64,000 nt of DNA from Schaalia sp. 19OD2882 (GTDB lineage: Bacteria > Actinomycetota > Actinomycetes > Actinomycetales > Actinomycetaceae). Where the stretch lies: positions 1,674,001 to 1,738,000 of the forward strand of contig NZ_CP065521.1 of assembly GCF_018986735.1 (NCBI RefSeq). Direction: 5' to 3'. This document shows, piece after piece, positions 1-64,000 of this stretch (its first letter is position 1; each line of letters begins with the position of its first letter). The translations under genes were made by a program, and so were the position numbers. The notes beneath the pieces were generated by a model that saw only the letters and a program-made list of their open reading frames with translations, was not told the origin of the DNA and made no database searches.

Positions 1-1206
1 CCCGTGCACGGGCATGACGTTGACGGGACGCACGATGTTGTAGAAGGTGAGCAGCTCTCCCTGGCAGGCGTGGCCGGAGACATGCACCTTCGCATTGCCG
101 CGGTGGAACACCTTCGCCCCCATGCGCGTGAGGTCGTTGATGACACGGTTGACATCCGTTTCGTTGCCGGGGATCAGCGAGGCCGCGAAGATCACGGTGT
201 CTCCGGCCTCCAGGTGGACGAAGCGGTGGTTGCCCACGCTCAGGCGCGCCATGGCGGCCATGGGCTCTCCCTGCGATCCGGTGACCATCCACAGGCGCTC
301 CTGCGCCGGCAACTCGTTGAGGTCTGCCGGGTCGACCAACAGTCCCTGCGGGACGGTGAGGTAGCCGTGTTCCTGGGCGATGCGCATGTTGCGTTCCATC
401 GAACGGCCCACCAGTGCCACTTTGCGTCCGGCCTTGTGGGCTGCCGTGAGGACCTGTTGGACGCGGTGGACATGACTGGCGAAGGACCCGACGACCACCT
501 GTCCGGTGGCTTCAGCCACCAGGCGGTCCAGGACGGGGCCGATCTCCCGTTCGGAGGGGATGAACCCGGGAATCTCGGAGTTCGTCGAATCGACCATGAA
601 CAGGTCGACCCCTTCCTCTCCGATGCGGGCCAAGGCCTGCAAGTCGGTGGGGCGCCCGTCCATGGGCAGGTGGTCGATCTTGAAGTCCCCGGTGACCAGC
701 ACGGTGCCGGCATCGGTGCGCACGCACACGGCCAAGGCGTCCGGGATGGAGTGGGTGACCGAGACGAACTCGACGTCGAAGGGGCCGATCCTCACCCGGT
801 CACCGCCCTCGACGACGTGCATGTCGGCGTCGGGCAGGCGGTGTTCCTTGAGTTTGGGTTCGGTGAAGGCCAAGGTCAGGGCGGAGCCGTATGTGGGGAT
901 GTCGTCGCGAAGCATCGCCAGGTAGGGCACGGCCCCGATGTGGTCCTCGTGCCCATGGGTCAGGACCAGTCCCACGACGTCGTCCATGCGGTCGCGGATC
1001 CACGAGAAGTCCGGCAGGATCAGGTCGACGCCGGGCTGGTACTCCTCGGGGAAGAGGACGCCGCAGTCGATGATGAGCAATTTGCCCTGGTGCTCCAGGA
1101 CGTTCATGTTGCGTCCGACCTCGCCAAGACCACCCAGGGGGATGACACGCAGGGCGCCCTGGGCCAGCGGTGCAGGCTCGGACAGGTTTTCGTACAGAGG
1201 CTTCAT
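1..1206 (-). CDS. rnj: Ribonuclease J, 5' part (C-terminus outside window)
   Basis: Metallo-beta-lactamase/beta-CASP ribonuclease that processes and degrades RNA in the cytoplasm. The 402 visible codons start with MKPLYENLSE and continue into the family opening PLGGLGEVGRNM. The metal-binding motif THGHEDH lies near residue 85. RNase J is usually about 560 residues, so roughly the last quarter is missing beyond base 1. The ATG at 1206 fits the normal start of the family. In many actinobacteria rnj directly follows dapA; here the fix and cai genes lie between them. The long open frame on the opposite strand is a composition shadow. Confidence 0.95.
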   Translation of the reverse strand, partial: MKPLYENLSEPAPLAQGALRVIPLGGLGEVGRNMNVLEHQGKLLIIDCGVLFPEEYQPGVDLILPDFSWIRDRMDDVVGLVLTHGHEDHIGAVPYLAMLRDDIPTYGSALTLAFTEPKLKEHRLPDADMHVVEGGDRVRIGPFDVEFVSVTHSIPDALAVCVRTDAGTVLVTGDFKIDHLPMDGRPTDLQALARIGEEGVDLFMVDSTNSEIPGFIPSEREIGPVLDRLVAEATGQVVVGSFASHVHRVQQVLTAAHKAGRKVALVGRSMERNMRIAQEHGYLTVPQGLLVDPADLNELPAQERLWMVTGSQGEPMAAMARLSVGNHRFVHLEAGDTVIFAASLIPGNETDVNRVINDLTRMGAKVFHRGNAKVHVSGHACQGELLTFYNIVRPVNVMPVHG

Positions 1207-1240
1207 GGACTCGATCCTACTTGCCCGCCCCTACCCCGTT

Positions 1241-1254
1241 GACGAGGGCGGGGC
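1241..1254 (+). repeat. Dispersed 14-mer GACGAGGGCGGGGC, copy 1
   Basis: Exact copy of a 14-base word that recurs at 17709, 18362 and 31924, and on the opposite strand at 53665. This copy lies in the leader of rnj, about 35 bases before its start codon. Confidence 0.6.
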
Positions 1255-1306
1255 CGCCCCGGCCGGTGTTTGCCGACTCCGGCGGCGCGGCGTGTGCGAG
1301 GGGGGA

Positions 1307-1342
1307 CTTGCGGGCGCGGCCCGGGGAAACCGCGCCCGCAAG
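1307..1342 (-). terminator. Terminator hairpin after fixX
   Basis: A perfect 13-bp inverted repeat, CTTGCGGGCGCGG at 1307-1319 pairing with 1330-1342 around a 10-base loop. It begins 3 bases past the fixX stop codon. There is no long U-tract, as is usual in high-GC actinobacteria. It should end the fixABCX transcript and insulate rnj. Confidence 0.8.
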
Positions 1343-1345
1343 AGT

Positions 1346-1642
1346 TCATCCTTCGCGGAACATGATTCCGAAGCTTCCCCGCGGATAGTGCCACTTGAGC
1401 ACTCCGTCGGGGGCCATGGCCAGGCAGGTTCCGCATTCCAGGCACGCCGCGTACTCGACGGAGACGGTCCCGTCGGCCTCGACCGTGTACACGTGGGCCG
1501 GGCAGATGCGTTCGAGCAGCTTTCCGGCGCCCGTGCGCCGGGCCAGCTCCTGGTCGACTTCGATGTGGGACTCGTCCTCGTCGAGGTTGTACGTGTTGCC
1601 GGCCAGCCTGGCCGGCACCGAGTCGATGACGAATTCAGCCAT
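1346..1642 (-). CDS. fixX: FixX-type ferredoxin-like protein
   Basis: Small iron-sulfur protein, 98 residues against 95 for E. coli FixX, that works with FixC to link the FixAB flavoprotein to quinone. Four cysteines are conserved: one in ICPAHVY and three in CLECGTC. The closing signature YPRGSFG is also present. The ATG at 1642 is preferred over the one at 1651 because the purine-rich GAGAGG sits about 10 bases before it. It is the last gene of fixABCX, 27 bases after fixC, with a strong terminator behind it. Confidence 0.93.
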   Translation of the reverse strand: MAEFVIDSVPARLAGNTYNLDEDESHIEVDQELARRTGAGKLLERICPAHVYTVEADGTVSVEYAACLECGTCLAMAPDGVLKWHYPRGSFGIMFREG

Positions 1643-1669
1643 TGTTCCCATTCCTCTCGACGATGCCGT

Positions 1670-2968
1670 TCACAGGGCCCGTACACCGGCCAGGGCGTCC
1701 CCCATGACCTCGGTGAGTTTCACCCGTGAGGCCTTCAGGGCGTCCAGTCCGACCCGAAGCATGCGACGCCTGGGGGTCAGGTCGTGGTTGAAGACCCCGT
1801 GGAACACGTCTGCGGCCAGTTGCCCGTAGTCGGTGTACATGCGCGGGCGTTCCAGGAAGGCGGGAGTCCTGGAGTAGGTCGCCATGTCCTTGCCGACGAA
1901 ACCCGCGTCGAGCTGCCTGCGGTACTCGTCCATGGCTGCCTGGGTGAAGTCACCGGCGTCAAGGGCTCGCCGGATCGCCTCGGCCGCTGCCAGCGCCGAT
2001 CCTGCCGCCAGGTCCATGCCGCGGATCGTCAGCCCCGTGTTCAGCGTGAATCCGGCAGCGTCACCGATGATGACCAGGCCCGGACGGGTCAGGTCGTGGG
2101 AGGTCATCGCCGGGCCGTCCTCGATGGTGAGGTGGCACCCGTACTCCAGCAGCGTCCCACCTTCGATGAGCGGCACGATGGCCGGGTGGGCCAGCAGGTG
2201 GTCGTGGATGTCCGAGGAGGACAGCCCCGACTTCTCCAAGTCGTCGAGTCGCATGACGACGCCGATGGAGACGGACTCGTCGTTGGTGTAGAGGAATCCG
2301 CCGCCTGCCACACCCTGCGTGCAGTCCCCGACCATCGCGTAGGCGGCGCCCTCGTTGCCGCGCACGTGGAAGCGGTCCTCCAGGACAGTGCGGTCCAAGC
2401 CGATGACGGATTTGACGCCCAGGGCCAGGTGCTTCATGGGCTCCTTGGTGCGGATCCCCGCCTGCCTGGCGATGAAGGAGTTCACCCCGTCGGCGGCCAC
2501 CACCACGTGGCAGCGCAACTCGTCCTCGTGGGCGCGCACGCCGACGACCCGCCCGCCGTCGACGATGAGGCTGTCGACCCGCACGCCGGGCATGACGGTG
2601 ACCCCGGCCTCTTCGCACTGCTCCAGCAGCCACGCGTCGAGTTTGGCGCGCAGGACCGACACCGCATTGACGGGTTCGGCCAGACGCTTGTCCCAGTAGT
2701 CGATGGTGACGTGGGATCCGGGATTGACCAAGCTCACGCAGTTCCGGGTGATCCTGCGCTCGACGGGCGCGACGTCGACGAATCCGGGGAAGACCTGTTC
2801 CATGACTCGGCAGTAGAAGACGCCGCCGGACAGGTTCTTCGATCCCGGCTCCGCGCCGCGTTCGATGAGGAGGACTTCTCGTCCGTGTTGGGCAAGGGTG
2901 TGGGCGCAGACCGCGCCCGCCACCCCTCCCCCGATGACGATGACCTCGAAGTCGACTTCTTGGGACAT
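1670..2968 (-). CDS. fixC: FixC: ETF-quinone oxidoreductase-like flavoprotein
   Basis: FAD-dependent oxidoreductase of 432 residues that exchanges electrons between the FixAB electron-transfer flavoprotein and membrane quinone, together with FixX. The N-terminus (residues 6-37) carries the dinucleotide-binding motif VIVIGGGVAGAV followed by LLIERG. A second FAD signature, PGLVIIGDAAGF, lies near residue 285. The iron-sulfur domain of longer ETF-QO proteins is absent here and is supplied by FixX, the normal FixC/FixX split. It starts 12 bases after fixB. In E. coli these proteins feed electrons to CaiA, which is encoded nearby here too. Confidence 0.93.
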   Translation of the reverse strand: MSQEVDFEVIVIGGGVAGAVCAHTLAQHGREVLLIERGAEPGSKNLSGGVFYCRVMEQVFPGFVDVAPVERRITRNCVSLVNPGSHVTIDYWDKRLAEPVNAVSVLRAKLDAWLLEQCEEAGVTVMPGVRVDSLIVDGGRVVGVRAHEDELRCHVVVAADGVNSFIARQAGIRTKEPMKHLALGVKSVIGLDRTVLEDRFHVRGNEGAAYAMVGDCTQGVAGGGFLYTNDESVSIGVVMRLDDLEKSGLSSSDIHDHLLAHPAIVPLIEGGTLLEYGCHLTIEDGPAMTSHDLTRPGLVIIGDAAGFTLNTGLTIRGMDLAAGSALAAAEAIRRALDAGDFTQAAMDEYRRQLDAGFVGKDMATYSRTPAFLERPRMYTDYGQLAADVFHGVFNHDLTPRRRMLRVGLDALKASRVKLTEVMGDALAGVRAL

Positions 2969-2980
2969 GTCGGGCTCGTT

Positions 2981-3853
2981 TCAGGAAAGGGCCGCCGTGA
3001 TCGCGGGCACGACCTCGTACAGGTCGCCGACGATGCCGTAGTCGGCCATTTGGAAAATCGGGGCGTTCGCGTCCGTGTTGACGGCCACGACCACCTTGGA
3101 GCCGCTCATGCCGGAGGTGTGCTGCACCTGGCCGGAGATGCCCAAGGCGAAGTAGACCTCCGGGGAGACGTGGATGCCGGAGACACCGATGTAGCGGTCC
3201 TTGCTCAGCCACGCGGTGCCCTCGGCCAGCGGACGCGAGCAGGCGATCTCGCCGGAGACCGCGTCAGCGAGGGCGCGGGCAAGTGCCAGGTCCTCCTCGG
3301 CCTTGAATCCACGGCCGCAGGCCACGATGCGGCGCGCGGCGGCCAGGTTTGCGGGGCCGGAGGTTGCCGGCTGGACGCTGGTGATGCGGGCGGCGGCGGG
3401 AGTGGCCTCGTGGGTGTCCACGGGTGCGTCGCCGGAACCAGCGGCTGCGCCTCCTTCGAGGACGAGGACGGCGCGGGGGTAGGAGACCGACTCGATGCTC
3501 AGTCCGCCGTAGCGGGCGACCTGGGCCGAGCCGGCCGCCACCGTGGTGGCGCCGACGAGGACGGGCAGGGCCAGGCGCGCGGCAACCGCGCCGGCGAAGG
3601 AGCGTTCGGCGGGCCTGTTGGGCACGAGGACCAGGTCGACCTCGGCGCCCGCCACCAGGTCGGCGACGGCGACGGCGAGGGCCTCGGCGGGGACGTCCTC
3701 GGCCACGGGCAGGTGGACGACGCGGTCCACGCCGCCCATTGCCGGCGCGGAGGGGGCCACGACGAGGACGGTGGTGGTCCCCTCGATCGCCGCAGCGGTG
3801 TCGACGAGGTGGGCGATGCGCTCGTCAGTGGTGAGGATCCATGTGTTCGTCAT
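2981..3853 (-). CDS. fixB: FixB: electron transfer flavoprotein alpha subunit
   Basis: Large subunit of the Fix electron-transfer flavoprotein, 290 residues. The C-terminal FAD domain is recognisable from the run VACGRGFKAEEDL, the segment YIGVSGIHVSPEVYFALGIS and the FAD-contact stretch VVAVNTDANAPIFQ. It forms a heterodimer with FixA. A purine-rich ribosome site (AGGAAAAAGGAAC) precedes the ATG. The gene follows fixA after 17 bases, so the two subunits are made from one message. Confidence 0.93.
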   Translation of the reverse strand: MTNTWILTTDERIAHLVDTAAAIEGTTTVLVVAPSAPAMGGVDRVVHLPVAEDVPAEALAVAVADLVAGAEVDLVLVPNRPAERSFAGAVAARLALPVLVGATTVAAGSAQVARYGGLSIESVSYPRAVLVLEGGAAAGSGDAPVDTHEATPAAARITSVQPATSGPANLAAARRIVACGRGFKAEEDLALARALADAVSGEIACSRPLAEGTAWLSKDRYIGVSGIHVSPEVYFALGISGQVQHTSGMSGSKVVVAVNTDANAPIFQMADYGIVGDLYEVVPAITAALS

Positions 3854-3870
3854 TGTTCCTTTTTCCTTCC

Positions 3871-4632
3871 TCAGAGCGCGCCGGCGTTGCGCAGGGCTTG
3901 GACGAGCTGGGCGGGAGCGTCGTCCCCGCTGAAGACCTCGTTGCGGCGGGTCTCGGCCACGGGCTTGGCCCGCCCGGTGGTCTCCAGGGTGACCTCTGCC
4001 AGGTCGAGGTCGGCGGCCGGTACCACCTCAAGGGGTTTCTTGCCGGCGGCAAGGATGTCCTTCATGCCGGGGACCTTGACGGGTGCGGCGTCGGTGGCCA
4101 CGGCCACGACGACGGGCCCGGTGATGCTCACGGTGCGGGTGCCGCCGGCGACGCTCTGCGTGATGGACCACTGCCCGTCACCTCCCGTGACTGCGGTGAC
4201 CTCCTGGAAGCAGGGCCATCCGAGGAAACCTGCAAGCAGCGTGGGAACGATCTTCGCGGACTCGTCCACGGAGGAGTCCCCTGCCAGGACCAGGCTGACA
4301 TCTCCTGCCTTGGCCACCAGGCCCGCCAGGGCGCTGGCCACCCGGGTGGCGTTCCACGTGGCGGTCTCGTCCTCGGCGACGACCAGGGCCCGGTCCATGC
4401 CGCGCGAGAGGGCGCCCTTCTTCGCCATGGAGGAGGACACGGCGCAGGAGCCGACCGAGATGCCGACGAGCTCGGTGCCGAGGGAGTCGGCCAGGTCACG
4501 CCCGACCTGGACGGCAACCGGGTCGTACTCGGAGATTGCCGCCTTGGCGCGGGACCAGTCGACGACGCCGGAGGCGTCGACCGAGGCATCCTGCGGATTC
4601 GCGGCGTACTTGTAGGCGACGAGAATACTCAT
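3871..4632 (-). CDS. fixA: FixA: electron transfer flavoprotein beta subunit
   Basis: Small subunit of the Fix electron-transfer flavoprotein, 253 residues (E. coli FixA: 256). The N-terminus MSILVAYKYAANPQD and the segment SEYDPVAVQ match the FixA pattern. The ETF-beta signature region includes VVVAVATDAAPVKVPGMKDI. The ATG at 4632 is chosen over a start 18 bases upstream because AAAGGAAAAA lies directly before it. It is first in fixABCX and is divergent from the TetR gene. The 118-base gap between them holds two palindromes that are likely to control both. Confidence 0.93.
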   Translation of the reverse strand: MSILVAYKYAANPQDASVDASGVVDWSRAKAAISEYDPVAVQVGRDLADSLGTELVGISVGSCAVSSSMAKKGALSRGMDRALVVAEDETATWNATRVASALAGLVAKAGDVSLVLAGDSSVDESAKIVPTLLAGFLGWPCFQEVTAVTGGDGQWSITQSVAGGTRTVSITGPVVVAVATDAAPVKVPGMKDILAAGKKPLEVVPAADLDLAEVTLETTGRAKPVAETRRNEVFSGDDAPAQLVQALRNAGAL

Positions 4633-4671
4633 CGTTTTTCCTTTCTTCACGAGGTGTACTCGGTGGTGTGT

Positions 4672-4701
4672 GGATCGTCGATCCCGTGAGGAGGGTCACG
4701 G
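4672..4701. promoter_or_regulatory. Two adjacent palindromes between fixA and tetR
   Basis: GGATCG-T-CGATCC at 4672-4684 is a perfect 13-base palindrome. It abuts CCGTGA-N6-TCACGG at 4684-4701, also perfect. Both lie in the 118-base divergent gap between fixA and the TetR regulator. A TAGAAT hexamer at 4709-4714 could be the -10 element of tetR. Operator function is inferred from position and symmetry. Confidence 0.55.
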
Positions 4702-4750
4702 CAGTCGTTAGAATCGTCCGAGAGCAGCCCCCGAGGAAGGAGTGCACGCA

Positions 4751-5458
4751 GTGATCCCTTATGTGCTCGTCGGGTCCTCCAGGCCCGGTCGCCCTCGTGA
4801 CCCCCAGTTGGAGGAACGGATCCACCGCACGGCCCTGGACCTGTACGGCGAAGTCGGATGGACCGGTTTCAACCTGACGAAGATCGCGGCAGCCGCAGGG
4901 GTCGGCAAGTCCAGCCTGTACTCGCGCTGGAGTGACCGTGACGAGTTGCTTCGCCAGTCCTTCGCTACTTTGGTCGTGTGTCCCGGACCCGTGGGCGAGT
5001 CCCCCGAGGAGATCCTCGTCAACGAGGCCGAGTTCCGTCTGCGCGAGTACCTGGGACCGAACCGTTCGGCCATGCGCCGCCTCTTCGTCGAGGCCGGCAA
5101 CGCCGAGGACCCGGTGATCTGCCGCATCTACGAGGACGTGTTCGTCAAACCCCTGTCGGCAATCCGCGAGCGCCTGTGGGACTTCAAGGTCAATGGGGAG
5201 TTGCCGCGCAACACGTCGCTGGTGCGTCTGCTGGACGCCATCGAAGGCAGCGTCCTCATGCGCACCTTCTGCCTGCGCGACGACTTCATCGAGTGTTTCC
5301 TGGAGAAGGTCCCCGCCTATGTCGCGGACCTGGTCTCCGACCAGCTTCACCACCATGAGCCCTCCCGGCAGTTGGACTGGTCGGACTCGCCGAAGGACAC
5401 CGCCGAGACCATCCTCAGCATGGCGGCCTCCGCACCCAGTGTCGTCTCCCGCCCGTGA
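4751..5458 (+). CDS. TetR-family transcriptional regulator
   Basis: DNA-binding regulator of 235 residues. The N-terminal helix-turn-helix spans roughly residues 25-70 and reads IHRTALDLYGEVGWTGFN, then KIAAAAGVGKSSLYSRWSDR. The C-terminal ligand-binding region is not recognisable by eye. The GTG at 4751 is preferred over 4742 because AAGGAG at 4737-4742 is then 8 bases upstream. The gene points away from fixA and its last 112 bases run into the 3' end of the convergent hydrolase gene. It is the only regulator in the cai/fix cluster and the obvious candidate to sense its substrate or CoA ester; E. coli uses the unrelated CaiF. Confidence 0.88.
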   Translation: MIPYVLVGSSRPGRPRDPQLEERIHRTALDLYGEVGWTGFNLTKIAAAAGVGKSSLYSRWSDRDELLRQSFATLVVCPGPVGESPEEILVNEAEFRLREYLGPNRSAMRRLFVEAGNAEDPVICRIYEDVFVKPLSAIRERLWDFKVNGELPRNTSLVRLLDAIEGSVLMRTFCLRDDFIECFLEKVPAYVADLVSDQLHHHEPSRQLDWSDSPKDTAETILSMAASAPSVVSRP

Positions 5459-6015
5459 CCGGGAAGGACGACCAGCGCCGGGTCCATCTGGGCAAGACGG
5501 GCACATGAGCACCTCATGTCCCGGTCGTTGCCCAGCACGTACTGGGTGGAGCCGATGGCACCGGCGAAGAGCATGTCGCCGGTGAAGAGGATCCCGCGGG
5601 CCTCGTCGAGCAGGCAGATGCTGCCCGGCGTGTGACCGGGGGTGTGCAGGACCTTGAGGGCGTCTGCGCCCCATCGGATCTCGTCCCCCTCGGCAAGGGG
5701 GCGATCGATGTGGTCGACGGTGTAGTCGATGCCTTCGTCGTCGAAGCCCGAGCGGTGCAGGTCCGCCACCCCGTCGACGTCGTCGACACCGCAGGCCACC
5801 CAGCAGCCGTGGGCCTCGACGACTTCGTTGACGGCGCCGATGTGGTCGCAGTGACAGTGGGTGATGACCACGCCGACGACGTTCTTGCCCTCCAGCCATT
5901 CGAGGACCTCCTCGGCCTGCGCCCCGGGGTCGATGACCAGGGTGCCTTCGTCATTCGTGATCGCGTAGCAGACGGCTTTCCACGAGCCGAGGACTCGACG
6001 TTCGATGGTGTACAT
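5347..6015 (-). CDS. Metallo-beta-lactamase-fold hydrolase
   Basis: Zinc hydrolase of 222 residues in the glyoxalase II-like branch. It has the metal motif THCHCDHIGA near residue 58, then HTPGHTPGS, FTGDMLF and LPGHGRET, so all metal ligands are present. Substrates in this branch are often thioesters, so a CoA-thioesterase or glutathione-thioester role in the carnitine pathway is possible but not shown. ATG 6015 comes 2 bases after the MFS stop codon, implying translational coupling. The 3' end overlaps the convergent tetR gene by 112 bases. Confidence 0.85.
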   Translation of the reverse strand: MYTIERRVLGSWKAVCYAITNDEGTLVIDPGAQAEEVLEWLEGKNVVGVVITHCHCDHIGAVNEVVEAHGCWVACGVDDVDGVADLHRSGFDDEGIDYTVDHIDRPLAEGDEIRWGADALKVLHTPGHTPGSICLLDEARGILFTGDMLFAGAIGSTQYVLGNDRDMRCSCARLAQMDPALVVLPGHGRETTLGAEAAMLRMVSAVSFGESDQSNCREGSWW

Positions 6016-6017
6016 GG

Positions 6018-7358
6018 TCAACGCCCCCTGAAATCTGGAGATCCGGTTTGCGCGAGAGTGTATCCGCGCGTCTCGGGCGCCCAGATGAGTGAGGTGACCA
6101 GGCCCAGGGCGGAGATCCCCGCACCGGCCAGCAGTGTGGTGGAGATTCCGTGTTCGTCGATGAAGCCCGGCAGCACGTAGATGGAGATGACGGTGCCGAT
6201 TCGGCTGAGGGACATGGCAAAGCCCATGGCGGTGGCGCGGATCTCCGTGGGGAAGAGTTCATTGGGGTAGAGCCATTCGAGGTTGCCGGGCCCGCCGGAG
6301 AGGATGGCGTAGGAGATGAAGCAGCCCATGACCAGGCCGATTCCTGCACCCGGCCAGAATCCGATGACTGCCAGTGCCACAGTCATGCCGGCGAAGCACC
6401 AGATGATGAGGGGGCGGCGGCCGATCCTCTCGCACAGGTACATGGCGGGGAAGGTGCCGAGCATGAAGAAGGTGCCGATGACCAGTTCCCCGAGCAGGAC
6501 GTAGCGTCCCTCGCCCAACCCGACGGCGCTGATGATCTGAGGGCCGTAGGTGTACAGGGCGAACATGGGGATGACCTGGCACAGCCAGATGACACCGATG
6601 AAGATGACGCGTTTGAGGTAGACGCCGTGGAGGACCTTCATCACGGAGGTGGTCTGGGCGTCCTCGTCCTGGGGAAGACGGACGTTGGCGCCCAAGGTCT
6701 CACGCACGATCGCCTTGGCCTCCTCGATGCGTCCCTTGGACACCAGCCACCTGGGGGATTCGGGGATGTTCCACCTACCGACCAGGATGAGGATGCACGG
6801 GATGGCCGACGAGGCCAGCATGTAGCGCCACCCGTGGGACACCTCGACCAGGGCGAAGCCGACCAGGGCCGCCACATTGGCGCCCAGGTACCACGCGGCG
6901 GCGATGACACCCATGGCGGCCGCCCTGTGCTTGCGGGGCGAGAATTCGACGATCATCGAGGTGGCGATCGGGTAGTCGGCTCCGACTGCCACTCCGATGA
7001 GGAAGCGCAGGACCACCAGGGGGACGGGGCTGGACACGAGGGCGCACAGGATCGACAGGACGGCAATGACGATGAGGTCGATGACGAACATCTTGCGTCG
7101 CCCGATGAGGTCGGTGACCCAGCCCCCCACGGAGGCGCCGAGGAAGAGCCCGGCCAGGGCCGCCACCCCGAGCAGGCCGCTCCAGTGGGCGTCCAGGACC
7201 AGGTCGGTGCCCACGGCTCCCAGGGCGACGCCGATGATGGACAGGACGTAGCCCTCCAGGAAGGGGCCGCCTGAGGAGAAGACGATGACGCGCCGCAGCA
7301 GCGGCGTCATCTCGAGGTCCTCGAGGTCGATGACGGGCTCGTCGTCCTTCGCGGTCAT
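6018..7358 (-). CDS. MFS transporter, sugar-porter-like
   Basis: Twelve-helix major facilitator carrier of 446 residues in the cytoplasmic membrane. Family signatures are DLIGRRKM after helix 2, PESPRWLVSKGR at the end of the first half and ERIGRRPL in the second half. The start is the ATG at 7358, with CGGAGG immediately upstream. It follows the hydratase gene but is separated from it by two strong hairpins. It may carry carnitine or a related betaine in place of the CaiT antiporter, which is not found here; the substrate cannot be read from the sequence. Confidence 0.88.
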   Translation of the reverse strand: MTAKDDEPVIDLEDLEMTPLLRRVIVFSSGGPFLEGYVLSIIGVALGAVGTDLVLDAHWSGLLGVAALAGLFLGASVGGWVTDLIGRRKMFVIDLIVIAVLSILCALVSSPVPLVVLRFLIGVAVGADYPIATSMIVEFSPRKHRAAAMGVIAAAWYLGANVAALVGFALVEVSHGWRYMLASSAIPCILILVGRWNIPESPRWLVSKGRIEEAKAIVRETLGANVRLPQDEDAQTTSVMKVLHGVYLKRVIFIGVIWLCQVIPMFALYTYGPQIISAVGLGEGRYVLLGELVIGTFFMLGTFPAMYLCERIGRRPLIIWCFAGMTVALAVIGFWPGAGIGLVMGCFISYAILSGGPGNLEWLYPNELFPTEIRATAMGFAMSLSRIGTVISIYVLPGFIDEHGISTTLLAGAGISALGLVTSLIWAPETRGYTLAQTGSPDFRGR

Positions 7359-7399
7359 GTCCCTCCGTTCATGGTGCGTGTCGTGCGGTGGCCAGGGGT

Positions 7400-7466
7400 G
7401 TGGCGCGGGAGAGTGCGAGGAGAGAAGACTCTCCCGCGCCACTGCAGGGCGGGTGTGCTGCCCTGC
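7400..7466 (-). terminator. Two tandem hairpins between hydratase and MFS genes
   Basis: GTGGCGCGGGAGAGT at 7400-7414 pairs perfectly over 15 bp with 7428-7442. A second stem, GCAGGGC at 7444-7450, pairs with 7460-7466. Both lie just past the hydratase stop at 7474 and before the MFS start at 7358. They should terminate or reduce transcription between the catabolic genes and the downstream carrier and hydrolase. Confidence 0.75.
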
Positions 7467-7473
7467 CCGCCGG

Positions 7474-8349
7474 TCAGCGGAACTCGATGATTCCCCAGTT
7501 CAGGTGGGGCTTGGCGCCGGTCTCTTCGGCGTCGACGTCGACGAGGGCGAAGCGCAGTTCGCCTTCACCGACCTTCCACAGCCGGGTCTTCAGGGTCGAG
7601 CCCGGGTGGACGGGTGAGGTGATGCGGGTCTTGAAGCGCAAGATCCGCTCGGGCTCGCCGGGGACGAAGGCGTTGATCGCGTGGCGCATGACGACGCCTG
7701 CGTAGGAGATTGCGTGGAGGATCGGGCGGGGCTCGCCGTTCTCGGCGGCGTAGTCCCAGTCGATGTGCTGGGGGTGGTAGTCGCCGGAAAGGCGGTAGAT
7801 GAGGGCCTGGTTCTCCGGGATGGTCTCCACCACCTCTACGTCGGCAGGGCGCTCGGGCATGTCGACGATGTCCTTGGGGGGCTTGGGGCCTCCCCAGCCG
7901 CCGTCGTAGATGAGGCAGTCCCAGGACTCGTTGGTGAAGAGCAGATTCCCGTCGGAGTCGTAGGTGTCGCCGATGTGCTGGGCCAGCAGGCCACGGCCCT
8001 CTCCGCGGTCGTAGAGGCCTTCGAGACGCACTTTGGTCTCCAGGTGGTCGCTCATCTTGGTGATGGGACGGTGGAAGGTGATGTCGAATCCCCAGTGCAG
8101 GGAACCGGCGTAGTTGTAGCCGTAGTCGATGGTGCGGGTCACCTCGGAGTCGACGATGAGCATGGCTCCGAACATGGGAAGGACCTTGAGCTTGGGGTCC
8201 CTCTCGTCGTGCTCGTTGAGGTATTCGAGGCCGTCCTTGCCGTCGATTCCGGCGCCGCAGCCCAGGGCGAAGAGCTCCAGGTCGCGGAAGGTGTAGTCGC
8301 GGACGAAGGGGCCGAAGGTCTGGCCGACCATCTCGGTGTTGATCGCCAT
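7474..8349 (-). CDS. MaoC-type double hot-dog hydratase/dehydratase
   Basis: Predicted enoyl-CoA hydratase (3-hydroxyacyl-CoA dehydratase) of 291 residues with two hot-dog halves. The N-terminal half (about 1-150) is the FAS1/MaoC_2-like partner. The C-terminal half carries the R-hydratase motif as YRLSGDYHPQH, with Asp190 and His195 in the catalytic positions; the usual Asn of GDxNPxH is His192. It lies directly after caiC. In E. coli the carnitinyl-CoA dehydration step is done by CaiD, a crotonase. No crotonase is present here, so this unrelated fold probably replaces CaiD; that substitution is inferred from context. Confidence 0.87.
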   Translation of the reverse strand: MAINTEMVGQTFGPFVRDYTFRDLELFALGCGAGIDGKDGLEYLNEHDERDPKLKVLPMFGAMLIVDSEVTRTIDYGYNYAGSLHWGFDITFHRPITKMSDHLETKVRLEGLYDRGEGRGLLAQHIGDTYDSDGNLLFTNESWDCLIYDGGWGGPKPPKDIVDMPERPADVEVVETIPENQALIYRLSGDYHPQHIDWDYAAENGEPRPILHAISYAGVVMRHAINAFVPGEPERILRFKTRITSPVHPGSTLKTRLWKVGEGELRFALVDVDAEETGAKPHLNWGIIEFR

Positions 8350-8377
8350 CGTTCACTGTCCTTTCATGGGGTCGGTG

Positions 8378-9973
8378 TCATTGGGGTGTCAGCAGGTTCT
8401 TCTGGACTTTGCCGTAGGCGCCTCGCGGCAGGTCGTCGACGAATTCGACGATGCTCGGCACCTTGAAAGCGGCAAGGTGGTGTGCACAGTGGTCGATGAC
8501 CGCCACGGCGTCGAGGCCGGCGTCGGGGACGGCGACGACGAAGGCCTTGACGGCCTGGCCGCGCACGTCGTCCGGGATGCCGATGACGGCGGTTTCGCAC
8601 ACTCCGGGGATCTCGGCGATCACGCTCTCGACCTCTGCCGACGAAACCGATTCCCCGGAGCGTTTGATGAGGTCGACCCGCCGGTCGACGAAGTGGACCC
8701 AGCCGTCCTCCACGTAGGCGTAGTCGTGGGTCCTGTACCAGCCGTCGGCGTCGAGCACCTCGGCGGTGGCCTCGGGGTCGTCCCAGTAGCCCGCCATGAG
8801 ACTGACTCCGGGGACCCCGTGCAGGAGAAGCTCCCCCACCTCTCCGTCGGGAAGGTCATGCCCGGCCTCGTCGACGACCCGGATCCGGTACCCGGGGGCG
8901 GCCTTGCCCACTGCGGGCCAGCGGCGCGGCCCGTGGGGAGGATCGGTGACGGCGCCGATGAGGCATTCGGTGGACCCGTAGTTGTTGAGCAGGGTGACAC
9001 CGAAGCGTTCTTCGAAGGCTTCCTTGTCCCGGGTGCACAGGGGCAGGAAGTAGTGCATCTCGCGCACGCTGTGGTCGCGCTCCATCGGGTCGACCTCTTG
9101 GCGCAACATGGTCGACACGATCATCGCCATCCCCTGGACCAGGGTCGCCCGGTGTGCGCGCGCCTGCTTCCAGAAGCAGCTCGCCCGGTAGTGCGAGAGC
9201 ATGATGATGGTTGCGCCGATGGTCAGCACCGGGGCCAGGGCAGAAAGCTGGAAGTTCACCCGGGCCGCCACCATGGAGGTCATGTAACGGTCCTCGGGGT
9301 TCATGTCCAGTTCCCAGTTGACGAAGTTGCCGGAGAAGACGACGTTCGCGTGGGTGATCATCACGCCCTTGGGCGCCGAGGTCGTGCCCGAGGTGAAGAG
9401 GATTGCGCACAGGTCCTGCGGGTCCAGGGGGGCCGGGTCGTCGAAGACCTCGCTCTGACGTGCGGCGATCTCCCACAGGGGTAGCACGGGTGTGGTCCCG
9501 CCCTCGTCCCCGAGGCCTGGGACACCCTGGCCCGACCGCCTCCGCCCGGTCACGAGGACCCGGCGGAGGTCGGGCGGCAGACAGGCACGCACCCTCTCGA
9601 AAGTGTCCTGGCACGTGATGAGCGTGTCCGAAGCACTCAGGTCAAGGATGCGGGCCAACTCGACCGGCACGGAGGTGGCGTCGACGGGCACGGCCACAGC
9701 ACCCATCTTCGCCAGGGCAAGGAGGCACTCGACGAACTCGACACGGTTGTCGAGGTGGAGCGCCACCCGGGTGCCCTCGACGACTCCGCAGGCTGCGAGC
9801 GCATTCGCGCACTGGTTGACCAGCACGTCGAACTGGCGGTAGGTGAAGCGGCTGACCTCGTGCGAGTACGCGTCCTCGAAGACGAGGAACTCGTGGTCAC
9901 CCCTGGCCTCCACCTGCCGTGCCCACAGCTGCGGCACCGTCGTGTTCTCCGGCACGAATGTCGAGTCGGACAC
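8378..9973 (-). CDS. caiC: CaiC-like betaine/carnitine-CoA ligase
   Basis: ATP-dependent acyl-CoA synthetase (ANL superfamily), 531 residues against 517 for E. coli CaiC. It is predicted to activate carnitine, crotonobetaine or gamma-butyrobetaine. The phosphate loop is at 193-202 (FTSGTTSAPK) and YGSTE at 332-336. The hinge aspartate is Asp417 in YRTHDYAY, where most relatives have TGD. The adenylation lysine is Lys522 in YGKVQKNLL. Resemblance to CaiC runs through the whole protein, for example VALHLDN and KAFVV. It uses a GTG start and lies 6 bases after caiB. Confidence 0.9.
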   Translation of the reverse strand: MSDSTFVPENTTVPQLWARQVEARGDHEFLVFEDAYSHEVSRFTYRQFDVLVNQCANALAACGVVEGTRVALHLDNRVEFVECLLALAKMGAVAVPVDATSVPVELARILDLSASDTLITCQDTFERVRACLPPDLRRVLVTGRRRSGQGVPGLGDEGGTTPVLPLWEIAARQSEVFDDPAPLDPQDLCAILFTSGTTSAPKGVMITHANVVFSGNFVNWELDMNPEDRYMTSMVAARVNFQLSALAPVLTIGATIIMLSHYRASCFWKQARAHRATLVQGMAMIVSTMLRQEVDPMERDHSVREMHYFLPLCTRDKEAFEERFGVTLLNNYGSTECLIGAVTDPPHGPRRWPAVGKAAPGYRIRVVDEAGHDLPDGEVGELLLHGVPGVSLMAGYWDDPEATAEVLDADGWYRTHDYAYVEDGWVHFVDRRVDLIKRSGESVSSAEVESVIAEIPGVCETAVIGIPDDVRGQAVKAFVVAVPDAGLDAVAVIDHCAHHLAAFKVPSIVEFVDDLPRGAYGKVQKNLLTPQ

Positions 9974-9979
9974 GGCAGG

Positions 9980-11200
9980 TCAGTCCCCGTCGTCCGTCTT
10001 GACGGTGCCCGACGCGATGAGTGCGTCGATCTCCTCGGGCGCATAGCCCGCGCGCGTCAGCACGTCGCGGGTGTCCGCACCCAGTGCCGGCATCGGCCGC
10101 CAGAAGGCTCCCGGGTTGCGGGCGAACTTCGGGAAGGTGTTCAGCCCCATGACGCGGCCGCCGTCGGCCTTTTCCCACTCGATGAAGCACTCGCGGGCCT
10201 TGACGTGGTCGGCGGCAAGGATGTCCGGGAACTCGTTGACCACCTGGGCGGCGATCCGGTGCGCCACGAAGTCCGCCTGGACCTCGTGCTTGGACTGGGT
10301 CTTGAGCCAGGCTTCCAGCGTGTCCTGGATGAGGTCCGCCTTGGGGCTGGACAGCCACAGGGCGGAGGTGCCCTCCGGGTAGTCCTCGGTGCCCCACAGT
10401 TCGCCCAGGCCGATCGTCTCCAGCAGGTACTTGTTCTGCGAGACGCCGTACAGGCACAGGCCGATGTACCCGTCCTTGCATTCGTAGATGCCGATTCCGC
10501 ACAGGTTCTGGTGGCGGGCTCCCGGACGCGGGTAGGTGATCCCCGCGTTCATGAAGTCCATCATGTAGTAGGTGCCGACCCGCAGCAAGGTCTCGTACAT
10601 CGCCATGTCGATGCTCTCACCCCGGCCGGTCACGCCCACGCGGTGCAGCGCGGCCAGCGACGAGGAGATGATCATCAGCGAGTTGATGTAGTCACCCAGG
10701 TACGGGGAGATGTTCATCGGCTGGTCGGCGGACCCGTTCTGGGCGACGATGCCCGCGTAGGCCGCCACCGTGAGGTCGTAGGCCGCCGAGTTCACCTGGG
10801 AGTCGTCACCCCACTGGCCGAATCCCGACACGTGGACGATGACGAGCTTCGGGTTGACCTCCCAGAGGAACTCGTCGGTGATGCCCTTGCGTGCGTACAT
10901 GGGGCCCTTGGAGGACTCGATGAAGATGTCCGCGTCCTTGATGATGGCGCGCAGGGCTTCCTTGCCTTCGTCGGTGAAGGGGTTCATGGAGATGGAGCGC
11001 ATGTTGCGCCGTTCCATTTCCTTGACCCACGTCGTGTCGCGCATCGAGTCGCCGCTCCACACGTTCTCGATCCACGTGACGTCGGCGCCCCATTCGCCCA
11101 TGATGGCCGCGGCTGTGGGGGCCGCGATCTCGACGGCGGAGTAGACGACCTTCACGCCGTCCAGGACGCCGAATGAGGGCTTCTCGGTGGGAAGTGCCAT
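9980..11200 (-). CDS. caiB: CaiB: betaine/carnitine CoA-transferase (class III)
   Basis: Transfers CoA between gamma-butyrobetainyl-CoA or crotonobetainyl-CoA and carnitine. It has 406 residues against 405 in E. coli and is recognisably collinear with it: WIENV, IFIESSKGP, GITDE, PKLVIVHVSGFGQ, GESIDMAMYE and MPKF-like blocks are all present. The catalytic aspartate of class III transferases is Asp170 in PYLGDY. The ATG at 11200 gives the family N-terminus. It sits between caiA and caiC, as in enteric bacteria. Confidence 0.95.
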   Translation of the reverse strand: MALPTEKPSFGVLDGVKVVYSAVEIAAPTAAAIMGEWGADVTWIENVWSGDSMRDTTWVKEMERRNMRSISMNPFTDEGKEALRAIIKDADIFIESSKGPMYARKGITDEFLWEVNPKLVIVHVSGFGQWGDDSQVNSAAYDLTVAAYAGIVAQNGSADQPMNISPYLGDYINSLMIISSSLAALHRVGVTGRGESIDMAMYETLLRVGTYYMMDFMNAGITYPRPGARHQNLCGIGIYECKDGYIGLCLYGVSQNKYLLETIGLGELWGTEDYPEGTSALWLSSPKADLIQDTLEAWLKTQSKHEVQADFVAHRIAAQVVNEFPDILAADHVKARECFIEWEKADGGRVMGLNTFPKFARNPGAFWRPMPALGADTRDVLTRAGYAPEEIDALIASGTVKTDDGD

Positions 11201-11229
11201 GGTGCAGTCCTTTCCTGGGTCGAATCGGC

Positions 11230-12363
11230 TCAGCGGTACGGGTACAGGGCGGAGCGGCCTGCGGTGAGGATCATCATTTCGTCGGTGCCACCTGAGATGC
11301 GGTCGACGCGAAGGTCCCTGTAGAAGCGCTGGACGCGGTGGTCCCCGGTGATGCCCACGCCCGCCAGGACCTGAAGGGCCCGGTCGACTACCTCGAAGGA
11401 GGCCTGCGAGCAGTGGAACTTGGCCATCGAGCAGTCGCCGCGCGAGAGCAGCCCGTGGTCGTGCTTCCACGCGATCTCGTAGAGCATGTTGCGCATGTTC
11501 GTCAGGTGGATCTTCATCTCGGCGAACTTCAGTTGGATCAGCTGGTGGCGGGCGATGGCCTGGCCGCCCTGCATGCGCTGGTTCGCGTACTTGGCGGCGT
11601 CCTCGAAGGCGCAATAGGCCTGCCCGTAGTTGGTCAGGGCCACGAGGAAACGCTCCAGGTCGAAGTCGGCGACCCCACGGCGGAAGCCGTTTCCTTCGGT
11701 GCCGAAGAGGTCCTTCTCCTCCAGGACGACGTCGTCGAAGTAGACGTCGCAGCACGAGTCCATGCGCAGGCCCAGCTTGTGCAGGGGTTCCTTGGTGATG
11801 CCCGGCAGGCTCATGTCGACGAACCACTCGGTGTAGGTGTCCATGTTCTCCGAGTCTCGCGCCATGACCACCAGGTAGGGCACGTGCAGGGAGGAGGTGA
11901 TGAAGGTCTTGTGGCCGTTGAGGTGGACCTTGCCGTCCTTGCGCGTGTATGTGGTGCGCATGTCGTCCCACGAGGATCCCGCCGAGGGCTCCGTCATGGC
12001 GTAGTTGAGCATCTGCTTGCCGGAGCCGACGAAGGAGAGGATCTTCTCCTTCTGCTCCTCGGTGCCCTCACGCAGCACCGTGTCCCAACACGGCAGCTGG
12101 TAGAGCACGTACGTGGGGCCGCCCTCGCGGCCGAGGGCCTCGTAGGCGGCGGTCAGCGTCACCCAGTCGGCGCCCAGGCCGTCGTGCTCCTCGGGCAGGA
12201 GGATCCGGTCGAAGCCGAGTTCACAGATGGCCTGGGTCCATTCGATGGGGTACTCGTGCTTCTCGTCGCACTCGTGGAAGTAGGAGTCCCACGCGCGTGA
12301 ACGCATGAGTTCGGTGAAGGCGTCCACCATGAGTTGCTGGTCTTCGGACAGTGAGAAATCCAT
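11230..12363 (-). CDS. caiA: CaiA: crotonobetainyl-CoA reductase
   Basis: Acyl-CoA dehydrogenase-family flavoprotein that reduces crotonobetainyl-CoA to gamma-butyrobetainyl-CoA with electrons from the Fix flavoprotein. It has 377 residues against 380 in E. coli. Highly characteristic blocks are shared: [19 protein letters not shown] [49 protein letters not shown] and [11 protein letters not shown]. This strength of match points to a betaine substrate rather than a generic fatty acyl-CoA. It follows the esterase gene after 30 bases. Confidence 0.95.
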
Positions 12364-12393
12364 GTCATGTCTCCTTCGGGCGTGTGGGCCGGT

Positions 12394-13362
12394 TCAGCGG
12401 TCGAGAGGGTGTTCGAGGTGGAAGTGCGCGGCCTGGGCGAGGACCTCCATGGTCTGGTCGAGCATCTTCGAGTGGTGGAGGAATCCGTGGATGACGCCCT
12501 CGACCTCGGTCAAGAGGTGGGGGACGCCTGCCAGGGTGAGCATTTCGGCCAGGGTGCGCGAGTCGTCCCGCAGGGGGTCGAGTCCCGCCGCGACCACGTG
12601 GCAGGGCGGCACACCGCAGCTGAGATCGTTGGCGAGGATGTTGAACAGCGGGTGGTCGGCGTCGGCCGGGGAGGCGAAGTACTGGTCGAGGTAGTAGCGG
12701 TAGTCGTCCTCGGTCAGGCCGTCCCAGGGTCCGCCCAACAGGCGCATGGACATGGAGTCCTTGAGCCCGTAGGCGCCGTAGAACAGGAGCATGCTGCGGG
12801 CGCTGGGAAGGGAGCCTTCGTCGCGCATCATGAGCATGGTCGCCGCTGCCATGTTGGCCCCGGCGGAGTCGCCCGCGAAGGAGACGTCCGCCGGGTCGAT
12901 GCCCCATTCGTCGGCGTGCCGGCGGATGTGTGCGACCACGTCGCGGCATTCCTCGATCTGGTGGGGAAAGCGCGCCTCGGGTGCCAAGGTGTAGTCGATG
13001 CTGGCGACCACCGCCCCTGTCAGGTGGCACAGGGTGCGAGTGATGCGGTCGTGGGTGTCCACGTCACCGATGACCCACCCTCCTCCGTGCACGTACACGA
13101 TGAGGGCGAGGGAGCCCTGGTCGCCGGGTCGGTACGAACGCACCCGCACGTGGCCGTGGCGCGTGGGAACCTTGCGGTCCACCGTCAGGGGGACCTCGGG
13201 GCCGCCCTCGTTCCAGAAGGCGCGTTCGGTGCGGTAGGCCTGACGCATCTCCTGCAGGCTCTGCCCGGTGACGTAGGCGCCTTCGGCGAGTTCGTTCTGG
13301 GTGTCGACCACCCGTCCCATCTGCTCGCACCACAGTGCGGGCACGTCGTACTTGTGTCCCAC
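12394..13362 (-). CDS. Alpha/beta hydrolase, HSL-family esterase
   Basis: Carboxylesterase of 322 residues in the hormone-sensitive-lipase family. The oxyanion motif HGGGW is at 92-96, the nucleophile Ser166 in GDSAG, with Asp262 (LDPLRDD) and His292 (VIHGF) completing the triad. No signal peptide is seen, so it should be cytoplasmic. It uses a GTG start and ends 30 bases before caiA. The E. coli cai operon has no esterase. Its place here suggests release of carnitine or a related betaine from an ester such as an acylcarnitine before CoA activation; this is inference. Confidence 0.87.
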   Translation of the reverse strand: MGHKYDVPALWCEQMGRVVDTQNELAEGAYVTGQSLQEMRQAYRTERAFWNEGGPEVPLTVDRKVPTRHGHVRVRSYRPGDQGSLALIVYVHGGGWVIGDVDTHDRITRTLCHLTGAVVASIDYTLAPEARFPHQIEECRDVVAHIRRHADEWGIDPADVSFAGDSAGANMAAATMLMMRDEGSLPSARSMLLFYGAYGLKDSMSMRLLGGPWDGLTEDDYRYYLDQYFASPADADHPLFNILANDLSCGVPPCHVVAAGLDPLRDDSRTLAEMLTLAGVPHLLTEVEGVIHGFLHHSKMLDQTMEVLAQAAHFHLEHPLDR

Positions 13363-13371
13363 GGTGACGCC

Positions 13372-14709
13372 TCAGGCTTCCTCGGCGGTGGCGTCCGCTT
13401 CGACGGTGGCGCCGCGCTTGCGTGCCACGAAGGCGAGGGCGAATGCGCAGATCGCGGCGATGACTGCGGCTCCGGCCAGGATGAGGAAGATCTGGTTGAA
13501 GGCCACCGCCGGATTGTCCTGGTTCGCGTCGCGGATGGAGCCGAACCAGATGTAGGAGAAGGTGTCGGGCAGGAAGCCGATGACGGAGAGCAGGCCCGTG
13601 GCCGTGCCGAAGACTCCGACCGGGACCTTGCCTTCTGTGAGCTGGCTGGAGCAGATGCCGAAGACACCGTTGGCGACGAAGGCCAGGACGATGGCCATGA
13701 TCACTGCCACGTAGGCCAGGCCGGCGCTCGCAGGGAGGTAGGCGAAGACGGCCAAGCCGATCGCGGCGACCACTGATCCGATGCCGATGACCCGTGAGGG
13801 GGAACGCAGCCACTCGGCGATTGCGCCGAAGGCCGGGGCCGACACCAGGGAGACACCGTAGGTGCGCACGGATCCCACGATGAGGACGATTCCTGGAGCG
13901 ATCTTCATGACGTCATTCATGTAGCCGGTGGTCTGGTTGACGCCCGTGTAGAAGAAGTACACGAAGAACAGGGTCAGCGCGGCCAGCCACACGACGGGGT
14001 TGGACAGGACCTGCCCCAGTTGGCCGACGCTGAAGCGGCCTCCCTCCGAAGCGAATTCGCCCTTGAACTTGGGGATGAAGAAGAAGGACAGGACTGCCAG
14101 CGTCATGATGATGCCGCCGAGGACCAACAGCAGGGTGCGCATGGGGACGATGCCGCCCTGGTCGGCCAGCAGCGAGACGATCCACGCATTGAAGAAGCCC
14201 AGGAGCAGGCCGGCCAGTCCGTAGAAGCCGTAGGAGATGCCGATGTTGCGTGAGTAGGCGTCCTCTTCGGAGACGAGGCGCACGAGCTTGAAGCGGATGC
14301 CCCACCAGATGAGGATCGTCGTGATGCCCATGCCGACGAAGAGGCCGATGAGGACCCAGAAGGAGGGGAAGAAGGCGTACCACCACGTGAGCAGAGCGGT
14401 CGATCCGAATCCCACCCAGGCCAGTGTGCGCACGCGCACGTGGTCGGCGACGATGCCGGAGGGCAGGTAGCAGATCAGGGCGGTCCACGAGTAGGCGCCC
14501 AGCAGGGTGCCCATGGTGGTGGCGACGTTCTCCTGGCTCGCGGCGCCGGAGGCGATCAGTGCGTTCTGGAGGGGTTGGTCGAACACGTATTGCAGGTATG
14601 CGGGCGTGTAGACGATGGAGCTGCCGATGGAGACCAGAATGAGCAGGAAGGCGCGATGGGCGAAGGTGAGTTCGCGCGCGGGTCGCTCACCAGAAAGAAT
14701 GCTCAGCAC
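13372..14709 (-). CDS. MFS transporter, first gene of the cai operon
   Basis: Major facilitator carrier of 445 residues with about twelve hydrophobic helices. Recognisable parts are the helix 1 region AFLLILVSIGSSIVYTPAYL, the loop LPSGIVADHVRVRTLAWVG after helix 2 and a basic C-terminal tail ending after ALAFVARKRG. It is the promoter-proximal gene, 9 bases before the esterase, and so the best candidate for substrate uptake or carnitine/butyrobetaine exchange in place of the BCCT carrier CaiT. It is not closely related to the second MFS gene of the cluster. Confidence 0.87.
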   Translation of the reverse strand: MLSILSGERPARELTFAHRAFLLILVSIGSSIVYTPAYLQYVFDQPLQNALIASGAASQENVATTMGTLLGAYSWTALICYLPSGIVADHVRVRTLAWVGFGSTALLTWWYAFFPSFWVLIGLFVGMGITTILIWWGIRFKLVRLVSEEDAYSRNIGISYGFYGLAGLLLGFFNAWIVSLLADQGGIVPMRTLLLVLGGIIMTLAVLSFFFIPKFKGEFASEGGRFSVGQLGQVLSNPVVWLAALTLFFVYFFYTGVNQTTGYMNDVMKIAPGIVLIVGSVRTYGVSLVSAPAFGAIAEWLRSPSRVIGIGSVVAAIGLAVFAYLPASAGLAYVAVIMAIVLAFVANGVFGICSSQLTEGKVPVGVFGTATGLLSVIGFLPDTFSYIWFGSIRDANQDNPAVAFNQIFLILAGAAVIAAICAFALAFVARKRGATVEADATAEEA

Positions 14710-15190
14710 TGGAACCGCCTTTCACAGTGGGGGTGGGAATGGTTGAGTCGGAAAAATGGGTGACCGAAGTCCAGCCTCGTTTGTCAACGAGTTCGCAGAG
14801 GTGGTGTCGGGGCCCGGCGGCTGCCGTCGATCCTTGGAGTCGTCATCGAGCGGAATCAAGGACCTGTGGCCCATGAGGGATGTTGTGACGCATACGCTAT
14901 CGACCGCTCCACAGGCCCCGCCCGACTTTGGTCCCGAGGGGGCTCCGGCCAGTTGCGGACACGGTTGGTCCGAAACCTCGTTCGCCGCGTTACGGTGCCA
15001 ATCACACCATATGGTCGTACGTTTCGGACGATTTGAGTCCATTTCTCCATCGGAGTTTCGGACGTGTCGCGTCGAAAATGCGAAGATCAAATTGGCCTGA
15101 TGTCAGACGAATTCACGCGTTGTGTGCGGCATCCACAAGACAGCTGATGGGTGAATTCCCAGCAGCTGGACACCCGGCTTGAACACATTC
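14710..15190. promoter_or_regulatory. Upstream region of cai operon with GTTTCGGAC repeats
   Basis: About 480 bases of visibly lower GC, with no convincing gene. The 9-base word GTTTCGGAC occurs at 15021-15029 and 15055-15063, inverted as GTCCGAAAC at 14968-14976, and with one change at 14952-14960. A perfect palindrome ACCATATGGT lies at 15006-15015. The region precedes the first gene of the cai operon and must contain its promoter; no clear -35/-10 pair could be assigned. Confidence 0.55.
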
Positions 15191-15222
15191 CCTCCACCGG
15201 TCGACTGCGCGCCCGGTGGAGG
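15191..15222 (-). terminator. Terminator hairpin after dapA
   Basis: Perfect 10-bp stem CCTCCACCGG (15191-15200) with CCGGTGGAGG (15213-15222) around a 12-base loop, starting 10 bases past the dapA stop codon. Confidence 0.75.
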
Positions 15223-15232
15223 TGGCGGCCGT

Positions 15233-16129
15233 TCAGAGCAGGCCCGCATCCTCCATCGCGCGGCAAAGGCGCGCGACATCGCCCTCGTCTGCGGTGACCA
15301 GAGGCAAGCGGAGCGTCGGCGTGGCGATGACACCCTGCAGGTGCAGCGCATGCTTGACCATGACAGCCCCCTGACCGCCGCCCATGATCGCTTGGACCAG
15401 GGGCCGCAGGCCGTAGGACAATTCGCGCGCCTCCCACACCTTGTCGGCGTCCAGCAGGTCGATCATCTGCCGATACTGCCGCGCGGCCACATGTGCCACC
15501 ACCGAGACGAAGCCGGAGGCCCCGCCTGTCATCCACGCGAAATTCAGGCCGTCGTCGCCCGAATAGTACTCCAGACCAGTGCGGTGCATCCTGCCCACAC
15601 CCTGTTCCACATTCCCGGTCGCGTCCTTGACCCCCTTTATGCGCGGGTGCGCGGCCAGGCGGTCCAAGGTCTCGTCGGAGAAGGCCAGGCCCGTTCGTCC
15701 GGGGATGTCGTAGAGCATGATCGGCAGGTCGGTGGCTTCGGCAATGGCCTGCACGTGGGCGACCAGGCCCTTTTGGGAGGGCCTGTTGTAGTAGGGGGAG
15801 ACGACCAGCAGGGCGTCGGCGCCGCGGGCTTGGGCTGCCACGGCGATCCTCACGGCATGGGCGGTGTCGTTGGAGCCGGCACCGCACATGATGAGTGCAC
15901 GCTGGCCCACGGCTTCTTTGACGGCTGTGGTGAGCTCGTCCTTTTCCGGCTGGTGGGTGGTCGGGGACTCCCCCGTGGTGCCCGACAGGAGGATCGTGTC
16001 ACAGCCGTCGTCGACGAGCTTCGTGGCGACCTTGGCCGCGGAGTCCAGGTCGATGCTCCCGTCCGGGTGGAAGGGGGTGACCATCGCAGTGCAGAGGGAA
16101 CCGAAGGCGCGGGCAGGAAGGTGGCTCAT
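15233..16129 (-). CDS. dapA: 4-hydroxy-tetrahydrodipicolinate synthase
   Basis: Condenses pyruvate with aspartate semialdehyde, the first committed step to lysine and diaminopimelate for the cell wall. It has 298 residues, normal for the family. Signatures are SGTTGESPT at 49-57, the catalytic tyrosine region YDIPGRTG (Tyr140) and the Schiff-base Lys168 in IKGVKDATG. A terminator hairpin follows. Two direct copies of CGTGAGATTCGTCCG lie just upstream, and the word returns near dapB. Confidence 0.95.
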   Translation of the reverse strand: MSHLPARAFGSLCTAMVTPFHPDGSIDLDSAAKVATKLVDDGCDTILLSGTTGESPTTHQPEKDELTTAVKEAVGQRALIMCGAGSNDTAHAVRIAVAAQARGADALLVVSPYYNRPSQKGLVAHVQAIAEATDLPIMLYDIPGRTGLAFSDETLDRLAAHPRIKGVKDATGNVEQGVGRMHRTGLEYYSGDDGLNFAWMTGGASGFVSVVAHVAARQYRQMIDLLDADKVWEARELSYGLRPLVQAIMGGGQGAVMVKHALHLQGVIATPTLRLPLVTADEGDVARLCRAMEDAGLL

Positions 16130-16159
16130 GCCCAGAGCCTAGGCCTTCCCACCCTTCCC

Positions 16160-16198
16160 CGTGAGATTCGTCCGCCACGGCGTGAGATTCGTCCGTCA
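16160..16198 (+). repeat. Direct repeat CGTGAGATTCGTCCG upstream of dapA
   Basis: Two copies 21 bases apart, at 16160-16174 and 16181-16195. The second copy extends to an 18-base word ending at 16198. The same 18-base word occurs inverted at 17765-17782 next to dapB. The repeats begin 30 bases before the dapA start codon, in its leader or promoter. Confidence 0.6.
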
Positions 16199-16292
16199 TC
16201 CGATTTGGTCACCCACGTCGGCCACAACTGCGACCGAGACCGTGAGTGTGACCGAAGAGCGTCCCGCGTCAACAGATTCTCAATGCCCGCCC

Positions 16293-16883
16293 TCACTGAC
16301 CTTCGCGAATCGACCACCACAGGTGTTCGACGAGCACGTCGCCCTCGCCCTCGCCCACCCTGTGCGCACGTCGCAGGCCGGCCGGGCCGAACCCGGCCCC
16401 CTGGAAGAAACGGATCCGCTCCTGGTCGCCCGCCGCGATCCACACGCGCAGGCACTGCGCACCCGAGACCTCCGCCACCGCCGCCAGCAGGCGCGACCCG
16501 TGTCCGCTGCGTCCAAATGCGGCATCCACCCACAGGTTGAGGATCTCGGTTCCGCCAGGCACAGGCTCTCCCCGACCGGGCGGCGGCTCACTGGCGCCCA
16601 CCGGCGCGCATGAGGCGAATCCGGCCACACCGTGCCCATGGACGGCGACCAGAGTGTGGCATCCTTCCGGCCGAGGTCCGCCCAGCGTGTGCCGCCACGC
16701 CCTGACCACCTCTTCAGTGGAAGGAAGGTTGGAGTCCGGAACCCCCACCCCGCGTATCAGCCCAGCCAGCGCCGCCCGGTGCACCCGCGCAACGTCCTGC
16801 GCATCGGTGGGCAGTGCCGCACGCACGGAACGATCCGGCGAAGCCCCAACCCGTGGCCACCTGTGCCCGGTCTCGATGGTCAT
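16293..16883 (-). CDS. GNAT-family N-acetyltransferase
   Basis: Predicted acetyl-CoA-dependent acetyltransferase of 196 residues. The GNAT fold is indicated by the N-terminal strand VRAALPTDAQDVARVHRAA, the central strand EILNLWVDAAFGRSGHGSRL containing the acetyl-CoA loop and the C-terminal pattern LRVWIAAGDQERIRFFQGAGF. The substrate is unknown. It follows dapB on the minus strand and is separated from dapA by about 160 bases that hold the direct repeats. Nothing in the sequence ties it to lysine synthesis apart from position. Confidence 0.85.
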   Translation of the reverse strand: MTIETGHRWPRVGASPDRSVRAALPTDAQDVARVHRAALAGLIRGVGVPDSNLPSTEEVVRAWRHTLGGPRPEGCHTLVAVHGHGVAGFASCAPVGASEPPPGRGEPVPGGTEILNLWVDAAFGRSGHGSRLLAAVAEVSGAQCLRVWIAAGDQERIRFFQGAGFGPAGLRRAHRVGEGEGDVLVEHLWWSIREGQ

Positions 16884-16901
16884 GGCGCCGTCACACCCTC
16901 C

Positions 16902-17642
16902 TCACAGATCCATGACCGCGTCAAGACCCACGGTCAGACCCGGCCGCCGCCCGACCGAGCGCACGCCCAGCAGGACCCCCGGCATGAAACTCTCACGGTC
17001 GAAGCAGTCGGTGCGGATGAGCATCTGCTCCCCCGGGTTGCCCAGCAGCACTTCCTCATGGGCCGTCAGGCCGCGCAGACGCACTGCGTGGACCGGGATG
17101 CCGTCGATCCTTGCCCCGCGGGCGCCCTGCGGGTCACTGGTGGTCGCATCCGGCACGGGCGCGCATCCGGCGGCGGCACGCGCCTTGGCGATCCCCGAGG
17201 CCGTGTGGACGGCGGTGCCGGAGGGGGCGTCGACCTTGTTCGGGTGGTGCATCTCGATGATCTCCACCGATTCGAAGTAGGGGGCGGCCAGGGCCGCGAA
17301 TCGCATCACCAGGACTGCGGACAGGGAGAAGTTCGGCACGATCAGCACATGTCCGCCGACTCGTTCAGCATGGTCACGCACGCGGCCCACGGATTCCTCG
17401 GTCCATCCGGTGGTGCCGACCACCGCGGCGACTCCGGCGTCCAGAAGCGCATGGACGTTGGCTTCGGTGACGTCGGGGACGGTGAAGTCGACGGCCACTT
17501 GGGCTCCGGCGAGCGTGTCGGGCCCGACGGCGTCGCCCATGTCCAGGCGTGCGGCGAGTTCCATGTCGGGGGCGGCTTCGACTGCCGTGCAGACAGCGGC
17601 CCCCATGCGTCCCTTGGCTCCGATGACGGCAACGGTGATCAT
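16902..17642 (-). CDS. dapB: 4-hydroxy-tetrahydrodipicolinate reductase
   Basis: NAD(P)H-dependent second enzyme of the DapA-DapB branch to diaminopimelate and lysine, 246 residues. The nucleotide-binding loop is VAVIGAKGRMG at 4-14 and the substrate-binding signature EIIEMHHPNKVDAPSGTA lies near residue 150. The ATG at 17642 is chosen because the protein then begins exactly at the Rossmann strand and GAGGAA precedes it. The open frame continues 63 bases upstream without family resemblance. Confidence 0.95.
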   Translation of the reverse strand: MITVAVIGAKGRMGAAVCTAVEAAPDMELAARLDMGDAVGPDTLAGAQVAVDFTVPDVTEANVHALLDAGVAAVVGTTGWTEESVGRVRDHAERVGGHVLIVPNFSLSAVLVMRFAALAAPYFESVEIIEMHHPNKVDAPSGTAVHTASGIAKARAAAGCAPVPDATTSDPQGARGARIDGIPVHAVRLRGLTAHEEVLLGNPGEQMLIRTDCFDRESFMPGVLLGVRSVGRRPGLTVGLDAVMDL

Positions 17643-17708
17643 GTGGGTTCCTCGTTCCTTCCGGCGCGGCGGGGGCAGGTGCTCAGGGTGCCCATTGTCG
17701 CCCATGGG

Positions 17709-17722
17709 GACGAGGGCGGGGC
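17709..17722 (+). repeat. Dispersed 14-mer GACGAGGGCGGGGC, copy 2
   Basis: Exact copy in the leader of dapB, about 67 bases before its start codon. Another exact copy lies at 18362-18375 inside the neighbouring peptidase gene. Confidence 0.6.
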
Positions 17723-17764
17723 GGATCCCAGCAGGATGTGGACGGGGGTCGGTTCCTGGCCCGG

Positions 17765-17782
17765 TGACGGACGAATCTCACG
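17765..17782 (-). repeat. Inverted copy of the dapA upstream repeat
   Basis: TGACGGACGAATCTCACG is the exact reverse complement of 16181-16198. It covers the stop codon of the M16 peptidase gene and lies about 120 bases upstream of dapB. Confidence 0.6.
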
Positions 17783-19109
17783 CAGTGGCCGTGGGCAGGA
17801 CGAGGGCACGGGCGTGGGGGCCGCCGGCGAGCTCCGCCGCAAGGGCCTGGACCTGGCTGGCTTCGACCGACTCGATGCGGCGCATGAGGTGGTCGACCGT
17901 GCGGTACTTGCCCTGGATCTCCGCGCGTCCCAGCCGCATCATCCGCGACCACGTGGACTCCATCGCCAGGGCGAGCGAGCCACGCACCTGCCCGCGCACG
18001 CGGGCGATCTCCTCCTCCGTGGGGCCGTTCGCCGCCAGCTCCTCCAGCTGGGCGACCATGAGGGAGGAGACCTCTTCGACCCGCGAGGGCGAAGTGCCGG
18101 CGTACATGCCGAAGGCGCCCGCGTCACTGTAGGCGGCGTCGAAGGCGTAGGTCGTGTACGCCAGGCCCCGCTTCTCACGGATCTCCTGGAACAGCCGCGA
18201 GGACATCGACCCGCCGAGGACGCTCAGCAGCACCGACATGACGGGTCGGCGTTCGTCGTCGGCGCGCATGGAGGGACAGCCGAGGACCACATGGGCCTGT
18301 TCGACGTCGCGGTGACGCACGATCTCGGTGACGCCGGGTCCATGGGTGGCATCGATCGGGCGACGAGGGCGGGGCGGGGCGGCGCCTGCGGCGCGCTCGG
18401 CCCAGGTCGACTCCGCGAGGGCCTCGGCGACGGTGTCCACCACCTTGTCGTGTTCGACGTTCCCGGCCGCTGCGACGACCAGTGAATCCGGGCCGTATGA
18501 GGCACGGTAGTGCTCCCACACGTCCTCGCGGGTGACCGCCCGGATGGCATCCGGGGTTCCACCGACAGGCCGCCCCAGCGGCACGTCCCCGTGGACCGCC
18601 AGTTGGAAGGCGTCATGGACCAGGTCGGAGGGGCTGTCCTCGGCCATGGCCAACTCGTCCAGGATGACTCCGCGTTCGGTCTCGAACTCCCGGGGGTCGA
18701 TGACACTGTCGGCCACCATGTCGGCCAGGACCTGTACGGCCATGCGGGCGTCCTCGTCAACGACACGCGCCCAGTAGGAGGTCGTCTCCTTGCCGGTCTC
18801 GGCATTGGACTCCCCACCCACCGAGTCGAAGGCGACCGCGATGTCCAGGGCGCTGCGTGTGGGTGTCCCCTTGAACAACAAGTGTTCGAGGAAGTGCGTG
18901 GATCCGGCGTGGCGCGGCGACTCGTCGCGTGAACCCACCGGCACGACGAAGGACACACCTGCTGACCTCACGGCCGGAATGTGCTGGGTGACGACCCGCG
19001 TGCCGCACTCCAGGACCGTGCGCCGAATGGTCGTCTCCCCGTCCTCGAACTCCAGGACGGAGGACTCGGGGGCCGCGGGCAGGGCCAGAGAAACATGGGT
19101 CAAGGTCAC
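17778..19109 (-). CDS. M16-family zinc peptidase
   Basis: Predicted processing-type metallopeptidase of 443 residues. The inverted zinc motif HxxEH is HFLEH at 72-76, within STHFLEHLLFKGT, and a second conserved glutamate follows about 75 residues on in ETERGVILDE. The C-terminal half has the usual non-catalytic M16 homology (QEIREKRGLAYTTYAF). In many actinobacteria this gene directly follows pnp, as here apart from a degraded reading frame between them. The physiological substrate is unknown. An exact copy of the dispersed GC-rich 14-mer falls inside it. Confidence 0.9.
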   Translation of the reverse strand: MTLTHVSLALPAAPESSVLEFEDGETTIRRTVLECGTRVVTQHIPAVRSAGVSFVVPVGSRDESPRHAGSTHFLEHLLFKGTPTRSALDIAVAFDSVGGESNAETGKETTSYWARVVDEDARMAVQVLADMVADSVIDPREFETERGVILDELAMAEDSPSDLVHDAFQLAVHGDVPLGRPVGGTPDAIRAVTREDVWEHYRASYGPDSLVVAAAGNVEHDKVVDTVAEALAESTWAERAAGAAPPRPRRPIDATHGPGVTEIVRHRDVEQAHVVLGCPSMRADDERRPVMSVLLSVLGGSMSSRLFQEIREKRGLAYTTYAFDAAYSDAGAFGMYAGTSPSRVEEVSSLMVAQLEELAANGPTEEEIARVRGQVRGSLALAMESTWSRMMRLGRAEIQGKYRTVDHLMRRIESVEASQVQALAAELAGGPHARALVLPTATA

Positions 19110-19142
19110 CCGTGGGATTCTACGGGGCCCAACCCCTCCCCC

Positions 19143-19641
19143 TCACCTCGCCACTTCGGTCGGCCACCAGCCGGAGACGGTGGCACTGCACTTTTGAGCG
19201 TGGGCGGGTGTCGGAGACACGTCCGCACCCCACGTGAGTCCACCACCAGCGGTCAATCCCTGGATCACCGCGTCCTTCGAGGCGATCACCTTCCCCGATG
19301 CCTCCACGTGCGTCGCGAGCACGTGGAGATCCACCTTGGTCGCACGCCACTGGCCGAGCATCCGTTCCGGGAAGGTGAAGGTGAGGGCCCCGCATGTGCG
19401 ACACCCTCGGAGACTCCTCGCCACTCGGTCAGCCAGAAGCGCCCTACACAGGCGTCCACCCGATTGACGTTCGCATTCAAGGTGCCCAGCGTCTGCGGGT
19501 CGAGGGCCGCCAGGCCTGAGCCTTCGCGCGCGTCTTGGTTTCGACGGTCTGGGCCGCCATCTGACGGGTGCGGATGACCATGGGCACATTGGCCACCGCC
19601 ATGGGCGGCGGCCCGGACCGGGACACCTGCACCCCGGTCAT
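19143..19641 (-). pseudogene. Degraded small gene of unknown family, two frameshifts
   Basis: Between pnp and the M16 gene, coding-like stretches lie in three successive minus-strand frames. The first opens MTGVQVSRSGPPPMAVAN at 19641. The second carries LAALDPQTLGTLNANVNRVD and CVGRFWLTEW. The third runs from TFTFPERMLGQWRATKVDL to a stop at 19143. Joined, they would make about 160 residues. No family was recognised. Helix-forming residues around one WxxxxVD-like segment recall small secreted actinobacterial proteins, but this is weak. Two assembly errors could give the same picture. Confidence 0.4.
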
Positions 19642-19771
19642 GGGCACAGTTCGACCTGCTCCGGAACGACCGGTGTCGTACGACCAAGTGGCAGGGGCCC
19701 GCAGGCATCACGCCTGCGGGCCCCGACCTCGTCAAACACATGGACCGGCGAGCAACGATCCTCGGGTCGAC

Positions 19772-22153
19772 TCACTCCTCGGAGGCAGGCGCCTCCTCAG
19801 CCGAAACGCCCTCGTCCTCGCGGCGACGACGCGTACGGGTGCGGGGGCGACGCTCACGACGCTCGCTGCGATCACGGCGCTCGGGACGCGCACCCTCCTC
19901 CCCCTCGATCAGGGACGCTGCGGCGGAGGTGGCCCGGCCCTCGGAGGCGCCTTCCTCGTCGGCGACAACCGCGTGCAGGCTCAGCTTGCCGCGATCGCCG
20001 ATCTCCGCGATCTCGACCTCGACCTGCTGGCCGACCTGCAGGACATCCTCCACGGACTCCACGCGTTGGCCGCCCACCAGGCGCCGCACCTGCGAGATGT
20101 GCAGCAGGCCGTCCTTGCCCGGGGTCAGCGACACGAAGGCACCGAAGGACGTGGTCTTGACGACCGTGCCCACGAAACGCTCGCCCACCTCCGGCATCTG
20201 CGGGTTGGCGATCTGGTTGACCATCGCGCGGGCGGCCTCGGCGGCCTCACCGGTGGTGGCGCCAATGTAGACGGTGCCGTCGTCCTCGATGGTCAGATCC
20301 GCTCCGGTGTCCTCCTGGATCTGGTTGATCATCTTGCCCTTGGGGCCGATGACCTCACCAATCTTGTCGACGGGCACCTGCACCGTGATGATGCGCGGCG
20401 CGTAGGGGCTCATCTCGTCCGGGCCGTCGATTGCGTCGTTGATGAGATTGAGGATGGCCAGGCGAGCGTCGCGGGCTTGGGCCAGTGCTGCCCGCAGAAG
20501 CTGGGAGTCAATGCCGTCAAGCTTGGTGTCAAGCTGCAGGGCGGTGATGAAGTCACGGGTGCCGGCCACCTTGAAGTCCATGTCGCCGAAGCCGTCCTCG
20601 GCGCCGAGGATGTCGGTGAGGGTGACGGACTTGGTTTCGCCGTCGACCTCGCCGGTCATCAGGCCCATCGCGATGCCCGCGACGGGTGCGCGCAGAGGCA
20701 CACCGGCTTGCAGCAGGGACAGGGTCGAGGCGCACACGGATCCCATCGACGTCGAGCCGTTGGAACCCAGGGCCTCGGAGACCTGACGGATCGCGTAGGG
20801 GAACTCCTCACGCGAGGGCAGGACGGGCTTGAGGGCTCGCTCGGCCAAGTCGCCGTGGCCGATCTCGCGACGCTTGGGCGAACCCACGCGACCGGTCTCA
20901 CCGGTGGAGAAGGGCGGGAAGTTGTACTGGTGCATGTAGCGCTTGGAGGTGATCGGCGACAGGTTGTCCAGCTGCTGCTCCATGCGCAGCATCGCCAGGG
21001 TGGTCACGCCCAGGATCTGGGTCTCACCACGCTGGAACAGGGCCGAACCGTGCACGCGGGGCAGGACCTCGACCTCGGCGGACAGGGAACGGATCTGGCG
21101 CGGGGTGCGCCCGTCCATGCGGATCTCCTCGCGCAGGGTGCGCGAACGGATGGTCGCCTTCTCCAGGGAACGGAAAGCGGCCTTGAGGTCCTTGTCGGCC
21201 TCCGGGAAGGATTCGGCCAAGGCCTCGAGCATCTCGGCGCGCACCGCGTCGACGGCCTCGTCACGGGCCTGCTTGCCTTCGGTCAGCAGGGCCTTGGCCA
21301 GCTTGTCGCCGACGAAGGACTCCACTGCCGCGTACTGCTCGTCGGTGTAGTCCAGGAACAGCGGGAACTCGACGGTCTCCTTCGAGGCGTGCTTGGCGAC
21401 CTCGATCTGCGCCTCACACAGGGCCTTGATGAAGGGTTTGGCTGCTTCCAGGCCGTCGGCGACGACTTCCTCGGTGGGTGCAGGGGCGCCCGCCTGGATG
21501 AGGTCCCACTCGTTCTCGCCGCCACCGGCCTCGACCATCATGATGGCGACGTCCTCGCGGCCGTCCTCGGTGGTGACCATGCGGCCCGCGACGACGATGT
21601 TGAAGACGGAGCGCTCCAACTCGGACCAGCGCGGGAACGCCACCCACTGGCCGTCGATCAGAGCAAGGCGGGTGCCGCCGATCGGGCCCGTGAAGGGCAG
21701 GCCCGCGATCTGGGTGGACATGGACGCGGCGTTGATGGCCAGGACGTCGTAGGCGTCATCGGGGTGGATGGCCAGGACCGTCTCGTGGACCTGGACCTCG
21801 TTGCGCAGGCCCTTGACGAAGCCGGGGCGCAGCGGGCGGTCGATGAGACGGCAGGCGAGGATCGCCTCGGTGCCGGGGCGGCCCTCTCGACGGAAGAATG
21901 AGCCGGGGATGCGACCGGCGGCGTAGGCGCGCTCCTCGACATCGACCGTCAGCGGGAAGAAGTCGAACTGGTCCTTGGGGTGCTTGCCCACGGTGGTGGC
22001 GGACAGGATCGCGGTGTCCTCGTCCAGGTAGGCCATGGCAGAGCCCGCAGCCTGCTTGGCCAGGCGGCCCGTCTCGAAGCGCACGGTGCGCTTGCCGAAA
22101 CGGCCGTTGTCGATGATCGCCTCTGCGGCGACGATGTCGGTGCCTTCCATCAT
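19772..22153 (-). CDS. pnp: Polynucleotide phosphorylase / (p)ppGpp-related GpsI
   Basis: Phosphorolytic 3'-5' exoribonuclease of 793 residues, central to RNA turnover. It has two RNase PH-like domains with a helical linker, a KH domain near residue 600 ([16 protein letters not shown]) and an S1 domain near 665 ([16 protein letters not shown]). The C-terminal tail of about 70 residues is rich in Arg and Glu, as in actinobacterial homologues. The ATG at 22153 is followed immediately by a second ATG at 22150, and either may be used. It lies behind rpsO, the usual arrangement. Confidence 0.96.
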
Positions 22154-22363
22154 GGCGGGGTTGTCTCCTGTTTTCTGTGATGGATGCCCCCGGCGTCGGC
22201 CTTCGATCGAAGCCCACGGACCCGGTCCTCCACGCTGCCGGCACGTGCCGCACGCGGGACTTTCCGTGAGCCACTGTCGAAAACCGTCCGGTCCGGGTGG
22301 ACTCTGGGTGGTGGCCCGTCCTGCGGCGCCGCATCGTGGCGGCGACGAGGACGGACGTAGTGA

Positions 22364-22396
22364 ACCGGCCCGATCCCATTGAGGGAACGGGCCGGT
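22364..22396 (-). terminator. Hairpin between rpsO and pnp
   Basis: ACCGGCCCG (22364-22372) pairs perfectly with CGGGCCGGT (22388-22396). It lies 5 bases past the rpsO stop. It could be a terminator or the RNase processing hairpin often found between rpsO and pnp. The rest of the 248-base gap (22154-22401) shows nothing else recognisable. Confidence 0.65.
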
Positions 22397-22401
22397 CAGG
22401 G

Positions 22402-22671
22402 TCAGCGACGCAGGCCGAGACGCTCGATCAGCGAACGGTAGCGCTCGATGTCCACGTCGGCGAGGTAGCCGAGCAGGCGGCGGCGACGCCCGACCAGCAG
22501 CAGCAGGCCACGACGCGAGTGGTGGTCGTGGGTGTGGGTCTTGAAGTGCTCGGTGAGGTCCTTGATGCGGCGGCTCAGAAGAGCGATCTGGACCTCGGGG
22601 GAACCGGTGTCGCCCTCGTGGGTGGCGTACTCGGCGATGATCTGGTCCTTGACGTCCTTGGTCAGCGGCAC
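22402..22671 (-). CDS. rpsO: 30S ribosomal protein S15
   Basis: Small-subunit protein that binds 16S rRNA; exactly 89 residues, the standard length. Recognised by [37 protein letters not shown] and the C-terminus [13 protein letters not shown]. The GTG at 22671 is the start: it gives the standard N-terminus (V/M)[11 protein letters not shown] and has GAGGAG 6 bases upstream. Confidence 0.96.
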
Positions 22672-22862
22672 TGGCTTCTCCTCATGTCTCGTTGCGCGGA
22701 GCCCGTGGGCTTGTCCCCCGGGCATACGATCCGCGGCCGTTCTGACGGCTGTGCAAGACTAGCACGCACCAATGCGCCCCCCGGCGCCCCAGTGGCACCC
22801 CTCACCACACGCACGGTGTGCGATCGGGCACGTCGCGGATGCGGGCGAGGGACAATCCTCAC

Positions 22863-23954
22863 ATGAGTTCTGACACCGCCGCCCCCGTCCTCGTCCCCCT
22901 GCACCCGGACCTCTTCCGCGCCGACGAACGCGAAGTCGTGACCACCGCGCGCCTGAGCGTCACCGCATTCACCTACCCCAGCGGGGTCGCAGCCCTGCGC
23001 GTGAGCGCCGGACGGGTCGAAGCGGTGCTGCTGCCACTGCGCGGACAGCAGGTGTGGCGTTACGCAGTGGACGGCATCGACCAGACGATGCGCACCCACT
23101 TCGGGCAGCCCACCGCCTCCACCGACTTCGGCCAGACCTACGGCCCCTTCCTGCTGCACTGCGGCCTGACCGGCATCGGCCACCCGCAGCCCGAGGACAC
23201 CCACGCCCACCACGGGGAGCTGCCGAACATCGCCTACGAACGCGCCTGGTTGGAGGTTTGCACGGGCACTGAGGCCGACAGCGTCACCCTGGTGGGCACC
23301 ACCCGGATCCGTTCCACCCACGCCATCGACCTGGAGTTCACTCCGCGCCTGACGATCTCGACCGACTCGACCGCCCTGGACGTGCACCCCACGGTGACGA
23401 ACCTGCGGATGAAACCCTACGAATACTCCTACCTGTGCCATGTGAACTGGCGTTTCGAGCCCGCCACCTTGCACCAGTGGGCGCCGATGGACGCCGACCA
23501 CTTCCGCTTCCACCCCACCGACGGGGCCACCCCTGAGACCGCGGCGTACATCGAGGCGATCACCGCGGACCCGGCCTCGTCGAACACCATCGACCTGGAG
23601 ACTCCACTGGACCCCGAGTACTGCGCGCTGGTCACCCCTGTTGCCGACGAGGACGGTTGGACGGAGTTCCTCATGCGGCGCGCCGACGGGACGGTGCCCT
23701 CCGTGCGCTTCCGGACCGACCACCTGCCCTACGCGGTGAGGTGGCTGTCGAACACCGGTGACGAGCAGGCCGCCGGCATCGCCCTGCCCTCCACGGCCCA
23801 CCACCTGGGGCGGGCGGGCGCCCGGGCCGAAGACATGCTGGTCACATTGGAGCCGGGCCAGACCCACGACTTCCACGTGGTCGTCGACGTGCTGGAGGGC
23901 GAACAGGGGGCCGCGCGAGTGGCGCAGGCGGACGCCCACAGTCTCCAGGACTGA
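22863..23954 (+). CDS. Aldose 1-epimerase-like protein (DUF4432 type)
   Basis: Protein of 363 residues resembling the DUF4432 branch of the galactose-mutarotase superfamily: LLPLRGQQVWRYAVDG near the N-terminus, HCGLTGIGHPQPEDTHAHHGELPN around 100-120, and many beta-strand segments. These proteins are predicted to act on sugars or sugar derivatives, but the reaction is not known. It is one of the few plus-strand genes here, divergent from rpsO and convergent with ribF (32 bases between stops). ATG 22863 was chosen because upstream residues are not family-like. Confidence 0.8.
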   Translation: MSSDTAAPVLVPLHPDLFRADEREVVTTARLSVTAFTYPSGVAALRVSAGRVEAVLLPLRGQQVWRYAVDGIDQTMRTHFGQPTASTDFGQTYGPFLLHCGLTGIGHPQPEDTHAHHGELPNIAYERAWLEVCTGTEADSVTLVGTTRIRSTHAIDLEFTPRLTISTDSTALDVHPTVTNLRMKPYEYSYLCHVNWRFEPATLHQWAPMDADHFRFHPTDGATPETAAYIEAITADPASSNTIDLETPLDPEYCALVTPVADEDGWTEFLMRRADGTVPSVRFRTDHLPYAVRWLSNTGDEQAAGIALPSTAHHLGRAGARAEDMLVTLEPGQTHDFHVVVDVLEGEQGAARVAQADAHSLQD

Positions 23955-23986
23955 CCGCCTCGACGCTGCGCCGCGGGTTCTGCCCG

Positions 23987-25000
23987 TCAACAGCGCGCTG
24001 AAGCACCCCCCGTTCCCGCGGTGACGCTGTCCGGGTCGACGCGGCTGGACACGCCCACCCCCAGGACCGCCGCGGTCTTGCGCAGGTCGTCATCCATGCG
24101 GGCCAGCAGCGCGTCCACGGAGTCGAACTTCTCCATCCCGCGAATACGAGCCACGAAGGTCACGGCCACCTGCTCGCCGTACAGGTCCAGGTCGGAGCGG
24201 CCCAACACATGGGCCTCGACCGTGCGCACGGTCCCGCCGAACTGGGGGTTCGTGCCCACCGAGATCGCCGCGGGCAGGAACTCATTGGCCTCCGTGCCGG
24301 GCACGCGGCGCACCAGCCAGCCGGCGTAGACGCCGTCGGCGGGGATGACACCCTCGATGCCGGTTGCCAGGTTCGCCGTCGGAAAACCCAGGGTCCGGCC
24401 GCGCTTGTGCCCGTGCTCGACGGTGCCGCGGATCCGGTGCAGGTGCCCGAGCACGCGGGCCGCACCGGTGACGTCCCCGTCGGCCAGCAGGTCGCGCACC
24501 CAGGACGAGGACCAGCGGCGCCCCTCCGGGGCCTCGATGTCGGTGACCATGACCACATCGAAGTCCAACTGTCTGCCCAGCTCACGCAGGGTGTTGACGT
24601 CACCGGAGCTGTCACGGCCGAATCGGAAGTCCTCCCCGACGACGACTTCGGCCGCATGCAGGGCCTGGACCAAGTAGCGGCGGACGAACTCCTCTGCGCT
24701 GAGTGTGTACACCGACTGGTCGTAGTGGATGACCAGTGTCGCGTCCAACCCGGTGGCCGCCATGGCGTCCAGGCGGTCACGCAGGGGGTTGATGAGCTCC
24801 ATGCCCGAGTCCGGGTCGTGGACCTTCCGAGGGTGCGGGTCGAAGGTGCAGGCGACCGACCGCAGGCCCTGCCTGGAGGCGCGTTCCACGCAGGCTCCGA
24901 CCACTCTCTTGTGGCCCATGTGCATGCCGTCGAAGTTGCCGATGGTCACCACGGCGCGGGGACCATCGGCCACCTGGTCCAGGTCGGTCCAGATCTGCAT
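23987..25000 (-). CDS. ribF: Bifunctional riboflavin kinase / FMN adenylyltransferase
   Basis: Converts riboflavin to FMN and FAD, the cofactors of many enzymes here including CaiA and the Fix proteins. It has 337 residues. The N-terminal nucleotidyltransferase domain shows VVTIGNFDGMHMGHKRVV (HxGH) and a C-terminal ISSSFVR-like segment as SSSWVRDLL. The kinase domain begins near residue 185 with HGHKRGRTLGFPTANL. The ATG at 25000 puts the first beta-strand at residue 15, as usual. Confidence 0.95.
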   Translation of the reverse strand: MQIWTDLDQVADGPRAVVTIGNFDGMHMGHKRVVGACVERASRQGLRSVACTFDPHPRKVHDPDSGMELINPLRDRLDAMAATGLDATLVIHYDQSVYTLSAEEFVRRYLVQALHAAEVVVGEDFRFGRDSSGDVNTLRELGRQLDFDVVMVTDIEAPEGRRWSSSWVRDLLADGDVTGAARVLGHLHRIRGTVEHGHKRGRTLGFPTANLATGIEGVIPADGVYAGWLVRRVPGTEANEFLPAAISVGTNPQFGGTVRTVEAHVLGRSDLDLYGEQVAVTFVARIRGMEKFDSVDALLARMDDDLRKTAAVLGVGVSSRVDPDSVTAGTGGASARC

Positions 25001-25134
25001 CGGTCCGGCTCCTCTCGTCTCGTTGTCGTCCTCTTTCGCGCCGCGCGCGGCGCCCAGCCGGCGGCGTCGGCCGGGGCCCCGTCCACGCGCCCACGCATTT
25101 GCGCATGTGCGGACCACCTACGCGTGCGTGGGCC

Positions 25135-26100
25135 TCAGAAGACCAGGACCGTCCGAACCTTATCGTCATCGCAGCGCATCAGCCCCATCACGTGCCCCTC
25201 CGGAGTGCACACCCCCATGGGGCCGCCGGCCGCCTCTTCTGCCAGGGCCCGGACTTCCTCGGGAGTTCTCCTCGGAGCATTGCCGTGGGCGAAGCGGGCC
25301 GCCTCGTCCTGGTCCAGGTGCAGAACCGGGAACATGCGCCTGACCGCCTGCCCCAACCCGAGCGGGGCCACCAGCGGGTCCTCACCGTCTCGCGGATGCG
25401 CCTCTTCCAGCGCCGCAAGGCCCAAGGCGTCTGCCAGGGTGAAGGTTCCCACGCGAGTGCGACGAAGGGAGGTCAGGTGCGCCCCCACTCCCATGGCGGT
25501 GCCGAGGTCGCGGGCGAGGGCGCGCACATAGGTGCCCGATGAGCAGTCGACGAGGATGTCCACGTCGACCACGGGCCTCACCTGCCCTTCGACGAGGGCG
25601 GAGCTGGCGCGAGGCGACGCCAGGACTTCGAAGCGATTGACGGTGACTGGGCGAGCCTCCAATTGGACCTCCTGCCCTGCTCGGACGAGGGCGTGGGCGC
25701 GCCGTCCCCCGACCTTGATGGCGCTGACCGCGCTGGGCACCTGCATGATGGGCCCGCGCAACGCCGCCATTGCCGTCTCAAGTGCTGCCGGGTCGACCTC
25801 GGTGCAGCCGTGGGCGGAGGTCACCTGCCCGTCGGCGTCCTCGCTGTGGGTGCCCACCCCCAAGCGAATGGTCGCAGTGTAGGTCTTGGAGTCCGCGGTG
25901 ACGTGGGTGAGCAGCCGTGTGGCCTTGCCGATGCCGATGACCAACACGCCAGTGGCCATCGGGTCCAGGCTGCCCGCATGGCCCACTTTGCGGGTGCGCG
26001 CCAGGCGTCGCACCGTCGAGACCACGTCGTGGCTGGTCATGCCCGAAGGCTTGTCGACCACGAGGATCCCCGGCACCGGCTCGTCCGGGCGTCGCGCCAT
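25135..26100 (-). CDS. truB: tRNA pseudouridine-55 synthase
   Basis: Makes pseudouridine 55 in the T-loop of tRNAs. It has 321 residues. The N-terminal signature GILVVDKPSGMTSHDVV and the catalytic block KVGHAGSLDPMATGVL (Asp in GSLDP) are intact, and the motif YVRALARDLG is near residue 185. ATG 26100 comes one base after the rbfA stop codon, so the two are translationally coupled. It overlaps one copy of the dispersed GC-rich 14-mer with a G-to-A change (25591-25604). Confidence 0.95.
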   Translation of the reverse strand: MARRPDEPVPGILVVDKPSGMTSHDVVSTVRRLARTRKVGHAGSLDPMATGVLVIGIGKATRLLTHVTADSKTYTATIRLGVGTHSEDADGQVTSAHGCTEVDPAALETAMAALRGPIMQVPSAVSAIKVGGRRAHALVRAGQEVQLEARPVTVNRFEVLASPRASSALVEGQVRPVVDVDILVDCSSGTYVRALARDLGTAMGVGAHLTSLRRTRVGTFTLADALGLAALEEAHPRDGEDPLVAPLGLGQAVRRMFPVLHLDQDEAARFAHGNAPRRTPEEVRALAEEAAGGPMGVCTPEGHVMGLMRCDDDKVRTVLVF

Positions 26101-26101
26101 G

Positions 26102-26665
26102 TCAGAGCGTCCCAGCCCGATCCTCGCGGGTGCTCTCACGGGAGGCGGACTCGCACCGGCGGTCCTCGGCGCCCTCGTCCTGATCGCCTTGACCTGCGAG
26201 GTCGAAGGCCTCGCCCTGGTCGGCAGCGTCCCAGTCGGTCTCGTACTCACCGGGCCTGCGGTATGGGTCCTCACCGCCCGCATAGGTCGCATTGGCCGCC
26301 ACCTTCGCAATCTCGGCGTCCTTGGCGCGGGCCGCCGACAGGGCGTCCTCGATGGCGGCGGCGGTTTCGGGCAGGGCGTCCAGAATGAACTCGATGGTCG
26401 GTGTCAGGCGAATGCCCAAGGCCTTTCCGACCTCGGAGCGGATGATGCCCTTGGCCGACTCGAAGGCACGGGCGGTGGCCTTGCGGTCTTCCTCGTCGCC
26501 GAGCACCGTGTAGAAGATCGACGCGTGCTGCAGGTCACCAGTGGCGCGCACATCTGTGATGGTCACGAAGCCCAGACGGGGGTCCTTGATGCGTCGGCCC
26601 AGCATGCGAGCAACCGTCTGCTGGATCCTCTCTTCGACCTTGCGCACGCGCGACTCGTCTGCCAT
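26102..26665 (-). CDS. rbfA: 30S ribosome-binding factor A
   Basis: KH-fold factor for maturation of the 30S subunit and 16S rRNA 5' end. The core (residues 1-115) is recognised by RVRKVEERIQQTVARML, IKDPRLGFVTITDVRATGDL and LGIRLTPTIEFILD. The 187 residues exceed the usual 120-150 because of an acidic, low-complexity tail rich in Asp, Glu and Arg, which is common in this group. It is preceded by a 317-base gap after infB and coupled to truB. Confidence 0.95.
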   Translation of the reverse strand: MADESRVRKVEERIQQTVARMLGRRIKDPRLGFVTITDVRATGDLQHASIFYTVLGDEEDRKATARAFESAKGIIRSEVGKALGIRLTPTIEFILDALPETAAAIEDALSAARAKDAEIAKVAANATYAGGEDPYRRPGEYETDWDAADQGEAFDLAGQGDQDEGAEDRRCESASRESTREDRAGTL

Positions 26666-26982
26666 GGCGCTCCCCTTTCGTCCGGCGACACGTGGCCGCC
26701 CTCCTCGACACTGTCAGGCCACCCATCGTACGCGGCCGGGGCACTGCGGCCCCACGCCCAGTGCCTGGCGCCCGAGGCACCATCCACAAAAGTTCTTCCA
26801 AGGCTCGTCACCCGCCGCGGCTGGGACATGCAGCCCTGTGCGCAGCAGGTTCAGGAGTGCCCTTTGAGGACGCATGGACACTTCTCACCGCCGGAGTGAA
26901 ACAAACGCGTACCCATGTCCCCCACTGGCGGCGGCCGGGGGGCCTGCGCGCGGACGGCTCCGCGCGCAGGCCGGCCTCGTCA
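26666..26982. other. Intergenic region infB-rbfA with leader hairpin
   Basis: No gene is seen. The infB terminator lies at 26941-26972. A second inverted repeat, GGCACTG (26740-26746) with CAGTGCC (26759-26765), lies about 75 bases upstream of rbfA and could be a leader structure. The gap and terminator suggest that rbfA-truB has its own promoter, which could not be identified. Confidence 0.5.
26941..26972 (-). terminator. Strong terminator hairpin after infB
   Basis: Perfect 14-bp stem GGCCTGCGCGCGGA (26941-26954) with 26959-26972 and a 4-base loop CGGC, 10 bases past the infB stop codon. No U-tract follows. Confidence 0.82.
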
Positions 26983-29835
26983 TCAGTCGCGAGGCTTCTC
27001 GCGCATCTCCCAGGTCTCGATGACATCGCCCTCGGCGATGTCCTTGTACCCCAAGGTGATACCGCACTCGAAGCCCTCACGGACCTCGGTGACATCGTCC
27101 TTCTCGCGACGCAGCGAGGCGATCTCGAGGTTGTCGGCGATGACCACACCGTCGCGGACCAGGCGGGCCTTCGTACCGCGCTTGATCGTGCCCGAACGCA
27201 CGATCGAACCCGCGATGTTGCCGAACTTGCCGGAACGGAACACCTGGCGGATCTCCGCCGATCCCAGCTGGACCTCTTCGTAGATCGGCTTGAGCATGCC
27301 CTTGAGGGCCGCCTCGACGTCGTCGATGGCCGAGTAGATGACGTTGTAGTACTTGATCTCGACGCCCTCGGCGTCGGCAAGCGCCTGGACGCGCTCAGCC
27401 GGACGGACGTTGAAGGCGATGATGACCGCGTTGTCGACCGTGGCCAGGTTGACGTCGTTCTGCGTGATCGCACCGACACCGCGGTGGATGATGCGCAGCG
27501 CGACTTCGTCGCCGACCTCGATGCGAAGCAGCGAGTCCTCCAGGGCCTCGACGGCGCCCGACACGTCGCCCTTGATGACCAGGTTGAGGGTGTCGACGGC
27601 GCCCTCCTTGAGGACCTTGTCGAAGTCCTCCAGGGAGACGCGCTTGCGACGCTTGGCCAGCATGGCCTGACGCTCGGCGGCCTCACGCTTGTCAGCGATC
27701 TGGCGGGCCGTGCGGTCGTCCGGGGCGACCAGGAAGGAGTCACCCGCGCGCGGCACGGAGGTCAGGCCGATGACCTGGACCGGGGTCGACGGGATCGCCT
27801 CGGCGACCTCCTGGCCGTCGTCGTCGAACATGGCGCGAACACGACCGTAGGCGGAGCCCACCACCAGTGCGTCACCCACACGCAGCGTGCCTCGCTGGAC
27901 CAGCATGGTCGCCACGGCGCCGCGACCCTTGTCCAAGTTGGCTTCGATGGCCACACCGCGGGCGTCGGTGTCGGGGTTGGCGGTCAGGTCCAAGGCCGCG
28001 TCGGCGGTCAGCAGGACGGCCTCCAGCAGGTCGTGAATGCCCTTGCGCTGCTTGGCGGAGACGTCGACGAACATCACGTCGCCGCCGTATTCCTCGGCGA
28101 CCAGACCGTACTCGGTGAGCTGGGCGCGAATCTTGTCCGGGTTCGCGTCCTCCTTGTCGACCTTGTTGACGGCCACGACGATGGGCACGTTCGCGGCCTG
28201 CGCGTGGTTGATGGCCTCCACCGTCTGCGGCATGACACCGTCGTCGGCGGCGACCACGAGGATCGCGATGTCGGTGACCTGCGCACCGCGGGCACGCATG
28301 GCCGTGAAGGCCTCGTGACCGGGTGTGTCGATGAAGGTGATCGGACGATCGACCCCCTCGTGGGCGACGGTGACCTGGTAGGCGCCGATGTGCTGGGTGA
28401 TGCCACCGTGCTCGGTGTCGACGACATCGGTGTGACGGATGGCGTCCAACAGTTTCGTCTTGCCGTGGTCGACGTGGCCCATGACGGTGACGACCGGCGG
28501 GCGTGCGACCAGGTGGTCGGCGTCGCCGAGTTCCTCGGCCTCGAGGTCGATGTCGAAGGACTCCAGCAGCTCACGGTCCTCGTCCTCGGGAGAGACGACC
28601 TTGACCTCGTAGCCGAGCTCGGCACCCAGTGCCTCGAAAGTGTCCTGGTCCAGGGACTGGGTGGCCGTGGCCATCTCGCCGAGGTGGAAGAGGACGGTCA
28701 CCAGCGCCGCAGGATTGACGTTGATCTTCTCGGCGAGGTCGGCCAGCGACGCCCCCTGTCGGATGCGCACCTCCTGGCCGCCACCGCGCGGGATCGACAC
28801 GCCGCCGATGACAGGGGCGTTCTGCTGCTCGAATTCCTGGCGCTTGGCGCGCTTGGACTTGCGGCCACGCTGGCTCTTTCCGCCACCGCGCCCGAATGCG
28901 CCGGGGGTGGAGCCACGGCCTGCGCCGCCACGGCCGCCCCGAGGCGGACCGAAGCTGGCACCTGCTCCGGCGCCTGCGCCTGCGCCTGCGCCGGGAGCAC
29001 CACCCGGACGAGGGCCCGTTCCGCGGCCACGACCGCCGCCACCGGGGCGAGGACCACGATCCGCGCCGGCAGCACCACCACGGGCGAAGTTCGCCTGACC
29101 GGGCATCATTCCCGGGTTCGGACGATTGCCACCGGGACGCGGAGCGCCGGGGCGAGGACCGCCGGAGCCCGACTGGCCCGGGCGCGGGCCACCGGGACGG
29201 GCACCGCGCTCACCACCGGTGACACCGCCGGGACGCGGAGCGCCTGGACGAGGTGCGCCGGGGCGCGGACCGCCGGAACCGCCGGGGCGAGGCATGCCCT
29301 GGCTGGAGGCGTAAGGGTTGTTGCCCGGGCGCGGACCCGCAGGTCGCGGCGTAGGGCGAGGGGCTCCCGGACGCGGGGCTCCTGAGCGCGGGCCGGGCTG
29401 GGCCTGGCCCTGGGGTGCGCGGGGAGCGGGGGCCGCAGGCTTGGCTTGCGCGGAAGGCGTTGCCGAAGCGGGTCGGGCGGGAGCCGCGGGAGCAGGTGCC
29501 GACGGTGCAGGCGCTGCCGGTGACGCCGCAGAAGCGGGAGCTCCCGGGGTGGGCGCTGCGGGGGCGGGGGCCGCCGAGGTCTTCGGGCCCTGGGGCTTGG
29601 GGGCGGCGGGCTTCCTGCCCGCGGTCGGCTTGGCTGCGGCGGGCTTGGGGGCCTCGGGAGCCGCAGGCTTGGGGGCGAGGGCTTCGAAGTGCCCACGCAC
29701 TGCACGCACGACCGGGGGTTCGAGGGCCGATGAGGCCCCCTTGACGAACTCGCCCTTTTCCTTGAGGTGCGTGAGTAGTTCCTTGCTGGTGATTCCGAGC
29801 TCCTTGGCGAGCTCGTGGACACGCAACTTTGCCAC
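26983..29835 (-). CDS. infB: Translation initiation factor IF-2
   Basis: GTPase of 950 residues that places initiator tRNA on the 30S subunit. The N-terminal IF2N module ([16 protein letters not shown]) is followed by about 270 residues of Ala/Pro/Gly/Arg-rich low-complexity sequence, typical of actinobacterial IF-2. The G domain starts near residue 450 with [10 protein letters not shown] and continues with DTPGHEAF and NKVDKED. The GTG at 29835 is chosen because AGGAGAATT precedes it and the protein then starts at [13 protein letters not shown]. The long plus-strand open frame opposite is a shadow of the biased composition. Confidence 0.96.
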
Positions 29836-29907
29836 AATTCTCCTGTCCGGGCGCATCTCCGGACGGAGACGCACTACTTGGTCTGCTGGCAGCTCATCGC
29901 TGGGTAC

Positions 29908-30264
29908 TCATCGGGTGCCCATCAGCTTCCGACCCGCTTCCATACTCGAGTCAGGCGCACACTGCGCCATGACGTGGTCGTGGAGCTGTTCCCACACATG
30001 CTCACCCACCTCATGGCGGAGTCGCAGTGCCCGGGTCAGCGACTTGCGCCGCTGCGCCCTCGTCAGGCAGTCGAGGTCGGCGTGCACCCACGCCCCCCTG
30101 CCTGGAAGAACCGCTCCCGGGTCCACGGTTGCGGACCCGTTCGGGGTGGCCGCGATGCGGATGAGTTCCGACCGCGCTCCCCTGGCGCCGCATCCGACGC
30201 AGGTCCTCACCGGCCCGGGAATGCTCCCGGTATCAGGGCGAGGACGCGCTCGAAAGTACGGCAC
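29908..30264 (-). CDS. ylxR: YlxR (DUF448) family protein
   Basis: Small basic protein of about 118 residues located between nusA and infB, as in most Gram-positive bacteria. The family signature is PVRTCVGCGARGARSELIRI followed by PGRGAWVH. Members have been linked to RNase P regulation and nucleoid functions, but the role in this organism is unknown. GTG 30264 is preferred because a TAGAAT element ends 8 bases before it and no Shine-Dalgarno sequence is present, which suggests a leaderless message. Confidence 0.88.
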   Translation of the reverse strand: MPYFRARPRPDTGSIPGPVRTCVGCGARGARSELIRIAATPNGSATVDPGAVLPGRGAWVHADLDCLTRAQRRKSLTRALRLRHEVGEHVWEQLHDHVMAQCAPDSSMEAGRKLMGTR

Positions 30265-30272
30265 GACCACAG

Positions 30273-30278
30273 ATTCTA
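30273..30278 (-). promoter_or_regulatory. Candidate -10 box for leaderless ylxR-infB message
   Basis: TAGAAT on the minus strand, 8 bases before the ylxR GTG, so the transcript could begin at the start codon. A TTGTCG element lies 20 bases further upstream, which is wide spacing. Suggests an internal promoter for ylxR-infB inside the nusA operon. Confidence 0.45.
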
Positions 30279-30363
30279 GTCCAGTGGGGCGCCCGGCCCG
30301 ACAAGGGGTCGTGAGCGAATCGTCACGAAACGCCCTCCCTCGCTTCACGCCGAAGCGGCGCGC

Positions 30364-31419
30364 TCAGCGCACCAGGTCGCTTTCAGGCGAGGCCTCATAG
30401 CCGTCAACGAGGTCGGGCATCGACGAACGCGACGCGCCCTCTTCCTGGCCGGTCTCGGTGTCGGCGTGGATGTCGATGTGGTAGCCGGTCAGACGCGCGG
30501 CCAGGCGGGCGTTCTGCCCTTCCTTGCCGATGGCCAAGGAGAGCTGGAAGTCCGGGACGATTGCCGTGGCGTTGCGGTTCTCCACCGAGTGCACGACCAC
30601 GCGGGTCACACGTGCCGGCGACAGGGAGTTGGCGACGAAACGCGCCGGATCGTCCGAGTGGTCGACGATGTCGATCTTCTCCCCACCGAGCTCGGTCATG
30701 ACGGCTCGCACCCGCGAACCCATCGGGCCGATGCATGCGCCCTTGGCGTTGATGCCCTCACGGCGGGCGGACACGGCGATCTTCGTGCGGTGCCCGGCCT
30801 CGCGGGCAATCGCGCGAATGTCGACCTGTCCCTGTTGGATCTCCGGGACCTCGCGTTCGAACAGGCCGAGGACCAGACCGGGGTGGGTGCGCGACAGGGT
30901 GATGCGCGGACCCTTCTCGGTACGCTCGACGGCCACCACGTAGGCGCGGATGCGGTCCCCGTGGGACCAGGACTCGCCGGGAACCTTCTCCGTGTCGGGC
31001 AGGATCGCCTCGAAGTCGCCGGGCAGGAGGACCCGGGTCACGCGCATGTCACGTGACTGCTGGACGATGCCGGTGACGATCTTTCCCTGCGAGGCCGCGA
31101 AGTCGCCGAGTACCCTCTGGTCGTCGGCGTCACGCAGCCGCTGCATGATGACGGAGCGGGCGGTGGCCTGGGCGATGCGCCCGAAGTTGCGGGGGGTGTC
31201 GTCGAACTCGCCGATCGGATTGCCGTCCTCGTCCTCGTCCATCGCCATGACGGTGACGCGGCCGGTCTTCTTGTCGATCTCGATACGGGCCCGGGTGATG
31301 GCTCCGGGAATGTTGTGGTACGCCTTGAGCAGGGCTTCTTCGATGGCGTCGACCAAGGTGTCCAGTGCGACGCCCTTCTCCTGCTCGACCATCCGCAGGG
31401 CTGTCATGTCGATTTCCAT
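30364..31419 (-). CDS. nusA: Transcription elongation/termination factor NusA
   Basis: RNA-polymerase-binding factor for pausing, termination and antitermination. It has 351 residues, the short actinobacterial form without C-terminal acidic repeats. The N-terminal domain starts MEIDMTALRMVEQEKGV; an S1 domain follows around 135-200 (GKIVTGIVQQ) and two KH domains in the C-terminal half (GACIGPMGSRVRAVMTEL and LAIGKEGQNARLAARL). The ATG at 31419 follows a GAGGAGTGAGG stretch and lies 7 bases past the rimP stop codon. Confidence 0.95.
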   Translation of the reverse strand: MEIDMTALRMVEQEKGVALDTLVDAIEEALLKAYHNIPGAITRARIEIDKKTGRVTVMAMDEDEDGNPIGEFDDTPRNFGRIAQATARSVIMQRLRDADDQRVLGDFAASQGKIVTGIVQQSRDMRVTRVLLPGDFEAILPDTEKVPGESWSHGDRIRAYVVAVERTEKGPRITLSRTHPGLVLGLFEREVPEIQQGQVDIRAIAREAGHRTKIAVSARREGINAKGACIGPMGSRVRAVMTELGGEKIDIVDHSDDPARFVANSLSPARVTRVVVHSVENRNATAIVPDFQLSLAIGKEGQNARLAARLTGYHIDIHADTETGQEEGASRSSMPDLVDGYEASPESDLVR

Positions 31420-31426
31420 GCTCGCC

Positions 31427-31909
31427 TCACTCCTCACGCTCGTCGACCGACGTGAACTCGACGCGTGCACGCGCCTTCTTCACCTGTACGTACTCGATGG
31501 TAGTCGAGGACCCGTCGACCTCCATCGTGACGCAGTCCTCGCCCGCCGCCACGACCCGGCCCTCGACCCGGGATCCGTCGCGCAGTTTGACCGTGGCCAG
31601 GCGCCCCACCTGTCGCAGCCAATGGCGCGGCCGGGTGAGTTCGCGTTCGGCACCGGGGGTGGAGACCTCCAGCAGGTACTCCTCCTGGATCGGGTCGGCC
31701 ACGTCGAGCGCCTTCGAAACGCAGCGGGAGACCTCGGCCAGCGTGTCGGAGTCCACTCCCGCCCGACCCGGCGGCGCGTCGACGGTCACTCGCAGCAGGG
31801 TCATGCCGGACTGTGTGGCTCGGGTGACGCAGTCGAGTTCCAGTCCTGCGGCCTCGACGACGGGGGCCAGCAGGTCGTGGATCGCTTCGATCGTGCGCGG
31901 TGCGGACAC
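31427..31909 (-). CDS. rimP: Ribosome maturation factor RimP
   Basis: Needed for 30S subunit assembly; 160 residues. Recognised by LELDCVTRATQSGMTLLRV, the conserved region LDVADPIQEEYLLEVSTPG and RVEGRVVAAGEDCVTMEV in the C-terminal SH3-like domain. GTG 31909 is fixed as the start by AAGGAGG 6 bases upstream and by the expected N-terminal length. First gene of the rimP-nusA-ylxR-infB operon. Confidence 0.94.
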   Translation of the reverse strand: MSAPRTIEAIHDLLAPVVEAAGLELDCVTRATQSGMTLLRVTVDAPPGRAGVDSDTLAEVSRCVSKALDVADPIQEEYLLEVSTPGAERELTRPRHWLRQVGRLATVKLRDGSRVEGRVVAAGEDCVTMEVDGSSTTIEYVQVKKARARVEFTSVDEREE

Positions 31910-31923
31910 GGGTCCTCCTTGGG

Positions 31924-31937
31924 GACGAGGGCGGGGC
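31924..31937 (+). repeat. Dispersed 14-mer GACGAGGGCGGGGC, copy 3
   Basis: Exact copy directly upstream of the rimP ribosome-binding site, 15 bases before its start codon. An imperfect inverted repeat TGCGCGC/GCGCGCA lies just beyond it in the same leader. Confidence 0.6.
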
Positions 31938-32027
31938 TTGCGCGCGCCTGCGCGCAGGCACAGTTCTGGCGACGACACGATTGACATCTCGATCGTACCT
32001 GTGGGCCGCCCGTGGGATGATGACCGG

Positions 32028-33122
32028 GTGCGAGTCAACGACCGGGGTCGGACCCCTACATTCAGGCCGCGTGGCGCCGCCCTCGTCTGGGCCGCCGCCC
32101 TGGTGGTGAGCCTTGGCGCATGCGCCGGCTCGCCGGTGAGCGGGAAGGTGGTGCCCAGCGAACTGCCACCCCTCGAAGGACCTGCCCTGTCCCGGGACGT
32201 GGCGGCCCGCACCGAGGCGGCGGCGGCTCGTCGCGCAGAGGAACTCGCTGCCCGCGCCACGTCCTGCGCCTCGTGTCGCACGGCCCTGGAGTCCTTGGCC
32301 ACCTCGTCCAAGCAGCGCCTGGACGCCCTGGGGGGCATGTGGGACCCGTGGGAAGGCGCCGACCATGAGGGCGCCGGCCACGTACCTGCGCTTGCGGATG
32401 CTCCGGCGACCGTCCCGGCTCTGGTCGCCTGGCTGCTGGCCTCCTCCGAACGCGACTGGGCCAGCGCCGCATCCGCGGACACCAGTGCGGGCGACGCCTA
32501 CGCCCTGACGGGTGTGGCGGCCGGACGCTGGTCGGCTGCACTCACGCTGGCAGGCGCGTACGGGATCGAACCCGAAGCGGCCGAGTCCTCCGTGTGGGCA
32601 ACCGCCCAGCGCATGACGACCCTGACGGCGAGCGACACCCATGCGGCCGATTGGCACCTTCCGGGCCAGGCGCGGGACTTCGGCGCCGATTGGCCACAGT
32701 CCTTGGGCACTCCGGCGTCGCTGGCCTCGGAGCCGCGTCTGGCACCAGCAGTGCGCGTGTGGGACTGCGCAGCCCAAAGCCTTGTCAAGGCGGAGCTCGT
32801 GGACCACACGCTGTCCGGGTCGGAGGCACTCTCGGAGCGTCTGCTCACCCGGGTCGACGCCCTCCTCGGCGCGGGGGTCGCCGACCAGCGGGCGTTCCGG
32901 TGCACCTTGGGCAGCGACCCGTCCGGTCTTGCCTCGGCTCTTCTGACGACGGACCTGAGCCTGGTCGGCTCGGACTCTCCCGGGGTGCGGGCGTTGGGGG
33001 TTCATCTCTTCCGCGAGGACTTGGCATCATGGCGCCCATTGGCCCCGTCCGTGATCTCGACCCCGACCTTCGGCACTGTGCCCGCCCCTGTCACCGACGA
33101 GGTCGGCGGCCAGTCCTCCTGA
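32028..33122 (+). CDS. Lipoprotein, probable DUF4439 ferritin-like domain
   Basis: Exported lipoprotein of 364 residues. A signal peptide with hydrophobic core ALVWAAALVVSL ends in the lipobox LGAC with Cys32. The middle is Ala-rich and helical; the stretch VPALVAWLLASSERDW and the helices after it fit the DUF4439 ferritin-like domain commonly encoded divergently from rimP in actinobacteria. No metal ligands could be assigned by eye. GTG 32028 is the first possible start after an in-frame stop. A TTGACA at 31981 could belong to its promoter. Confidence 0.72.
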   Translation: MRVNDRGRTPTFRPRGAALVWAAALVVSLGACAGSPVSGKVVPSELPPLEGPALSRDVAARTEAAAARRAEELAARATSCASCRTALESLATSSKQRLDALGGMWDPWEGADHEGAGHVPALADAPATVPALVAWLLASSERDWASAASADTSAGDAYALTGVAAGRWSAALTLAGAYGIEPEAAESSVWATAQRMTTLTASDTHAADWHLPGQARDFGADWPQSLGTPASLASEPRLAPAVRVWDCAAQSLVKAELVDHTLSGSEALSERLLTRVDALLGAGVADQRAFRCTLGSDPSGLASALLTTDLSLVGSDSPGVRALGVHLFREDLASWRPLAPSVISTPTFGTVPAPVTDEVGGQSS

Positions 33123-33177
33123 GGCCGGCAGGGCACGTGGGTCGCCTCGCTCGGCATCACATGAGGTCAGTCGACGC

Positions 33178-34599
33178 TCAGTCGACTTCGGCCACCGGCG
33201 CGCAGAGCATCCCCGCCTGTTCCAGCTGCCCCGCAAGGCCCAACAGCAGGTCCTCCCTGCCCCACCGGGCCACGAACTGCGCACCCACCGGCATGCCATT
33301 GGGGGCGAACCCCGCGTGGACGCTCATCGCCGGATGACCTGACACGTTGAAGATCGCCGTGTTCGACACGAGCGGCGTGCACTTGGCGAGTGCGCGAGCA
33401 GCACCCAGCCCTTCAAGGGAGTGCGCCCCGAGCGGCAGCACGGGCATGGTCGGCAGCATGACCAGGTCGGCCCCACCGAAGACGGCGTCCACCCCGGCGC
33501 GCACCCTCTGACAATCCGTCACTGCCGCCCGCACCATCGCCTGTGGAAGCCTCGCGCCGATGCGGGCGCTGGCCCGCGTACGCCTTTCCAGCAGCTGCGG
33601 GTGTTCGACCTGCGTCAACTCCTCGTGGATGCCGGCGGCGAAGAGGGTGAGGAAAGGGAAGGTGGGGACGGGCCATGCGGCTCGCCCTCGTCGAAGGTCC
33701 TGTCCGAGGGTGGTCACCTGCACGGCGAATGCATCAACGGCGCGCGCGACATCGGGGGGCAGGCGCATCCCGGGCATGACCTGCGTGTCGGTGTGGAGGA
33801 TGCGCAGTGGGCGGGAGGGCGCGCCCTGCGCGGCATCGGCGAAGGGGCGCTCGGGTGCTTCCAGGCGCCACCGGTCGACCTCGACATTGCCGCTGATGAC
33901 GTCCAGGACCACGCCCATGTCGACGGCGCTGCGCGTGATGGCGCCGAAGGTGGCCAGTCCGTGCCAGTGCTGCGCAAGTGGCGCCGAACTCACGCGCCCT
34001 CGAGTGGGTTTCATGCCCATGACCCCGCAGGCCGAGGCGGGGATGCGCAGGGAGCCTCCCCCGTCGGCGCCCATGGCGACCGGGACGACACCTGCGGCCA
34101 CGGCCACTGCCGAGCCTCCCGAGGAGCCGCCGGGTGAGCGAGTCGGATCCCATGGGTTCAGGCAGGGGCCGTGGTGTTCGGACTCGGTGGTCGGAAAGTG
34201 TCCGAACTCCGGCATGTTGGTGCGGGCGACGATGACGGCGCCGGCGCCTCGCAGGCGCCGCACGACCTCGCAGTCAGCGCTGGCAGGGGTCGAATTGCCC
34301 CGCCCGCCCAAGGTGGTGACGTCGCCGGTGACGTCGTACTCCTCCTTGACCGCCACGGGAACTCCCGCCAAGGGCAGGTCTCCTGCGTGCGCCCGTGGGT
34401 CGGCCAGTCGGGCGGCCAGGGCCGCCGCCTCCGCGAGCGCCTCCTTGCGGCGAATGCGCGTGAAGGCGTTGAGGTGCGCATTGACCCCTTCGGCTCGCTC
34501 CAGACTCGCAGTGACGGCCTCGCCCGGCGCGGTGGTGCCGGAGGAGACCTGGCGGGCAATGGTCACCGCGTCTGGACTGGGGCCAAAGGTGCCGTTCAC
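33178..34599 (-). CDS. Amidase-signature family hydrolase
   Basis: Ser-cisSer-Lys amidase of 473 residues. The catalytic lysine is in VAVKEEYD, the cis-serine in SPGGSSGGSAVAVAAG and the nucleophile region in GADGGGSLRIPASACG. It is related to GatA and general amidases, but no gatB or gatC is nearby, so a role in amide catabolism is more likely than in tRNA amidation. The substrate is unknown. GTG 34599 is supported by GAGGAGG upstream. No signal peptide. Confidence 0.9.
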   Translation of the reverse strand: MNGTFGPSPDAVTIARQVSSGTTAPGEAVTASLERAEGVNAHLNAFTRIRRKEALAEAAALAARLADPRAHAGDLPLAGVPVAVKEEYDVTGDVTTLGGRGNSTPASADCEVVRRLRGAGAVIVARTNMPEFGHFPTTESEHHGPCLNPWDPTRSPGGSSGGSAVAVAAGVVPVAMGADGGGSLRIPASACGVMGMKPTRGRVSSAPLAQHWHGLATFGAITRSAVDMGVVLDVISGNVEVDRWRLEAPERPFADAAQGAPSRPLRILHTDTQVMPGMRLPPDVARAVDAFAVQVTTLGQDLRRGRAAWPVPTFPFLTLFAAGIHEELTQVEHPQLLERRTRASARIGARLPQAMVRAAVTDCQRVRAGVDAVFGGADLVMLPTMPVLPLGAHSLEGLGAARALAKCTPLVSNTAIFNVSGHPAMSVHAGFAPNGMPVGAQFVARWGREDLLLGLAGQLEQAGMLCAPVAEVD

Positions 34600-34718
34600 A
34601 TGTCCTCCTCGATCACGCCGGGCCCAAGGGAGTCGGCCCACGTCGAGTGTAGGTGGGCCCCCGGCTGCGTGAGCCCCGCACCCGCCGGAGTGGATCGACC
34701 GACCATAGACTTGGGGCC

Positions 34719-35207
34719 ATGCCGACCCCTTCACTGCCCAGCGACCTTGCCGCATTGCTTCCCGCTTCTGATGCGGCTGCGCCCTGCGAGCCCTGCGAGG
34801 AGGGACTGTGGGCGGTGGCCGGGGCACACGCCTTCTTCCTCGTCGACGGGGGCGGGGCCCGTTCCTCCGGGATGTGGTACGAGGTTCAACACGTGACCTG
34901 GGAGGCGACCTCGCGCGCCCTGACCGTGACCTGGACGGACCCGGGGCTGGCTCCGGCGCGAGCGGTGACCCTGTCAACGGACCCGCGGGCTTTCCTTGTC
35001 CGGGTTCGCGAATCGGTCGAACGCACACAGGTCGTGCAACGCCGGCTGCGCACCCACAATGGCACACGGGTTGTCGCCCAGGTGCGGCGCGCCCCTGATG
35101 GGACGCTGTTCTCGGTTCTCACCGCCGACGGTCCCGTGGATGCCCGGGCCGAGGAGGAGGCGTTGATGCTGGAACGCGAGGTGCGTGAAAGCGTCGGCCT
35201 GGACTGA
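34719..35207 (+). CDS. Conserved hypothetical protein
   Basis: Protein of 162 residues with no recognised domain. It is rich in beta-strand-like segments (WAVAGAHAFFLVDGG, RALTVTWTDPGLAPARAV, TRVVAQVRRAPDG) and has no membrane segment or signal peptide. ATG 34719 lies 7 bases after a TAGACT element, so the message may be leaderless. It is divergent from the amidase with 119 bases between starts, which may hint at shared control. Base composition matches the chromosome. Confidence 0.7.
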   Translation: MPTPSLPSDLAALLPASDAAAPCEPCEEGLWAVAGAHAFFLVDGGGARSSGMWYEVQHVTWEATSRALTVTWTDPGLAPARAVTLSTDPRAFLVRVRESVERTQVVQRRLRTHNGTRVVAQVRRAPDGTLFSVLTADGPVDARAEEEALMLEREVRESVGLD

Positions 35208-35260
35208 ATGGCGGCCGATCCTGGGCCGAGGCGCTGAACGCCGCCGAGGTGGCCGAGCCC

Positions 35261-35372
35261 GCTCTCCTACCGACCTTGCAGCACCCCTACCGACATCGCT
35301 GCACCCCTACCGACATCGCTGCACCCCTGCCGACGCTGCCACGTCGGTAGGAAGGTCATTGCGTCGGCGGCA
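35261..35372. repeat. 20-bp-period iteron-like repeats, left copy
   Basis: Four 20-base units at 35261-35340; the second and third (35281-35300 and 35301-35320) are identical, and ACCGAC recurs every 20 bases at 35269, 35289 and 35309, with GCCGAC at 35329. They are followed by an inverted element, CGTCGGTAGGAAGGTCAT at 35342-35359, and by CGTCGGCGGCA. The same composite returns at 36631-36700 on the other side of the DUF559 gene. Confidence 0.75.
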
Positions 35373-35433
35373 AGTTCGTTCCTCGGATCCGAGCAGCCGT
35401 GCAAGGCAGCCCGCCCGCGAGCCCGTGGCAGTG

Positions 35434-36525
35434 TCAGCAAGCCGCCCGCGCCCCGGGTCGAGGCACATGGAAGCGTCGCCGAGGTCCGTCACAGTCGCAA
35501 CTCGGCGGAGCCCACAGTCCCGATCGGTGCTGCTCCCAGCGCAATCGCCTCCCCGATGGAACACCTGGACCGACCCTGTTGCGCAACCTCTCGAAGTCTT
35601 CGAAGTCTTCCCAACCGATGCGGGTGACCTTCCACCCGTTCCTTTCCAATGTGCGTTGGCGAACCATCTGCTCACGCACGGCCCGGTGGAACTCGGCCTG
35701 GTCCTTGCCGAGTTTTCCGATGCCGTCGAACTCGAAAGCCTCATCCCTTCGCTGGTCTGCAATGTCGATGAAGTACCGTTGGCCGTCGATTCGGACCTCG
35801 AACTGTGTCCTCAGGTCATCGCGCCCACTCGACTTGAGCGCCCAGAGCAATGCTGCCTCGCCAGGATTCTGGCATCCGGCATCAGCGGCAAGAACGATCT
35901 CCTTGGCTCGACGCCAACCGCGTGCGCTGTCGAGCCCGTCGAGGCGCGCAAGCATACGCGCACGCACTTCTGCTTCGGCATGTCGAGAACTGTCGAGGTC
36001 GAAGGGGGTGAATGAAGTGCGATGTGCAAGCACTGCACACACGGCGACGAAGGCTTCCAAGGGTTCGCAGGTCAGAGCCATGCGGATTGCGGTGTCCTCC
36101 AGCGACTCGGCAAGGATTCCGTCAATGTCCACCACCTCGCCCCCAAGGTCCACCCTCGTCTGGCGAACAACGACCTCGGGCACGGTGACACCATTGACGT
36201 GCACTGCGGGCAGCCGTGTTCGCCGTACGGTCTGCGGAGCGCTCACATGCACATCGGGATTGCGGACCCACCCTGTGAGGCCGTGTGCCACGAGAGCGCT
36301 GGCATTGACGAGGACGATCCGCTGCTTCGATGCGGCCACAGTCACCTCCGCCCTCGCACGGGCGACCAGATCCCACAAATCCCACGGCGCCATGCCGCAT
36401 GCTCGGGGAATGCGCAGGTGGTACCCCCGACGCAGGCGGACGACCTCGCCGTCGCAGGACAGCGATCTGGACAGTGTGCCGGTGGTTCGGATGATGTGGG
36501 GGTGAGGCTCCATGATGTCAAGCAT
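35434..36525 (-). CDS. AbiEi-like / DUF559 Vsr-type nuclease-domain protein
   Basis: Protein of about 363 residues. The N-terminal half resembles AbiEi-type antitoxin proteins (VRLRRGYHLRIP, NASALVAHGLTGW, VHVSAPQTVRR). The C-terminal half fits a DUF559 Vsr-like PD-(D/E)XK fold: GEAALLWALKSSGRDDL, FEVRIDGQRYFIDIAD, EFDGIGKLG and RNGWKVTRIGWEDF. No partner toxin gene is adjacent, so this looks like the stand-alone actinobacterial form whose function is unknown. ATG 36525 or 36513 are both possible starts. GC content is visibly lower than in flanking genes, and related repeats flank it on both sides. Confidence 0.75.
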   Translation of the reverse strand: MLDIMEPHPHIIRTTGTLSRSLSCDGEVVRLRRGYHLRIPRACGMAPWDLWDLVARARAEVTVAASKQRIVLVNASALVAHGLTGWVRNPDVHVSAPQTVRRTRLPAVHVNGVTVPEVVVRQTRVDLGGEVVDIDGILAESLEDTAIRMALTCEPLEAFVAVCAVLAHRTSFTPFDLDSSRHAEAEVRARMLARLDGLDSARGWRRAKEIVLAADAGCQNPGEAALLWALKSSGRDDLRTQFEVRIDGQRYFIDIADQRRDEAFEFDGIGKLGKDQAEFHRAVREQMVRQRTLERNGWKVTRIGWEDFEDFERLRNRVGPGVPSGRRLRWEQHRSGLWAPPSCDCDGPRRRFHVPRPGARAAC

Positions 36526-36630
36526 GTGAATCCGGAAATGACAGGACCAGTGGTGGATGGTGGGCCTGTGGACGAGCGAAGTGCGGAGGCCGGGTTGTGG
36601 ACAATCGATGGCCGACGGCATTACTGGGGC

Positions 36631-36700
36631 ACCTACCGACGCTGCTGCCTTCCTACCGACGTTGCCCCGTCGGTAGGAAGGTCATGACGTCGGTGGCAGG
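36631..36700. repeat. 20-bp-period iteron-like repeats, right copy
   Basis: ACCGAC at 36635 and 36655 keeps the 20-base period. CCTACCGAC (36652-36660) and GTCGGTAGG (36669-36677) form a perfect 9-bp hairpin with an 8-base loop. CGTCGGTAGGAAGGTCAT at 36668-36685 is identical to 35342-35359 and in the same orientation. The copy lies between the DUF559 gene and dnaG. Confidence 0.75.
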
Positions 36701-36771
36701 ACCACGATGGCGCTGCCGAAGTCAGAAAGTCGGCGGCACGGTCACCGTCACCAGGGGCATCCGGGCCATGC

Positions 36772-38745
36772 TCACTGGTCGTGGATGGTGAAGCGTTGGC
36801 GCCGCTGCTCCAGGCGCATGAGCTCCGCGAAGGCCTGTGCGTGGGCCGGATCCTCTTCCGACAGGCGCTGGAGGGCCGCCCTGGCCTCCCCCGTGCGGCG
36901 AGTGAGGTCCATGCGCACCATCGCCGCCATGAGGCCCCGGCAGTAGTCACGCATCTGCTCCTCCCGGTCCTGGTCCAAAGGGGCCACCACCATCTGAGAG
37001 ACCGCGTCACCGACCACGGGCCCCGCGAAGTCGCGCACGGACTCGACGAAACGTCTGGTGGCCATGAGGACTGCGCGTTCACCCACGCCCTCGCGAGTTT
37101 CTTCCTGGCCCAGCAGATCCTGGAACAGGGCCAGGCCGCCCGCAGCTCGAATGGCGTCATGCACCGCGCGGTGGGTGGGTACCGTGAAGGAGGAGCCGTC
37201 GAGCTCCTCGAAGCCGGAACCGATGAGGTCCATCGGCCGCTGCAGCAACGCCTCCAACGCTTGACGTTCGACGCGGGAGACCGGGTCCTCCGGCCCTCGG
37301 CGTTCACGCGGCGCAGGCCTGCCGGCACCGGCCATGGCCGGACGCCCCGGCTCGGGCGCACTGTCCTGACGGTGTCGCGAGGTGGCGGAGGCCTGACGGA
37401 CGGCCCTGTTCACCTCGGTCACATCCATGCCCAGCCATCCGGCAAGTGAACGCGAATACTCGCTGCGCAGGGCCCGGTCCTTGATGCCGGCAACCACAGG
37501 CGCGCCAGAACGCAGGGCGCTCACCCTGCCCTCGGCGGTGCGCAGGTCGACGCGGGCCAGCACCGAGCGGATGACGAATTCGAAGAGGGGAATGCGTGAG
37601 GACACGAGTTCCTTGACGGCCTCGTTGCCGCGTGCCATGCGCAGTTCGCAGGGGTCCATGCCGGAAGACTCCACGGCCACGAAGGTCTGGGCAGCGAAGT
37701 TCTGGTCCTCGCTGAAGGCGCGAAGTGCGGCCTTTTGTCCGGCGGCGTCCCCGTCGAAGGTGAAGATCACCTCTCCCCCATGGGCACGCCCGTCGGTCAG
37801 GACCACCCCGGCGGCGGGGTCCGCGCTGTCGCCCAGCAGGCGCCGCACGATCCGCACGTGGTCGGGGCCGAAGGCGGTGCCACAGGTGGCCACCGCACAG
37901 CGTACGTCGGCCACATGGGCGGCCATGACATCGGTGTACCCCTCGACGATGACGACCCGTCGCCCTCGTGAGATCTCCTTTCGGGCAAGGTCCAACCCGT
38001 ACAGAACCTGCGACTTCTTGTAGATGGGGGTCTCCGGGGTGTTCAGGTACTTCGGCGAGTCCTCGGAATCGTCCAGACGCCGGGCACCGAAGCCGACGGT
38101 TGCCCCGGACACGTCGCGGATCGGCCACACCAGTCGTCCTCGGAAACGGTCGTAGATGCCACGGTTGCCCTGAGAGGCAAGGCCCCCGGTGACCAGCTCC
38201 TGGTCGGTGAATCCTCTTGAACGCAGGTGGCGGGTCAAGGAGTCCCAGGACTTGGGGGCGTAGCCGACACCGAAGTGCCGGCACATCGCTTCGTTGAAGC
38301 CGCGCTGGGCCAGGAAAGTCCGACCCACGTGCGCCTCGGGAGAATTGAGCTGCCCCTGGTAGAACTCCTCGGCAGCGCGGTGGGCGTCGAGCAGACGTTG
38401 GCGCCTTCCCGGCTCCTCCGTGCGAACCGGACGGCCCCCGTCCTCGTAGTGCAGGGTCACGCCGGCCTTCTGGGCAAGCATCTCCACGGCCTCGGAGAAG
38501 CCCATGTGGTTGATCTCGCGGACGAAGGCGATGACGTCACCACCCTGCCCGCATCCGAAGCAGTGCCACATACCCACTGCGGGACGCACATGGAAACTGG
38601 GGGTGCGCTCGTCATGGAAAGGACACAAACCCTTGAGGGATCCGACTCCGGCGGTGCGCAGGGTGACGTGTTCGCCGACAATCTCCTCGATCCGCACCGC
38701 GTCCTTGACCGCGCGTACATCCTCTTCCCTGATGCGACCCGCCAT
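36772..38745 (-). CDS. dnaG: DNA primase
   Basis: Makes RNA primers at the replication fork; 657 residues. The zinc-binding domain uses Cys41, His44, Cys62 and Cys65 (CPFHDERTPSF ... CFGCGQGGD). The polymerase/TOPRIM core includes VVIVEGYTDVMA near 265 and IFTFDGDAAGQKAAL near 330. The C-terminal 150 residues, after a variable basic-proline linker, are the helicase-interaction domain. It follows dgt after 55 bases, a common actinobacterial pair. Confidence 0.96.
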   Translation of the reverse strand: MAGRIREEDVRAVKDAVRIEEIVGEHVTLRTAGVGSLKGLCPFHDERTPSFHVRPAVGMWHCFGCGQGGDVIAFVREINHMGFSEAVEMLAQKAGVTLHYEDGGRPVRTEEPGRRQRLLDAHRAAEEFYQGQLNSPEAHVGRTFLAQRGFNEAMCRHFGVGYAPKSWDSLTRHLRSRGFTDQELVTGGLASQGNRGIYDRFRGRLVWPIRDVSGATVGFGARRLDDSEDSPKYLNTPETPIYKKSQVLYGLDLARKEISRGRRVVIVEGYTDVMAAHVADVRCAVATCGTAFGPDHVRIVRRLLGDSADPAAGVVLTDGRAHGGEVIFTFDGDAAGQKAALRAFSEDQNFAAQTFVAVESSGMDPCELRMARGNEAVKELVSSRIPLFEFVIRSVLARVDLRTAEGRVSALRSGAPVVAGIKDRALRSEYSRSLAGWLGMDVTEVNRAVRQASATSRHRQDSAPEPGRPAMAGAGRPAPRERRGPEDPVSRVERQALEALLQRPMDLIGSGFEELDGSSFTVPTHRAVHDAIRAAGGLALFQDLLGQEETREGVGERAVLMATRRFVESVRDFAGPVVGDAVSQMVVAPLDQDREEQMRDYCRGLMAAMVRMDLTRRTGEARAALQRLSEEDPAHAQAFAELMRLEQRRQRFTIHDQ

Positions 38746-38800
38746 GACCGCAGTCTACCGAGAGGGCCTCCCACGACTCCCGACGAGGTCGGGGCGGGCC

Positions 38801-40117
38801 TCACAGTTGACTGGAGAGCAGCCCGCACAGCCGCGCGTGCCACCGCGAGGCCGAAGCGTCCGTGAGGGAGGCCACCTGGTCGATGACGACCCTCAGGCGC
38901 TCCTCCTCACTCGACGCCCTCCTCCACGCGTCGGCGAAGATCGGCTCCATCACCTCCGGCCCTCCCTCGACCAGCGCATCGACCAGATCCGCCAAAAGGG
39001 TGCGCTGCTGGTAGTAAATCGGCTCGGACTCGCGCGGAGACATCACGTACTCGACGGCGATGCCCTTGAGGACCTGGATCTCGGCGCGCGTGGAAGCCGG
39101 CACGATGAGGTCCGCCCCATAGCGGCCCAGTCGCCCCTGACCGTGCTGCTCACGGGTGGCGGCCACGGCGGCCCCGCAGAAGCGGCCGATGAGCTGCGAC
39201 GTCAGGTCCTTCAGACGGGCAAGGTCAGCCCACGACCCGTCGAATGAGGACAACCAGCGGGGCGAGGCCACGAGGCGCTCGACAGCACCTTCGATCTCCG
39301 CACGCCCCAACGCATCCCCGTACCAGGCGATGGCGCGGTCCACGACGTGGGCGACCACGGAGTCGTCACGCAGGCGTGCCGGGTCGAACTTGCCGGTGGC
39401 CACGGCGTCCTCGACGTCGTGCACCGAGTAGGCCACGTCGTCGGACAGGTCCATGATCTGGGCCTCAAGGCACCTGCGTCCCTCAGGGGCTCCTTGACGC
39501 ATCCATTCGAAGACCTCCGCATCGTCCTCGTGGACGGAGTACTTGCGCAGGGACTTGACCGGATCGGGCCCCTCGCCACGAACCCACGGGTACTTGCAGA
39601 TGGCGTCCAGTGTCGCGCGCGTGAGATTCAGGCCCGCAGGCACACCGCCGGGGCCCAGCACCTTGGGCTCCAAGCGGGTGACCAGTCGCAGCGTCTGGGC
39701 GTTTCCCTCGAAGCCACCGCAGGCTCGACCCAGTTCATCGAGCACCTTCTCGCCGTTGTGGCCGAACGGCGGGTGCCCCAGGTCATGACTGAGGCACGCC
39801 GCATCCACCACATCCGGGTCGGCGCCCAGTAGTTTGCCGAGCTCACGACCAACCTGGGCGACCTCCAGGGAGTGGGTCAGACGGGTCCGCACGAAGTCGT
39901 CGGAGGCGGGACCCACCACTTGGGTCTTTTCCCCCAAGCGGCGCAGGGCCGAGCAGTGCAGCACCCGTGCCCGGTCCCTCTCGAAGTCCGTGCGCACCGG
40001 CGACTTCGGTTCCTCAGGCACCCAGCGTTCTTGGTCACGGGCGTCGTAGGACCAGTCCTGGTCGCTCGCGCGGGGAGTGGGGACAAGGCCGGGTCCAGTG
40101 CTCACACCGGGCAGCAT
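38801..40117 (-). CDS. dgt: dGTP triphosphohydrolase-like HD-domain protein
   Basis: HD-superfamily dNTP triphosphohydrolase of 438 residues. The metal-binding residues are in RLTHSLEVAQVGREL (His near 93), CLSHDLGHPPFGHNGE (the HD pair) and a later DLSDDVAYSVHDVEDAV. It probably hydrolyses dGTP to deoxyguanosine and triphosphate to balance nucleotide pools. The ATG at 40117 gives an N-terminus close to the family pattern; a GTG four codons on is also possible. Confidence 0.93.
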   Translation of the reverse strand: MLPGVSTGPGLVPTPRASDQDWSYDARDQERWVPEEPKSPVRTDFERDRARVLHCSALRRLGEKTQVVGPASDDFVRTRLTHSLEVAQVGRELGKLLGADPDVVDAACLSHDLGHPPFGHNGEKVLDELGRACGGFEGNAQTLRLVTRLEPKVLGPGGVPAGLNLTRATLDAICKYPWVRGEGPDPVKSLRKYSVHEDDAEVFEWMRQGAPEGRRCLEAQIMDLSDDVAYSVHDVEDAVATGKFDPARLRDDSVVAHVVDRAIAWYGDALGRAEIEGAVERLVASPRWLSSFDGSWADLARLKDLTSQLIGRFCGAAVAATREQHGQGRLGRYGADLIVPASTRAEIQVLKGIAVEYVMSPRESEPIYYQQRTLLADLVDALVEGGPEVMEPIFADAWRRASSEEERLRVVIDQVASLTDASASRWHARLCGLLSSQL

Positions 40118-40265
40118 AGCTTCTCAGGGGTGACGCCCTCGGGGAACTCGAAGGACCCCACCCAATCCAGGGGCTCCCGTTCATGAGAATCTCCTCATGC
40201 GCTTCTGTTCCGCTTCCAATCCGGATGGGCTTGACTGGGGTGCAAGACGAACCCGAGGAGGCACC

Positions 40266-40616
40266 ATGGACGCCCAACGCCTACGCATCGGAGCCCTGGT
40301 CGCCCTGATCGCCCTGACAGCGGTCCTGCTGGTCTGGGCGGTAGTGACCTTGGCGAGTCCCGCCTCCCCCACCGTGAGTCGGCCCGCAGTCGTCCTGGAG
40401 CAGAGCTCCACCCCACCCGCGAGTGGATCCCAATCGGGCGCCCGGGTGCCGACGCCGCCCGTTGTCCCGGCGAAACCAAGTGTCCCGACGTCACCGAGCG
40501 TGCCGGCGACACCAAGTGCGCCAGTGGTGCAGACACCCGAAGAAGTACCGCCTCCACCACCCATCGACCTCGACGACCCCGATGACGACGATGTGGATGA
40601 CGACACGGACGACTGA
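40266..40616 (+). CDS. Small membrane-anchored proline-rich/acidic protein
   Basis: Protein of 116 residues with one N-terminal membrane helix (about 8-30, LVALIALTAVLLVWAVV) after a short basic segment. An outward Ser/Pro/Thr-rich linker with imperfect PSVPTSP/PSVPATP repeats follows, and the C-terminal 20 residues are almost all Asp with some Pro. No enzymatic domain. GAGGAGG lies just upstream of the ATG. It is divergent from dgt and convergent with the response regulator. Function unknown; the acidic tail could bind cations. Confidence 0.68.
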   Translation: MDAQRLRIGALVALIALTAVLLVWAVVTLASPASPTVSRPAVVLEQSSTPPASGSQSGARVPTPPVVPAKPSVPTSPSVPATPSAPVVQTPEEVPPPPPIDLDDPDDDDVDDDTDD

Positions 40617-40673
40617 TCCGTCGGGCGCTTCGGCCAGAGCCCGCAAGCGGTCGGAACACCCGCCCATGCGGGG

Positions 40674-41330
40674 TCAGGCCAGCCGGTACCCCATGCCGCG
40701 CACGGTCTCGAAACGCTCCTTGCCGAGCTTGGCCCGCAGATACGACACGTAGACGTCGACCACATTCGACTCCGGGTCGAAGTCGAGTCCCCACACCGCT
40801 GCCAAGAGCTGTTCACGGCTGAGGACTTGACCGGCGTTGCGCAGGAACACCTCGGTCAGAGCGAACTCACGGGCCGACAGGTCGACCCATCCTGAACCGA
40901 CGTCGGCCCGACGGCTCCGCAGGTCCAAGGTGAGTCCCGAATGTGAAAGCCGGTCCGCGCGAGTCGCGGGCTCCGTTCGCAGGCGAGCACGGACCCGGGC
41001 GAGCAACTCTTCGAAGGAGAACGGCTTGGGCATGTAGTCGTCCGCGCCGCCCTCCAGGCCCGCCACCTTGTCCGCCACGGAGGAACGGGCGGTCAACATG
41101 ATGACGGGGGTGCCCGAACCCTGGCCCCTGATCCTGTCCAGCACCTCGAATCCGTCGATGTCGGGAAGACCGACGTCCAGGATGACCAGGTCGACTCCAC
41201 CCGAGAGCACCAGTTCGACCGCCATGAGTCCTGACTCGGTCACGCTGGGCGAATAACCGGCCGCCTTGAGCCCCTTCGATACGAAGGCCGCGATCCGCGC
41301 CTCGTCCTCGACGATGAGGATCGTCCCCAT
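40674..41330 (-). CDS. OmpR-family response regulator
   Basis: Two-component response regulator of 218 residues. The receiver domain has phospho-acceptor Asp52 in LVILDVGLPD, with acidic pair VEDE at 7-10 and the lysine in MPKPF. The C-terminal winged helix ends in the usual VDVYVSYLRAKL and VRGMGYRLA. It lies 18 bases downstream of its probable kinase. The gene order is kinase first, the reverse of most OmpR-type pairs. Targets are unknown; the glycan operon directly upstream is a plausible one. Confidence 0.92.
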   Translation of the reverse strand: MGTILIVEDEARIAAFVSKGLKAAGYSPSVTESGLMAVELVLSGGVDLVILDVGLPDIDGFEVLDRIRGQGSGTPVIMLTARSSVADKVAGLEGGADDYMPKPFSFEELLARVRARLRTEPATRADRLSHSGLTLDLRSRRADVGSGWVDLSAREFALTEVFLRNAGQVLSREQLLAAVWGLDFDPESNVVDVYVSYLRAKLGKERFETVRGMGYRLA

Positions 41331-41348
41331 GGTCCCTCCTCGTTCCTG

Positions 41349-42848
41349 TCATGGTCTCGCGGGGCGGGTCCCGCATTGGCTCGTGTCCGCCGGAATTCGG
41401 GTCGGCAGGCACATGGTGAAGCGGGAGCCGCGTCCCTCCAAAGAGGCGATCTGCAGGGTGCCGCCGTGAGCAGCGACAATGCTCTCGACGATGTCCAGTC
41501 CCAGCCCGGAACCGGCCCGTCGCCGCTTGGCCTCGTCAGTGCGTTCGAAACGCTGTCGGACCCGCTCCAGGTCGCCGGCGGCGATGCCGATCCCCTCGTC
41601 CTCGACCCACAGGAACACCTGGCCGTCCTCCACACGGGACCCCAACTGGATCAGCGAGTCCTTGTCGGAGTACTTCACTGCGTTGCCGGCCAACTGGAGC
41701 CATGCCTGCGTCACACGAGCCGGGTCCACCACGACAGTGCCCTGAGCAATGCTCACCGTCTGCCACTGGCGCGCTCCCAGGGCACACGCCTTGTCCGCCA
41801 CCTGTGTGGTGAGCTGGCCCAGGTCGCATTCGACCGGGACCACGAAATCCTCGGACTGCGAGGAGGCAAGGACCAACAAGTCGTTGACCAGGCGCCCCAT
41901 CCGGTCCAGTTCGTCGATGGCCACCTCCCGGGTCTCGGCCACGTCCGCCGGATCATTCGGGTCGAGCAATTCGAGGTGGCCACGCACGACGGTGATCGGT
42001 GTGCGCAGCTCGTGCCCCACATCGTCGAGAAGCGCATTGCGGCCCTCCACGGCCCGTTGGACCCGATCGAGCATCCTGTTGAAGGCTCCGGCCAGCCCCG
42101 CGAGATCGTCCCTGCCGCGCACCGTCACACGCGAGGTCAGGTCGGACTCGTCGATGTCGTCCGCGGCCCGCCTGAGGACCCCGATCGGTCGCAGCAACCT
42201 GCCGACGACCAGCATGGCGACTGTGCCTTCGAGCAGCAAAGTGGCCAGGGCGACCACGGAGTACAGGACCATGATCCGCTTGAGTTCGGCATTGCGTCGG
42301 TCCAGGTCCACCACCCGCACCAAGGTCGCGCTCTCACCCGCTGCCCGGACCGGGACCAGGAGCACCCTGTAATGGGCCGACGAGGTTGTCACGGAGTCCA
42401 CCACGGAATCCGATCCACGCAGCATCGGCGTCAATGCGGCCATGAGTTCCGTGTCGCCCTCCGGTTGGAACCCCTCAGGAGGCGCCTGGGCCGCCTGTTC
42501 ACCGGACATGGGCCCTTCCTTGGCCGGCACCCAACGCAGGCGTTCACCTTGGAATCCGAGTTCGCCTTCGTCGGGACCCAGGACACTGTGGGCAAGGTGA
42601 GTGCGTACCACGGCCGCCGGGTCGGAGAAGGGCCGGCCGGTCCACGGGTCGACCCCGCCGGAGGCCAGGTCCTGGACCTGGGTGCGCACCCGCAGCAGGT
42701 GCTCGGTCACCTCGGCGTCCGAACTGCGCACATGCAGGACGGTGACCATTGTGCCGGAGGTACCCAGGGCGCAGGCTGCGACGACGAACATCGCCCACAT
42801 GATGCGGGTGCGGATGGTGATTCCGCGCGCGCCCTGTGCCACCCCCAT
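41349..42848 (-). CDS. Sensor histidine kinase
   Basis: Membrane kinase of 499 residues. Two membrane helices (about 15-37 and 192-214) enclose an extracytoplasmic sensor of about 150 residues with no recognised fold. A HAMP region follows, then the dimerisation helix with phospho-acceptor His279 in DDVGHELRTPI. The ATPase domain has N box NAVKYSD, DEGIGI and GSGLGLDIV. ATG 42848 places the first helix correctly. It lies 31 bases after ugd and 18 bases before its regulator gene. Confidence 0.92.
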   Translation of the reverse strand: MGVAQGARGITIRTRIMWAMFVVAACALGTSGTMVTVLHVRSSDAEVTEHLLRVRTQVQDLASGGVDPWTGRPFSDPAAVVRTHLAHSVLGPDEGELGFQGERLRWVPAKEGPMSGEQAAQAPPEGFQPEGDTELMAALTPMLRGSDSVVDSVTTSSAHYRVLLVPVRAAGESATLVRVVDLDRRNAELKRIMVLYSVVALATLLLEGTVAMLVVGRLLRPIGVLRRAADDIDESDLTSRVTVRGRDDLAGLAGAFNRMLDRVQRAVEGRNALLDDVGHELRTPITVVRGHLELLDPNDPADVAETREVAIDELDRMGRLVNDLLVLASSQSEDFVVPVECDLGQLTTQVADKACALGARQWQTVSIAQGTVVVDPARVTQAWLQLAGNAVKYSDKDSLIQLGSRVEDGQVFLWVEDEGIGIAAGDLERVRQRFERTDEAKRRRAGSGLGLDIVESIVAAHGGTLQIASLEGRGSRFTMCLPTRIPADTSQCGTRPARP

Positions 42849-42879
42849 TGGCCCATTGTCACTGCTGTCCACCCGGGTG

Positions 42880-44226
42880 TCACGCCTTGAGGACGGTCTG
42901 CACACCGGCCCGTCCGAGTCCCACGTGCTCCCATCCGGCGTCCACCCAGCGTGCGCGAGGCAGGGCGTTTCGTCCGTCGATGACCAGCGGAGTGGAAACC
43001 AGCTCGGCAACGCGCCACGGGTCGAGGGCGACGAAGTGCTCCCATTCGGTGAGCAACACGACGACGTCGGCTTCGGCCAGGGCGGTTTCGAGGTCCTCCT
43101 CAAGGTCGAGCCCGGTGACCTCGCGAGCCAGTGTCGGCAGCGCCTTCGGATCGTTCACACTCACATGGGCGCCCGCCTCGTGGAGGCGCAGGGCCACGTC
43201 GACCGCCGGCGAGTCCCTGATGTCGTCGCTGTCGGGCTTGAAAGCCGCCCCCAACACGCACACCTTCGCCCCGACGATGCCGCCGGGAACCTTTTCGCGC
43301 ACCAGGTCGACGACCTTTTGGCGTCGACGCAGGTTGATGGCCTCGACGTCTTCAAGGAAGTCGAGCGCATCGCCGACCCCGAGTTCATGTGCTCGCGCGC
43401 GAAAGGCGCGAATGTCCTTGGGCAGGCACCCTCCTCCGAATCCGACGCCGGCGCGCAGGAAGAGGTTCCCGATGCGCGAATCGCGTCCTATGGCGTCGGC
43501 CAGGACGGTGACATCGGCCCCGGCGGCCTCGCAGACCTCGGCCATCGCATTGATGAAACTGATCTTCGTGGCGAGGAAGGAGTTGGCCGCGACCTTGATG
43601 AGTTCGGCTGTCTCCAGGTCGGTGAGGAGCCGTGGGATGCCCTCGCCCAGCAAAGGGGCGTAGACGGAGTCGAGGAGCTGTTTCGCGTACTCCGCGCAAT
43701 CCTGGTGCTCGGGCAGTCCGTAGACGATGCGGTCGGGATGCAAGGTGTCCTCGATGGCGAAACCCTCTCGCAGGAACTCCGGGTTCCACATGAGGACCGC
43801 TCCGGTGGGAGCAAGGCGCTGTGCGAGCCGGCGCGCGGTGCCCACTGGCACCGTGGACTTGCCCACGACCAGGGTCCGCCTGCCCGGGCGCAGCACCTTG
43901 GCCAAGGCCTCCACTGCCCGGTCGAGGTGACTCAGGTCGGCGCTGCCCTCGGGGTCCCCCTGCGGCGTGCCCACGCACAGGAAATGGACATCGACGGCGT
44001 CCAGGTCGGCCATGGCGGCGTCCTCGACGAAACGGAGTCGCCGACGGCGCACTTCGCGTGCCAGGAGGGAGTCGAGCCCGGGTTCGTGGAAGGGCGCTCG
44101 ACCGGCAGCCAGAGCACGCCGGCGCCGGGCGTCGACCTCGATTCCGACGACCTCGTGACCCAGGCCGGCCATGCACGCCGCGTGCACCGCCCCCAGGTAC
44201 CCGCAGCCGATGACTGAAATCCTCAT
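42880..44226 (-). CDS. ugd: UDP-glucose 6-dehydrogenase
   Basis: Oxidises UDP-glucose to UDP-glucuronate with NAD+. It has 448 residues, normal for the family. The N-terminal Rossmann motif is VIGCGYLGAVHAACMA, the catalytic Cys267 lies in GFGGGCLPKD, and KVAANSFLATKISFINAMAE and GAAFKPDSDDIRDSP are typical. Related nucleotide-sugar dehydrogenases acting on GDP-mannose are possible but less likely. It is the last gene of the glycan operon, 5 bases after the kinase-like gene, and implies a uronic acid in the product. Confidence 0.93.
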   Translation of the reverse strand: MRISVIGCGYLGAVHAACMAGLGHEVVGIEVDARRRRALAAGRAPFHEPGLDSLLAREVRRRRLRFVEDAAMADLDAVDVHFLCVGTPQGDPEGSADLSHLDRAVEALAKVLRPGRRTLVVGKSTVPVGTARRLAQRLAPTGAVLMWNPEFLREGFAIEDTLHPDRIVYGLPEHQDCAEYAKQLLDSVYAPLLGEGIPRLLTDLETAELIKVAANSFLATKISFINAMAEVCEAAGADVTVLADAIGRDSRIGNLFLRAGVGFGGGCLPKDIRAFRARAHELGVGDALDFLEDVEAINLRRRQKVVDLVREKVPGGIVGAKVCVLGAAFKPDSDDIRDSPAVDVALRLHEAGAHVSVNDPKALPTLAREVTGLDLEEDLETALAEADVVVLLTEWEHFVALDPWRVAELVSTPLVIDGRNALPRARWVDAGWEHVGLGRAGVQTVLKA

Positions 44227-44231
44227 TGCTC

Positions 44232-45248
44232 TCACTCTCCTTGGGTGGATGCGTGTGTCCACGAGCGGATGCCCGTGTGGCGAAGACAGTGGTCGACCCA
44301 TGCCGGCAGCCAAGAGGCGTCCGAGGGTCTGAAGGCGTGGACGAGGGCGATGCGCAGTCGGGCGGCCTCGAGGTAGGCGTCCATGTCGGCGCTGCGGAGG
44401 TCCAGGCGGGTGGCGAGGTCGTCGAGGCCGTCGAGGATCGCCCCGTGGACCCTTGCATCGGAGCGCCCGCACAGGTGGGAGACCTCGGCGTGTGCCCGTA
44501 GATTCGCCAGGTCGACTTCCGGGGCCGCCCGGCAGGCGGTGTCCAGGTCGATCAGCCAGACCTTTTCGCCGTCCCACAGGATCTGACCGTCATGCAGGTC
44601 CCGATGGGCCAGGACCCGCCGGGATCCGGCCCGGGTCAGGAGTTCGCCGAGACGGCGGATGCGGGTCTCCACGTGGGCGTGTGGATCGATGAGTCCATGC
44701 ACTCGCACCTGTTCCAGCCAGTGTCTGAGGACACGGGCTTCGTCGGCGCCCTCGTGGAGCGGGAGCCGGTCGTCGTCGGTGCTGCGGAAGACCAGCGGCC
44801 ACTCCTCCATGAGGGTTCGCCATCCGTCCACGCCTTCGGCTCCGCTGCGGCGAAGTTCTGCCCCCGGTGCCCGCCGGGTGAAGAGGTGGGCGTGGTCGTG
44901 GTCGATGAGAGCGGGAACTTTGAGTGCATCAGTGGCGTGTGTGCGGAAGGCTTCCATTGCGTCCGCGAGGGCGTCGGCTCGGCCGGGCCGTACGCTCTTG
45001 ACGACCCCGTCGGACCAGATGCGCACCGCGCGTCTGCCCAGTCTGTGGACGACCAGGGTTGCCTGCAGGCCCGCAGGAGGCGATGGCACGGCGGGGTCGA
45101 CGCCATGGGGTTGGCGATGGACCCGCCCTTGTGAGTCGATCCGACCTGCACGCAGCAGACCGTCCTCGTCGATCCCCTCCCACACGAGGGAGCCGTCGCT
45201 GCCCGGCCAGGCACGGCGGACACCCGGGAGCTGTTCCAGGATTGCCAT
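44232..45248 (-). CDS. APH-fold small-molecule kinase A
   Basis: Protein of 338 residues in the aminoglycoside-phosphotransferase/choline-kinase superfamily. The N-lobe carries the ATP-binding lysine in DGVVKSVRPG. The catalytic loop is LAHRDLHDGQILW and the metal-binding segment WLIDLDTACRAAPEVDLANL. The substrate is unknown; in a glycosyltransferase/exporter operon a sugar or a glycan precursor is more likely than an antibiotic. ATG 45248 overlaps the preceding stop codon as ATGA. Confidence 0.82.
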   Translation of the reverse strand: MAILEQLPGVRRAWPGSDGSLVWEGIDEDGLLRAGRIDSQGRVHRQPHGVDPAVPSPPAGLQATLVVHRLGRRAVRIWSDGVVKSVRPGRADALADAMEAFRTHATDALKVPALIDHDHAHLFTRRAPGAELRRSGAEGVDGWRTLMEEWPLVFRSTDDDRLPLHEGADEARVLRHWLEQVRVHGLIDPHAHVETRIRRLGELLTRAGSRRVLAHRDLHDGQILWDGEKVWLIDLDTACRAAPEVDLANLRAHAEVSHLCGRSDARVHGAILDGLDDLATRLDLRSADMDAYLEAARLRIALVHAFRPSDASWLPAWVDHCLRHTGIRSWTHASTQGE

Positions 45249-46375
45249 CAGTCGCACGCGCTCACCTCCTCCAGGTGGGCGATCCTCTGCTCAAGTGCCG
45301 GGCGCCAATCGGGTCGAGCACTGCGCAAAGGCTCCATGAGGCGCATGACGAAGGAGCTTCGCACTCCCCTGCGCATCTCCTCCTGCTCGGGGACCACCAC
45401 CCCACCTGCGGCATAGCCCTCCAGGAGTGGCGTGAGAGACCAGGGGCCGGCATCGGCCACCCAGGAGCCCAGGTCCACGGCCGGCGGCGCCACGCAGATT
45501 CTGTCGAAGTCGGTCAGCCACGTGGCTTGACTTCCCCGCTCGACCAGCACCTGGTCGGGTGAGGCATCTCCGTGGCTGAGGACCGCCTGGCCCTGACACG
45601 GGCGCAGACATGGGGCCAGTGCACGCACCCGAGCGGCCAGGTCGGGGGCGAGGTGGTCGAGGAGGTTCGCGTGGACGTGGGCTCGCGCCACGACGTCGGG
45701 GGCCCTGCCGCGCAATTCGCGAACTTGTGCGGCGCCGACCTCGCACAGGGGTGTGCGGTGCAGTCGGGCAAGCAGCGTGCCCGCCCTTCGTACGGCCTCG
45801 AAGTCACGGCTGCCGGCGAGGTCCGTGTGACCGACCCTGGCACGCACACTCATGTGCGGGTCGTCTCCACGGTCCAGACGCGGCGGCACGGGGCAGTGCT
45901 GCGCCACGAGGGTCTCCAAGGCTGCGGGAGGGTACTGGGAAAGGGAGGTCAGGCGGATCACCCGTTCGGAGTCGGCCAGGACGAGACGGCGCAGCGGATT
46001 GTGGCGCAGGATCCGCATGTGGTCGGTGGCCCCCACCGCCGCCGTCAGGCCCCGTGCCGCCACAACCCCTTGCAATGCCGGGTCACTTGCCACGCCACCG
46101 GCGTGCAGGTGCAGGCCGCCAAGATTCACGGTCCGCCTCCGAAGGCCCAGAGCAGCCGCCTCGGCTCCACGTCGGCGTCCCTTCGACCAGGCGCGGGGCC
46201 ACAGGACCTGCACCCAGCCCCAAGGTTCCAGGGTGCAGGCGTCGGCCAGGGCTGCGCTCACGGACACCTGCGGTTTGATCCGCAGCCGGGTGGCCACGAC
46301 GGGCCTGGCGAGCAGGTCCCCCAGCGCCTCGGGGTCGCAAACCGTGTCGACCGCCTCGACCAGTTCAGCGTCCAC
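45248..46375 (-). CDS. APH-fold small-molecule kinase B
   Basis: Protein of 375 residues, second member of the same superfamily in this operon. The C-terminal lobe has the catalytic loop LSHGDASPDQVLV and metal segment TWLTDFDRICVAPPAVDLGSW. The N-lobe is divergent: the expected ATP-binding lysine appears replaced by arginine in ERVIRLTSL, so activity is less certain than for its neighbour. GTG 46375 overlaps the end of the ABC transporter gene by 11 bases. The substrate is unknown. Confidence 0.78.
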   Translation of the reverse strand: MDAELVEAVDTVCDPEALGDLLARPVVATRLRIKPQVSVSAALADACTLEPWGWVQVLWPRAWSKGRRRGAEAAALGLRRRTVNLGGLHLHAGGVASDPALQGVVAARGLTAAVGATDHMRILRHNPLRRLVLADSERVIRLTSLSQYPPAALETLVAQHCPVPPRLDRGDDPHMSVRARVGHTDLAGSRDFEAVRRAGTLLARLHRTPLCEVGAAQVRELRGRAPDVVARAHVHANLLDHLAPDLAARVRALAPCLRPCQGQAVLSHGDASPDQVLVERGSQATWLTDFDRICVAPPAVDLGSWVADAGPWSLTPLLEGYAAGGVVVPEQEEMRRGVRSSFVMRLMEPLRSARPDWRPALEQRIAHLEEVSACD

Positions 46376-48167
46376 GGCGCACCTCCGCTGGGGAAAGAGC
46401 CCTGTCGCCGGCAGCGACCCAGTCGCGGAAGAGAGAACTGCCCGCCAGAAGCTGTTGTGGCGGCGCATCCATGAGGATCCGTCCCCTGTCCATCCACACG
46501 ACACGGCTGGCGCGGATGGCGACCTGCGCATCGTGGGTGACGGCAAGAGTGGTTCGACCCCGGACCAGTTCGCGGATCGCATCCAGCACCTGTTCGGCGG
46601 ACTCGTGGTCGAGTCCGGTCGTCGCTTCGTCCAGGATGACCACCGGAGAATCGCGCAGCAGTGCGCGTGCGATGGCAATTCGTTGACGCTGCCCGCCGGA
46701 CAGGGTTCCTCCCCTTTCGCCGACCACCGTGTCGTAGCCCTGCGCCAGCTCGACGGTGAAGCCGTGTGCATGAGCGGCGCGTGCAGCGGCCTCGACCTCT
46801 GCGTCGGTGGCACCGGGTCGGCCCAGTCGGATGTTCTCGCGGATGGTCCCGGCGAAGAGGACGGCGTCCTGGTGCAGCACGGACACCGCCCCTCTCAACT
46901 GCGCCAGGTCGAGGTCGGTCAGGGGAATCCCGTCCAGGAGCACCTGCCCGCAAGTCGGGTCCATGCTGCGGGTGACCAAGGAGACCAAGGTGCTCTTTCC
47001 CGCACCCGAGGGCCCCACGATGGCGACGAACTCACCGGGTGCGACACGCAGGTCGAGCCCATGGAGCACCTCTGTGTCCGCGTAATGGGTGGTGACGTGC
47101 TGTAATTCGAGGGCGCCGTGGACCCTGCCCAGTGGTCGGGGTCGCGGGGGGCTGACGATGTCCGGGCGCATGTCAAACAGGTCGGCCACCCTCTCGCCCG
47201 AGGCGTTGGCTCGGGCGATTCGGCCGGTGTACTTGGCCATGTCCCGAAGTGGTTTCATGGCGGTGCGAAGGTAGCTGGCGAAGAGGACCAGTTCCCCCAC
47301 TGTCATCGAACCGGCGAGTACTCCGATGCCGCCTCCGACCAGCACGGACGCACTGACCAACCCGACGATCACGTCAGTGCTGCGTTCCAGACCCGCAGCC
47401 ATCCGCACTGCCCTGACTCCCTGGAGCAGCGAATGGGTGTTGGTTCGCGCGAAGCGTTGCTCCACCATGGGTTCGAGGCCGTAGGCCTGGATGACTCTGA
47501 TGGACGAGAGAGTCTCCTGGGCGGCGTCGGCCAGTCGACCTTCTCCTTGCCTTGTGCGCCGGGAGGCTGCGGTGATCTTTCGGGAACTGCCCCGCGAGAC
47601 CAGGACGAAGACGACCATGGCAGCCAGGACGACGAGGGCCAGGACCGGTTCGAGGACCAGCATCACGGCGAGCATGACGAGCAGTGTCGCCCCGTTGGCA
47701 AGCAGTGGCAGTCCGGCGGTGACGGCGACGTCCTGCATGCGGGCCACGTCGGAGACGATCCTCTGGACCGTGTCGGCACTGCGATTGTGTGAGTGGAACT
47801 GTTGGGACAGGCACTGGACGTGGTGGAAGACTCGCGCCCGCAGGGAAGCGGCCACCCGTGAGCCGGCCACCGCGAAGCAGACGGTGGCGACGTAGTTGCT
47901 CAGGGCTCGCATGACGACGGTGAGCAGCAGCATGGCGGCGCAGGCGGCGAGGTCGACCGCAGGTGAGGAGCCGATGCCGATTCCTGTCGCCCCGGGGCTC
48001 AGAACGGAGTCGATGGCGATCTTCATCGGCCAGGGCTCCAGGACGCGGAAGACGACCTCGAGCAGCAGGACGATGATTCCCGTGACGACCAGCAGCATCT
48101 GGGGCCGCACGTCCGGCCCGACCATGCGCAAGATGCGTTTCACGGATGCGCGTCGGTTCTCAGCCAC
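46365..48167 (-). CDS. ABC exporter, fused permease and ATPase
   Basis: Half-transporter of 600 residues expected to act as a dimer in the membrane. The first 320 residues hold six membrane helices. The ATPase has Walker A GPSGAGKST, Q-loop LHQDAVLF, signature LSGGQRQRIAIARALL, Walker B VVILDEATTGLD and switch His in LAVTHDAQV. All catalytic residues are present. GTG 48167 overlaps the upstream glycosyltransferase by GTGGCTGA. In this operon it most likely exports the assembled glycoconjugate. Confidence 0.92.
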   Translation of the reverse strand: MAENRRASVKRILRMVGPDVRPQMLLVVTGIIVLLLEVVFRVLEPWPMKIAIDSVLSPGATGIGIGSSPAVDLAACAAMLLLTVVMRALSNYVATVCFAVAGSRVAASLRARVFHHVQCLSQQFHSHNRSADTVQRIVSDVARMQDVAVTAGLPLLANGATLLVMLAVMLVLEPVLALVVLAAMVVFVLVSRGSSRKITAASRRTRQGEGRLADAAQETLSSIRVIQAYGLEPMVEQRFARTNTHSLLQGVRAVRMAAGLERSTDVIVGLVSASVLVGGGIGVLAGSMTVGELVLFASYLRTAMKPLRDMAKYTGRIARANASGERVADLFDMRPDIVSPPRPRPLGRVHGALELQHVTTHYADTEVLHGLDLRVAPGEFVAIVGPSGAGKSTLVSLVTRSMDPTCGQVLLDGIPLTDLDLAQLRGAVSVLHQDAVLFAGTIRENIRLGRPGATDAEVEAAARAAHAHGFTVELAQGYDTVVGERGGTLSGGQRQRIAIARALLRDSPVVILDEATTGLDHESAEQVLDAIRELVRGRTTLAVTHDAQVAIRASRVVWMDRGRILMDAPPQQLLAGSSLFRDWVAAGDRALSPAEVRRGR

Positions 48168-49281
48168 CGCGCACCCCCGCGTGGTCCAGGACCGTGCCGA
48201 CGACTCGGGACCAGTCGTGAAGGGAGACCGCCGTGGCGCGCGCCTTTGCGCCCAGCAGGCGTCGACGTTCGGGGTCTGCGGCCAGTGAGTCGAGGGCGTC
48301 GGCCAGCGCCTGCGGGTCCGAGGGGTTGACGAGGAGCCCCGCACCTGCGAGCAGGCTCGGGATCTGTCCGATGCGGCTGGCGACCACGGGCAGGCCGGCG
48401 GCCATGTATTCCAGGACCTTCAACGGCGAGAAGTAGTGCTCCTCCGTGCGCTGCACCCGCGGGTAGGGGGCAACGGCGATCGCACTGCCGGAGAGGTGTT
48501 CGGGCACCTGATCGGGTGCCACCGCTCCGCGGAAGTCGACGTCGAGACCCAGTTCGCGGGCCCGGGTCTCCACGTGGGTCCTCTGCGGTCCGTCGCCGAC
48601 GATGCGCAGTTGCCAGCCGCCGTGGCTCAAGGCTGCGGCCCGGAGCAGGTCGTCCACCCCGTGCCACGGTTTGAGGGTCCCCACGAAGGTCACGACCACG
48701 CGCCCTCCGGCCTCGTCATCGGGGCGGATGCGCCGCGTGTTGACCCCGTTGGGCACGACGCGGACCCGTGTGGCATCCGTGTGCTCACCCACCCAGCGGG
48801 CCACTGGCTCCGAGACGCAGGCGACGACGTCGGCCGCCTCGACTTGGCGGACCAGGGCGGCCCAAGCGGCCTCTTCGTCGTGAAGACGGCGATGAGTCTT
48901 CTGTTCGTCGACGAGGGGGGCGTTCACTTCCAGGACCCCCGGGCACCCGGATGCGTCCACGACCTGCGCCATGACGGTGGAGAAGAGGCTGTGCCGTTCC
49001 CACACCAGGTGGGGTTCCCACGCCGCCACCTGCTCGGCGATCTTGTCGGCGCACCACCGTTGGGCTGCCTCCCGTTCGGGCCCCGAGCCGGAGACCTCGG
49101 TGATGACGAGCGGCAGGTCGACCATGTCCCGAGGAGGGCACTGTCCGCGACGCAGGGCGTGCACGCGAATGTCATGGCCGCGTCGGCGCAGTTCACGGAC
49201 CACCTCTTGGACATGGACGGAGGCGCCCTTCGTGCCGAACACGGGAACACCCGGATCGGCCACCACGTAGGCGATCCTCAC
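48160..49281 (-). CDS. GT4-like glycosyltransferase A
   Basis: GT-B-fold glycosyltransferase of 373 residues. The N-terminus reads MRIAYVVADPGVPVFGTKGAS. The C-terminal donor domain starts with FVGTLKPWHGVDDLL near 205 and contains the nucleotide-sugar motif EEHYFSPLKVLEYMAAGLPVV, where the usual E-x7-E is represented by the EYM region. Donor and acceptor are unknown. The start codon GTG 49281 overlaps the previous stop as GTGA, so translation is coupled. Cytoplasmic, no membrane segment. Confidence 0.9.
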   Translation of the reverse strand: MRIAYVVADPGVPVFGTKGASVHVQEVVRELRRRGHDIRVHALRRGQCPPRDMVDLPLVITEVSGSGPEREAAQRWCADKIAEQVAAWEPHLVWERHSLFSTVMAQVVDASGCPGVLEVNAPLVDEQKTHRRLHDEEAAWAALVRQVEAADVVACVSEPVARWVGEHTDATRVRVVPNGVNTRRIRPDDEAGGRVVVTFVGTLKPWHGVDDLLRAAALSHGGWQLRIVGDGPQRTHVETRARELGLDVDFRGAVAPDQVPEHLSGSAIAVAPYPRVQRTEEHYFSPLKVLEYMAAGLPVVASRIGQIPSLLAGAGLLVNPSDPQALADALDSLAADPERRRLLGAKARATAVSLHDWSRVVGTVLDHAGVRGG

Positions 49282-50489
49282 GACGCTTCACCCGCCTCGG
49301 GGCTCTCCCACGCTGCCAACACTCGGGCCTGGCGTACCGAGTCGTACTCGGTCTCGATCATCGAGCGTGCACCACGGCTCAGGGCCCGCAGGTCGACCTC
49401 GCCTCTGGCGACCTTTTCGAGGGCGTTTGCCAAGGACGCGGGGTCACCGGGTGGCAGCAGGATTCCCGTGTCGGAACGGACGACTTCCGGGAGCCCGGTG
49501 ACGCTGGTGGCGATCACCGGCGTGCCCACGGCCATCGCTTCGAGGACCACCGTGGGCAGGCCGTCGACATTTCCGTCCTCGGCGACCACGCAGGGGGCGA
49601 CGAAGACGTCCGCTCCTTCGAGGAGTTCGCGCACCTTGTCTTGGGTGAGGGGCCCCAAGAGGCGGACCCTGTCCTGGAGGCCACCAGATGCGATGAGGGC
49701 TTCCAGCTCTTGGCGTTGTTCGCCCTCCCCGGCGATCTCCACGCGACACACGACGCCTCGTTCGCGCAGAACACGGGAGGCTTCGACCAGGTCGGGGAAT
49801 CCCTTCTTCCGCACCAGTCGCCCGACCGCGACCACTCGCAGGGGCCGGTGTGGGCCTTCCGGCTGGCGGTGGGGGAATCGCTCCAGTTCCAGGGCGTTTC
49901 GGCACAGGTCGATCCTGGCCCTCGTGTCTGCCAGGATGCGGCGCAGGTGCTCCTCGTTGAAGCGGCTGATGGCGATGACGCGTGCGGCGCCGCCCGCGAT
50001 GCGTCGGAGCCAGTCGATGTCGACGTCCCGGTGGTGGATGTCCTTGGCGTGAGTGGTCACCGTGAAGGGGATGCCGCTGAGGCGCGAGGCGATCCAGGCG
50101 ACCCGCCCCGCCAGGGAGGCGAAGTGGGCGTGCAGGTGCGTGATGCCGTCCTCCAGGGCCGCGCGAGCCAGCATGATGCCTTGTGCGACCTCGGATGCGG
50201 GCAGGGTCGCCAGGTCGGGCAGGATCTGCGCCAAGCGCGAGCGCAGAGGTTCTTCGGCCGCCATGGGGCCGATGAGCTCCCAGAAGGTGGAGGCGTCGTG
50301 CGGTCGTGCGATCCACCGTACGGGTGCGCGCACGCGGGAGATCTCCGGGTGGAAATGGGTGTCACGGGTGGGGCGAAGGGCGAAGATCCGCAGGTCTTCG
50401 CCCTGTGCTTGGCGGGCGAGGATCTCGGTGACCACGAAGGTCTCCGAGAAGCGCGGGTAGACCTTGAGGACGTATCCGATGCGTGTCAT
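49278..50489 (-). CDS. GT4-like glycosyltransferase B
   Basis: GT-B-fold glycosyltransferase of 403 residues. The N-terminal half begins GYVLKVYPRFSETFVVTEIL and includes HLHAHFASLAGRVAWI, a pattern of colanic-acid-type and exopolysaccharide enzymes. The donor domain contains VGRLVRKKGFPDLVEA and the motif EDGNVDGLPTVVLEAMAVG with the conserved E-x7-E. ATG 50489 overlaps the preceding stop codon as ATGA. Together with the two other transferases it suggests a product of at least three sugars. Confidence 0.92.
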   Translation of the reverse strand: MTRIGYVLKVYPRFSETFVVTEILARQAQGEDLRIFALRPTRDTHFHPEISRVRAPVRWIARPHDASTFWELIGPMAAEEPLRSRLAQILPDLATLPASEVAQGIMLARAALEDGITHLHAHFASLAGRVAWIASRLSGIPFTVTTHAKDIHHRDVDIDWLRRIAGGAARVIAISRFNEEHLRRILADTRARIDLCRNALELERFPHRQPEGPHRPLRVVAVGRLVRKKGFPDLVEASRVLRERGVVCRVEIAGEGEQRQELEALIASGGLQDRVRLLGPLTQDKVRELLEGADVFVAPCVVAEDGNVDGLPTVVLEAMAVGTPVIATSVTGLPEVVRSDTGILLPPGDPASLANALEKVARGEVDLRALSRGARSMIETEYDSVRQARVLAAWESPEAGEAS

Positions 50490-51673
50490 GGTGTTTCCTC
50501 CTCGGGCGTGTGGTTCGTGGGGGCGAGCAGTCGGGCCGCCAAGGTCGACACGCGGGCCAGTCCGTCGCGTGCGATGTGCGACCGGTCGACTCCGCGTCCC
50601 ACGGCGTGTGCGCACCATCTGCCCATCACCTGCGGTGAGAGGTCCTGGCTTCGCACGAGGTCGACGGCACCGACTTCTTGCAGTGCCCGGGCGCGGATGA
50701 GCTGCTCGCGACGCGGGTGTTCGCGCGGAACCACCAAGGCGGGGGTGGTGCCGGCCAGGACCTCGCAGATCGTGTTGTAGCCGCCCATGGTGACAACCGC
50801 ACGCGCCCCTGCCACGAGGGCGGCCACGTCCGGGCACGAAGACACAACGGTGACCGCTGCCCCTGCCCGGGCGCGAATCCGTTGCAGGTCCTCCTGCGGC
50901 ATCTGTGGTCCGGCGACGAGCAGGTGCCGCAGACCTGTCGGCACCGGCATGGCGACAGCGGCTTCGAGCAGGGCGCGGCCGTCGCGCCCACCTCCGACGG
51001 TGGTCAGGACGTAGTCGTCGGGCGGATGCACCTGATCGGGTGCTGAAGGCCGCCCTGTCGCCAGGTAGCCGGTGAATTCCGTCCGCTCGTCGACCCAGGC
51101 GGGGACTTCTCCGCTGCTCACGAGGTCGTGGACTGCGCGGTCCCCGTACACCCACACCTCGTCGACAAGGTCCCTCAGGGCGGCCTCGTGACCTGGTCTG
51201 GCCCATTCGCGTGCAGCCGCGGCAGGATCGTCGAGGACCTCTCGCAACCCGAGGACCATTCGGCACTCGGGCAGGGCCTGGCGCAGAGCGTGCAAGGGTG
51301 TGTGCAATTCGTCGTGCACTCCGAGGAGGTGTCGGTCGATGATCACCAGGTCGGGGCGGAACACTTCCAACGCGGCCTCGATCAGTGTCGAACGCAGGGA
51401 GATGACCAGCGAAGTGTCCTCGCGCAGACTCCTCGGACGATATCCTTCTTCGTCCTTGCTCACGCCGGGCACACCCACCCAGTCGAATCCGTCAGGAGCC
51501 CGCAGCCCCAGGGCCGGGGACGCCCCCGTGAGCAACAGGCCCGACACCCTCACACCGGTCATCTGCGGCAGATCGTCGGCCAGTCGGTGGGCGATTGCCG
51601 CATTTCGGCGTACATGCCCCAATCCCAGGGAGTCATGACTGCTGAGCACGATCCTCGTGCGATCTCCTCCCAC
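50486..51673 (-). CDS. MurG/GT28-like glycosyltransferase
   Basis: Glycosyltransferase of 395 residues related to the MurG/GT28 type. The N-terminus IVLSSHDSLGLGHVRRNAAI is the characteristic acceptor-binding loop. The C-terminal half has TTVGGGRDGRALLEAAV and the donor motif VVTMGGYNTICEVLAGTTPALVVPRE. First gene of the seven-gene operon. GTG 51673 is supported by a near-perfect AAGGAGGTG five bases upstream. It is divergent from the GH13-like gene across 173 bases. Confidence 0.9.
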   Translation of the reverse strand: MGGDRTRIVLSSHDSLGLGHVRRNAAIAHRLADDLPQMTGVRVSGLLLTGASPALGLRAPDGFDWVGVPGVSKDEEGYRPRSLREDTSLVISLRSTLIEAALEVFRPDLVIIDRHLLGVHDELHTPLHALRQALPECRMVLGLREVLDDPAAAAREWARPGHEAALRDLVDEVWVYGDRAVHDLVSSGEVPAWVDERTEFTGYLATGRPSAPDQVHPPDDYVLTTVGGGRDGRALLEAAVAMPVPTGLRHLLVAGPQMPQEDLQRIRARAGAAVTVVSSCPDVAALVAGARAVVTMGGYNTICEVLAGTTPALVVPREHPRREQLIRARALQEVGAVDLVRSQDLSPQVMGRWCAHAVGRGVDRSHIARDGLARVSTLAARLLAPTNHTPEEETP

Positions 51674-51704
51674 CGCGTCACCTCCTTCGTGGTCGACCTG
51701 CGTG

Positions 51705-51719
51705 TTCCCATGGTGGGAA
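51705..51719. promoter_or_regulatory. Palindrome in the divergent glycan promoter region
   Basis: TTCCCA-TGG-TGGGAA is a perfect inverted repeat 32 bases upstream of the first glycosyltransferase gene, in the 173-base gap shared with the divergent GH13-like gene. Possible operator; no bound regulator is known. Confidence 0.4.
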
Positions 51720-51846
51720 ACCTGGGGAAGAGGACCATGAAGACAGGATGAGAAACCTCCAACACTCGTGCCCACCGGGCCCTTGCGGCAGCATCCGTGT
51801 CCGACAGGAGGCTTCGGCCCACATGGAAGGGGCGGGGCGTGACACC

Positions 51847-53133
51847 ATGGGAGGCGTGCAGACATTGCCTCCTGAGTCGGCCGAGGTGAGGACCACCTTG
51901 GTCCACCGTCGTCGCTCGGGTTCGAACCCGTGGTGGAAGTCGGCGGTGATCTGCGACGTTCCAGGTGGTGTGGACGAGCTCCAGTTGCGTGAGGTCGAGC
52001 CGCTGGCCTTCGACTTGGCTCGTCTGGGGTTCCAGGCGGTCAGTGTGGCCCTGGCCTCGCAGGAGCAGGTGTGGGGCGATGCGGCGGACATTGCGCCCTT
52101 CGTGGAGAGGATGCACCGGGTGGGCCTGAAGGTCCTCGTGCGGCTGCCGGGCGCCGACCTGCCCGCTCCCGAGGCCGAGGTCGACATCTCCGAGGGCCTG
52201 ACGACGCTGGTCGGACGGGTGCGCGCCTGCGTGGAGGCCGGCGTGGACGGCATCGACCTGGGGCGGATCTCTCCCCCGGCCCACTTGCGCGGGGATGTGC
52301 CCCCTGAGGTCGCCTCCTGGCAGGCGCAGCGATTCTCGCGTCTGGTGCGGGTGTTGCTCTCGGAGTTGGGGCAGGACGAGGGCGCCCCCGTGCTCACTGC
52401 GGAGTCGCCGGTGAGCGACCCGGTGTCGCTGACCTCGCAGCTTCGTGAGGATGCCTTCCACATGCTGCGTGACGCGTCGCTGGCGAACTGCCCGTGGGAT
52501 GCTCGGCGCCTGCACGAGACCTTGTCCGCCAACTATCGGGTGCGTGACTGGGCCGATCGCGTGAGTGCGTGGACCTGGTCGCGTATGCACCACCTGCATG
52601 ACGCTCTCGAGGTGCCGCGTTTCGCCCACCCGGCTGCGTCGGGGATGCTGCCTGCGACCTCGTGGGAGAACGGTGCCTCGGCCGCCAGGCGCGACGCCAT
52701 GGGTCTGTTCGCCCTGTCGCTGCCGGGCAGCGCGCACGTACCACTGCTCGACGTGGGTGGTGACGTGTTGGTGGGCGAGGATGCGACCGTCCACCGAGTG
52801 TGGTCCAAGGCTCCGTTGCGCCACGTGCGCCAGGAACGCATCGGCCTGGTCCTGCGCACCAGGACACGCCGCGGCATGGGGACCGGGTCGATGGCCACGA
52901 TCGACGGCCTGGACTGGATCCACGAGGGTGTGGGCGTGCACCTGGTGTCCGGGGTGCTGGTGGTCCTCAACACCTCCCGGGCTCCGGTGACAGTCCCGTC
53001 CGAGTACGAGCTGCTCGTGTCCTCCACCGGAGCGGAAGCGGAGGCCGGAGGCGCTTTCGACGTCGTGCCCGAGTCCTGCGCGTGGTTCGTCACTCCACGT
53101 GTGGAGGCGCCTCCCACACCCGTCCAGTTCTGA
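51847..53133 (+). CDS. GH13-like protein lacking catalytic motifs
   Basis: Protein of 428 residues that follows the layout of alpha-glucosidase/alpha-amylase family GH13. It opens with NPWWKSAVI, as GH13 enzymes open with WWK-A-IYQ, and has LAFDLARLGFQAVSVAL, FVERMHRVGLKVLVRLPG and LFALSLPGSAHVPLLDVG in the expected order. The nucleophile region (usually GFRxD) reads GVDGIDLGRI and the NHD motif is replaced by SWENG, so the catalytic acids seem lost. The B-domain is also missing. It is probably a carbohydrate-binding pseudoenzyme. Starts at ATG 51847; GTG 51856 is an alternative. Confidence 0.72.
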   Translation: MGGVQTLPPESAEVRTTLVHRRRSGSNPWWKSAVICDVPGGVDELQLREVEPLAFDLARLGFQAVSVALASQEQVWGDAADIAPFVERMHRVGLKVLVRLPGADLPAPEAEVDISEGLTTLVGRVRACVEAGVDGIDLGRISPPAHLRGDVPPEVASWQAQRFSRLVRVLLSELGQDEGAPVLTAESPVSDPVSLTSQLREDAFHMLRDASLANCPWDARRLHETLSANYRVRDWADRVSAWTWSRMHHLHDALEVPRFAHPAASGMLPATSWENGASAARRDAMGLFALSLPGSAHVPLLDVGGDVLVGEDATVHRVWSKAPLRHVRQERIGLVLRTRTRRGMGTGSMATIDGLDWIHEGVGVHLVSGVLVVLNTSRAPVTVPSEYELLVSSTGAEAEAGGAFDVVPESCAWFVTPRVEAPPTPVQF

Positions 53134-53162
53134 GGGGTCGTCCTTTCGGGAAGGGGCGTCCT

Positions 53163-54017
53163 TCAGGCGCGGGCCTTGCCCACATCCAGCCCTGTTTCCG
53201 CCTGGTCGAGGGCGGCACGCGTTTCGCGTGCGCTCAACTGCCCGGGGGCGGAGGCTGCGCCGGCCGTGGCGAATGTGGCGGCGCTGTGTGCCCGGATCCC
53301 GGCCACACGTGAGGGGGCGCCATGGGCTCCCATCCCGATGCCGATGACGGGGCGCAGGTGGTTGAGTGCGGCGCGCTTCTGCGCCGCCAGGACCGTGCGC
53401 AGGTCTTCGGCATCCTGGCAGTTGACGGCGAATTTGAGGATGTCCGCATCGGCTGCGGACATCTGCGCCACGAGGGCGTCGAGCGTGTCGGCGGGCGGGG
53501 TGCGCGTGAAGTCGTGGAAGGAGGCGACCACGAGGGCGCCGACCGCCTTGGCCCGGGCAATGAGACCTGCGGAGTCGGGGCGTTGGATCTCCACGTCGAC
53601 CAGATCCGCCCGGGACGCCAGGTGGCCGACCAGGTCGTGGTAGGCGGCGTCGTCCAGGTCAGCGGCCCCGCCCTCGTCACGGGTGCGGACCGTGGCCAGC
53701 AGGGGCACGTCGACGGCGCCCAGCAGGAGATCGAGGGCTGCCATCACCTGCGGCCGGCCCGCGCACTGTCGCGCGCCGGCGGCGCGAGTGGAGGGGGGCG
53801 CCTCCAGCGCCCTGAAATGGTCGACGCGCCATTCGACGAGGTCGTGGGGGTGAGCGGCCAGGGCGGCGACCTCGGCCCGAAGGGCGTCCTCGTCGCAGCC
53901 GGTCAGGGGGATGATGATGCGCGTGCGACGGCCGAGATCCGTGGAGCCGCGGGGCCCCTCCGGGCAGCGGCCCACCGGCAGGCCGAGAGAGGTCGGCGGG
54001 GTGGAAGTGTCAGCCAC
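53163..54017 (-). CDS. aroD: Type I 3-dehydroquinate dehydratase
   Basis: Shikimate-pathway enzyme of 284 residues that dehydrates 3-dehydroquinate through a Schiff base. Catalytic His is in VVASFHDF and the Schiff-base Lys in ADILKFAVNCQDAEDL. The N-terminal glutamate motif is DLVEWRVDHF, and the C-terminus has PVIGIGMGAHGAPSRV. GTG 54017 overlaps the dusB stop as GTGGCTGA, so it is coupled to dusB. One copy of the dispersed 14-mer lies inside, inverted relative to the others (53665-53678). Confidence 0.93.
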   Translation of the reverse strand: MADTSTPPTSLGLPVGRCPEGPRGSTDLGRRTRIIIPLTGCDEDALRAEVAALAAHPHDLVEWRVDHFRALEAPPSTRAAGARQCAGRPQVMAALDLLLGAVDVPLLATVRTRDEGGAADLDDAAYHDLVGHLASRADLVDVEIQRPDSAGLIARAKAVGALVVASFHDFTRTPPADTLDALVAQMSAADADILKFAVNCQDAEDLRTVLAAQKRAALNHLRPVIGIGMGAHGAPSRVAGIRAHSAATFATAGAASAPGQLSARETRAALDQAETGLDVGKARA

Positions 54018-55311
54018 CGTCCGCTCCTTCCTCCGCCAGGTGCAACTGGGCGCGTTCGGCCTCGGTGAGGGTGCGCGAGTCCAACCACCCGTGGGGCAGG
54101 TGCGGGGTCTTTTCGGTGCCGGCCCGGCCTCGTGGCCCTTCGGCGGAGGGCGGGAAAGGCTGGTCGAGGTCCAGGGCTCCGAGGCGCTCGCTGAGTTCAG
54201 CCAGGCTGGACACGCGGCTGAGCTCCCCGCGGGCCCTGCCCCCCACGGCGAAGCCGCGCAGGTACCAGCCCACGTGTTTGCGCATCTCACGCATGGCGCG
54301 CAAGTCATCCCCCCGGTCCTCGACGCACCAGCGGGCATGGCGCATGATGACCTCGGCGACCTCGCCCAAGCCGGGTCCGGGTCGTGGGTCACATCCGTGG
54401 GTGGCGGCCACGAGGTCGCGGAAGAGCCAGGGGCGCCCTTGGCAGCCGCGGCCCACGACAATGGCGTCGCAGCCGGTCTCGCGCATCATCCGCACTGCGT
54501 CGGCGCCGCTGAAGACGTCGCCGTTGCCCATGACGGGGATGCGCAGTGCGTCCTTGAGGCGGGCGATCTCCTGCCACTTGGCAGTGCCGGAGTAGTGCTG
54601 GGTCTGGGTACGCGCGTGCAGGGCGACGGCGGCGGCCCCCAGGTCCTGGGCGGTGCGGGCGGCGTCCAGGTGGGTCACGTGGTCCTCGTCGATGCCGATT
54701 CGCATCTTCACGGTGACGGGTACCTCGCGTCCGGCTGTCCGGCCGGCCGATTCTGCGGCGTGCACGACGGCGCCGACCAGGTCCGAGTACAGGTCCTTCT
54801 TCCAGGGCAGGGCCGCTCCCCCGCCCTTGCGGGTCACCTTGGGGACGGGGCATCCGAAGTTGAGGTCGATGTGGTCGGCCAGGTCGCGTTCGACAAGGAT
54901 CCGCGTGGCGGCCGCCATGACCTCGGGCACGACCCCGTAGAGCTGGACGGAGCGGACCCGCTCAGCGGGGTCGGGGCGCACCATGTCCAGCGTCTTCGCA
55001 TTTCCTTCGACCAGGGCGCGGGAAGTCACCATTTCCATGACGTACAGGCCGGCCGGCGCATCGACTCCGGGTTCGGGTCGGGGTGGTTCTTCGGGGACGA
55101 GGGCGGAGCCACCCGCCGGGTCCTGGTCGGCGACGGCACGGGTGTCGGCCGGACGCAGGTGCCACGGCAGTCCTTCCTCTCCGAAGAGACGGCACAACCG
55201 GCGGAAGGGGGCGTCTGTGACCCCGGCCATGGGTGCCAGGACGACGGGCGACCACAGGCGCAGCGGTCCGATGTCGAGGGACTCGGGTCGTGGGGCGGGG
55301 GTGGTGGGCAC
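54010..55311 (-). CDS. dusB: tRNA dihydrouridine synthase
   Basis: FMN enzyme of 433 residues that reduces specific uridines in tRNA. Signatures: VVLAPMAGVTDAPFRRLCR at 21-39, VQLYGVVPEVMAAA, the catalytic-cysteine block DLNFGCPVPKVTRKGGGAA, and VMGNGDVFSGADAVRMM. An insertion of about 35 Pro/Ala-rich residues near 55-90 lengthens the N-terminal part. In many actinobacteria dusB lies next to glyS; here the defence-type gene and the PadR/hydrolase pair separate them. Confidence 0.94.
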   Translation of the reverse strand: MPTTPAPRPESLDIGPLRLWSPVVLAPMAGVTDAPFRRLCRLFGEEGLPWHLRPADTRAVADQDPAGGSALVPEEPPRPEPGVDAPAGLYVMEMVTSRALVEGNAKTLDMVRPDPAERVRSVQLYGVVPEVMAAATRILVERDLADHIDLNFGCPVPKVTRKGGGAALPWKKDLYSDLVGAVVHAAESAGRTAGREVPVTVKMRIGIDEDHVTHLDAARTAQDLGAAAVALHARTQTQHYSGTAKWQEIARLKDALRIPVMGNGDVFSGADAVRMMRETGCDAIVVGRGCQGRPWLFRDLVAATHGCDPRPGPGLGEVAEVIMRHARWCVEDRGDDLRAMREMRKHVGWYLRGFAVGGRARGELSRVSSLAELSERLGALDLDQPFPPSAEGPRGRAGTEKTPHLPHGWLDSRTLTEAERAQLHLAEEGADGG

Positions 55312-55382
55312 CGGGGCTCCGGATCTGTCGGGGTACGGTCAAAGGGCCGTGGATCTGGGGCCGAGTTTACTGGAGCCCCAAG

Positions 55383-55416
55383 ATACTTGCACATGCAAAT
55401 ACTTGCGTCATAGCGT
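55383..55416 (+). promoter_or_regulatory. padR promoter with repeated ATACTTGC and TTGCACATGCAA
   Basis: ATACTTGC occurs at 55383-55390 and 55399-55406. Between them TTGCA-CA-TGCAA (55387-55398) is an inverted repeat. TTGCAC (55387-55392) and TAGCGT (55411-55416) are spaced 18 bases apart as possible -35 and -10 elements, and the GTG start is 6 bases on. Symmetric sites at this position fit autorepression by PadR. Confidence 0.55.
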
Positions 55417-55422
55417 ATTCGC

Positions 55423-55947
55423 GTGGAACTCAAACACATCATCCTCGGATTCCTGTCGATCCGCCCCATGAGCGGCTACGAGGTCGACACAGTCTTCATG
55501 AAGTCCGTCGACCACTTCTGGCACGCAAACCAGTCGCAGGTCTACCGGGCACTGGACCGCTTGGCCAAAGACGCCCTGATCTCCACCGAAATCATCAGGC
55601 AGGACGGCCGCCCGGACCGCAAGGTCCACTCCCTGACCCGGGCCGGTCGCACAGAACTCGAGTCGTGGCTGGCCTGCACACCGGAGCCGGAGCAGGTCAA
55701 GGTCCCGTTCATGGCGCAAGTCTTCTTCGCCGCACAACTTGGCCCCCAGCGGGTCATCGACCTTTTGCGCGCCCGCCAGGAACTCACCCGAGCACACCTG
55801 GCCGAACTCGAATCCCTGCCCACCACCGACGACGACCTCGCAGCCGTCCTGCGCTCATCCACCCTGGACCTGGGAGTGGCGATGACCCGCGCGGAACTCG
55901 ACTGGCTCGACGCCCTCCTCACCAAGCTCGAAAGGATCCCAAAATGA
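55423..55947 (+). CDS. PadR-family transcriptional regulator
   Basis: Regulator of 174 residues. The N-terminal winged helix reads ELKHIILGFLSIRPMSGYEV, then SQVYRALDRLAKDALI and GRPDRKVHSLTRAGRTELESWL. A C-terminal helical dimerisation domain (Vir_act_alpha_C-like) follows. The GTG start has no Shine-Dalgarno sequence and lies 6 bases after a possible -10 box, so the message may be leaderless. The next gene begins at an ATGA overlap with its stop codon, so the pair is co-transcribed. Confidence 0.92.
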   Translation: MELKHIILGFLSIRPMSGYEVDTVFMKSVDHFWHANQSQVYRALDRLAKDALISTEIIRQDGRPDRKVHSLTRAGRTELESWLACTPEPEQVKVPFMAQVFFAAQLGPQRVIDLLRARQELTRAHLAELESLPTTDDDLAAVLRSSTLDLGVAMTRAELDWLDALLTKLERIPK

Positions 55948-57007
55948 GCACCTCCGAATTTCCTGCCGCCGATGACCTCCAACTCGGGGGCTTCCCCCTT
56001 GAACACGGGCCCGCACCGGAGAAACGATCCTCTTCCTCCACGGCGGCAACATGTGTGCGGCCACATGGAGCCATCAAGTCGACGGGCTGAGCGACCGACA
56101 TGTGCTCGCTCCCGACCTGCCGGGCTATGGGGTGTTGGCCCACGTCACTTTCCCGGGCTTCGCCGCCTGCGCGAACTGGATGGCGGGCCTGGTCCGCCAG
56201 CGTGCCATTGGCGGACGTGCCCACGTGGTGGGCCTGTCGATGGGAGGCTTCATTGCCACCGCCCTCGTACGACGCTACCCCGATCTGGTCGCCTCGTGCA
56301 CCATCTCCGGATCCGCTCTGTGCGGATACTCCCGGCTCGACATCCTGCCGGGCATGCTGAGCGCACCCATGTGGACCCACCGGTGGTTCTGGTACCTCCA
56401 GTCCTTCGCGTTCATGATCCCCGCCGAAGAACGTGCGGGCTTCGCGACCATGGGGGCTGCCGCCTCGGCGAAAACCAACCGTGCTCTGGGCAGGGCATGC
56501 GCAGTCGACACGCTTGCAGGCGCCCACTTCGACCATCCGCGACCCTTCCTGGCCGTGGCTGCCGAGCACGACCAACGCTCGATCCACCGGGCCCTGACGC
56601 GTCTGCCCGAACTGCTGCCCCAGACCCAGACATGGGTGGCACCGGGTATGCATCATCCGTGGAGCGCCGAGGACCCGGAATTGTTCACGCGGATGGTCCG
56701 CAGCATGGTCGACACCGGGCGCTGGCCGCAAGCGGAAGACGGAGCCTCCGCCACACCAGGGCCTGACAGGAATCCCGAATTACAGGGCGGGGTCGGAGGC
56801 CTTGGATTGGCCGGCTCCGACCTTCACCTGCCCGCCTCCTCCGTGACCCTGCGGATCGATTCCTCGATGCGTTCCCGTACCGCCGAGGTGAGCCGACGAT
56901 TTCGCGTTCCAAGGCCTTCGAAGACCGCACGGACCTTGTCGACGTGCCCGAGCCCCGTGGTCCTGCGAGTGCCGAGAATGTCACGCACCGCGTTGTCGAG
57001 TTCCTGA
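55944..57007 (+). pseudogene. Alpha/beta hydrolase with a -1 frameshift near 56022
   Basis: Hydrolase partner of PadR. ATG 55944 overlaps the padR stop and opens MSTSEFPAADDLQLGGFPLE in one frame. The rest continues in another frame: ETILFLHGGNM (oxyanion region), DLPGYG, the nucleophile motif GLSMGG, VAAEHDQRS (Asp) and PGMHHPWSAE (His). Adding one base to the A-run at 56022-56024 joins the two halves. The second frame has no stop until 57007, overlapping the convergent giant gene by 184 bases. Inactivated gene, assembly error and programmed frameshift are all possible; all triad residues are intact. Confidence 0.7.
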
Positions 57008-60000
57008 GGGTGGACTTCCTCGAGCTGGAGATGGTCGAGAATGTCAATCCGGTAGGAACGGAGGCTCGTGGGCGGCACGTCGGCAGGCCAGACGAATCCG
57101 TACTCGTCGGTGCGCCAAGGTCCACCTCGCAGGATCTGGGCAATCTGCTCCTGCCTGGCGTGCTTCATGCGTGCCAAGCCGAAGGCTCGGGCAATGAGGG
57201 CGTGGAACCGCCGTTGCTCGACAGGAAACTCGATCGCGAGGATCTGCCCGGCCACGTTCACGACCTTGGCACGGGCCCGAGAATCGACCACGGCGTCGTC
57301 GAGTGTTGCCCGGTCGCCACCCGGCACCTCATTCGCTCCCACGAAGGGGCTCGGTCTGGTGAGCACACGCTCCTCAGCCTCGGCATGACGGTGCTCAACT
57401 CCCCTCGGGGAACTCGGCGCCGGGGTCCCGGTCAAGGTCTCGCCCCCAATGGCCATCGAAGCGATCTGCCCCGAGGAGAGCGCGTGGCGGTCCGGAGGCG
57501 GAGGCAGGATCTTGGACGACGTGGGGGCCGTGCGATGATGCGACTCGCCGCCACCCGGCGAACTGGCGTCGGCCTCCGCGGCCGCCACAGGCGACCCAGC
57601 ATTGACCAGACGCACCAGTTTGTCGGTGACAGCGCGCGGGTCGGCCAACCACTCCGGCATCCAGATGCGCTCGACTCGCGGCCAGTGCATCGAGTGCTTC
57701 AGGACCTTTGCAGGCAGGACATCCCTGTCGTACGCAGTTCGGCGAAGGCTCCAACCCGCGCCGTCGAGCATCACCGCAACAGTGGGCTCCTCAGGAGTCT
57801 CTGCTCGCGCGAGCACCAGGTCCAGACGGAACTCGGACAGTCCCACATCGGTGGAGACGACCAGACCCGCCTGACGAAGCGCTGCGGCGATCTCGTCACG
57901 GTGACTATCGGGCATTGAGCCTCTGCCGCGGATCGCACTTGGGGCACAGGCGCCGACTTCCGCCAGTTCCAGGTACGCCCTGAGGTCTCTGAGCCCCTCC
58001 GACTGCGAGCGCTCGACATGAAGGGCGGCAGGCGCGAAGCTCGCGAAAAGGACGACCTCCTTTCGCGCGCGGGTGATGGCCACATTCAACCTGCGTTCGC
58101 CGCCCGACCTGTTGAGAGGACCGAAGTTCAGCGGAACTTGACCGTTCTCGCCCGCCGAGAATGCGACGGAGAAAAAGATCGTGTCCCTTTCGTCCCCCTG
58201 GACGTTCTCGAGGTTCTTCACGAAGAGGCCGTCATCCGAGTCGAGGGACACCGTGACGCGGTGGTCGTCGAGGTCCCGCAGCTTCTGCTCGATGAGATCA
58301 CGCTGCTGGATGTTGAATGTGACGACTCCGATCGACGGATTCTCGGTGCGAGCAAATCGGGAGCGGATCTCCGCGACGATTGCATCGGCCTCGATGGGAT
58401 TCGTGCGGAAAAACCTTCGGGACCGTCCCCTCGGAATCGAGCGGAGGAACTCGCCCTCGACCCGACGCAGAGAAATCCCGTACCCCTCGGGAGGCTTCGC
58501 AGAGGTTCCCGAGAGCGGACTGGGGAAGGAAGAGAGTTTTCCTTCGTAGTAACGGGCGTTGGAGAAGGCGATGAGCGACTCGTCCTGGCTGCGGTAGTGC
58601 CAAGTGAGCTGTTTGCGTGGCACGTGTGCGGCGACGCATTCGGAGAGAATCGACTCTTCGTCGACAGGAACGCTGTCATCGTCCTCGTCGCGCGTCAGTT
58701 CCGCGAAGGAGGTCGGCGGCATCTGCTTCGAGTCCCCACAGATGACGATGGCGCGGCCTCGTCCCATCGCCCCGATCGCAGAGGCGACGGTGATCTGTGA
58801 GGCCTCGTCGAAGACGACGAGGTCGAAGTCCTGGCGTTCGGCGGGGAAGAACCGGGCCACGGAGTCGGGCGAGACCAGCACACAAGGAGTGAGCTCGGTG
58901 ATGAGATCCCCGTACTCCGAGATGAGGTCTCGAATGGGACGCTTCCTGCGCTTCCTTTCCAGGTCGCTTCGAAGTTTCGCGAAGCGAGGGTTGAGCGGCT
59001 TGTCGGATCCGAAGGATCGTGCATCAATGGCCCTCGAAACGACGGAGTCCGGCAACAGGTCCTGGAGGCGAGCGAGCTCCGTCGAGAGTCGTTCAGTGGA
59101 GTCGTTCTGGAGGGAAGCGGAAAATCCTCGCAAGGCGCCTGCGGTTGCCCGTGCCTCCACGGTCGCCATCGCCAAGCCACACTCGAAGGCGGAACGGAGA
59201 TCATCGGCTCGCGCCTGCCCGTCGAGCAAGGCATCTGCAGTCGTGACAAGTCCAGCGGCCCGGAAGGGCTCAACCGCGTCGAGCAGCGCCAGCCGCGCGC
59301 GGAAGTCCTCCTTGCGTTCCTCTTGCGAATCGCTCGGGCGACGAGCGTCAAGCACTTCGACAAGGGGCACACCTTCGAGGGCGCCCGTGTCGGCAGCAGC
59401 CGCCGCGACATCGGCGCACCTGCGCACCAGCCCTGCCGTCGAAACCCGGTCGGCACTCGACAAGAGCTCCTCCGCGAGCTGTTGAAGCGCATTGGGGCGA
59501 ACGCCTGGCGCCGGGACGATCGATGCCATTGAGCGAATCCACGCCACTGCCTCACGAGCTCTGGCAATGCCGGTCGCCTCGAAAGGAGACCACCTGTTCA
59601 TCGGTCCGACGACCTCTTCGGGCAGGACTGCGGGAAGGAGGTCGCGCAGGTTGCGACGATGGCGTTGCAGGGCAAGGAGGTTGTCCACGATGGCCAAGAG
59701 TTCTGCAGGCCGTTCGGGCAAGGGCAGTGCGAGTCGGTGGGCGGCCAGAGGACCCAGGGCACGCTCGGACTTCCTCGTCTTTCCGAAGAAGGCGTTCTTC
59801 GCATTGACGAGGGCGTCGCGGACTGCCACCAGATCCTCGTCGAGGACCGACGAGGAGAAGTGGTCCAGGGCGATGACCGGTTGCGCCTCACACTCCTGGA
59901 GCGCTTCCTCCAAGAGCTCGCACGCGTGCCCCCATTCAGGCTCATGTGCTCGTCTGAGCGTCTGCCAGCTGAACTGGGAGGATTCCAGGGCACACGCAAT

Positions 60001-63000
60001 GCGTTCACGATCGGCGGGCTCGCAGGCGGCAATGCTGGTGACCAGATCGGCCCTCAGGCCGATTTCGGGCAGGTTCTGCACGTCCTCGATCACTGCGAAG
60101 AGGCGCTCGGCCTGCGCCGGCGGAACCGGTCGGGTCAGGAAGGAATACGCCCGACCGGCACCTGCGGGAAGCCGCAGTTGGAGGTCGGCCAGGTCGACGA
60201 GAGCGGAACGCTTGAGCGTGTCGAGGCATGCCGGATCGAGCCTCTCGATTTCCGACGGCTTCAACGGCAGTGCAGGAACTGAGTCTCCGTAGGCGATGAG
60301 CGTCGATCGCGCAGTGTAGAGCGAAAAGCCCGAAGGTGCCTTCGAGTGCAGAGTCGACCTGTATCTGCCCAGAGCACTCTGTTCCTTCTCAGCGAGGCCG
60401 GAGTGCACGGCCAGAGCCGTCGTGTCGGGGCGGACCGTGTGGTCGGCAGCCCTCAGGAGCGCTCCTCTGATGTCGTCCGGGCGCATCGTACGATCGTGAA
60501 GATTGAGGACCAGGTCGCCGACTCCTGCGCGTTTCAAGCGTTTGGCGACCACGTCCAGTGCCGCACGCTTTTCCGCGACGAACATGACCTTCTTGCCGTC
60601 CGCGATGGCGCGGATGATGAGGTTCGTGATCGTCTGGGACTTGCCGGTTCCTGGCGGGCCCTCCACGACCATCGTGCGTCCCGCTGCAGAGTTCGCCACG
60701 ACATCGATCTGGGAGGCGTCAGCCGGAGTCGGCAGGGTTCGCAGGACCTCTTCAAGGTCGGGGATCGGATTCGAGGCAGCAGGATCCTCGAACACTTCGC
60801 CCGGAGCTTCGATGAGGTGACGGACCAGCGGGTTGCGGGCGAAGAGGCGCCACGACTCTTCGAGGTCCCTCCACAGACGGAAGGTGCCGAATTGGAAGAT
60901 CCCGAGATAAGTGGTCGCCTCGACTCGGAAGGGGAGGCGATTCTCGGACAGCGTCTTGCGTACCGTGTCGAAAAGGAGGGGGATGTCCAGGCCGGCATCA
61001 TCGGCTGCCGGATCGGACAATTCCGGCATGCGCAGCCCCAGATCCGTGCGCAGTCGCTCGATGAGTGAGTAGTTCGGGGTCGAGGATCCCGATGAGTCGA
61101 GTCTGAGCTTGTACGGACTGTTCTTGGAGACGCGGAGAAGCTCCACCGGGACGAAGACGAGGGGCGAACGGACTTCCTTGCCCTTGGTCTCCCACACCAA
61201 GGTGCCCAGGGCGAGGTAGAGGTTGTTGGCACCCGTCTCGTCGATGAGCGTTCGGGCGGAGGTGCGGAGTTTCCTCAGGGTCGAGTCGTAGACCTCGTCC
61301 GAGAGGTCGACCTGCACTTCCTTGTGGTCCGCGAGCAGGGGCGCAAGCTGTGGCGGTTCCAGCTCCATGTTGAAGCCGCGCCCCACGCGTCTGGCCACCG
61401 CTGCCCGTTCTCCTGCGGCGATGAGCTTGATCTCGGTACCGGAGCTGATGATGTCCTCGAAACTGCCGAGGATCGCCTCCGGGATGGCGAGTTCGATGAC
61501 CTTGTGGGAGGAAACGGCACTGGGGGCACAGTTGATGAGGCGGTTGCGCAGGCTGAGGTCCAGCAGGTCGGCCTTCCACTTCTCGACCCGTTCGGGGGCG
61601 CGTTCACGCAGGCGCGCGGGTCTGACGACCCGTTCGATGTTCTCGCCCAGGGTGACGACGTTGGCACGCACGGTCACAGGTGCGGCGACTTCCACGATGT
61701 TCCCGTCATCGTCGCGTGCCCTTGCCTTCTGCGGCAAGATCCCCATGGTTCGAGCCTCATGGACGGACAGGACGAAGCGGATCTTCGAACCCCCTTCCCC
61801 GATCCCATGGTGCGCTTCCCTGCGAAGTGAAGCTGCGCTCGGCTCTTGTTCGGCAGTCAGGAGCGTGGTCTCGAGCACCTCAATGGCACTGCGGTCGATC
61901 TGGTTGACGATTCGCCAGCCGGACATGCTCAAGGATTCGGACTCGTGGTCGTCGGACTTGCGATATCCGAGAAGGCAGTGCCCGTCCAGGACGATCACAA
62001 GGGGTTCGATCCCCAGGTATTCGAGTGTGCTGGCAAGGACGAGCGTGGAGTCGAGGCATGTGGCAAGTCCTCCGTCAAGGACCTCTTCAGCCGTGCGAAC
62101 TCGTTGGCCGACTTCTCCCCAGTTGGTCGGGGGCAGGGCGTACGAGATCCCTCGGTCGTGGAAGGCGGTGCACACCGCCTCGACCGTGGCGTCGACCCTT
62201 CCGGGCGCACCCGCGTACCCGTCCAGCGCAGAACTACCGGTGCGCTCCGCCAATACTGCCGAGGCCTCCTTTGCCAGGCGCGCAATCTCGGGGTGTTGTG
62301 GCTGGACGAATGTCGCCAAGCTCGCGGCGGCGAAGTGGTCATCCCCCGCAAGGATCCACTGTCGGGAGGACAGGACGCGTGGTCCGGGGACGGATTCGGA
62401 TCGGGAATCCCCTCCGGACTCCAGTGTGAGCGTGAGCGTCGAGCGGGATTCCTCCATCGCCTGGAGCAGCGCCGAGTCCTCGAAGGTGAGCTCGACGCTG
62501 TGCTCCACCGGGGCGGTGTCGACTTTGGGCAGAAGGAACGACACTGGCTTCACCAGCATCGACGAGTCGTCCGAGATCGTCAGCGAGACACGGACGTCAT
62601 CCACCTCTGTGGGAGTTTCCGCCGGACGAACAGCCGGCAGCACGATTGCGGGAAGACCGTCCTCGAAGTCGTGGTACACGGCCTGTTCGTCATCCGCATC
62701 GACATCGTCTTGCGGCGTTGCTCGTGCCACATGCATTCGAAGGGTGAGGGTGGGCGTCAGACGTGCGACCGCGTGGGCGTAGGACAGAACCGGAGGAAGG
62801 CTCACCTCCACTGCGAGGGAATCGAGGGCCGAGCCCGACTCGAAAGGCCCAGTCGGGGACTGTGGACTCCAGGAGGTGTCCACGCGGAGCGGCTGAGGCG
62901 CCCCGGGCGCAAAGGCCGCGAATGCTCCATCAGTTGATTCTTGCGAACCTGTGGGCGACCCCGGAGTCGGAACCGGTTCGTGCACGGGAGCACCACCGCC

Positions 63001-63450
63001 ACTCGTTGACGCATCAGGACCGGAAGAGTCCTCATTGGCTTTGATCCGGGAGTACTCAATGAGCTGCCTTCGAACTTCTGCAGCTCCTTCAGGGGCATCG
63101 ATGGCATCCAGGACATCGATCACCTGACCGAGGATCGTGTAGACCTCATGGTCCTGCAACCTCTGTTGGTGGGCAACTCGATTCCGCGCATGACGGATTT
63201 CGTGGAGCTTTGAACGAAATGCGATGTCAGTGGCGAGGAAGGGCCGTCCATCGGAATCCCGACCAGTGAGAACCCGGATCTGCTGGGAGAGGTCGTCAAG
63301 GGAACGGTGCTCCCACGACGAATGACGGGATGCTGATTCCCAATCGATGTCGGGAAGCTCCTCCGCGAGCCGTCGGCGCACATGGGCACCCAAGTAGGGC
63401 GGGAGAATCTCCATCACGACGCGGTTGACAACCCCTTCGTTCACCGACAC
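56824..63450 (-). CDS. HEPN-DUF4011-SF1 helicase-endonuclease-DUF3320 protein, predicted defence
   Basis: Single protein of 2208 residues. In order: a Swt1-like HEPN domain (about 5-120) with the ribonuclease motif RNRVAH at 89-94; an Ala/Pro linker; a beta-rich region; a transglutaminase-like segment with Cys465 (GLATCLDSTLVLA) and His491 (DGHCLLGY); DUF4011 from about 620 (KWKADLLDLSLRNRLIN); an SF1 helicase with Walker A GPPGTGKSQ at 931-939, Walker B VVFDEAS near 1547 and later motifs VQGDERDTI and NVAITRARKE; an MTES_1575-type nuclease (FRLDLVL, MLDGAGW, WPRVERIWMPEWL); and a C-terminal DUF3320. GTG 63450 is chosen because AAGGAG lies 8 bases upstream. GC is lower than in neighbours. Anti-phage action is inferred from the domains. 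Confidence 0.85.
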   Translation of the reverse strand: MSVNEGVVNRVVMEILPPYLGAHVRRRLAEELPDIDWESASRHSSWEHRSLDDLSQQIRVLTGRDSDGRPFLATDIAFRSKLHEIRHARNRVAHQQRLQDHEVYTILGQVIDVLDAIDAPEGAAEVRRQLIEYSRIKANEDSSGPDASTSGGGAPVHEPVPTPGSPTGSQESTDGAFAAFAPGAPQPLRVDTSWSPQSPTGPFESGSALDSLAVEVSLPPVLSYAHAVARLTPTLTLRMHVARATPQDDVDADDEQAVYHDFEDGLPAIVLPAVRPAETPTEVDDVRVSLTISDDSSMLVKPVSFLLPKVDTAPVEHSVELTFEDSALLQAMEESRSTLTLTLESGGDSRSESVPGPRVLSSRQWILAGDDHFAAASLATFVQPQHPEIARLAKEASAVLAERTGSSALDGYAGAPGRVDATVEAVCTAFHDRGISYALPPTNWGEVGQRVRTAEEVLDGGLATCLDSTLVLASTLEYLGIEPLVIVLDGHCLLGYRKSDDHESESLSMSGWRIVNQIDRSAIEVLETTLLTAEQEPSAASLRREAHHGIGEGGSKIRFVLSVHEARTMGILPQKARARDDDGNIVEVAAPVTVRANVVTLGENIERVVRPARLRERAPERVEKWKADLLDLSLRNRLINCAPSAVSSHKVIELAIPEAILGSFEDIISSGTEIKLIAAGERAAVARRVGRGFNMELEPPQLAPLLADHKEVQVDLSDEVYDSTLRKLRTSARTLIDETGANNLYLALGTLVWETKGKEVRSPLVFVPVELLRVSKNSPYKLRLDSSGSSTPNYSLIERLRTDLGLRMPELSDPAADDAGLDIPLLFDTVRKTLSENRLPFRVEATTYLGIFQFGTFRLWRDLEESWRLFARNPLVRHLIEAPGEVFEDPAASNPIPDLEEVLRTLPTPADASQIDVVANSAAGRTMVVEGPPGTGKSQTITNLIIRAIADGKKVMFVAEKRAALDVVAKRLKRAGVGDLVLNLHDRTMRPDDIRGALLRAADHTVRPDTTALAVHSGLAEKEQSALGRYRSTLHSKAPSGFSLYTARSTLIAYGDSVPALPLKPSEIERLDPACLDTLKRSALVDLADLQLRLPAGAGRAYSFLTRPVPPAQAERLFAVIEDVQNLPEIGLRADLVTSIAACEPADRERIACALESSQFSWQTLRRAHEPEWGHACELLEEALQECEAQPVIALDHFSSSVLDEDLVAVRDALVNAKNAFFGKTRKSERALGPLAAHRLALPLPERPAELLAIVDNLLALQRHRRNLRDLLPAVLPEEVVGPMNRWSPFEATGIARAREAVAWIRSMASIVPAPGVRPNALQQLAEELLSSADRVSTAGLVRRCADVAAAAADTGALEGVPLVEVLDARRPSDSQEERKEDFRARLALLDAVEPFRAAGLVTTADALLDGQARADDLRSAFECGLAMATVEARATAGALRGFSASLQNDSTERLSTELARLQDLLPDSVVSRAIDARSFGSDKPLNPRFAKLRSDLERKRRKRPIRDLISEYGDLITELTPCVLVSPDSVARFFPAERQDFDLVVFDEASQITVASAIGAMGRGRAIVICGDSKQMPPTSFAELTRDEDDDSVPVDEESILSECVAAHVPRKQLTWHYRSQDESLIAFSNARYYEGKLSSFPSPLSGTSAKPPEGYGISLRRVEGEFLRSIPRGRSRRFFRTNPIEADAIVAEIRSRFARTENPSIGVVTFNIQQRDLIEQKLRDLDDHRVTVSLDSDDGLFVKNLENVQGDERDTIFFSVAFSAGENGQVPLNFGPLNRSGGERRLNVAITRARKEVVLFASFAPAALHVERSQSEGLRDLRAYLELAEVGACAPSAIRGRGSMPDSHRDEIAAALRQAGLVVSTDVGLSEFRLDLVLARAETPEEPTVAVMLDGAGWSLRRTAYDRDVLPAKVLKHSMHWPRVERIWMPEWLADPRAVTDKLVRLVNAGSPVAAAEADASSPGGGESHHRTAPTSSKILPPPPDRHALSSGQIASMAIGGETLTGTPAPSSPRGVEHRHAEAEERVLTRPSPFVGANEVPGGDRATLDDAVVDSRARAKVVNVAGQILAIEFPVEQRRFHALIARAFGLARMKHARQEQIAQILRGGPWRTDEYGFVWPADVPPTSLRSYRIDILDHLQLEEVHPQELDNAVRDILGTRRTTGLGHVDKVRAVFEGLGTRNRRLTSAVRERIEESIRRVTEEAGR

Positions 63451-63688
63451 GGACACCACTCCTTGGCTCACACGCACTGTTCCGACGACGATGCCGGACC
63501 TTTGAACACTAGTCGCCACCGCAGACGATCCAGAAATCAACTCACGAGCCGACTTCTCAACTCGAAAAGCCCATGAGAACACCCCTGTCGGGCATTCACC
63601 CAACAGATCCAGGGGTCTTCACCACTGTGAGAACTCGACACCCTCTGACGCGCCGGGGCCCCGAGTCGTCACATGGGACGCAACGCCC
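63451..63688. other. Gap between giant gene and glyS
   Basis: No gene. ACCCCTG (63581-63587) can pair with CAGGGGT (63610-63616), and CGGGGCCCCG at 63654-63663 is a palindrome just past the glyS stop; either may end the glyS transcript. The promoter of the giant gene should lie here but no clear -35/-10 pair is visible. Confidence 0.4.
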
Positions 63689-64000
63689 TCAGCAGGCGCC
63701 GAGGCGCTCGATCAGCCAAGTCTTGACCTCACCCAGCGGGATGCGTTCCTGGACCATCGTGTCGCGGTCGCGCACGGTCACGGCCCCGTCCTGGACCGAA
63801 TCGAAGTCGTAGGTGACGCAGTACGGGGTGCCGATCTCGTCCTGGCGGCGATAGCGGCGGCCCACCGCGCCGGCGTCATCGTAGTCGACGTTCCAGATCT
63901 GGCGCAGTTCCGCAGCCAACTCCCTCGCCGGGCCGGTCAGTTCATCCTTGCGCGAGAGCGGGAAGACGGCCACTTTGACCGGGGACAGGCGCGGATCCAA
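63689..64000 (-). CDS. glyS: Glycyl-tRNA synthetase, C-terminal part
   Basis: The last 103 residues of a class II glycyl-tRNA synthetase of the dimeric type, entering from beyond base 64000. The fragment is the anticodon-binding domain: [35 protein letters not shown] and [13 protein letters not shown] are typical. The methionine at the right edge is internal. It is an essential housekeeping gene and marks the right border of the inserted PadR/hydrolase/giant-gene segment. Confidence 0.93.

Follow-up and report, generated by a model that had tools for sequence, protein, structure and literature searches.

The window analysed, a 64,000-nucleotide stretch of the Schaalia sp. 19OD2882 genome (one contig, 99.94% complete), carries 13 clustered genes at positions 1346-14709, a placement that was confirmed. 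In the order of the run they encode an MFS carrier (MFS2), an esterase, CaiA, CaiB, CaiC, a MaoC hydratase, a second MFS carrier (MFS1), an MBL-fold hydrolase, a TetR regulator and FixABCX. All lie on the minus strand except the TetR gene, and the spacing between co-oriented neighbours is -4 to 31 bases (29 between caiB and caiA). Scans of the cluster returned 0 promoter sites (shuffle mean 1.1) and 2 terminator sites (shuffle mean 5.2). The TetR gene (4742..5458, plus strand; PF00440, 34 bits) is divergent from fixABCX, has a 112-base overlap with the MBL gene at its 3' end, and is present in 18 of 20 Actinomycetia loci. A TetR operator common to the fixA and MFS2 upstream regions was sought and rejected as unconvincing, the two regions offering no more than a single common 9-mer and a weak palindrome.

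CaiA (11230..12363, minus strand), a predicted crotonobetainyl-CoA reductase, scored 702 bits against NF002885, above the NCBIfam carnitine equivalog cut-off of 540, and is 61% identical to E. coli K-12 CaiA. In a tree of 82 sequences (one FastTree run; support 0.78 at the node uniting all CaiA) it falls inside the clade of E. coli CaiA. The E. coli YdiO-YdiQRST system likewise joins an acyl-CoA dehydrogenase to ETF and Fix-like partners, but YdiO lies outside the CaiA clade, and on this tree the reading of CaiA as a YdiO-type paralogue was rejected. The original prediction would have fallen had CaiA lain outside the carnitine clade; it groups with the E. coli protein instead.

CaiB (9980..11200, minus strand), the predicted betainyl-CoA:carnitine CoA-transferase, also passed its carnitine equivalog cut-off (NF002914, 665 bits against 413; NCBIfam). 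It is 44% identical to E. coli K-12 CaiB, its top PDB matches are the CaiB entries 1xa3 and 1xk6, and it retains the GESID stretch, whose Asp we take to be the catalytic residue. These searches used 9980-11197, three bases short of the ATG at 11200. The CaiC-like protein (8378..9973, minus strand; GTG start), a putative betaine:CoA ligase 36% identical to E. coli K-12 CaiC, scored under the equivalog cut-off (519 bits against 651), NF005947 still being its best model. The FixABCX set is complete, with four co-oriented minus-strand genes whose products are 35-42% identical to those of E. coli and all score under the NCBIfam cut-offs: the electron transfer flavoprotein beta-type subunit FixA (3871..4650; PRK03359, 124 bits against 219; 35%), the alpha-type subunit FixB (2981..3853; PRK03363, 169 against 549; 38%), the ETF-quinone-oxidoreductase-like flavoprotein FixC (1670..2968; PRK10015, 399 against 466; 41%) and the ferredoxin-like FixX (1346..1651; PRK15449, 75 against 166; 42%), which does exceed the cut-off of PF05187. 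The homologues of CaiA, CaiB and CaiC and the full FixABCX set, co-oriented save for TetR, had been described before, and the strands, profiles and K-12 identities bear this out. With CaiA and CaiB above the carnitine equivalog cut-offs and CaiA beside its E. coli counterpart in the tree, the cluster is probably best read as one for reduction of carnitine to gamma-butyrobetaine.

The E. coli caiTABCDE-fixABCX system shares CaiA, CaiB, CaiC and FixABCX with the window and has yaaU beside fixX. No CaiT, CaiD, CaiE or CaiF was found beside the Schaalia cluster, which adds the esterase, MFS2, MaoC, the MBL hydrolase and TetR. As originally noted, the 13 window proteins gave no match to any of the four missing proteins; CaiE and CaiF also had no BLAST match in 71 fetched loci, nor did CaiT in the fetched loci. 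A caiD-type crotonase and a BCCT carrier elsewhere in the genome and used with this operon would have spoken against the original prediction. MenB (529 bits, cut-off 378) is the genome's sole match to the crotonase family PF00378, so a second, hidden crotonase was rejected, and the CaiD model NF002936 found no match there at E<=1e-45. Across the family the same model exceeded its cut-off in 0 of 213 genomes, one of which (G103) has a 177-bit match. Two BCCT carriers are indeed encoded elsewhere in the genome, but at 28-30% identity to CaiT they were rejected as too distant.

MFS2 (13372..14709, minus strand; Pfam MFS_1, 60 bits), the first gene of the run, had no PDB relative by sequence and occurs in 20/20 Actinomycetia and 36/37 Eggerthellaceae loci; it is probably an importer of acylcarnitine or carnitine. 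The esterase (12394..13362, minus strand), of alpha/beta-hydrolase fold 3, scored 369 bits against the acetyl esterase profile PRK10162 (cut-off 389), has the acetyl esterases 4krx and 3ga7 as its top-scoring solved structures, and is conserved in 20/20 and 32/37 of these loci, respectively. It probably adds acylcarnitine hydrolysis, a step absent from the E. coli operon. MFS1 (6018..7442, minus strand; 474 aa from an uncertain GTG start) is found in 19/20 and 35/37 loci. Across 440 residues it shares 54% identity with E. coli YaaU, which is encoded next to fixABCX. It is probably a YaaU-like betaine carrier, its orthology with YaaU being putative, and the clustering offers a testable role for E. 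coli YaaU, annotated 'putative transporter'.

The original prediction held that the two carriers, the MaoC hydratase, the esterase, the MBL hydrolase and TetR stand in place of the missing E. coli proteins. This suits MaoC best; MFS1 resembles a carrier that E. coli keeps alongside CaiT, and the esterase is an added step. The MaoC protein (7474..8349, minus strand) has the tandem hot-dog fold, with the hydratase-2 fold aligned over 270 residues of 1s9c, and is closest to the enoyl-CoA hydratases 2 of fatty-acid oxidation. Of 213 family genomes, 39 have CaiA (at least 587 bits), and exactly these 39 have MaoC (E<=1e-40; Fisher p 1.3e-43, relatedness ignored), after two 44%-identical CaiA matches that passed the E-value (one in G094, the other a second copy in G168) were dropped as paralogues. 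In each of the 39, the coordinates put both genes on one strand with 3.6-4.5 kb between them. None of the other 174 family genomes, which have no CaiA, gave a MaoC match at E<=1e-40.

Beyond the family, loci were found in genera including Eggerthella, Gordonibacter, Slackia and Adlercreutzia, which we take to be gut genera. Seven Eggerthellaceae loci lack MaoC. In two genomes (G697 and G693) MaoC has moved and stands alone elsewhere, and the remaining five are counted as losses, MaoC being missing at E<=1e-10 in 5 of 37 genomes with CaiA. Each of these five has a crotonase beside the cluster and retains MFS2, the esterase, CaiA, CaiB, CaiC and MFS1. No Eggerthellaceae locus (0/37) lacks both enzymes and 18 of 37 have both; a crotonase was near none of the 20 Actinomycetia loci. 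The swap of MaoC for crotonase gave Fisher p values of 0.07 within loci and 0.15 genome-wide, relatedness ignored. Twelve Eggerthellaceae loci with MaoC show no crotonase, some of them (L068, L072 and L075) being cut by contig ends; L093 shows none, while L034, which covers that place with a longer flank, has one. The contigs of four Propionibacteriaceae loci (L101, L102, L104 and L107) stop short of the relevant place, and L103, whose MaoC is truncated by its contig end, was not scored as having a full one. In the 22 distinct crotonases aligned, two CaiD glutamates, presumably the catalytic ones, are retained. MaoC is proposed as the carnitinyl-CoA dehydratase in place of CaiD because the genome offers no PF00378 crotonase other than MenB, MaoC and CaiA co-occur, the fold and the motif Asp and His are kept, and a crotonase is present where MaoC is missing.

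Comparison with the hydratase 2 structures, human MFE-2 domain (1s9c) and C. tropicalis (1pn4), showed that the window protein has in common with them the fold and the Asp and His of the hydratase-2 motif. The motif Asn, which we assume belongs to the defining hydratase 2 motif, is present in both solved relatives, whereas His takes its place in all 58 distinct MaoC relatives. The idea that an unrelated fold in place of CaiD might change the stereochemistry was a good one, and can be put more sharply than it was at first: ordinary hydratase-2 geometry would give a (3R)-hydroxyacyl-CoA, and a CIP check showed that this arrangement is (S), that is D-carnitine. We tentatively propose, at somewhat less than even odds, that MaoC replaces the crotonase CaiD, hydrates the face opposite to that used by ordinary hydratase 2 and forms L-carnitinyl-CoA, the invariant Asn-to-His change being part of the cause. 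If so, a non-orthologous enzyme has taken over a stereospecific step in two actinobacterial classes, and genomes with crotonase only, MaoC only or both are natural variants. The MaoC step offers a clean test of facial-selectivity reversal in a hot-dog hydratase.

A MaoC of ordinary selectivity would instead act on D-carnitinyl-CoA, L-carnitine being left to another enzyme, to the crotonase if present, or unprocessed; where both enzymes are present they would interconvert the enantiomers. The CIP check and the 18 double loci favor this, as does the reported conversion of D- to L-carnitine by E. coli through a 'carnitine racemase', yet the available portion of the same source states that D-carnitine is absent from nature (PMC2131755). 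We consider it unlikely, given that in the window's genome MaoC is accompanied by MenB as the lone PF00378 crotonase, that no crotonase is near any Actinomycetia locus, and that Propionibacterium freudenreichii seems to process milk carnitine without caiD, as far as the part of the report available to us describes (PMC11007987).

At a probability of roughly two in three, we read the cluster as a whole pathway of acylcarnitine and carnitine uptake, hydrolysis, activation, dehydration by MaoC, reduction by CaiA and gamma-butyrobetaine export. MFS2 would import acylcarnitines and carnitine, and the esterase would convert the former to the latter. CaiC would start CoA thioester activation, with CaiB recycling CoA from gamma-butyrobetainyl-CoA, and MaoC, in CaiD's place, would convert L-carnitinyl-CoA to crotonobetainyl-CoA. 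CaiA would reduce this with electrons received via FixAB, FixCX drawing on the menaquinone pool or some other donor; the YaaU-like MFS1 would export gamma-butyrobetaine, perhaps by exchange. Beside the evidence on CaiA, CaiB and MaoC given above, the P. freudenreichii metabolomics (PMC11007987) counted in favor of this pathway. Counted against it were the (3R) geometry, the weak swap statistics, the double loci, the scores of CaiC and the four Fix proteins under their cut-offs, and the putative identification of gamma-butyrobetaine in the published study, which shows association.

Slightly less probable than the action on D-carnitine is that the cluster serves a related compound (another beta-hydroxy betaine or a short enoyl acid), carnitine being incidental. 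The distant CaiC and the lack of CaiT, CaiE or CaiF matches in the fetched loci are consistent with this, but the identity of CaiA to its E. coli counterpart, the equivalog scores of CaiA and CaiB, and the association with acylcarnitine and carnitine seen in P. freudenreichii (PMC11007987, in part) argue against it. It is quite improbable that MaoC, near as it is to fatty-acid-oxidation hydratases, hydrates enoyl-CoA from the acyl chain of acylcarnitines, L-carnitine being only salvaged and crotonobetaine reduced if supplied, since thiolase and 3-hydroxyacyl-CoA dehydrogenase are missing among the 13 genes, the five MaoC-less Eggerthellaceae genomes keep the rest of the set plus a crotonase, and MaoC was not matched in family genomes without CaiA.

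The layout is neither new nor peculiar to this Schaalia strain. A 2020 paper described caiABC with fixABCX in P. freudenreichii and P. acnes (PMC7650540), and in 2024 an arrangement with neither caiD nor caiT appeared in print for P. freudenreichii, a dairy bacterium (PMC11007987). As given in the available part of the latter report, an MFS gene and an alpha/beta hydrolase gene adjoin caiABC, which is separated from fixABCX by genes for an MFS carrier and for an enoyl-CoA hydratase; the likeness to the window is one of layout. Strains with the intact cluster showed depleted acylcarnitines and raised carnitine and putative gamma-butyrobetaine, an association in which the identity of gamma-butyrobetaine is putative only. 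The MFS gene and the hydrolase gene beside it both associated with acylcarnitine depletion, and from gene order we infer that the former corresponds to MFS2. The term MaoC has 0 occurrences in that paper, and the part of it consulted takes up neither the fold nor stereochemistry, YaaU or occurrence outside the species. The MaoC/CaiA co-occurrence, the YaaU likeness, the Asn-to-His change and the Eggerthellaceae genomes with crotonase for MaoC are additions to the published layout.

Gamma-butyrobetaine is a precursor for trimethylamine made by gut bacteria (PMC8364193). Eggerthella, Slackia, Schaalia and 'Actinobact' are absent from the main text of a report on a caiTABCDE-seeded cluster database (PMC11857547, in part), which may leave carriers that have no CaiD or CaiT unnoticed.

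The MBL-fold hydrolase (5347..6021, minus strand; TTG start; PF00753, 104 bits) is glyoxalase II-like, perhaps a thioesterase, and scored 81 bits against GSH_gloB (cut-off 200.8). It is present in 17/20 Actinomycetia loci and, at an identity of at least 40%, in 0/37 Eggerthellaceae loci; two of the latter (L077 and L080) hold matches of 29-33%.

The 13-gene cluster at 1346-14709 was as originally observed, with every gene on the minus strand except that for TetR. MFS2 (an MFS carrier), an esterase, CaiA, CaiB, CaiC, MaoC (the hydratase-2-like, hot-dog fold protein proposed as the dehydratase in place of CaiD), MFS1 (a second MFS carrier) and MBL on the minus strand are followed by TetR on the plus strand and then by FixA, FixB, FixC and FixX, again on the minus strand, with spacing of -4 to 31 bases inside each gene run. 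The genome holding the window is one contig of 2,563,835 bases and is 99.94% complete. Its nearest named relatives by CaiA (93-94% identity) were Schaalia species, Actinomyces sp. B33 and Pauljensenia hongkongensis. A putative RNase J gene (1-1206) flanks the cluster on the left and putative dapA (at 15233) and dapB (at 16902) genes, within 15233-17705, flank it on the right, all named from their sequence. In other actinobacteria dapA and rnj are neighbours, and the cluster may therefore be an insertion between them. A DapA relative was also found near the cluster in five fetched loci (L002, L004, L005, L006 and L016), the remaining loci possibly being too short to show one.

We compared the encoded proteins with curated models and with E. 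coli K-12. CaiA scored 702 bits against a cut-off of 540 and CaiB 665 against 413; the top model for CaiC was that of carnitine-CoA ligase, but its 519 bits fell below the cut-off of 651. Identity to the E. coli counterparts was 61% for CaiA, 44% for CaiB, 36% for CaiC and 35-42% for the Fix proteins. In a tree of 82 sequences, the CaiA proteins of the window and of E. coli shared a clade (support 0.78); YdiO branched off just outside this clade and ten more paralogues lay further out. MFS1 (6018-7442) was 54% identical over 440 residues to E. coli YaaU, which exceeds the identity of CaiB or CaiC to their counterparts, and in E. coli K-12 yaaU directly follows fixX. This linkage in both actinobacteria and E. 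coli suggests that YaaU is a betaine carrier. YaaU, adjoining fixX, is annotated as a "putative transporter"; the sites concerned are window 6018-7442 and 12808-14139 of the fetched locus L045.

The cluster probably serves, as proposed, to reduce carnitine to gamma-butyrobetaine, but its architecture is not new, having been published in a relative. Homologues of fixABCX and caiABC were reported from P. freudenreichii and P. acnes in 2020, with carnitine suggested as an electron acceptor (PMC7650540). A 2024 paper describes the P. freudenreichii cluster as without caiD and caiT, and names an enoyl-CoA hydratase and an MFS carrier as possible substitutes; strains in which the MFS and hydrolase genes are present depleted octanoyl- and decanoylcarnitine and had more carnitine and putative gamma-butyrobetaine (PMC11007987). 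On MaoC stereochemistry in the carnitine pathway we found nothing in the open-licence papers searched, and an earlier report in the group of Eggerthella lenta is possible. The additions over print are the breadth of occurrence, the MaoC-CaiA linkage, the YaaU resemblance, the invariant His of MaoC, the variant gene sets of Eggerthellaceae and a clear-cut test of stereochemistry.

No second crotonase was found in the genome, where the single PF00378 match was MenB, and its two BCCT carriers were only 28-30% identical to CaiT. The CaiD model passed its cut-off in none of the 213 genomes of the window's family and detected the E. coli control genome. CaiA (at least 587 bits) occurred in 39 of these 213, and MaoC in the same 39. 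Among 396 genomes drawn from the phylum CaiA was present in eight, seven of them with MaoC; the exception, G408, belongs to family f27, identified as Eggerthellaceae from the members that carry names.

CaiA, CaiB, CaiC and MaoC were present in all 38 related loci (21 from Actinomycetia, 17 from Eggerthellaceae genera). With L015 left out and counted with the Propionibacteriaceae, all 20 Actinomycetia loci carried MFS2, esterase, CaiA, CaiB, CaiC and MaoC, and MFS1 (19/20), TetR (18/20) and MBL (17/20) were nearly as frequent; none carried a crotonase. In L008, from Actinomyces marseillensis, MFS2-esterase-CaiA is present twice as a partial tandem duplication, the first CaiA and second MFS2 being shortened.

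CaiA was found in 37 of 138 Eggerthellaceae genomes, 32 of which have MaoC. In the other five, from three genera, a crotonase 38-43% identical to CaiD adjoins the cluster. The 37 loci held both genes in 18 cases, MaoC alone in 12, crotonase alone in seven and neither in none. This alternation is suggestive, a trend that was not significant (Fisher P = 0.07 in-locus and 0.15 genome-wide, relatedness ignored). Three cluster-side crotonases that were scanned matched a general enoyl-CoA hydratase model best, the CaiD model giving 172-179 of 500 bits. In genomes G697 and G693 (L113, L114) MaoC stands alone, apart from the cai cluster.

In the family of L015, CaiA occurred in 14 of 197 genomes; MaoC was full in nine and cut in one, and the contigs of the other four end before the site. 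The Propionibacteriaceae locus L100 (G801:C1:263000-282900) has its esterase, CaiB and MFS1 each split into two ORF pieces, as if this copy were decaying. A second Propionibacteriaceae type (L101-L112) shows the order caiB - fixA, fixB - caiC wherever the locus is long enough to cover this part.
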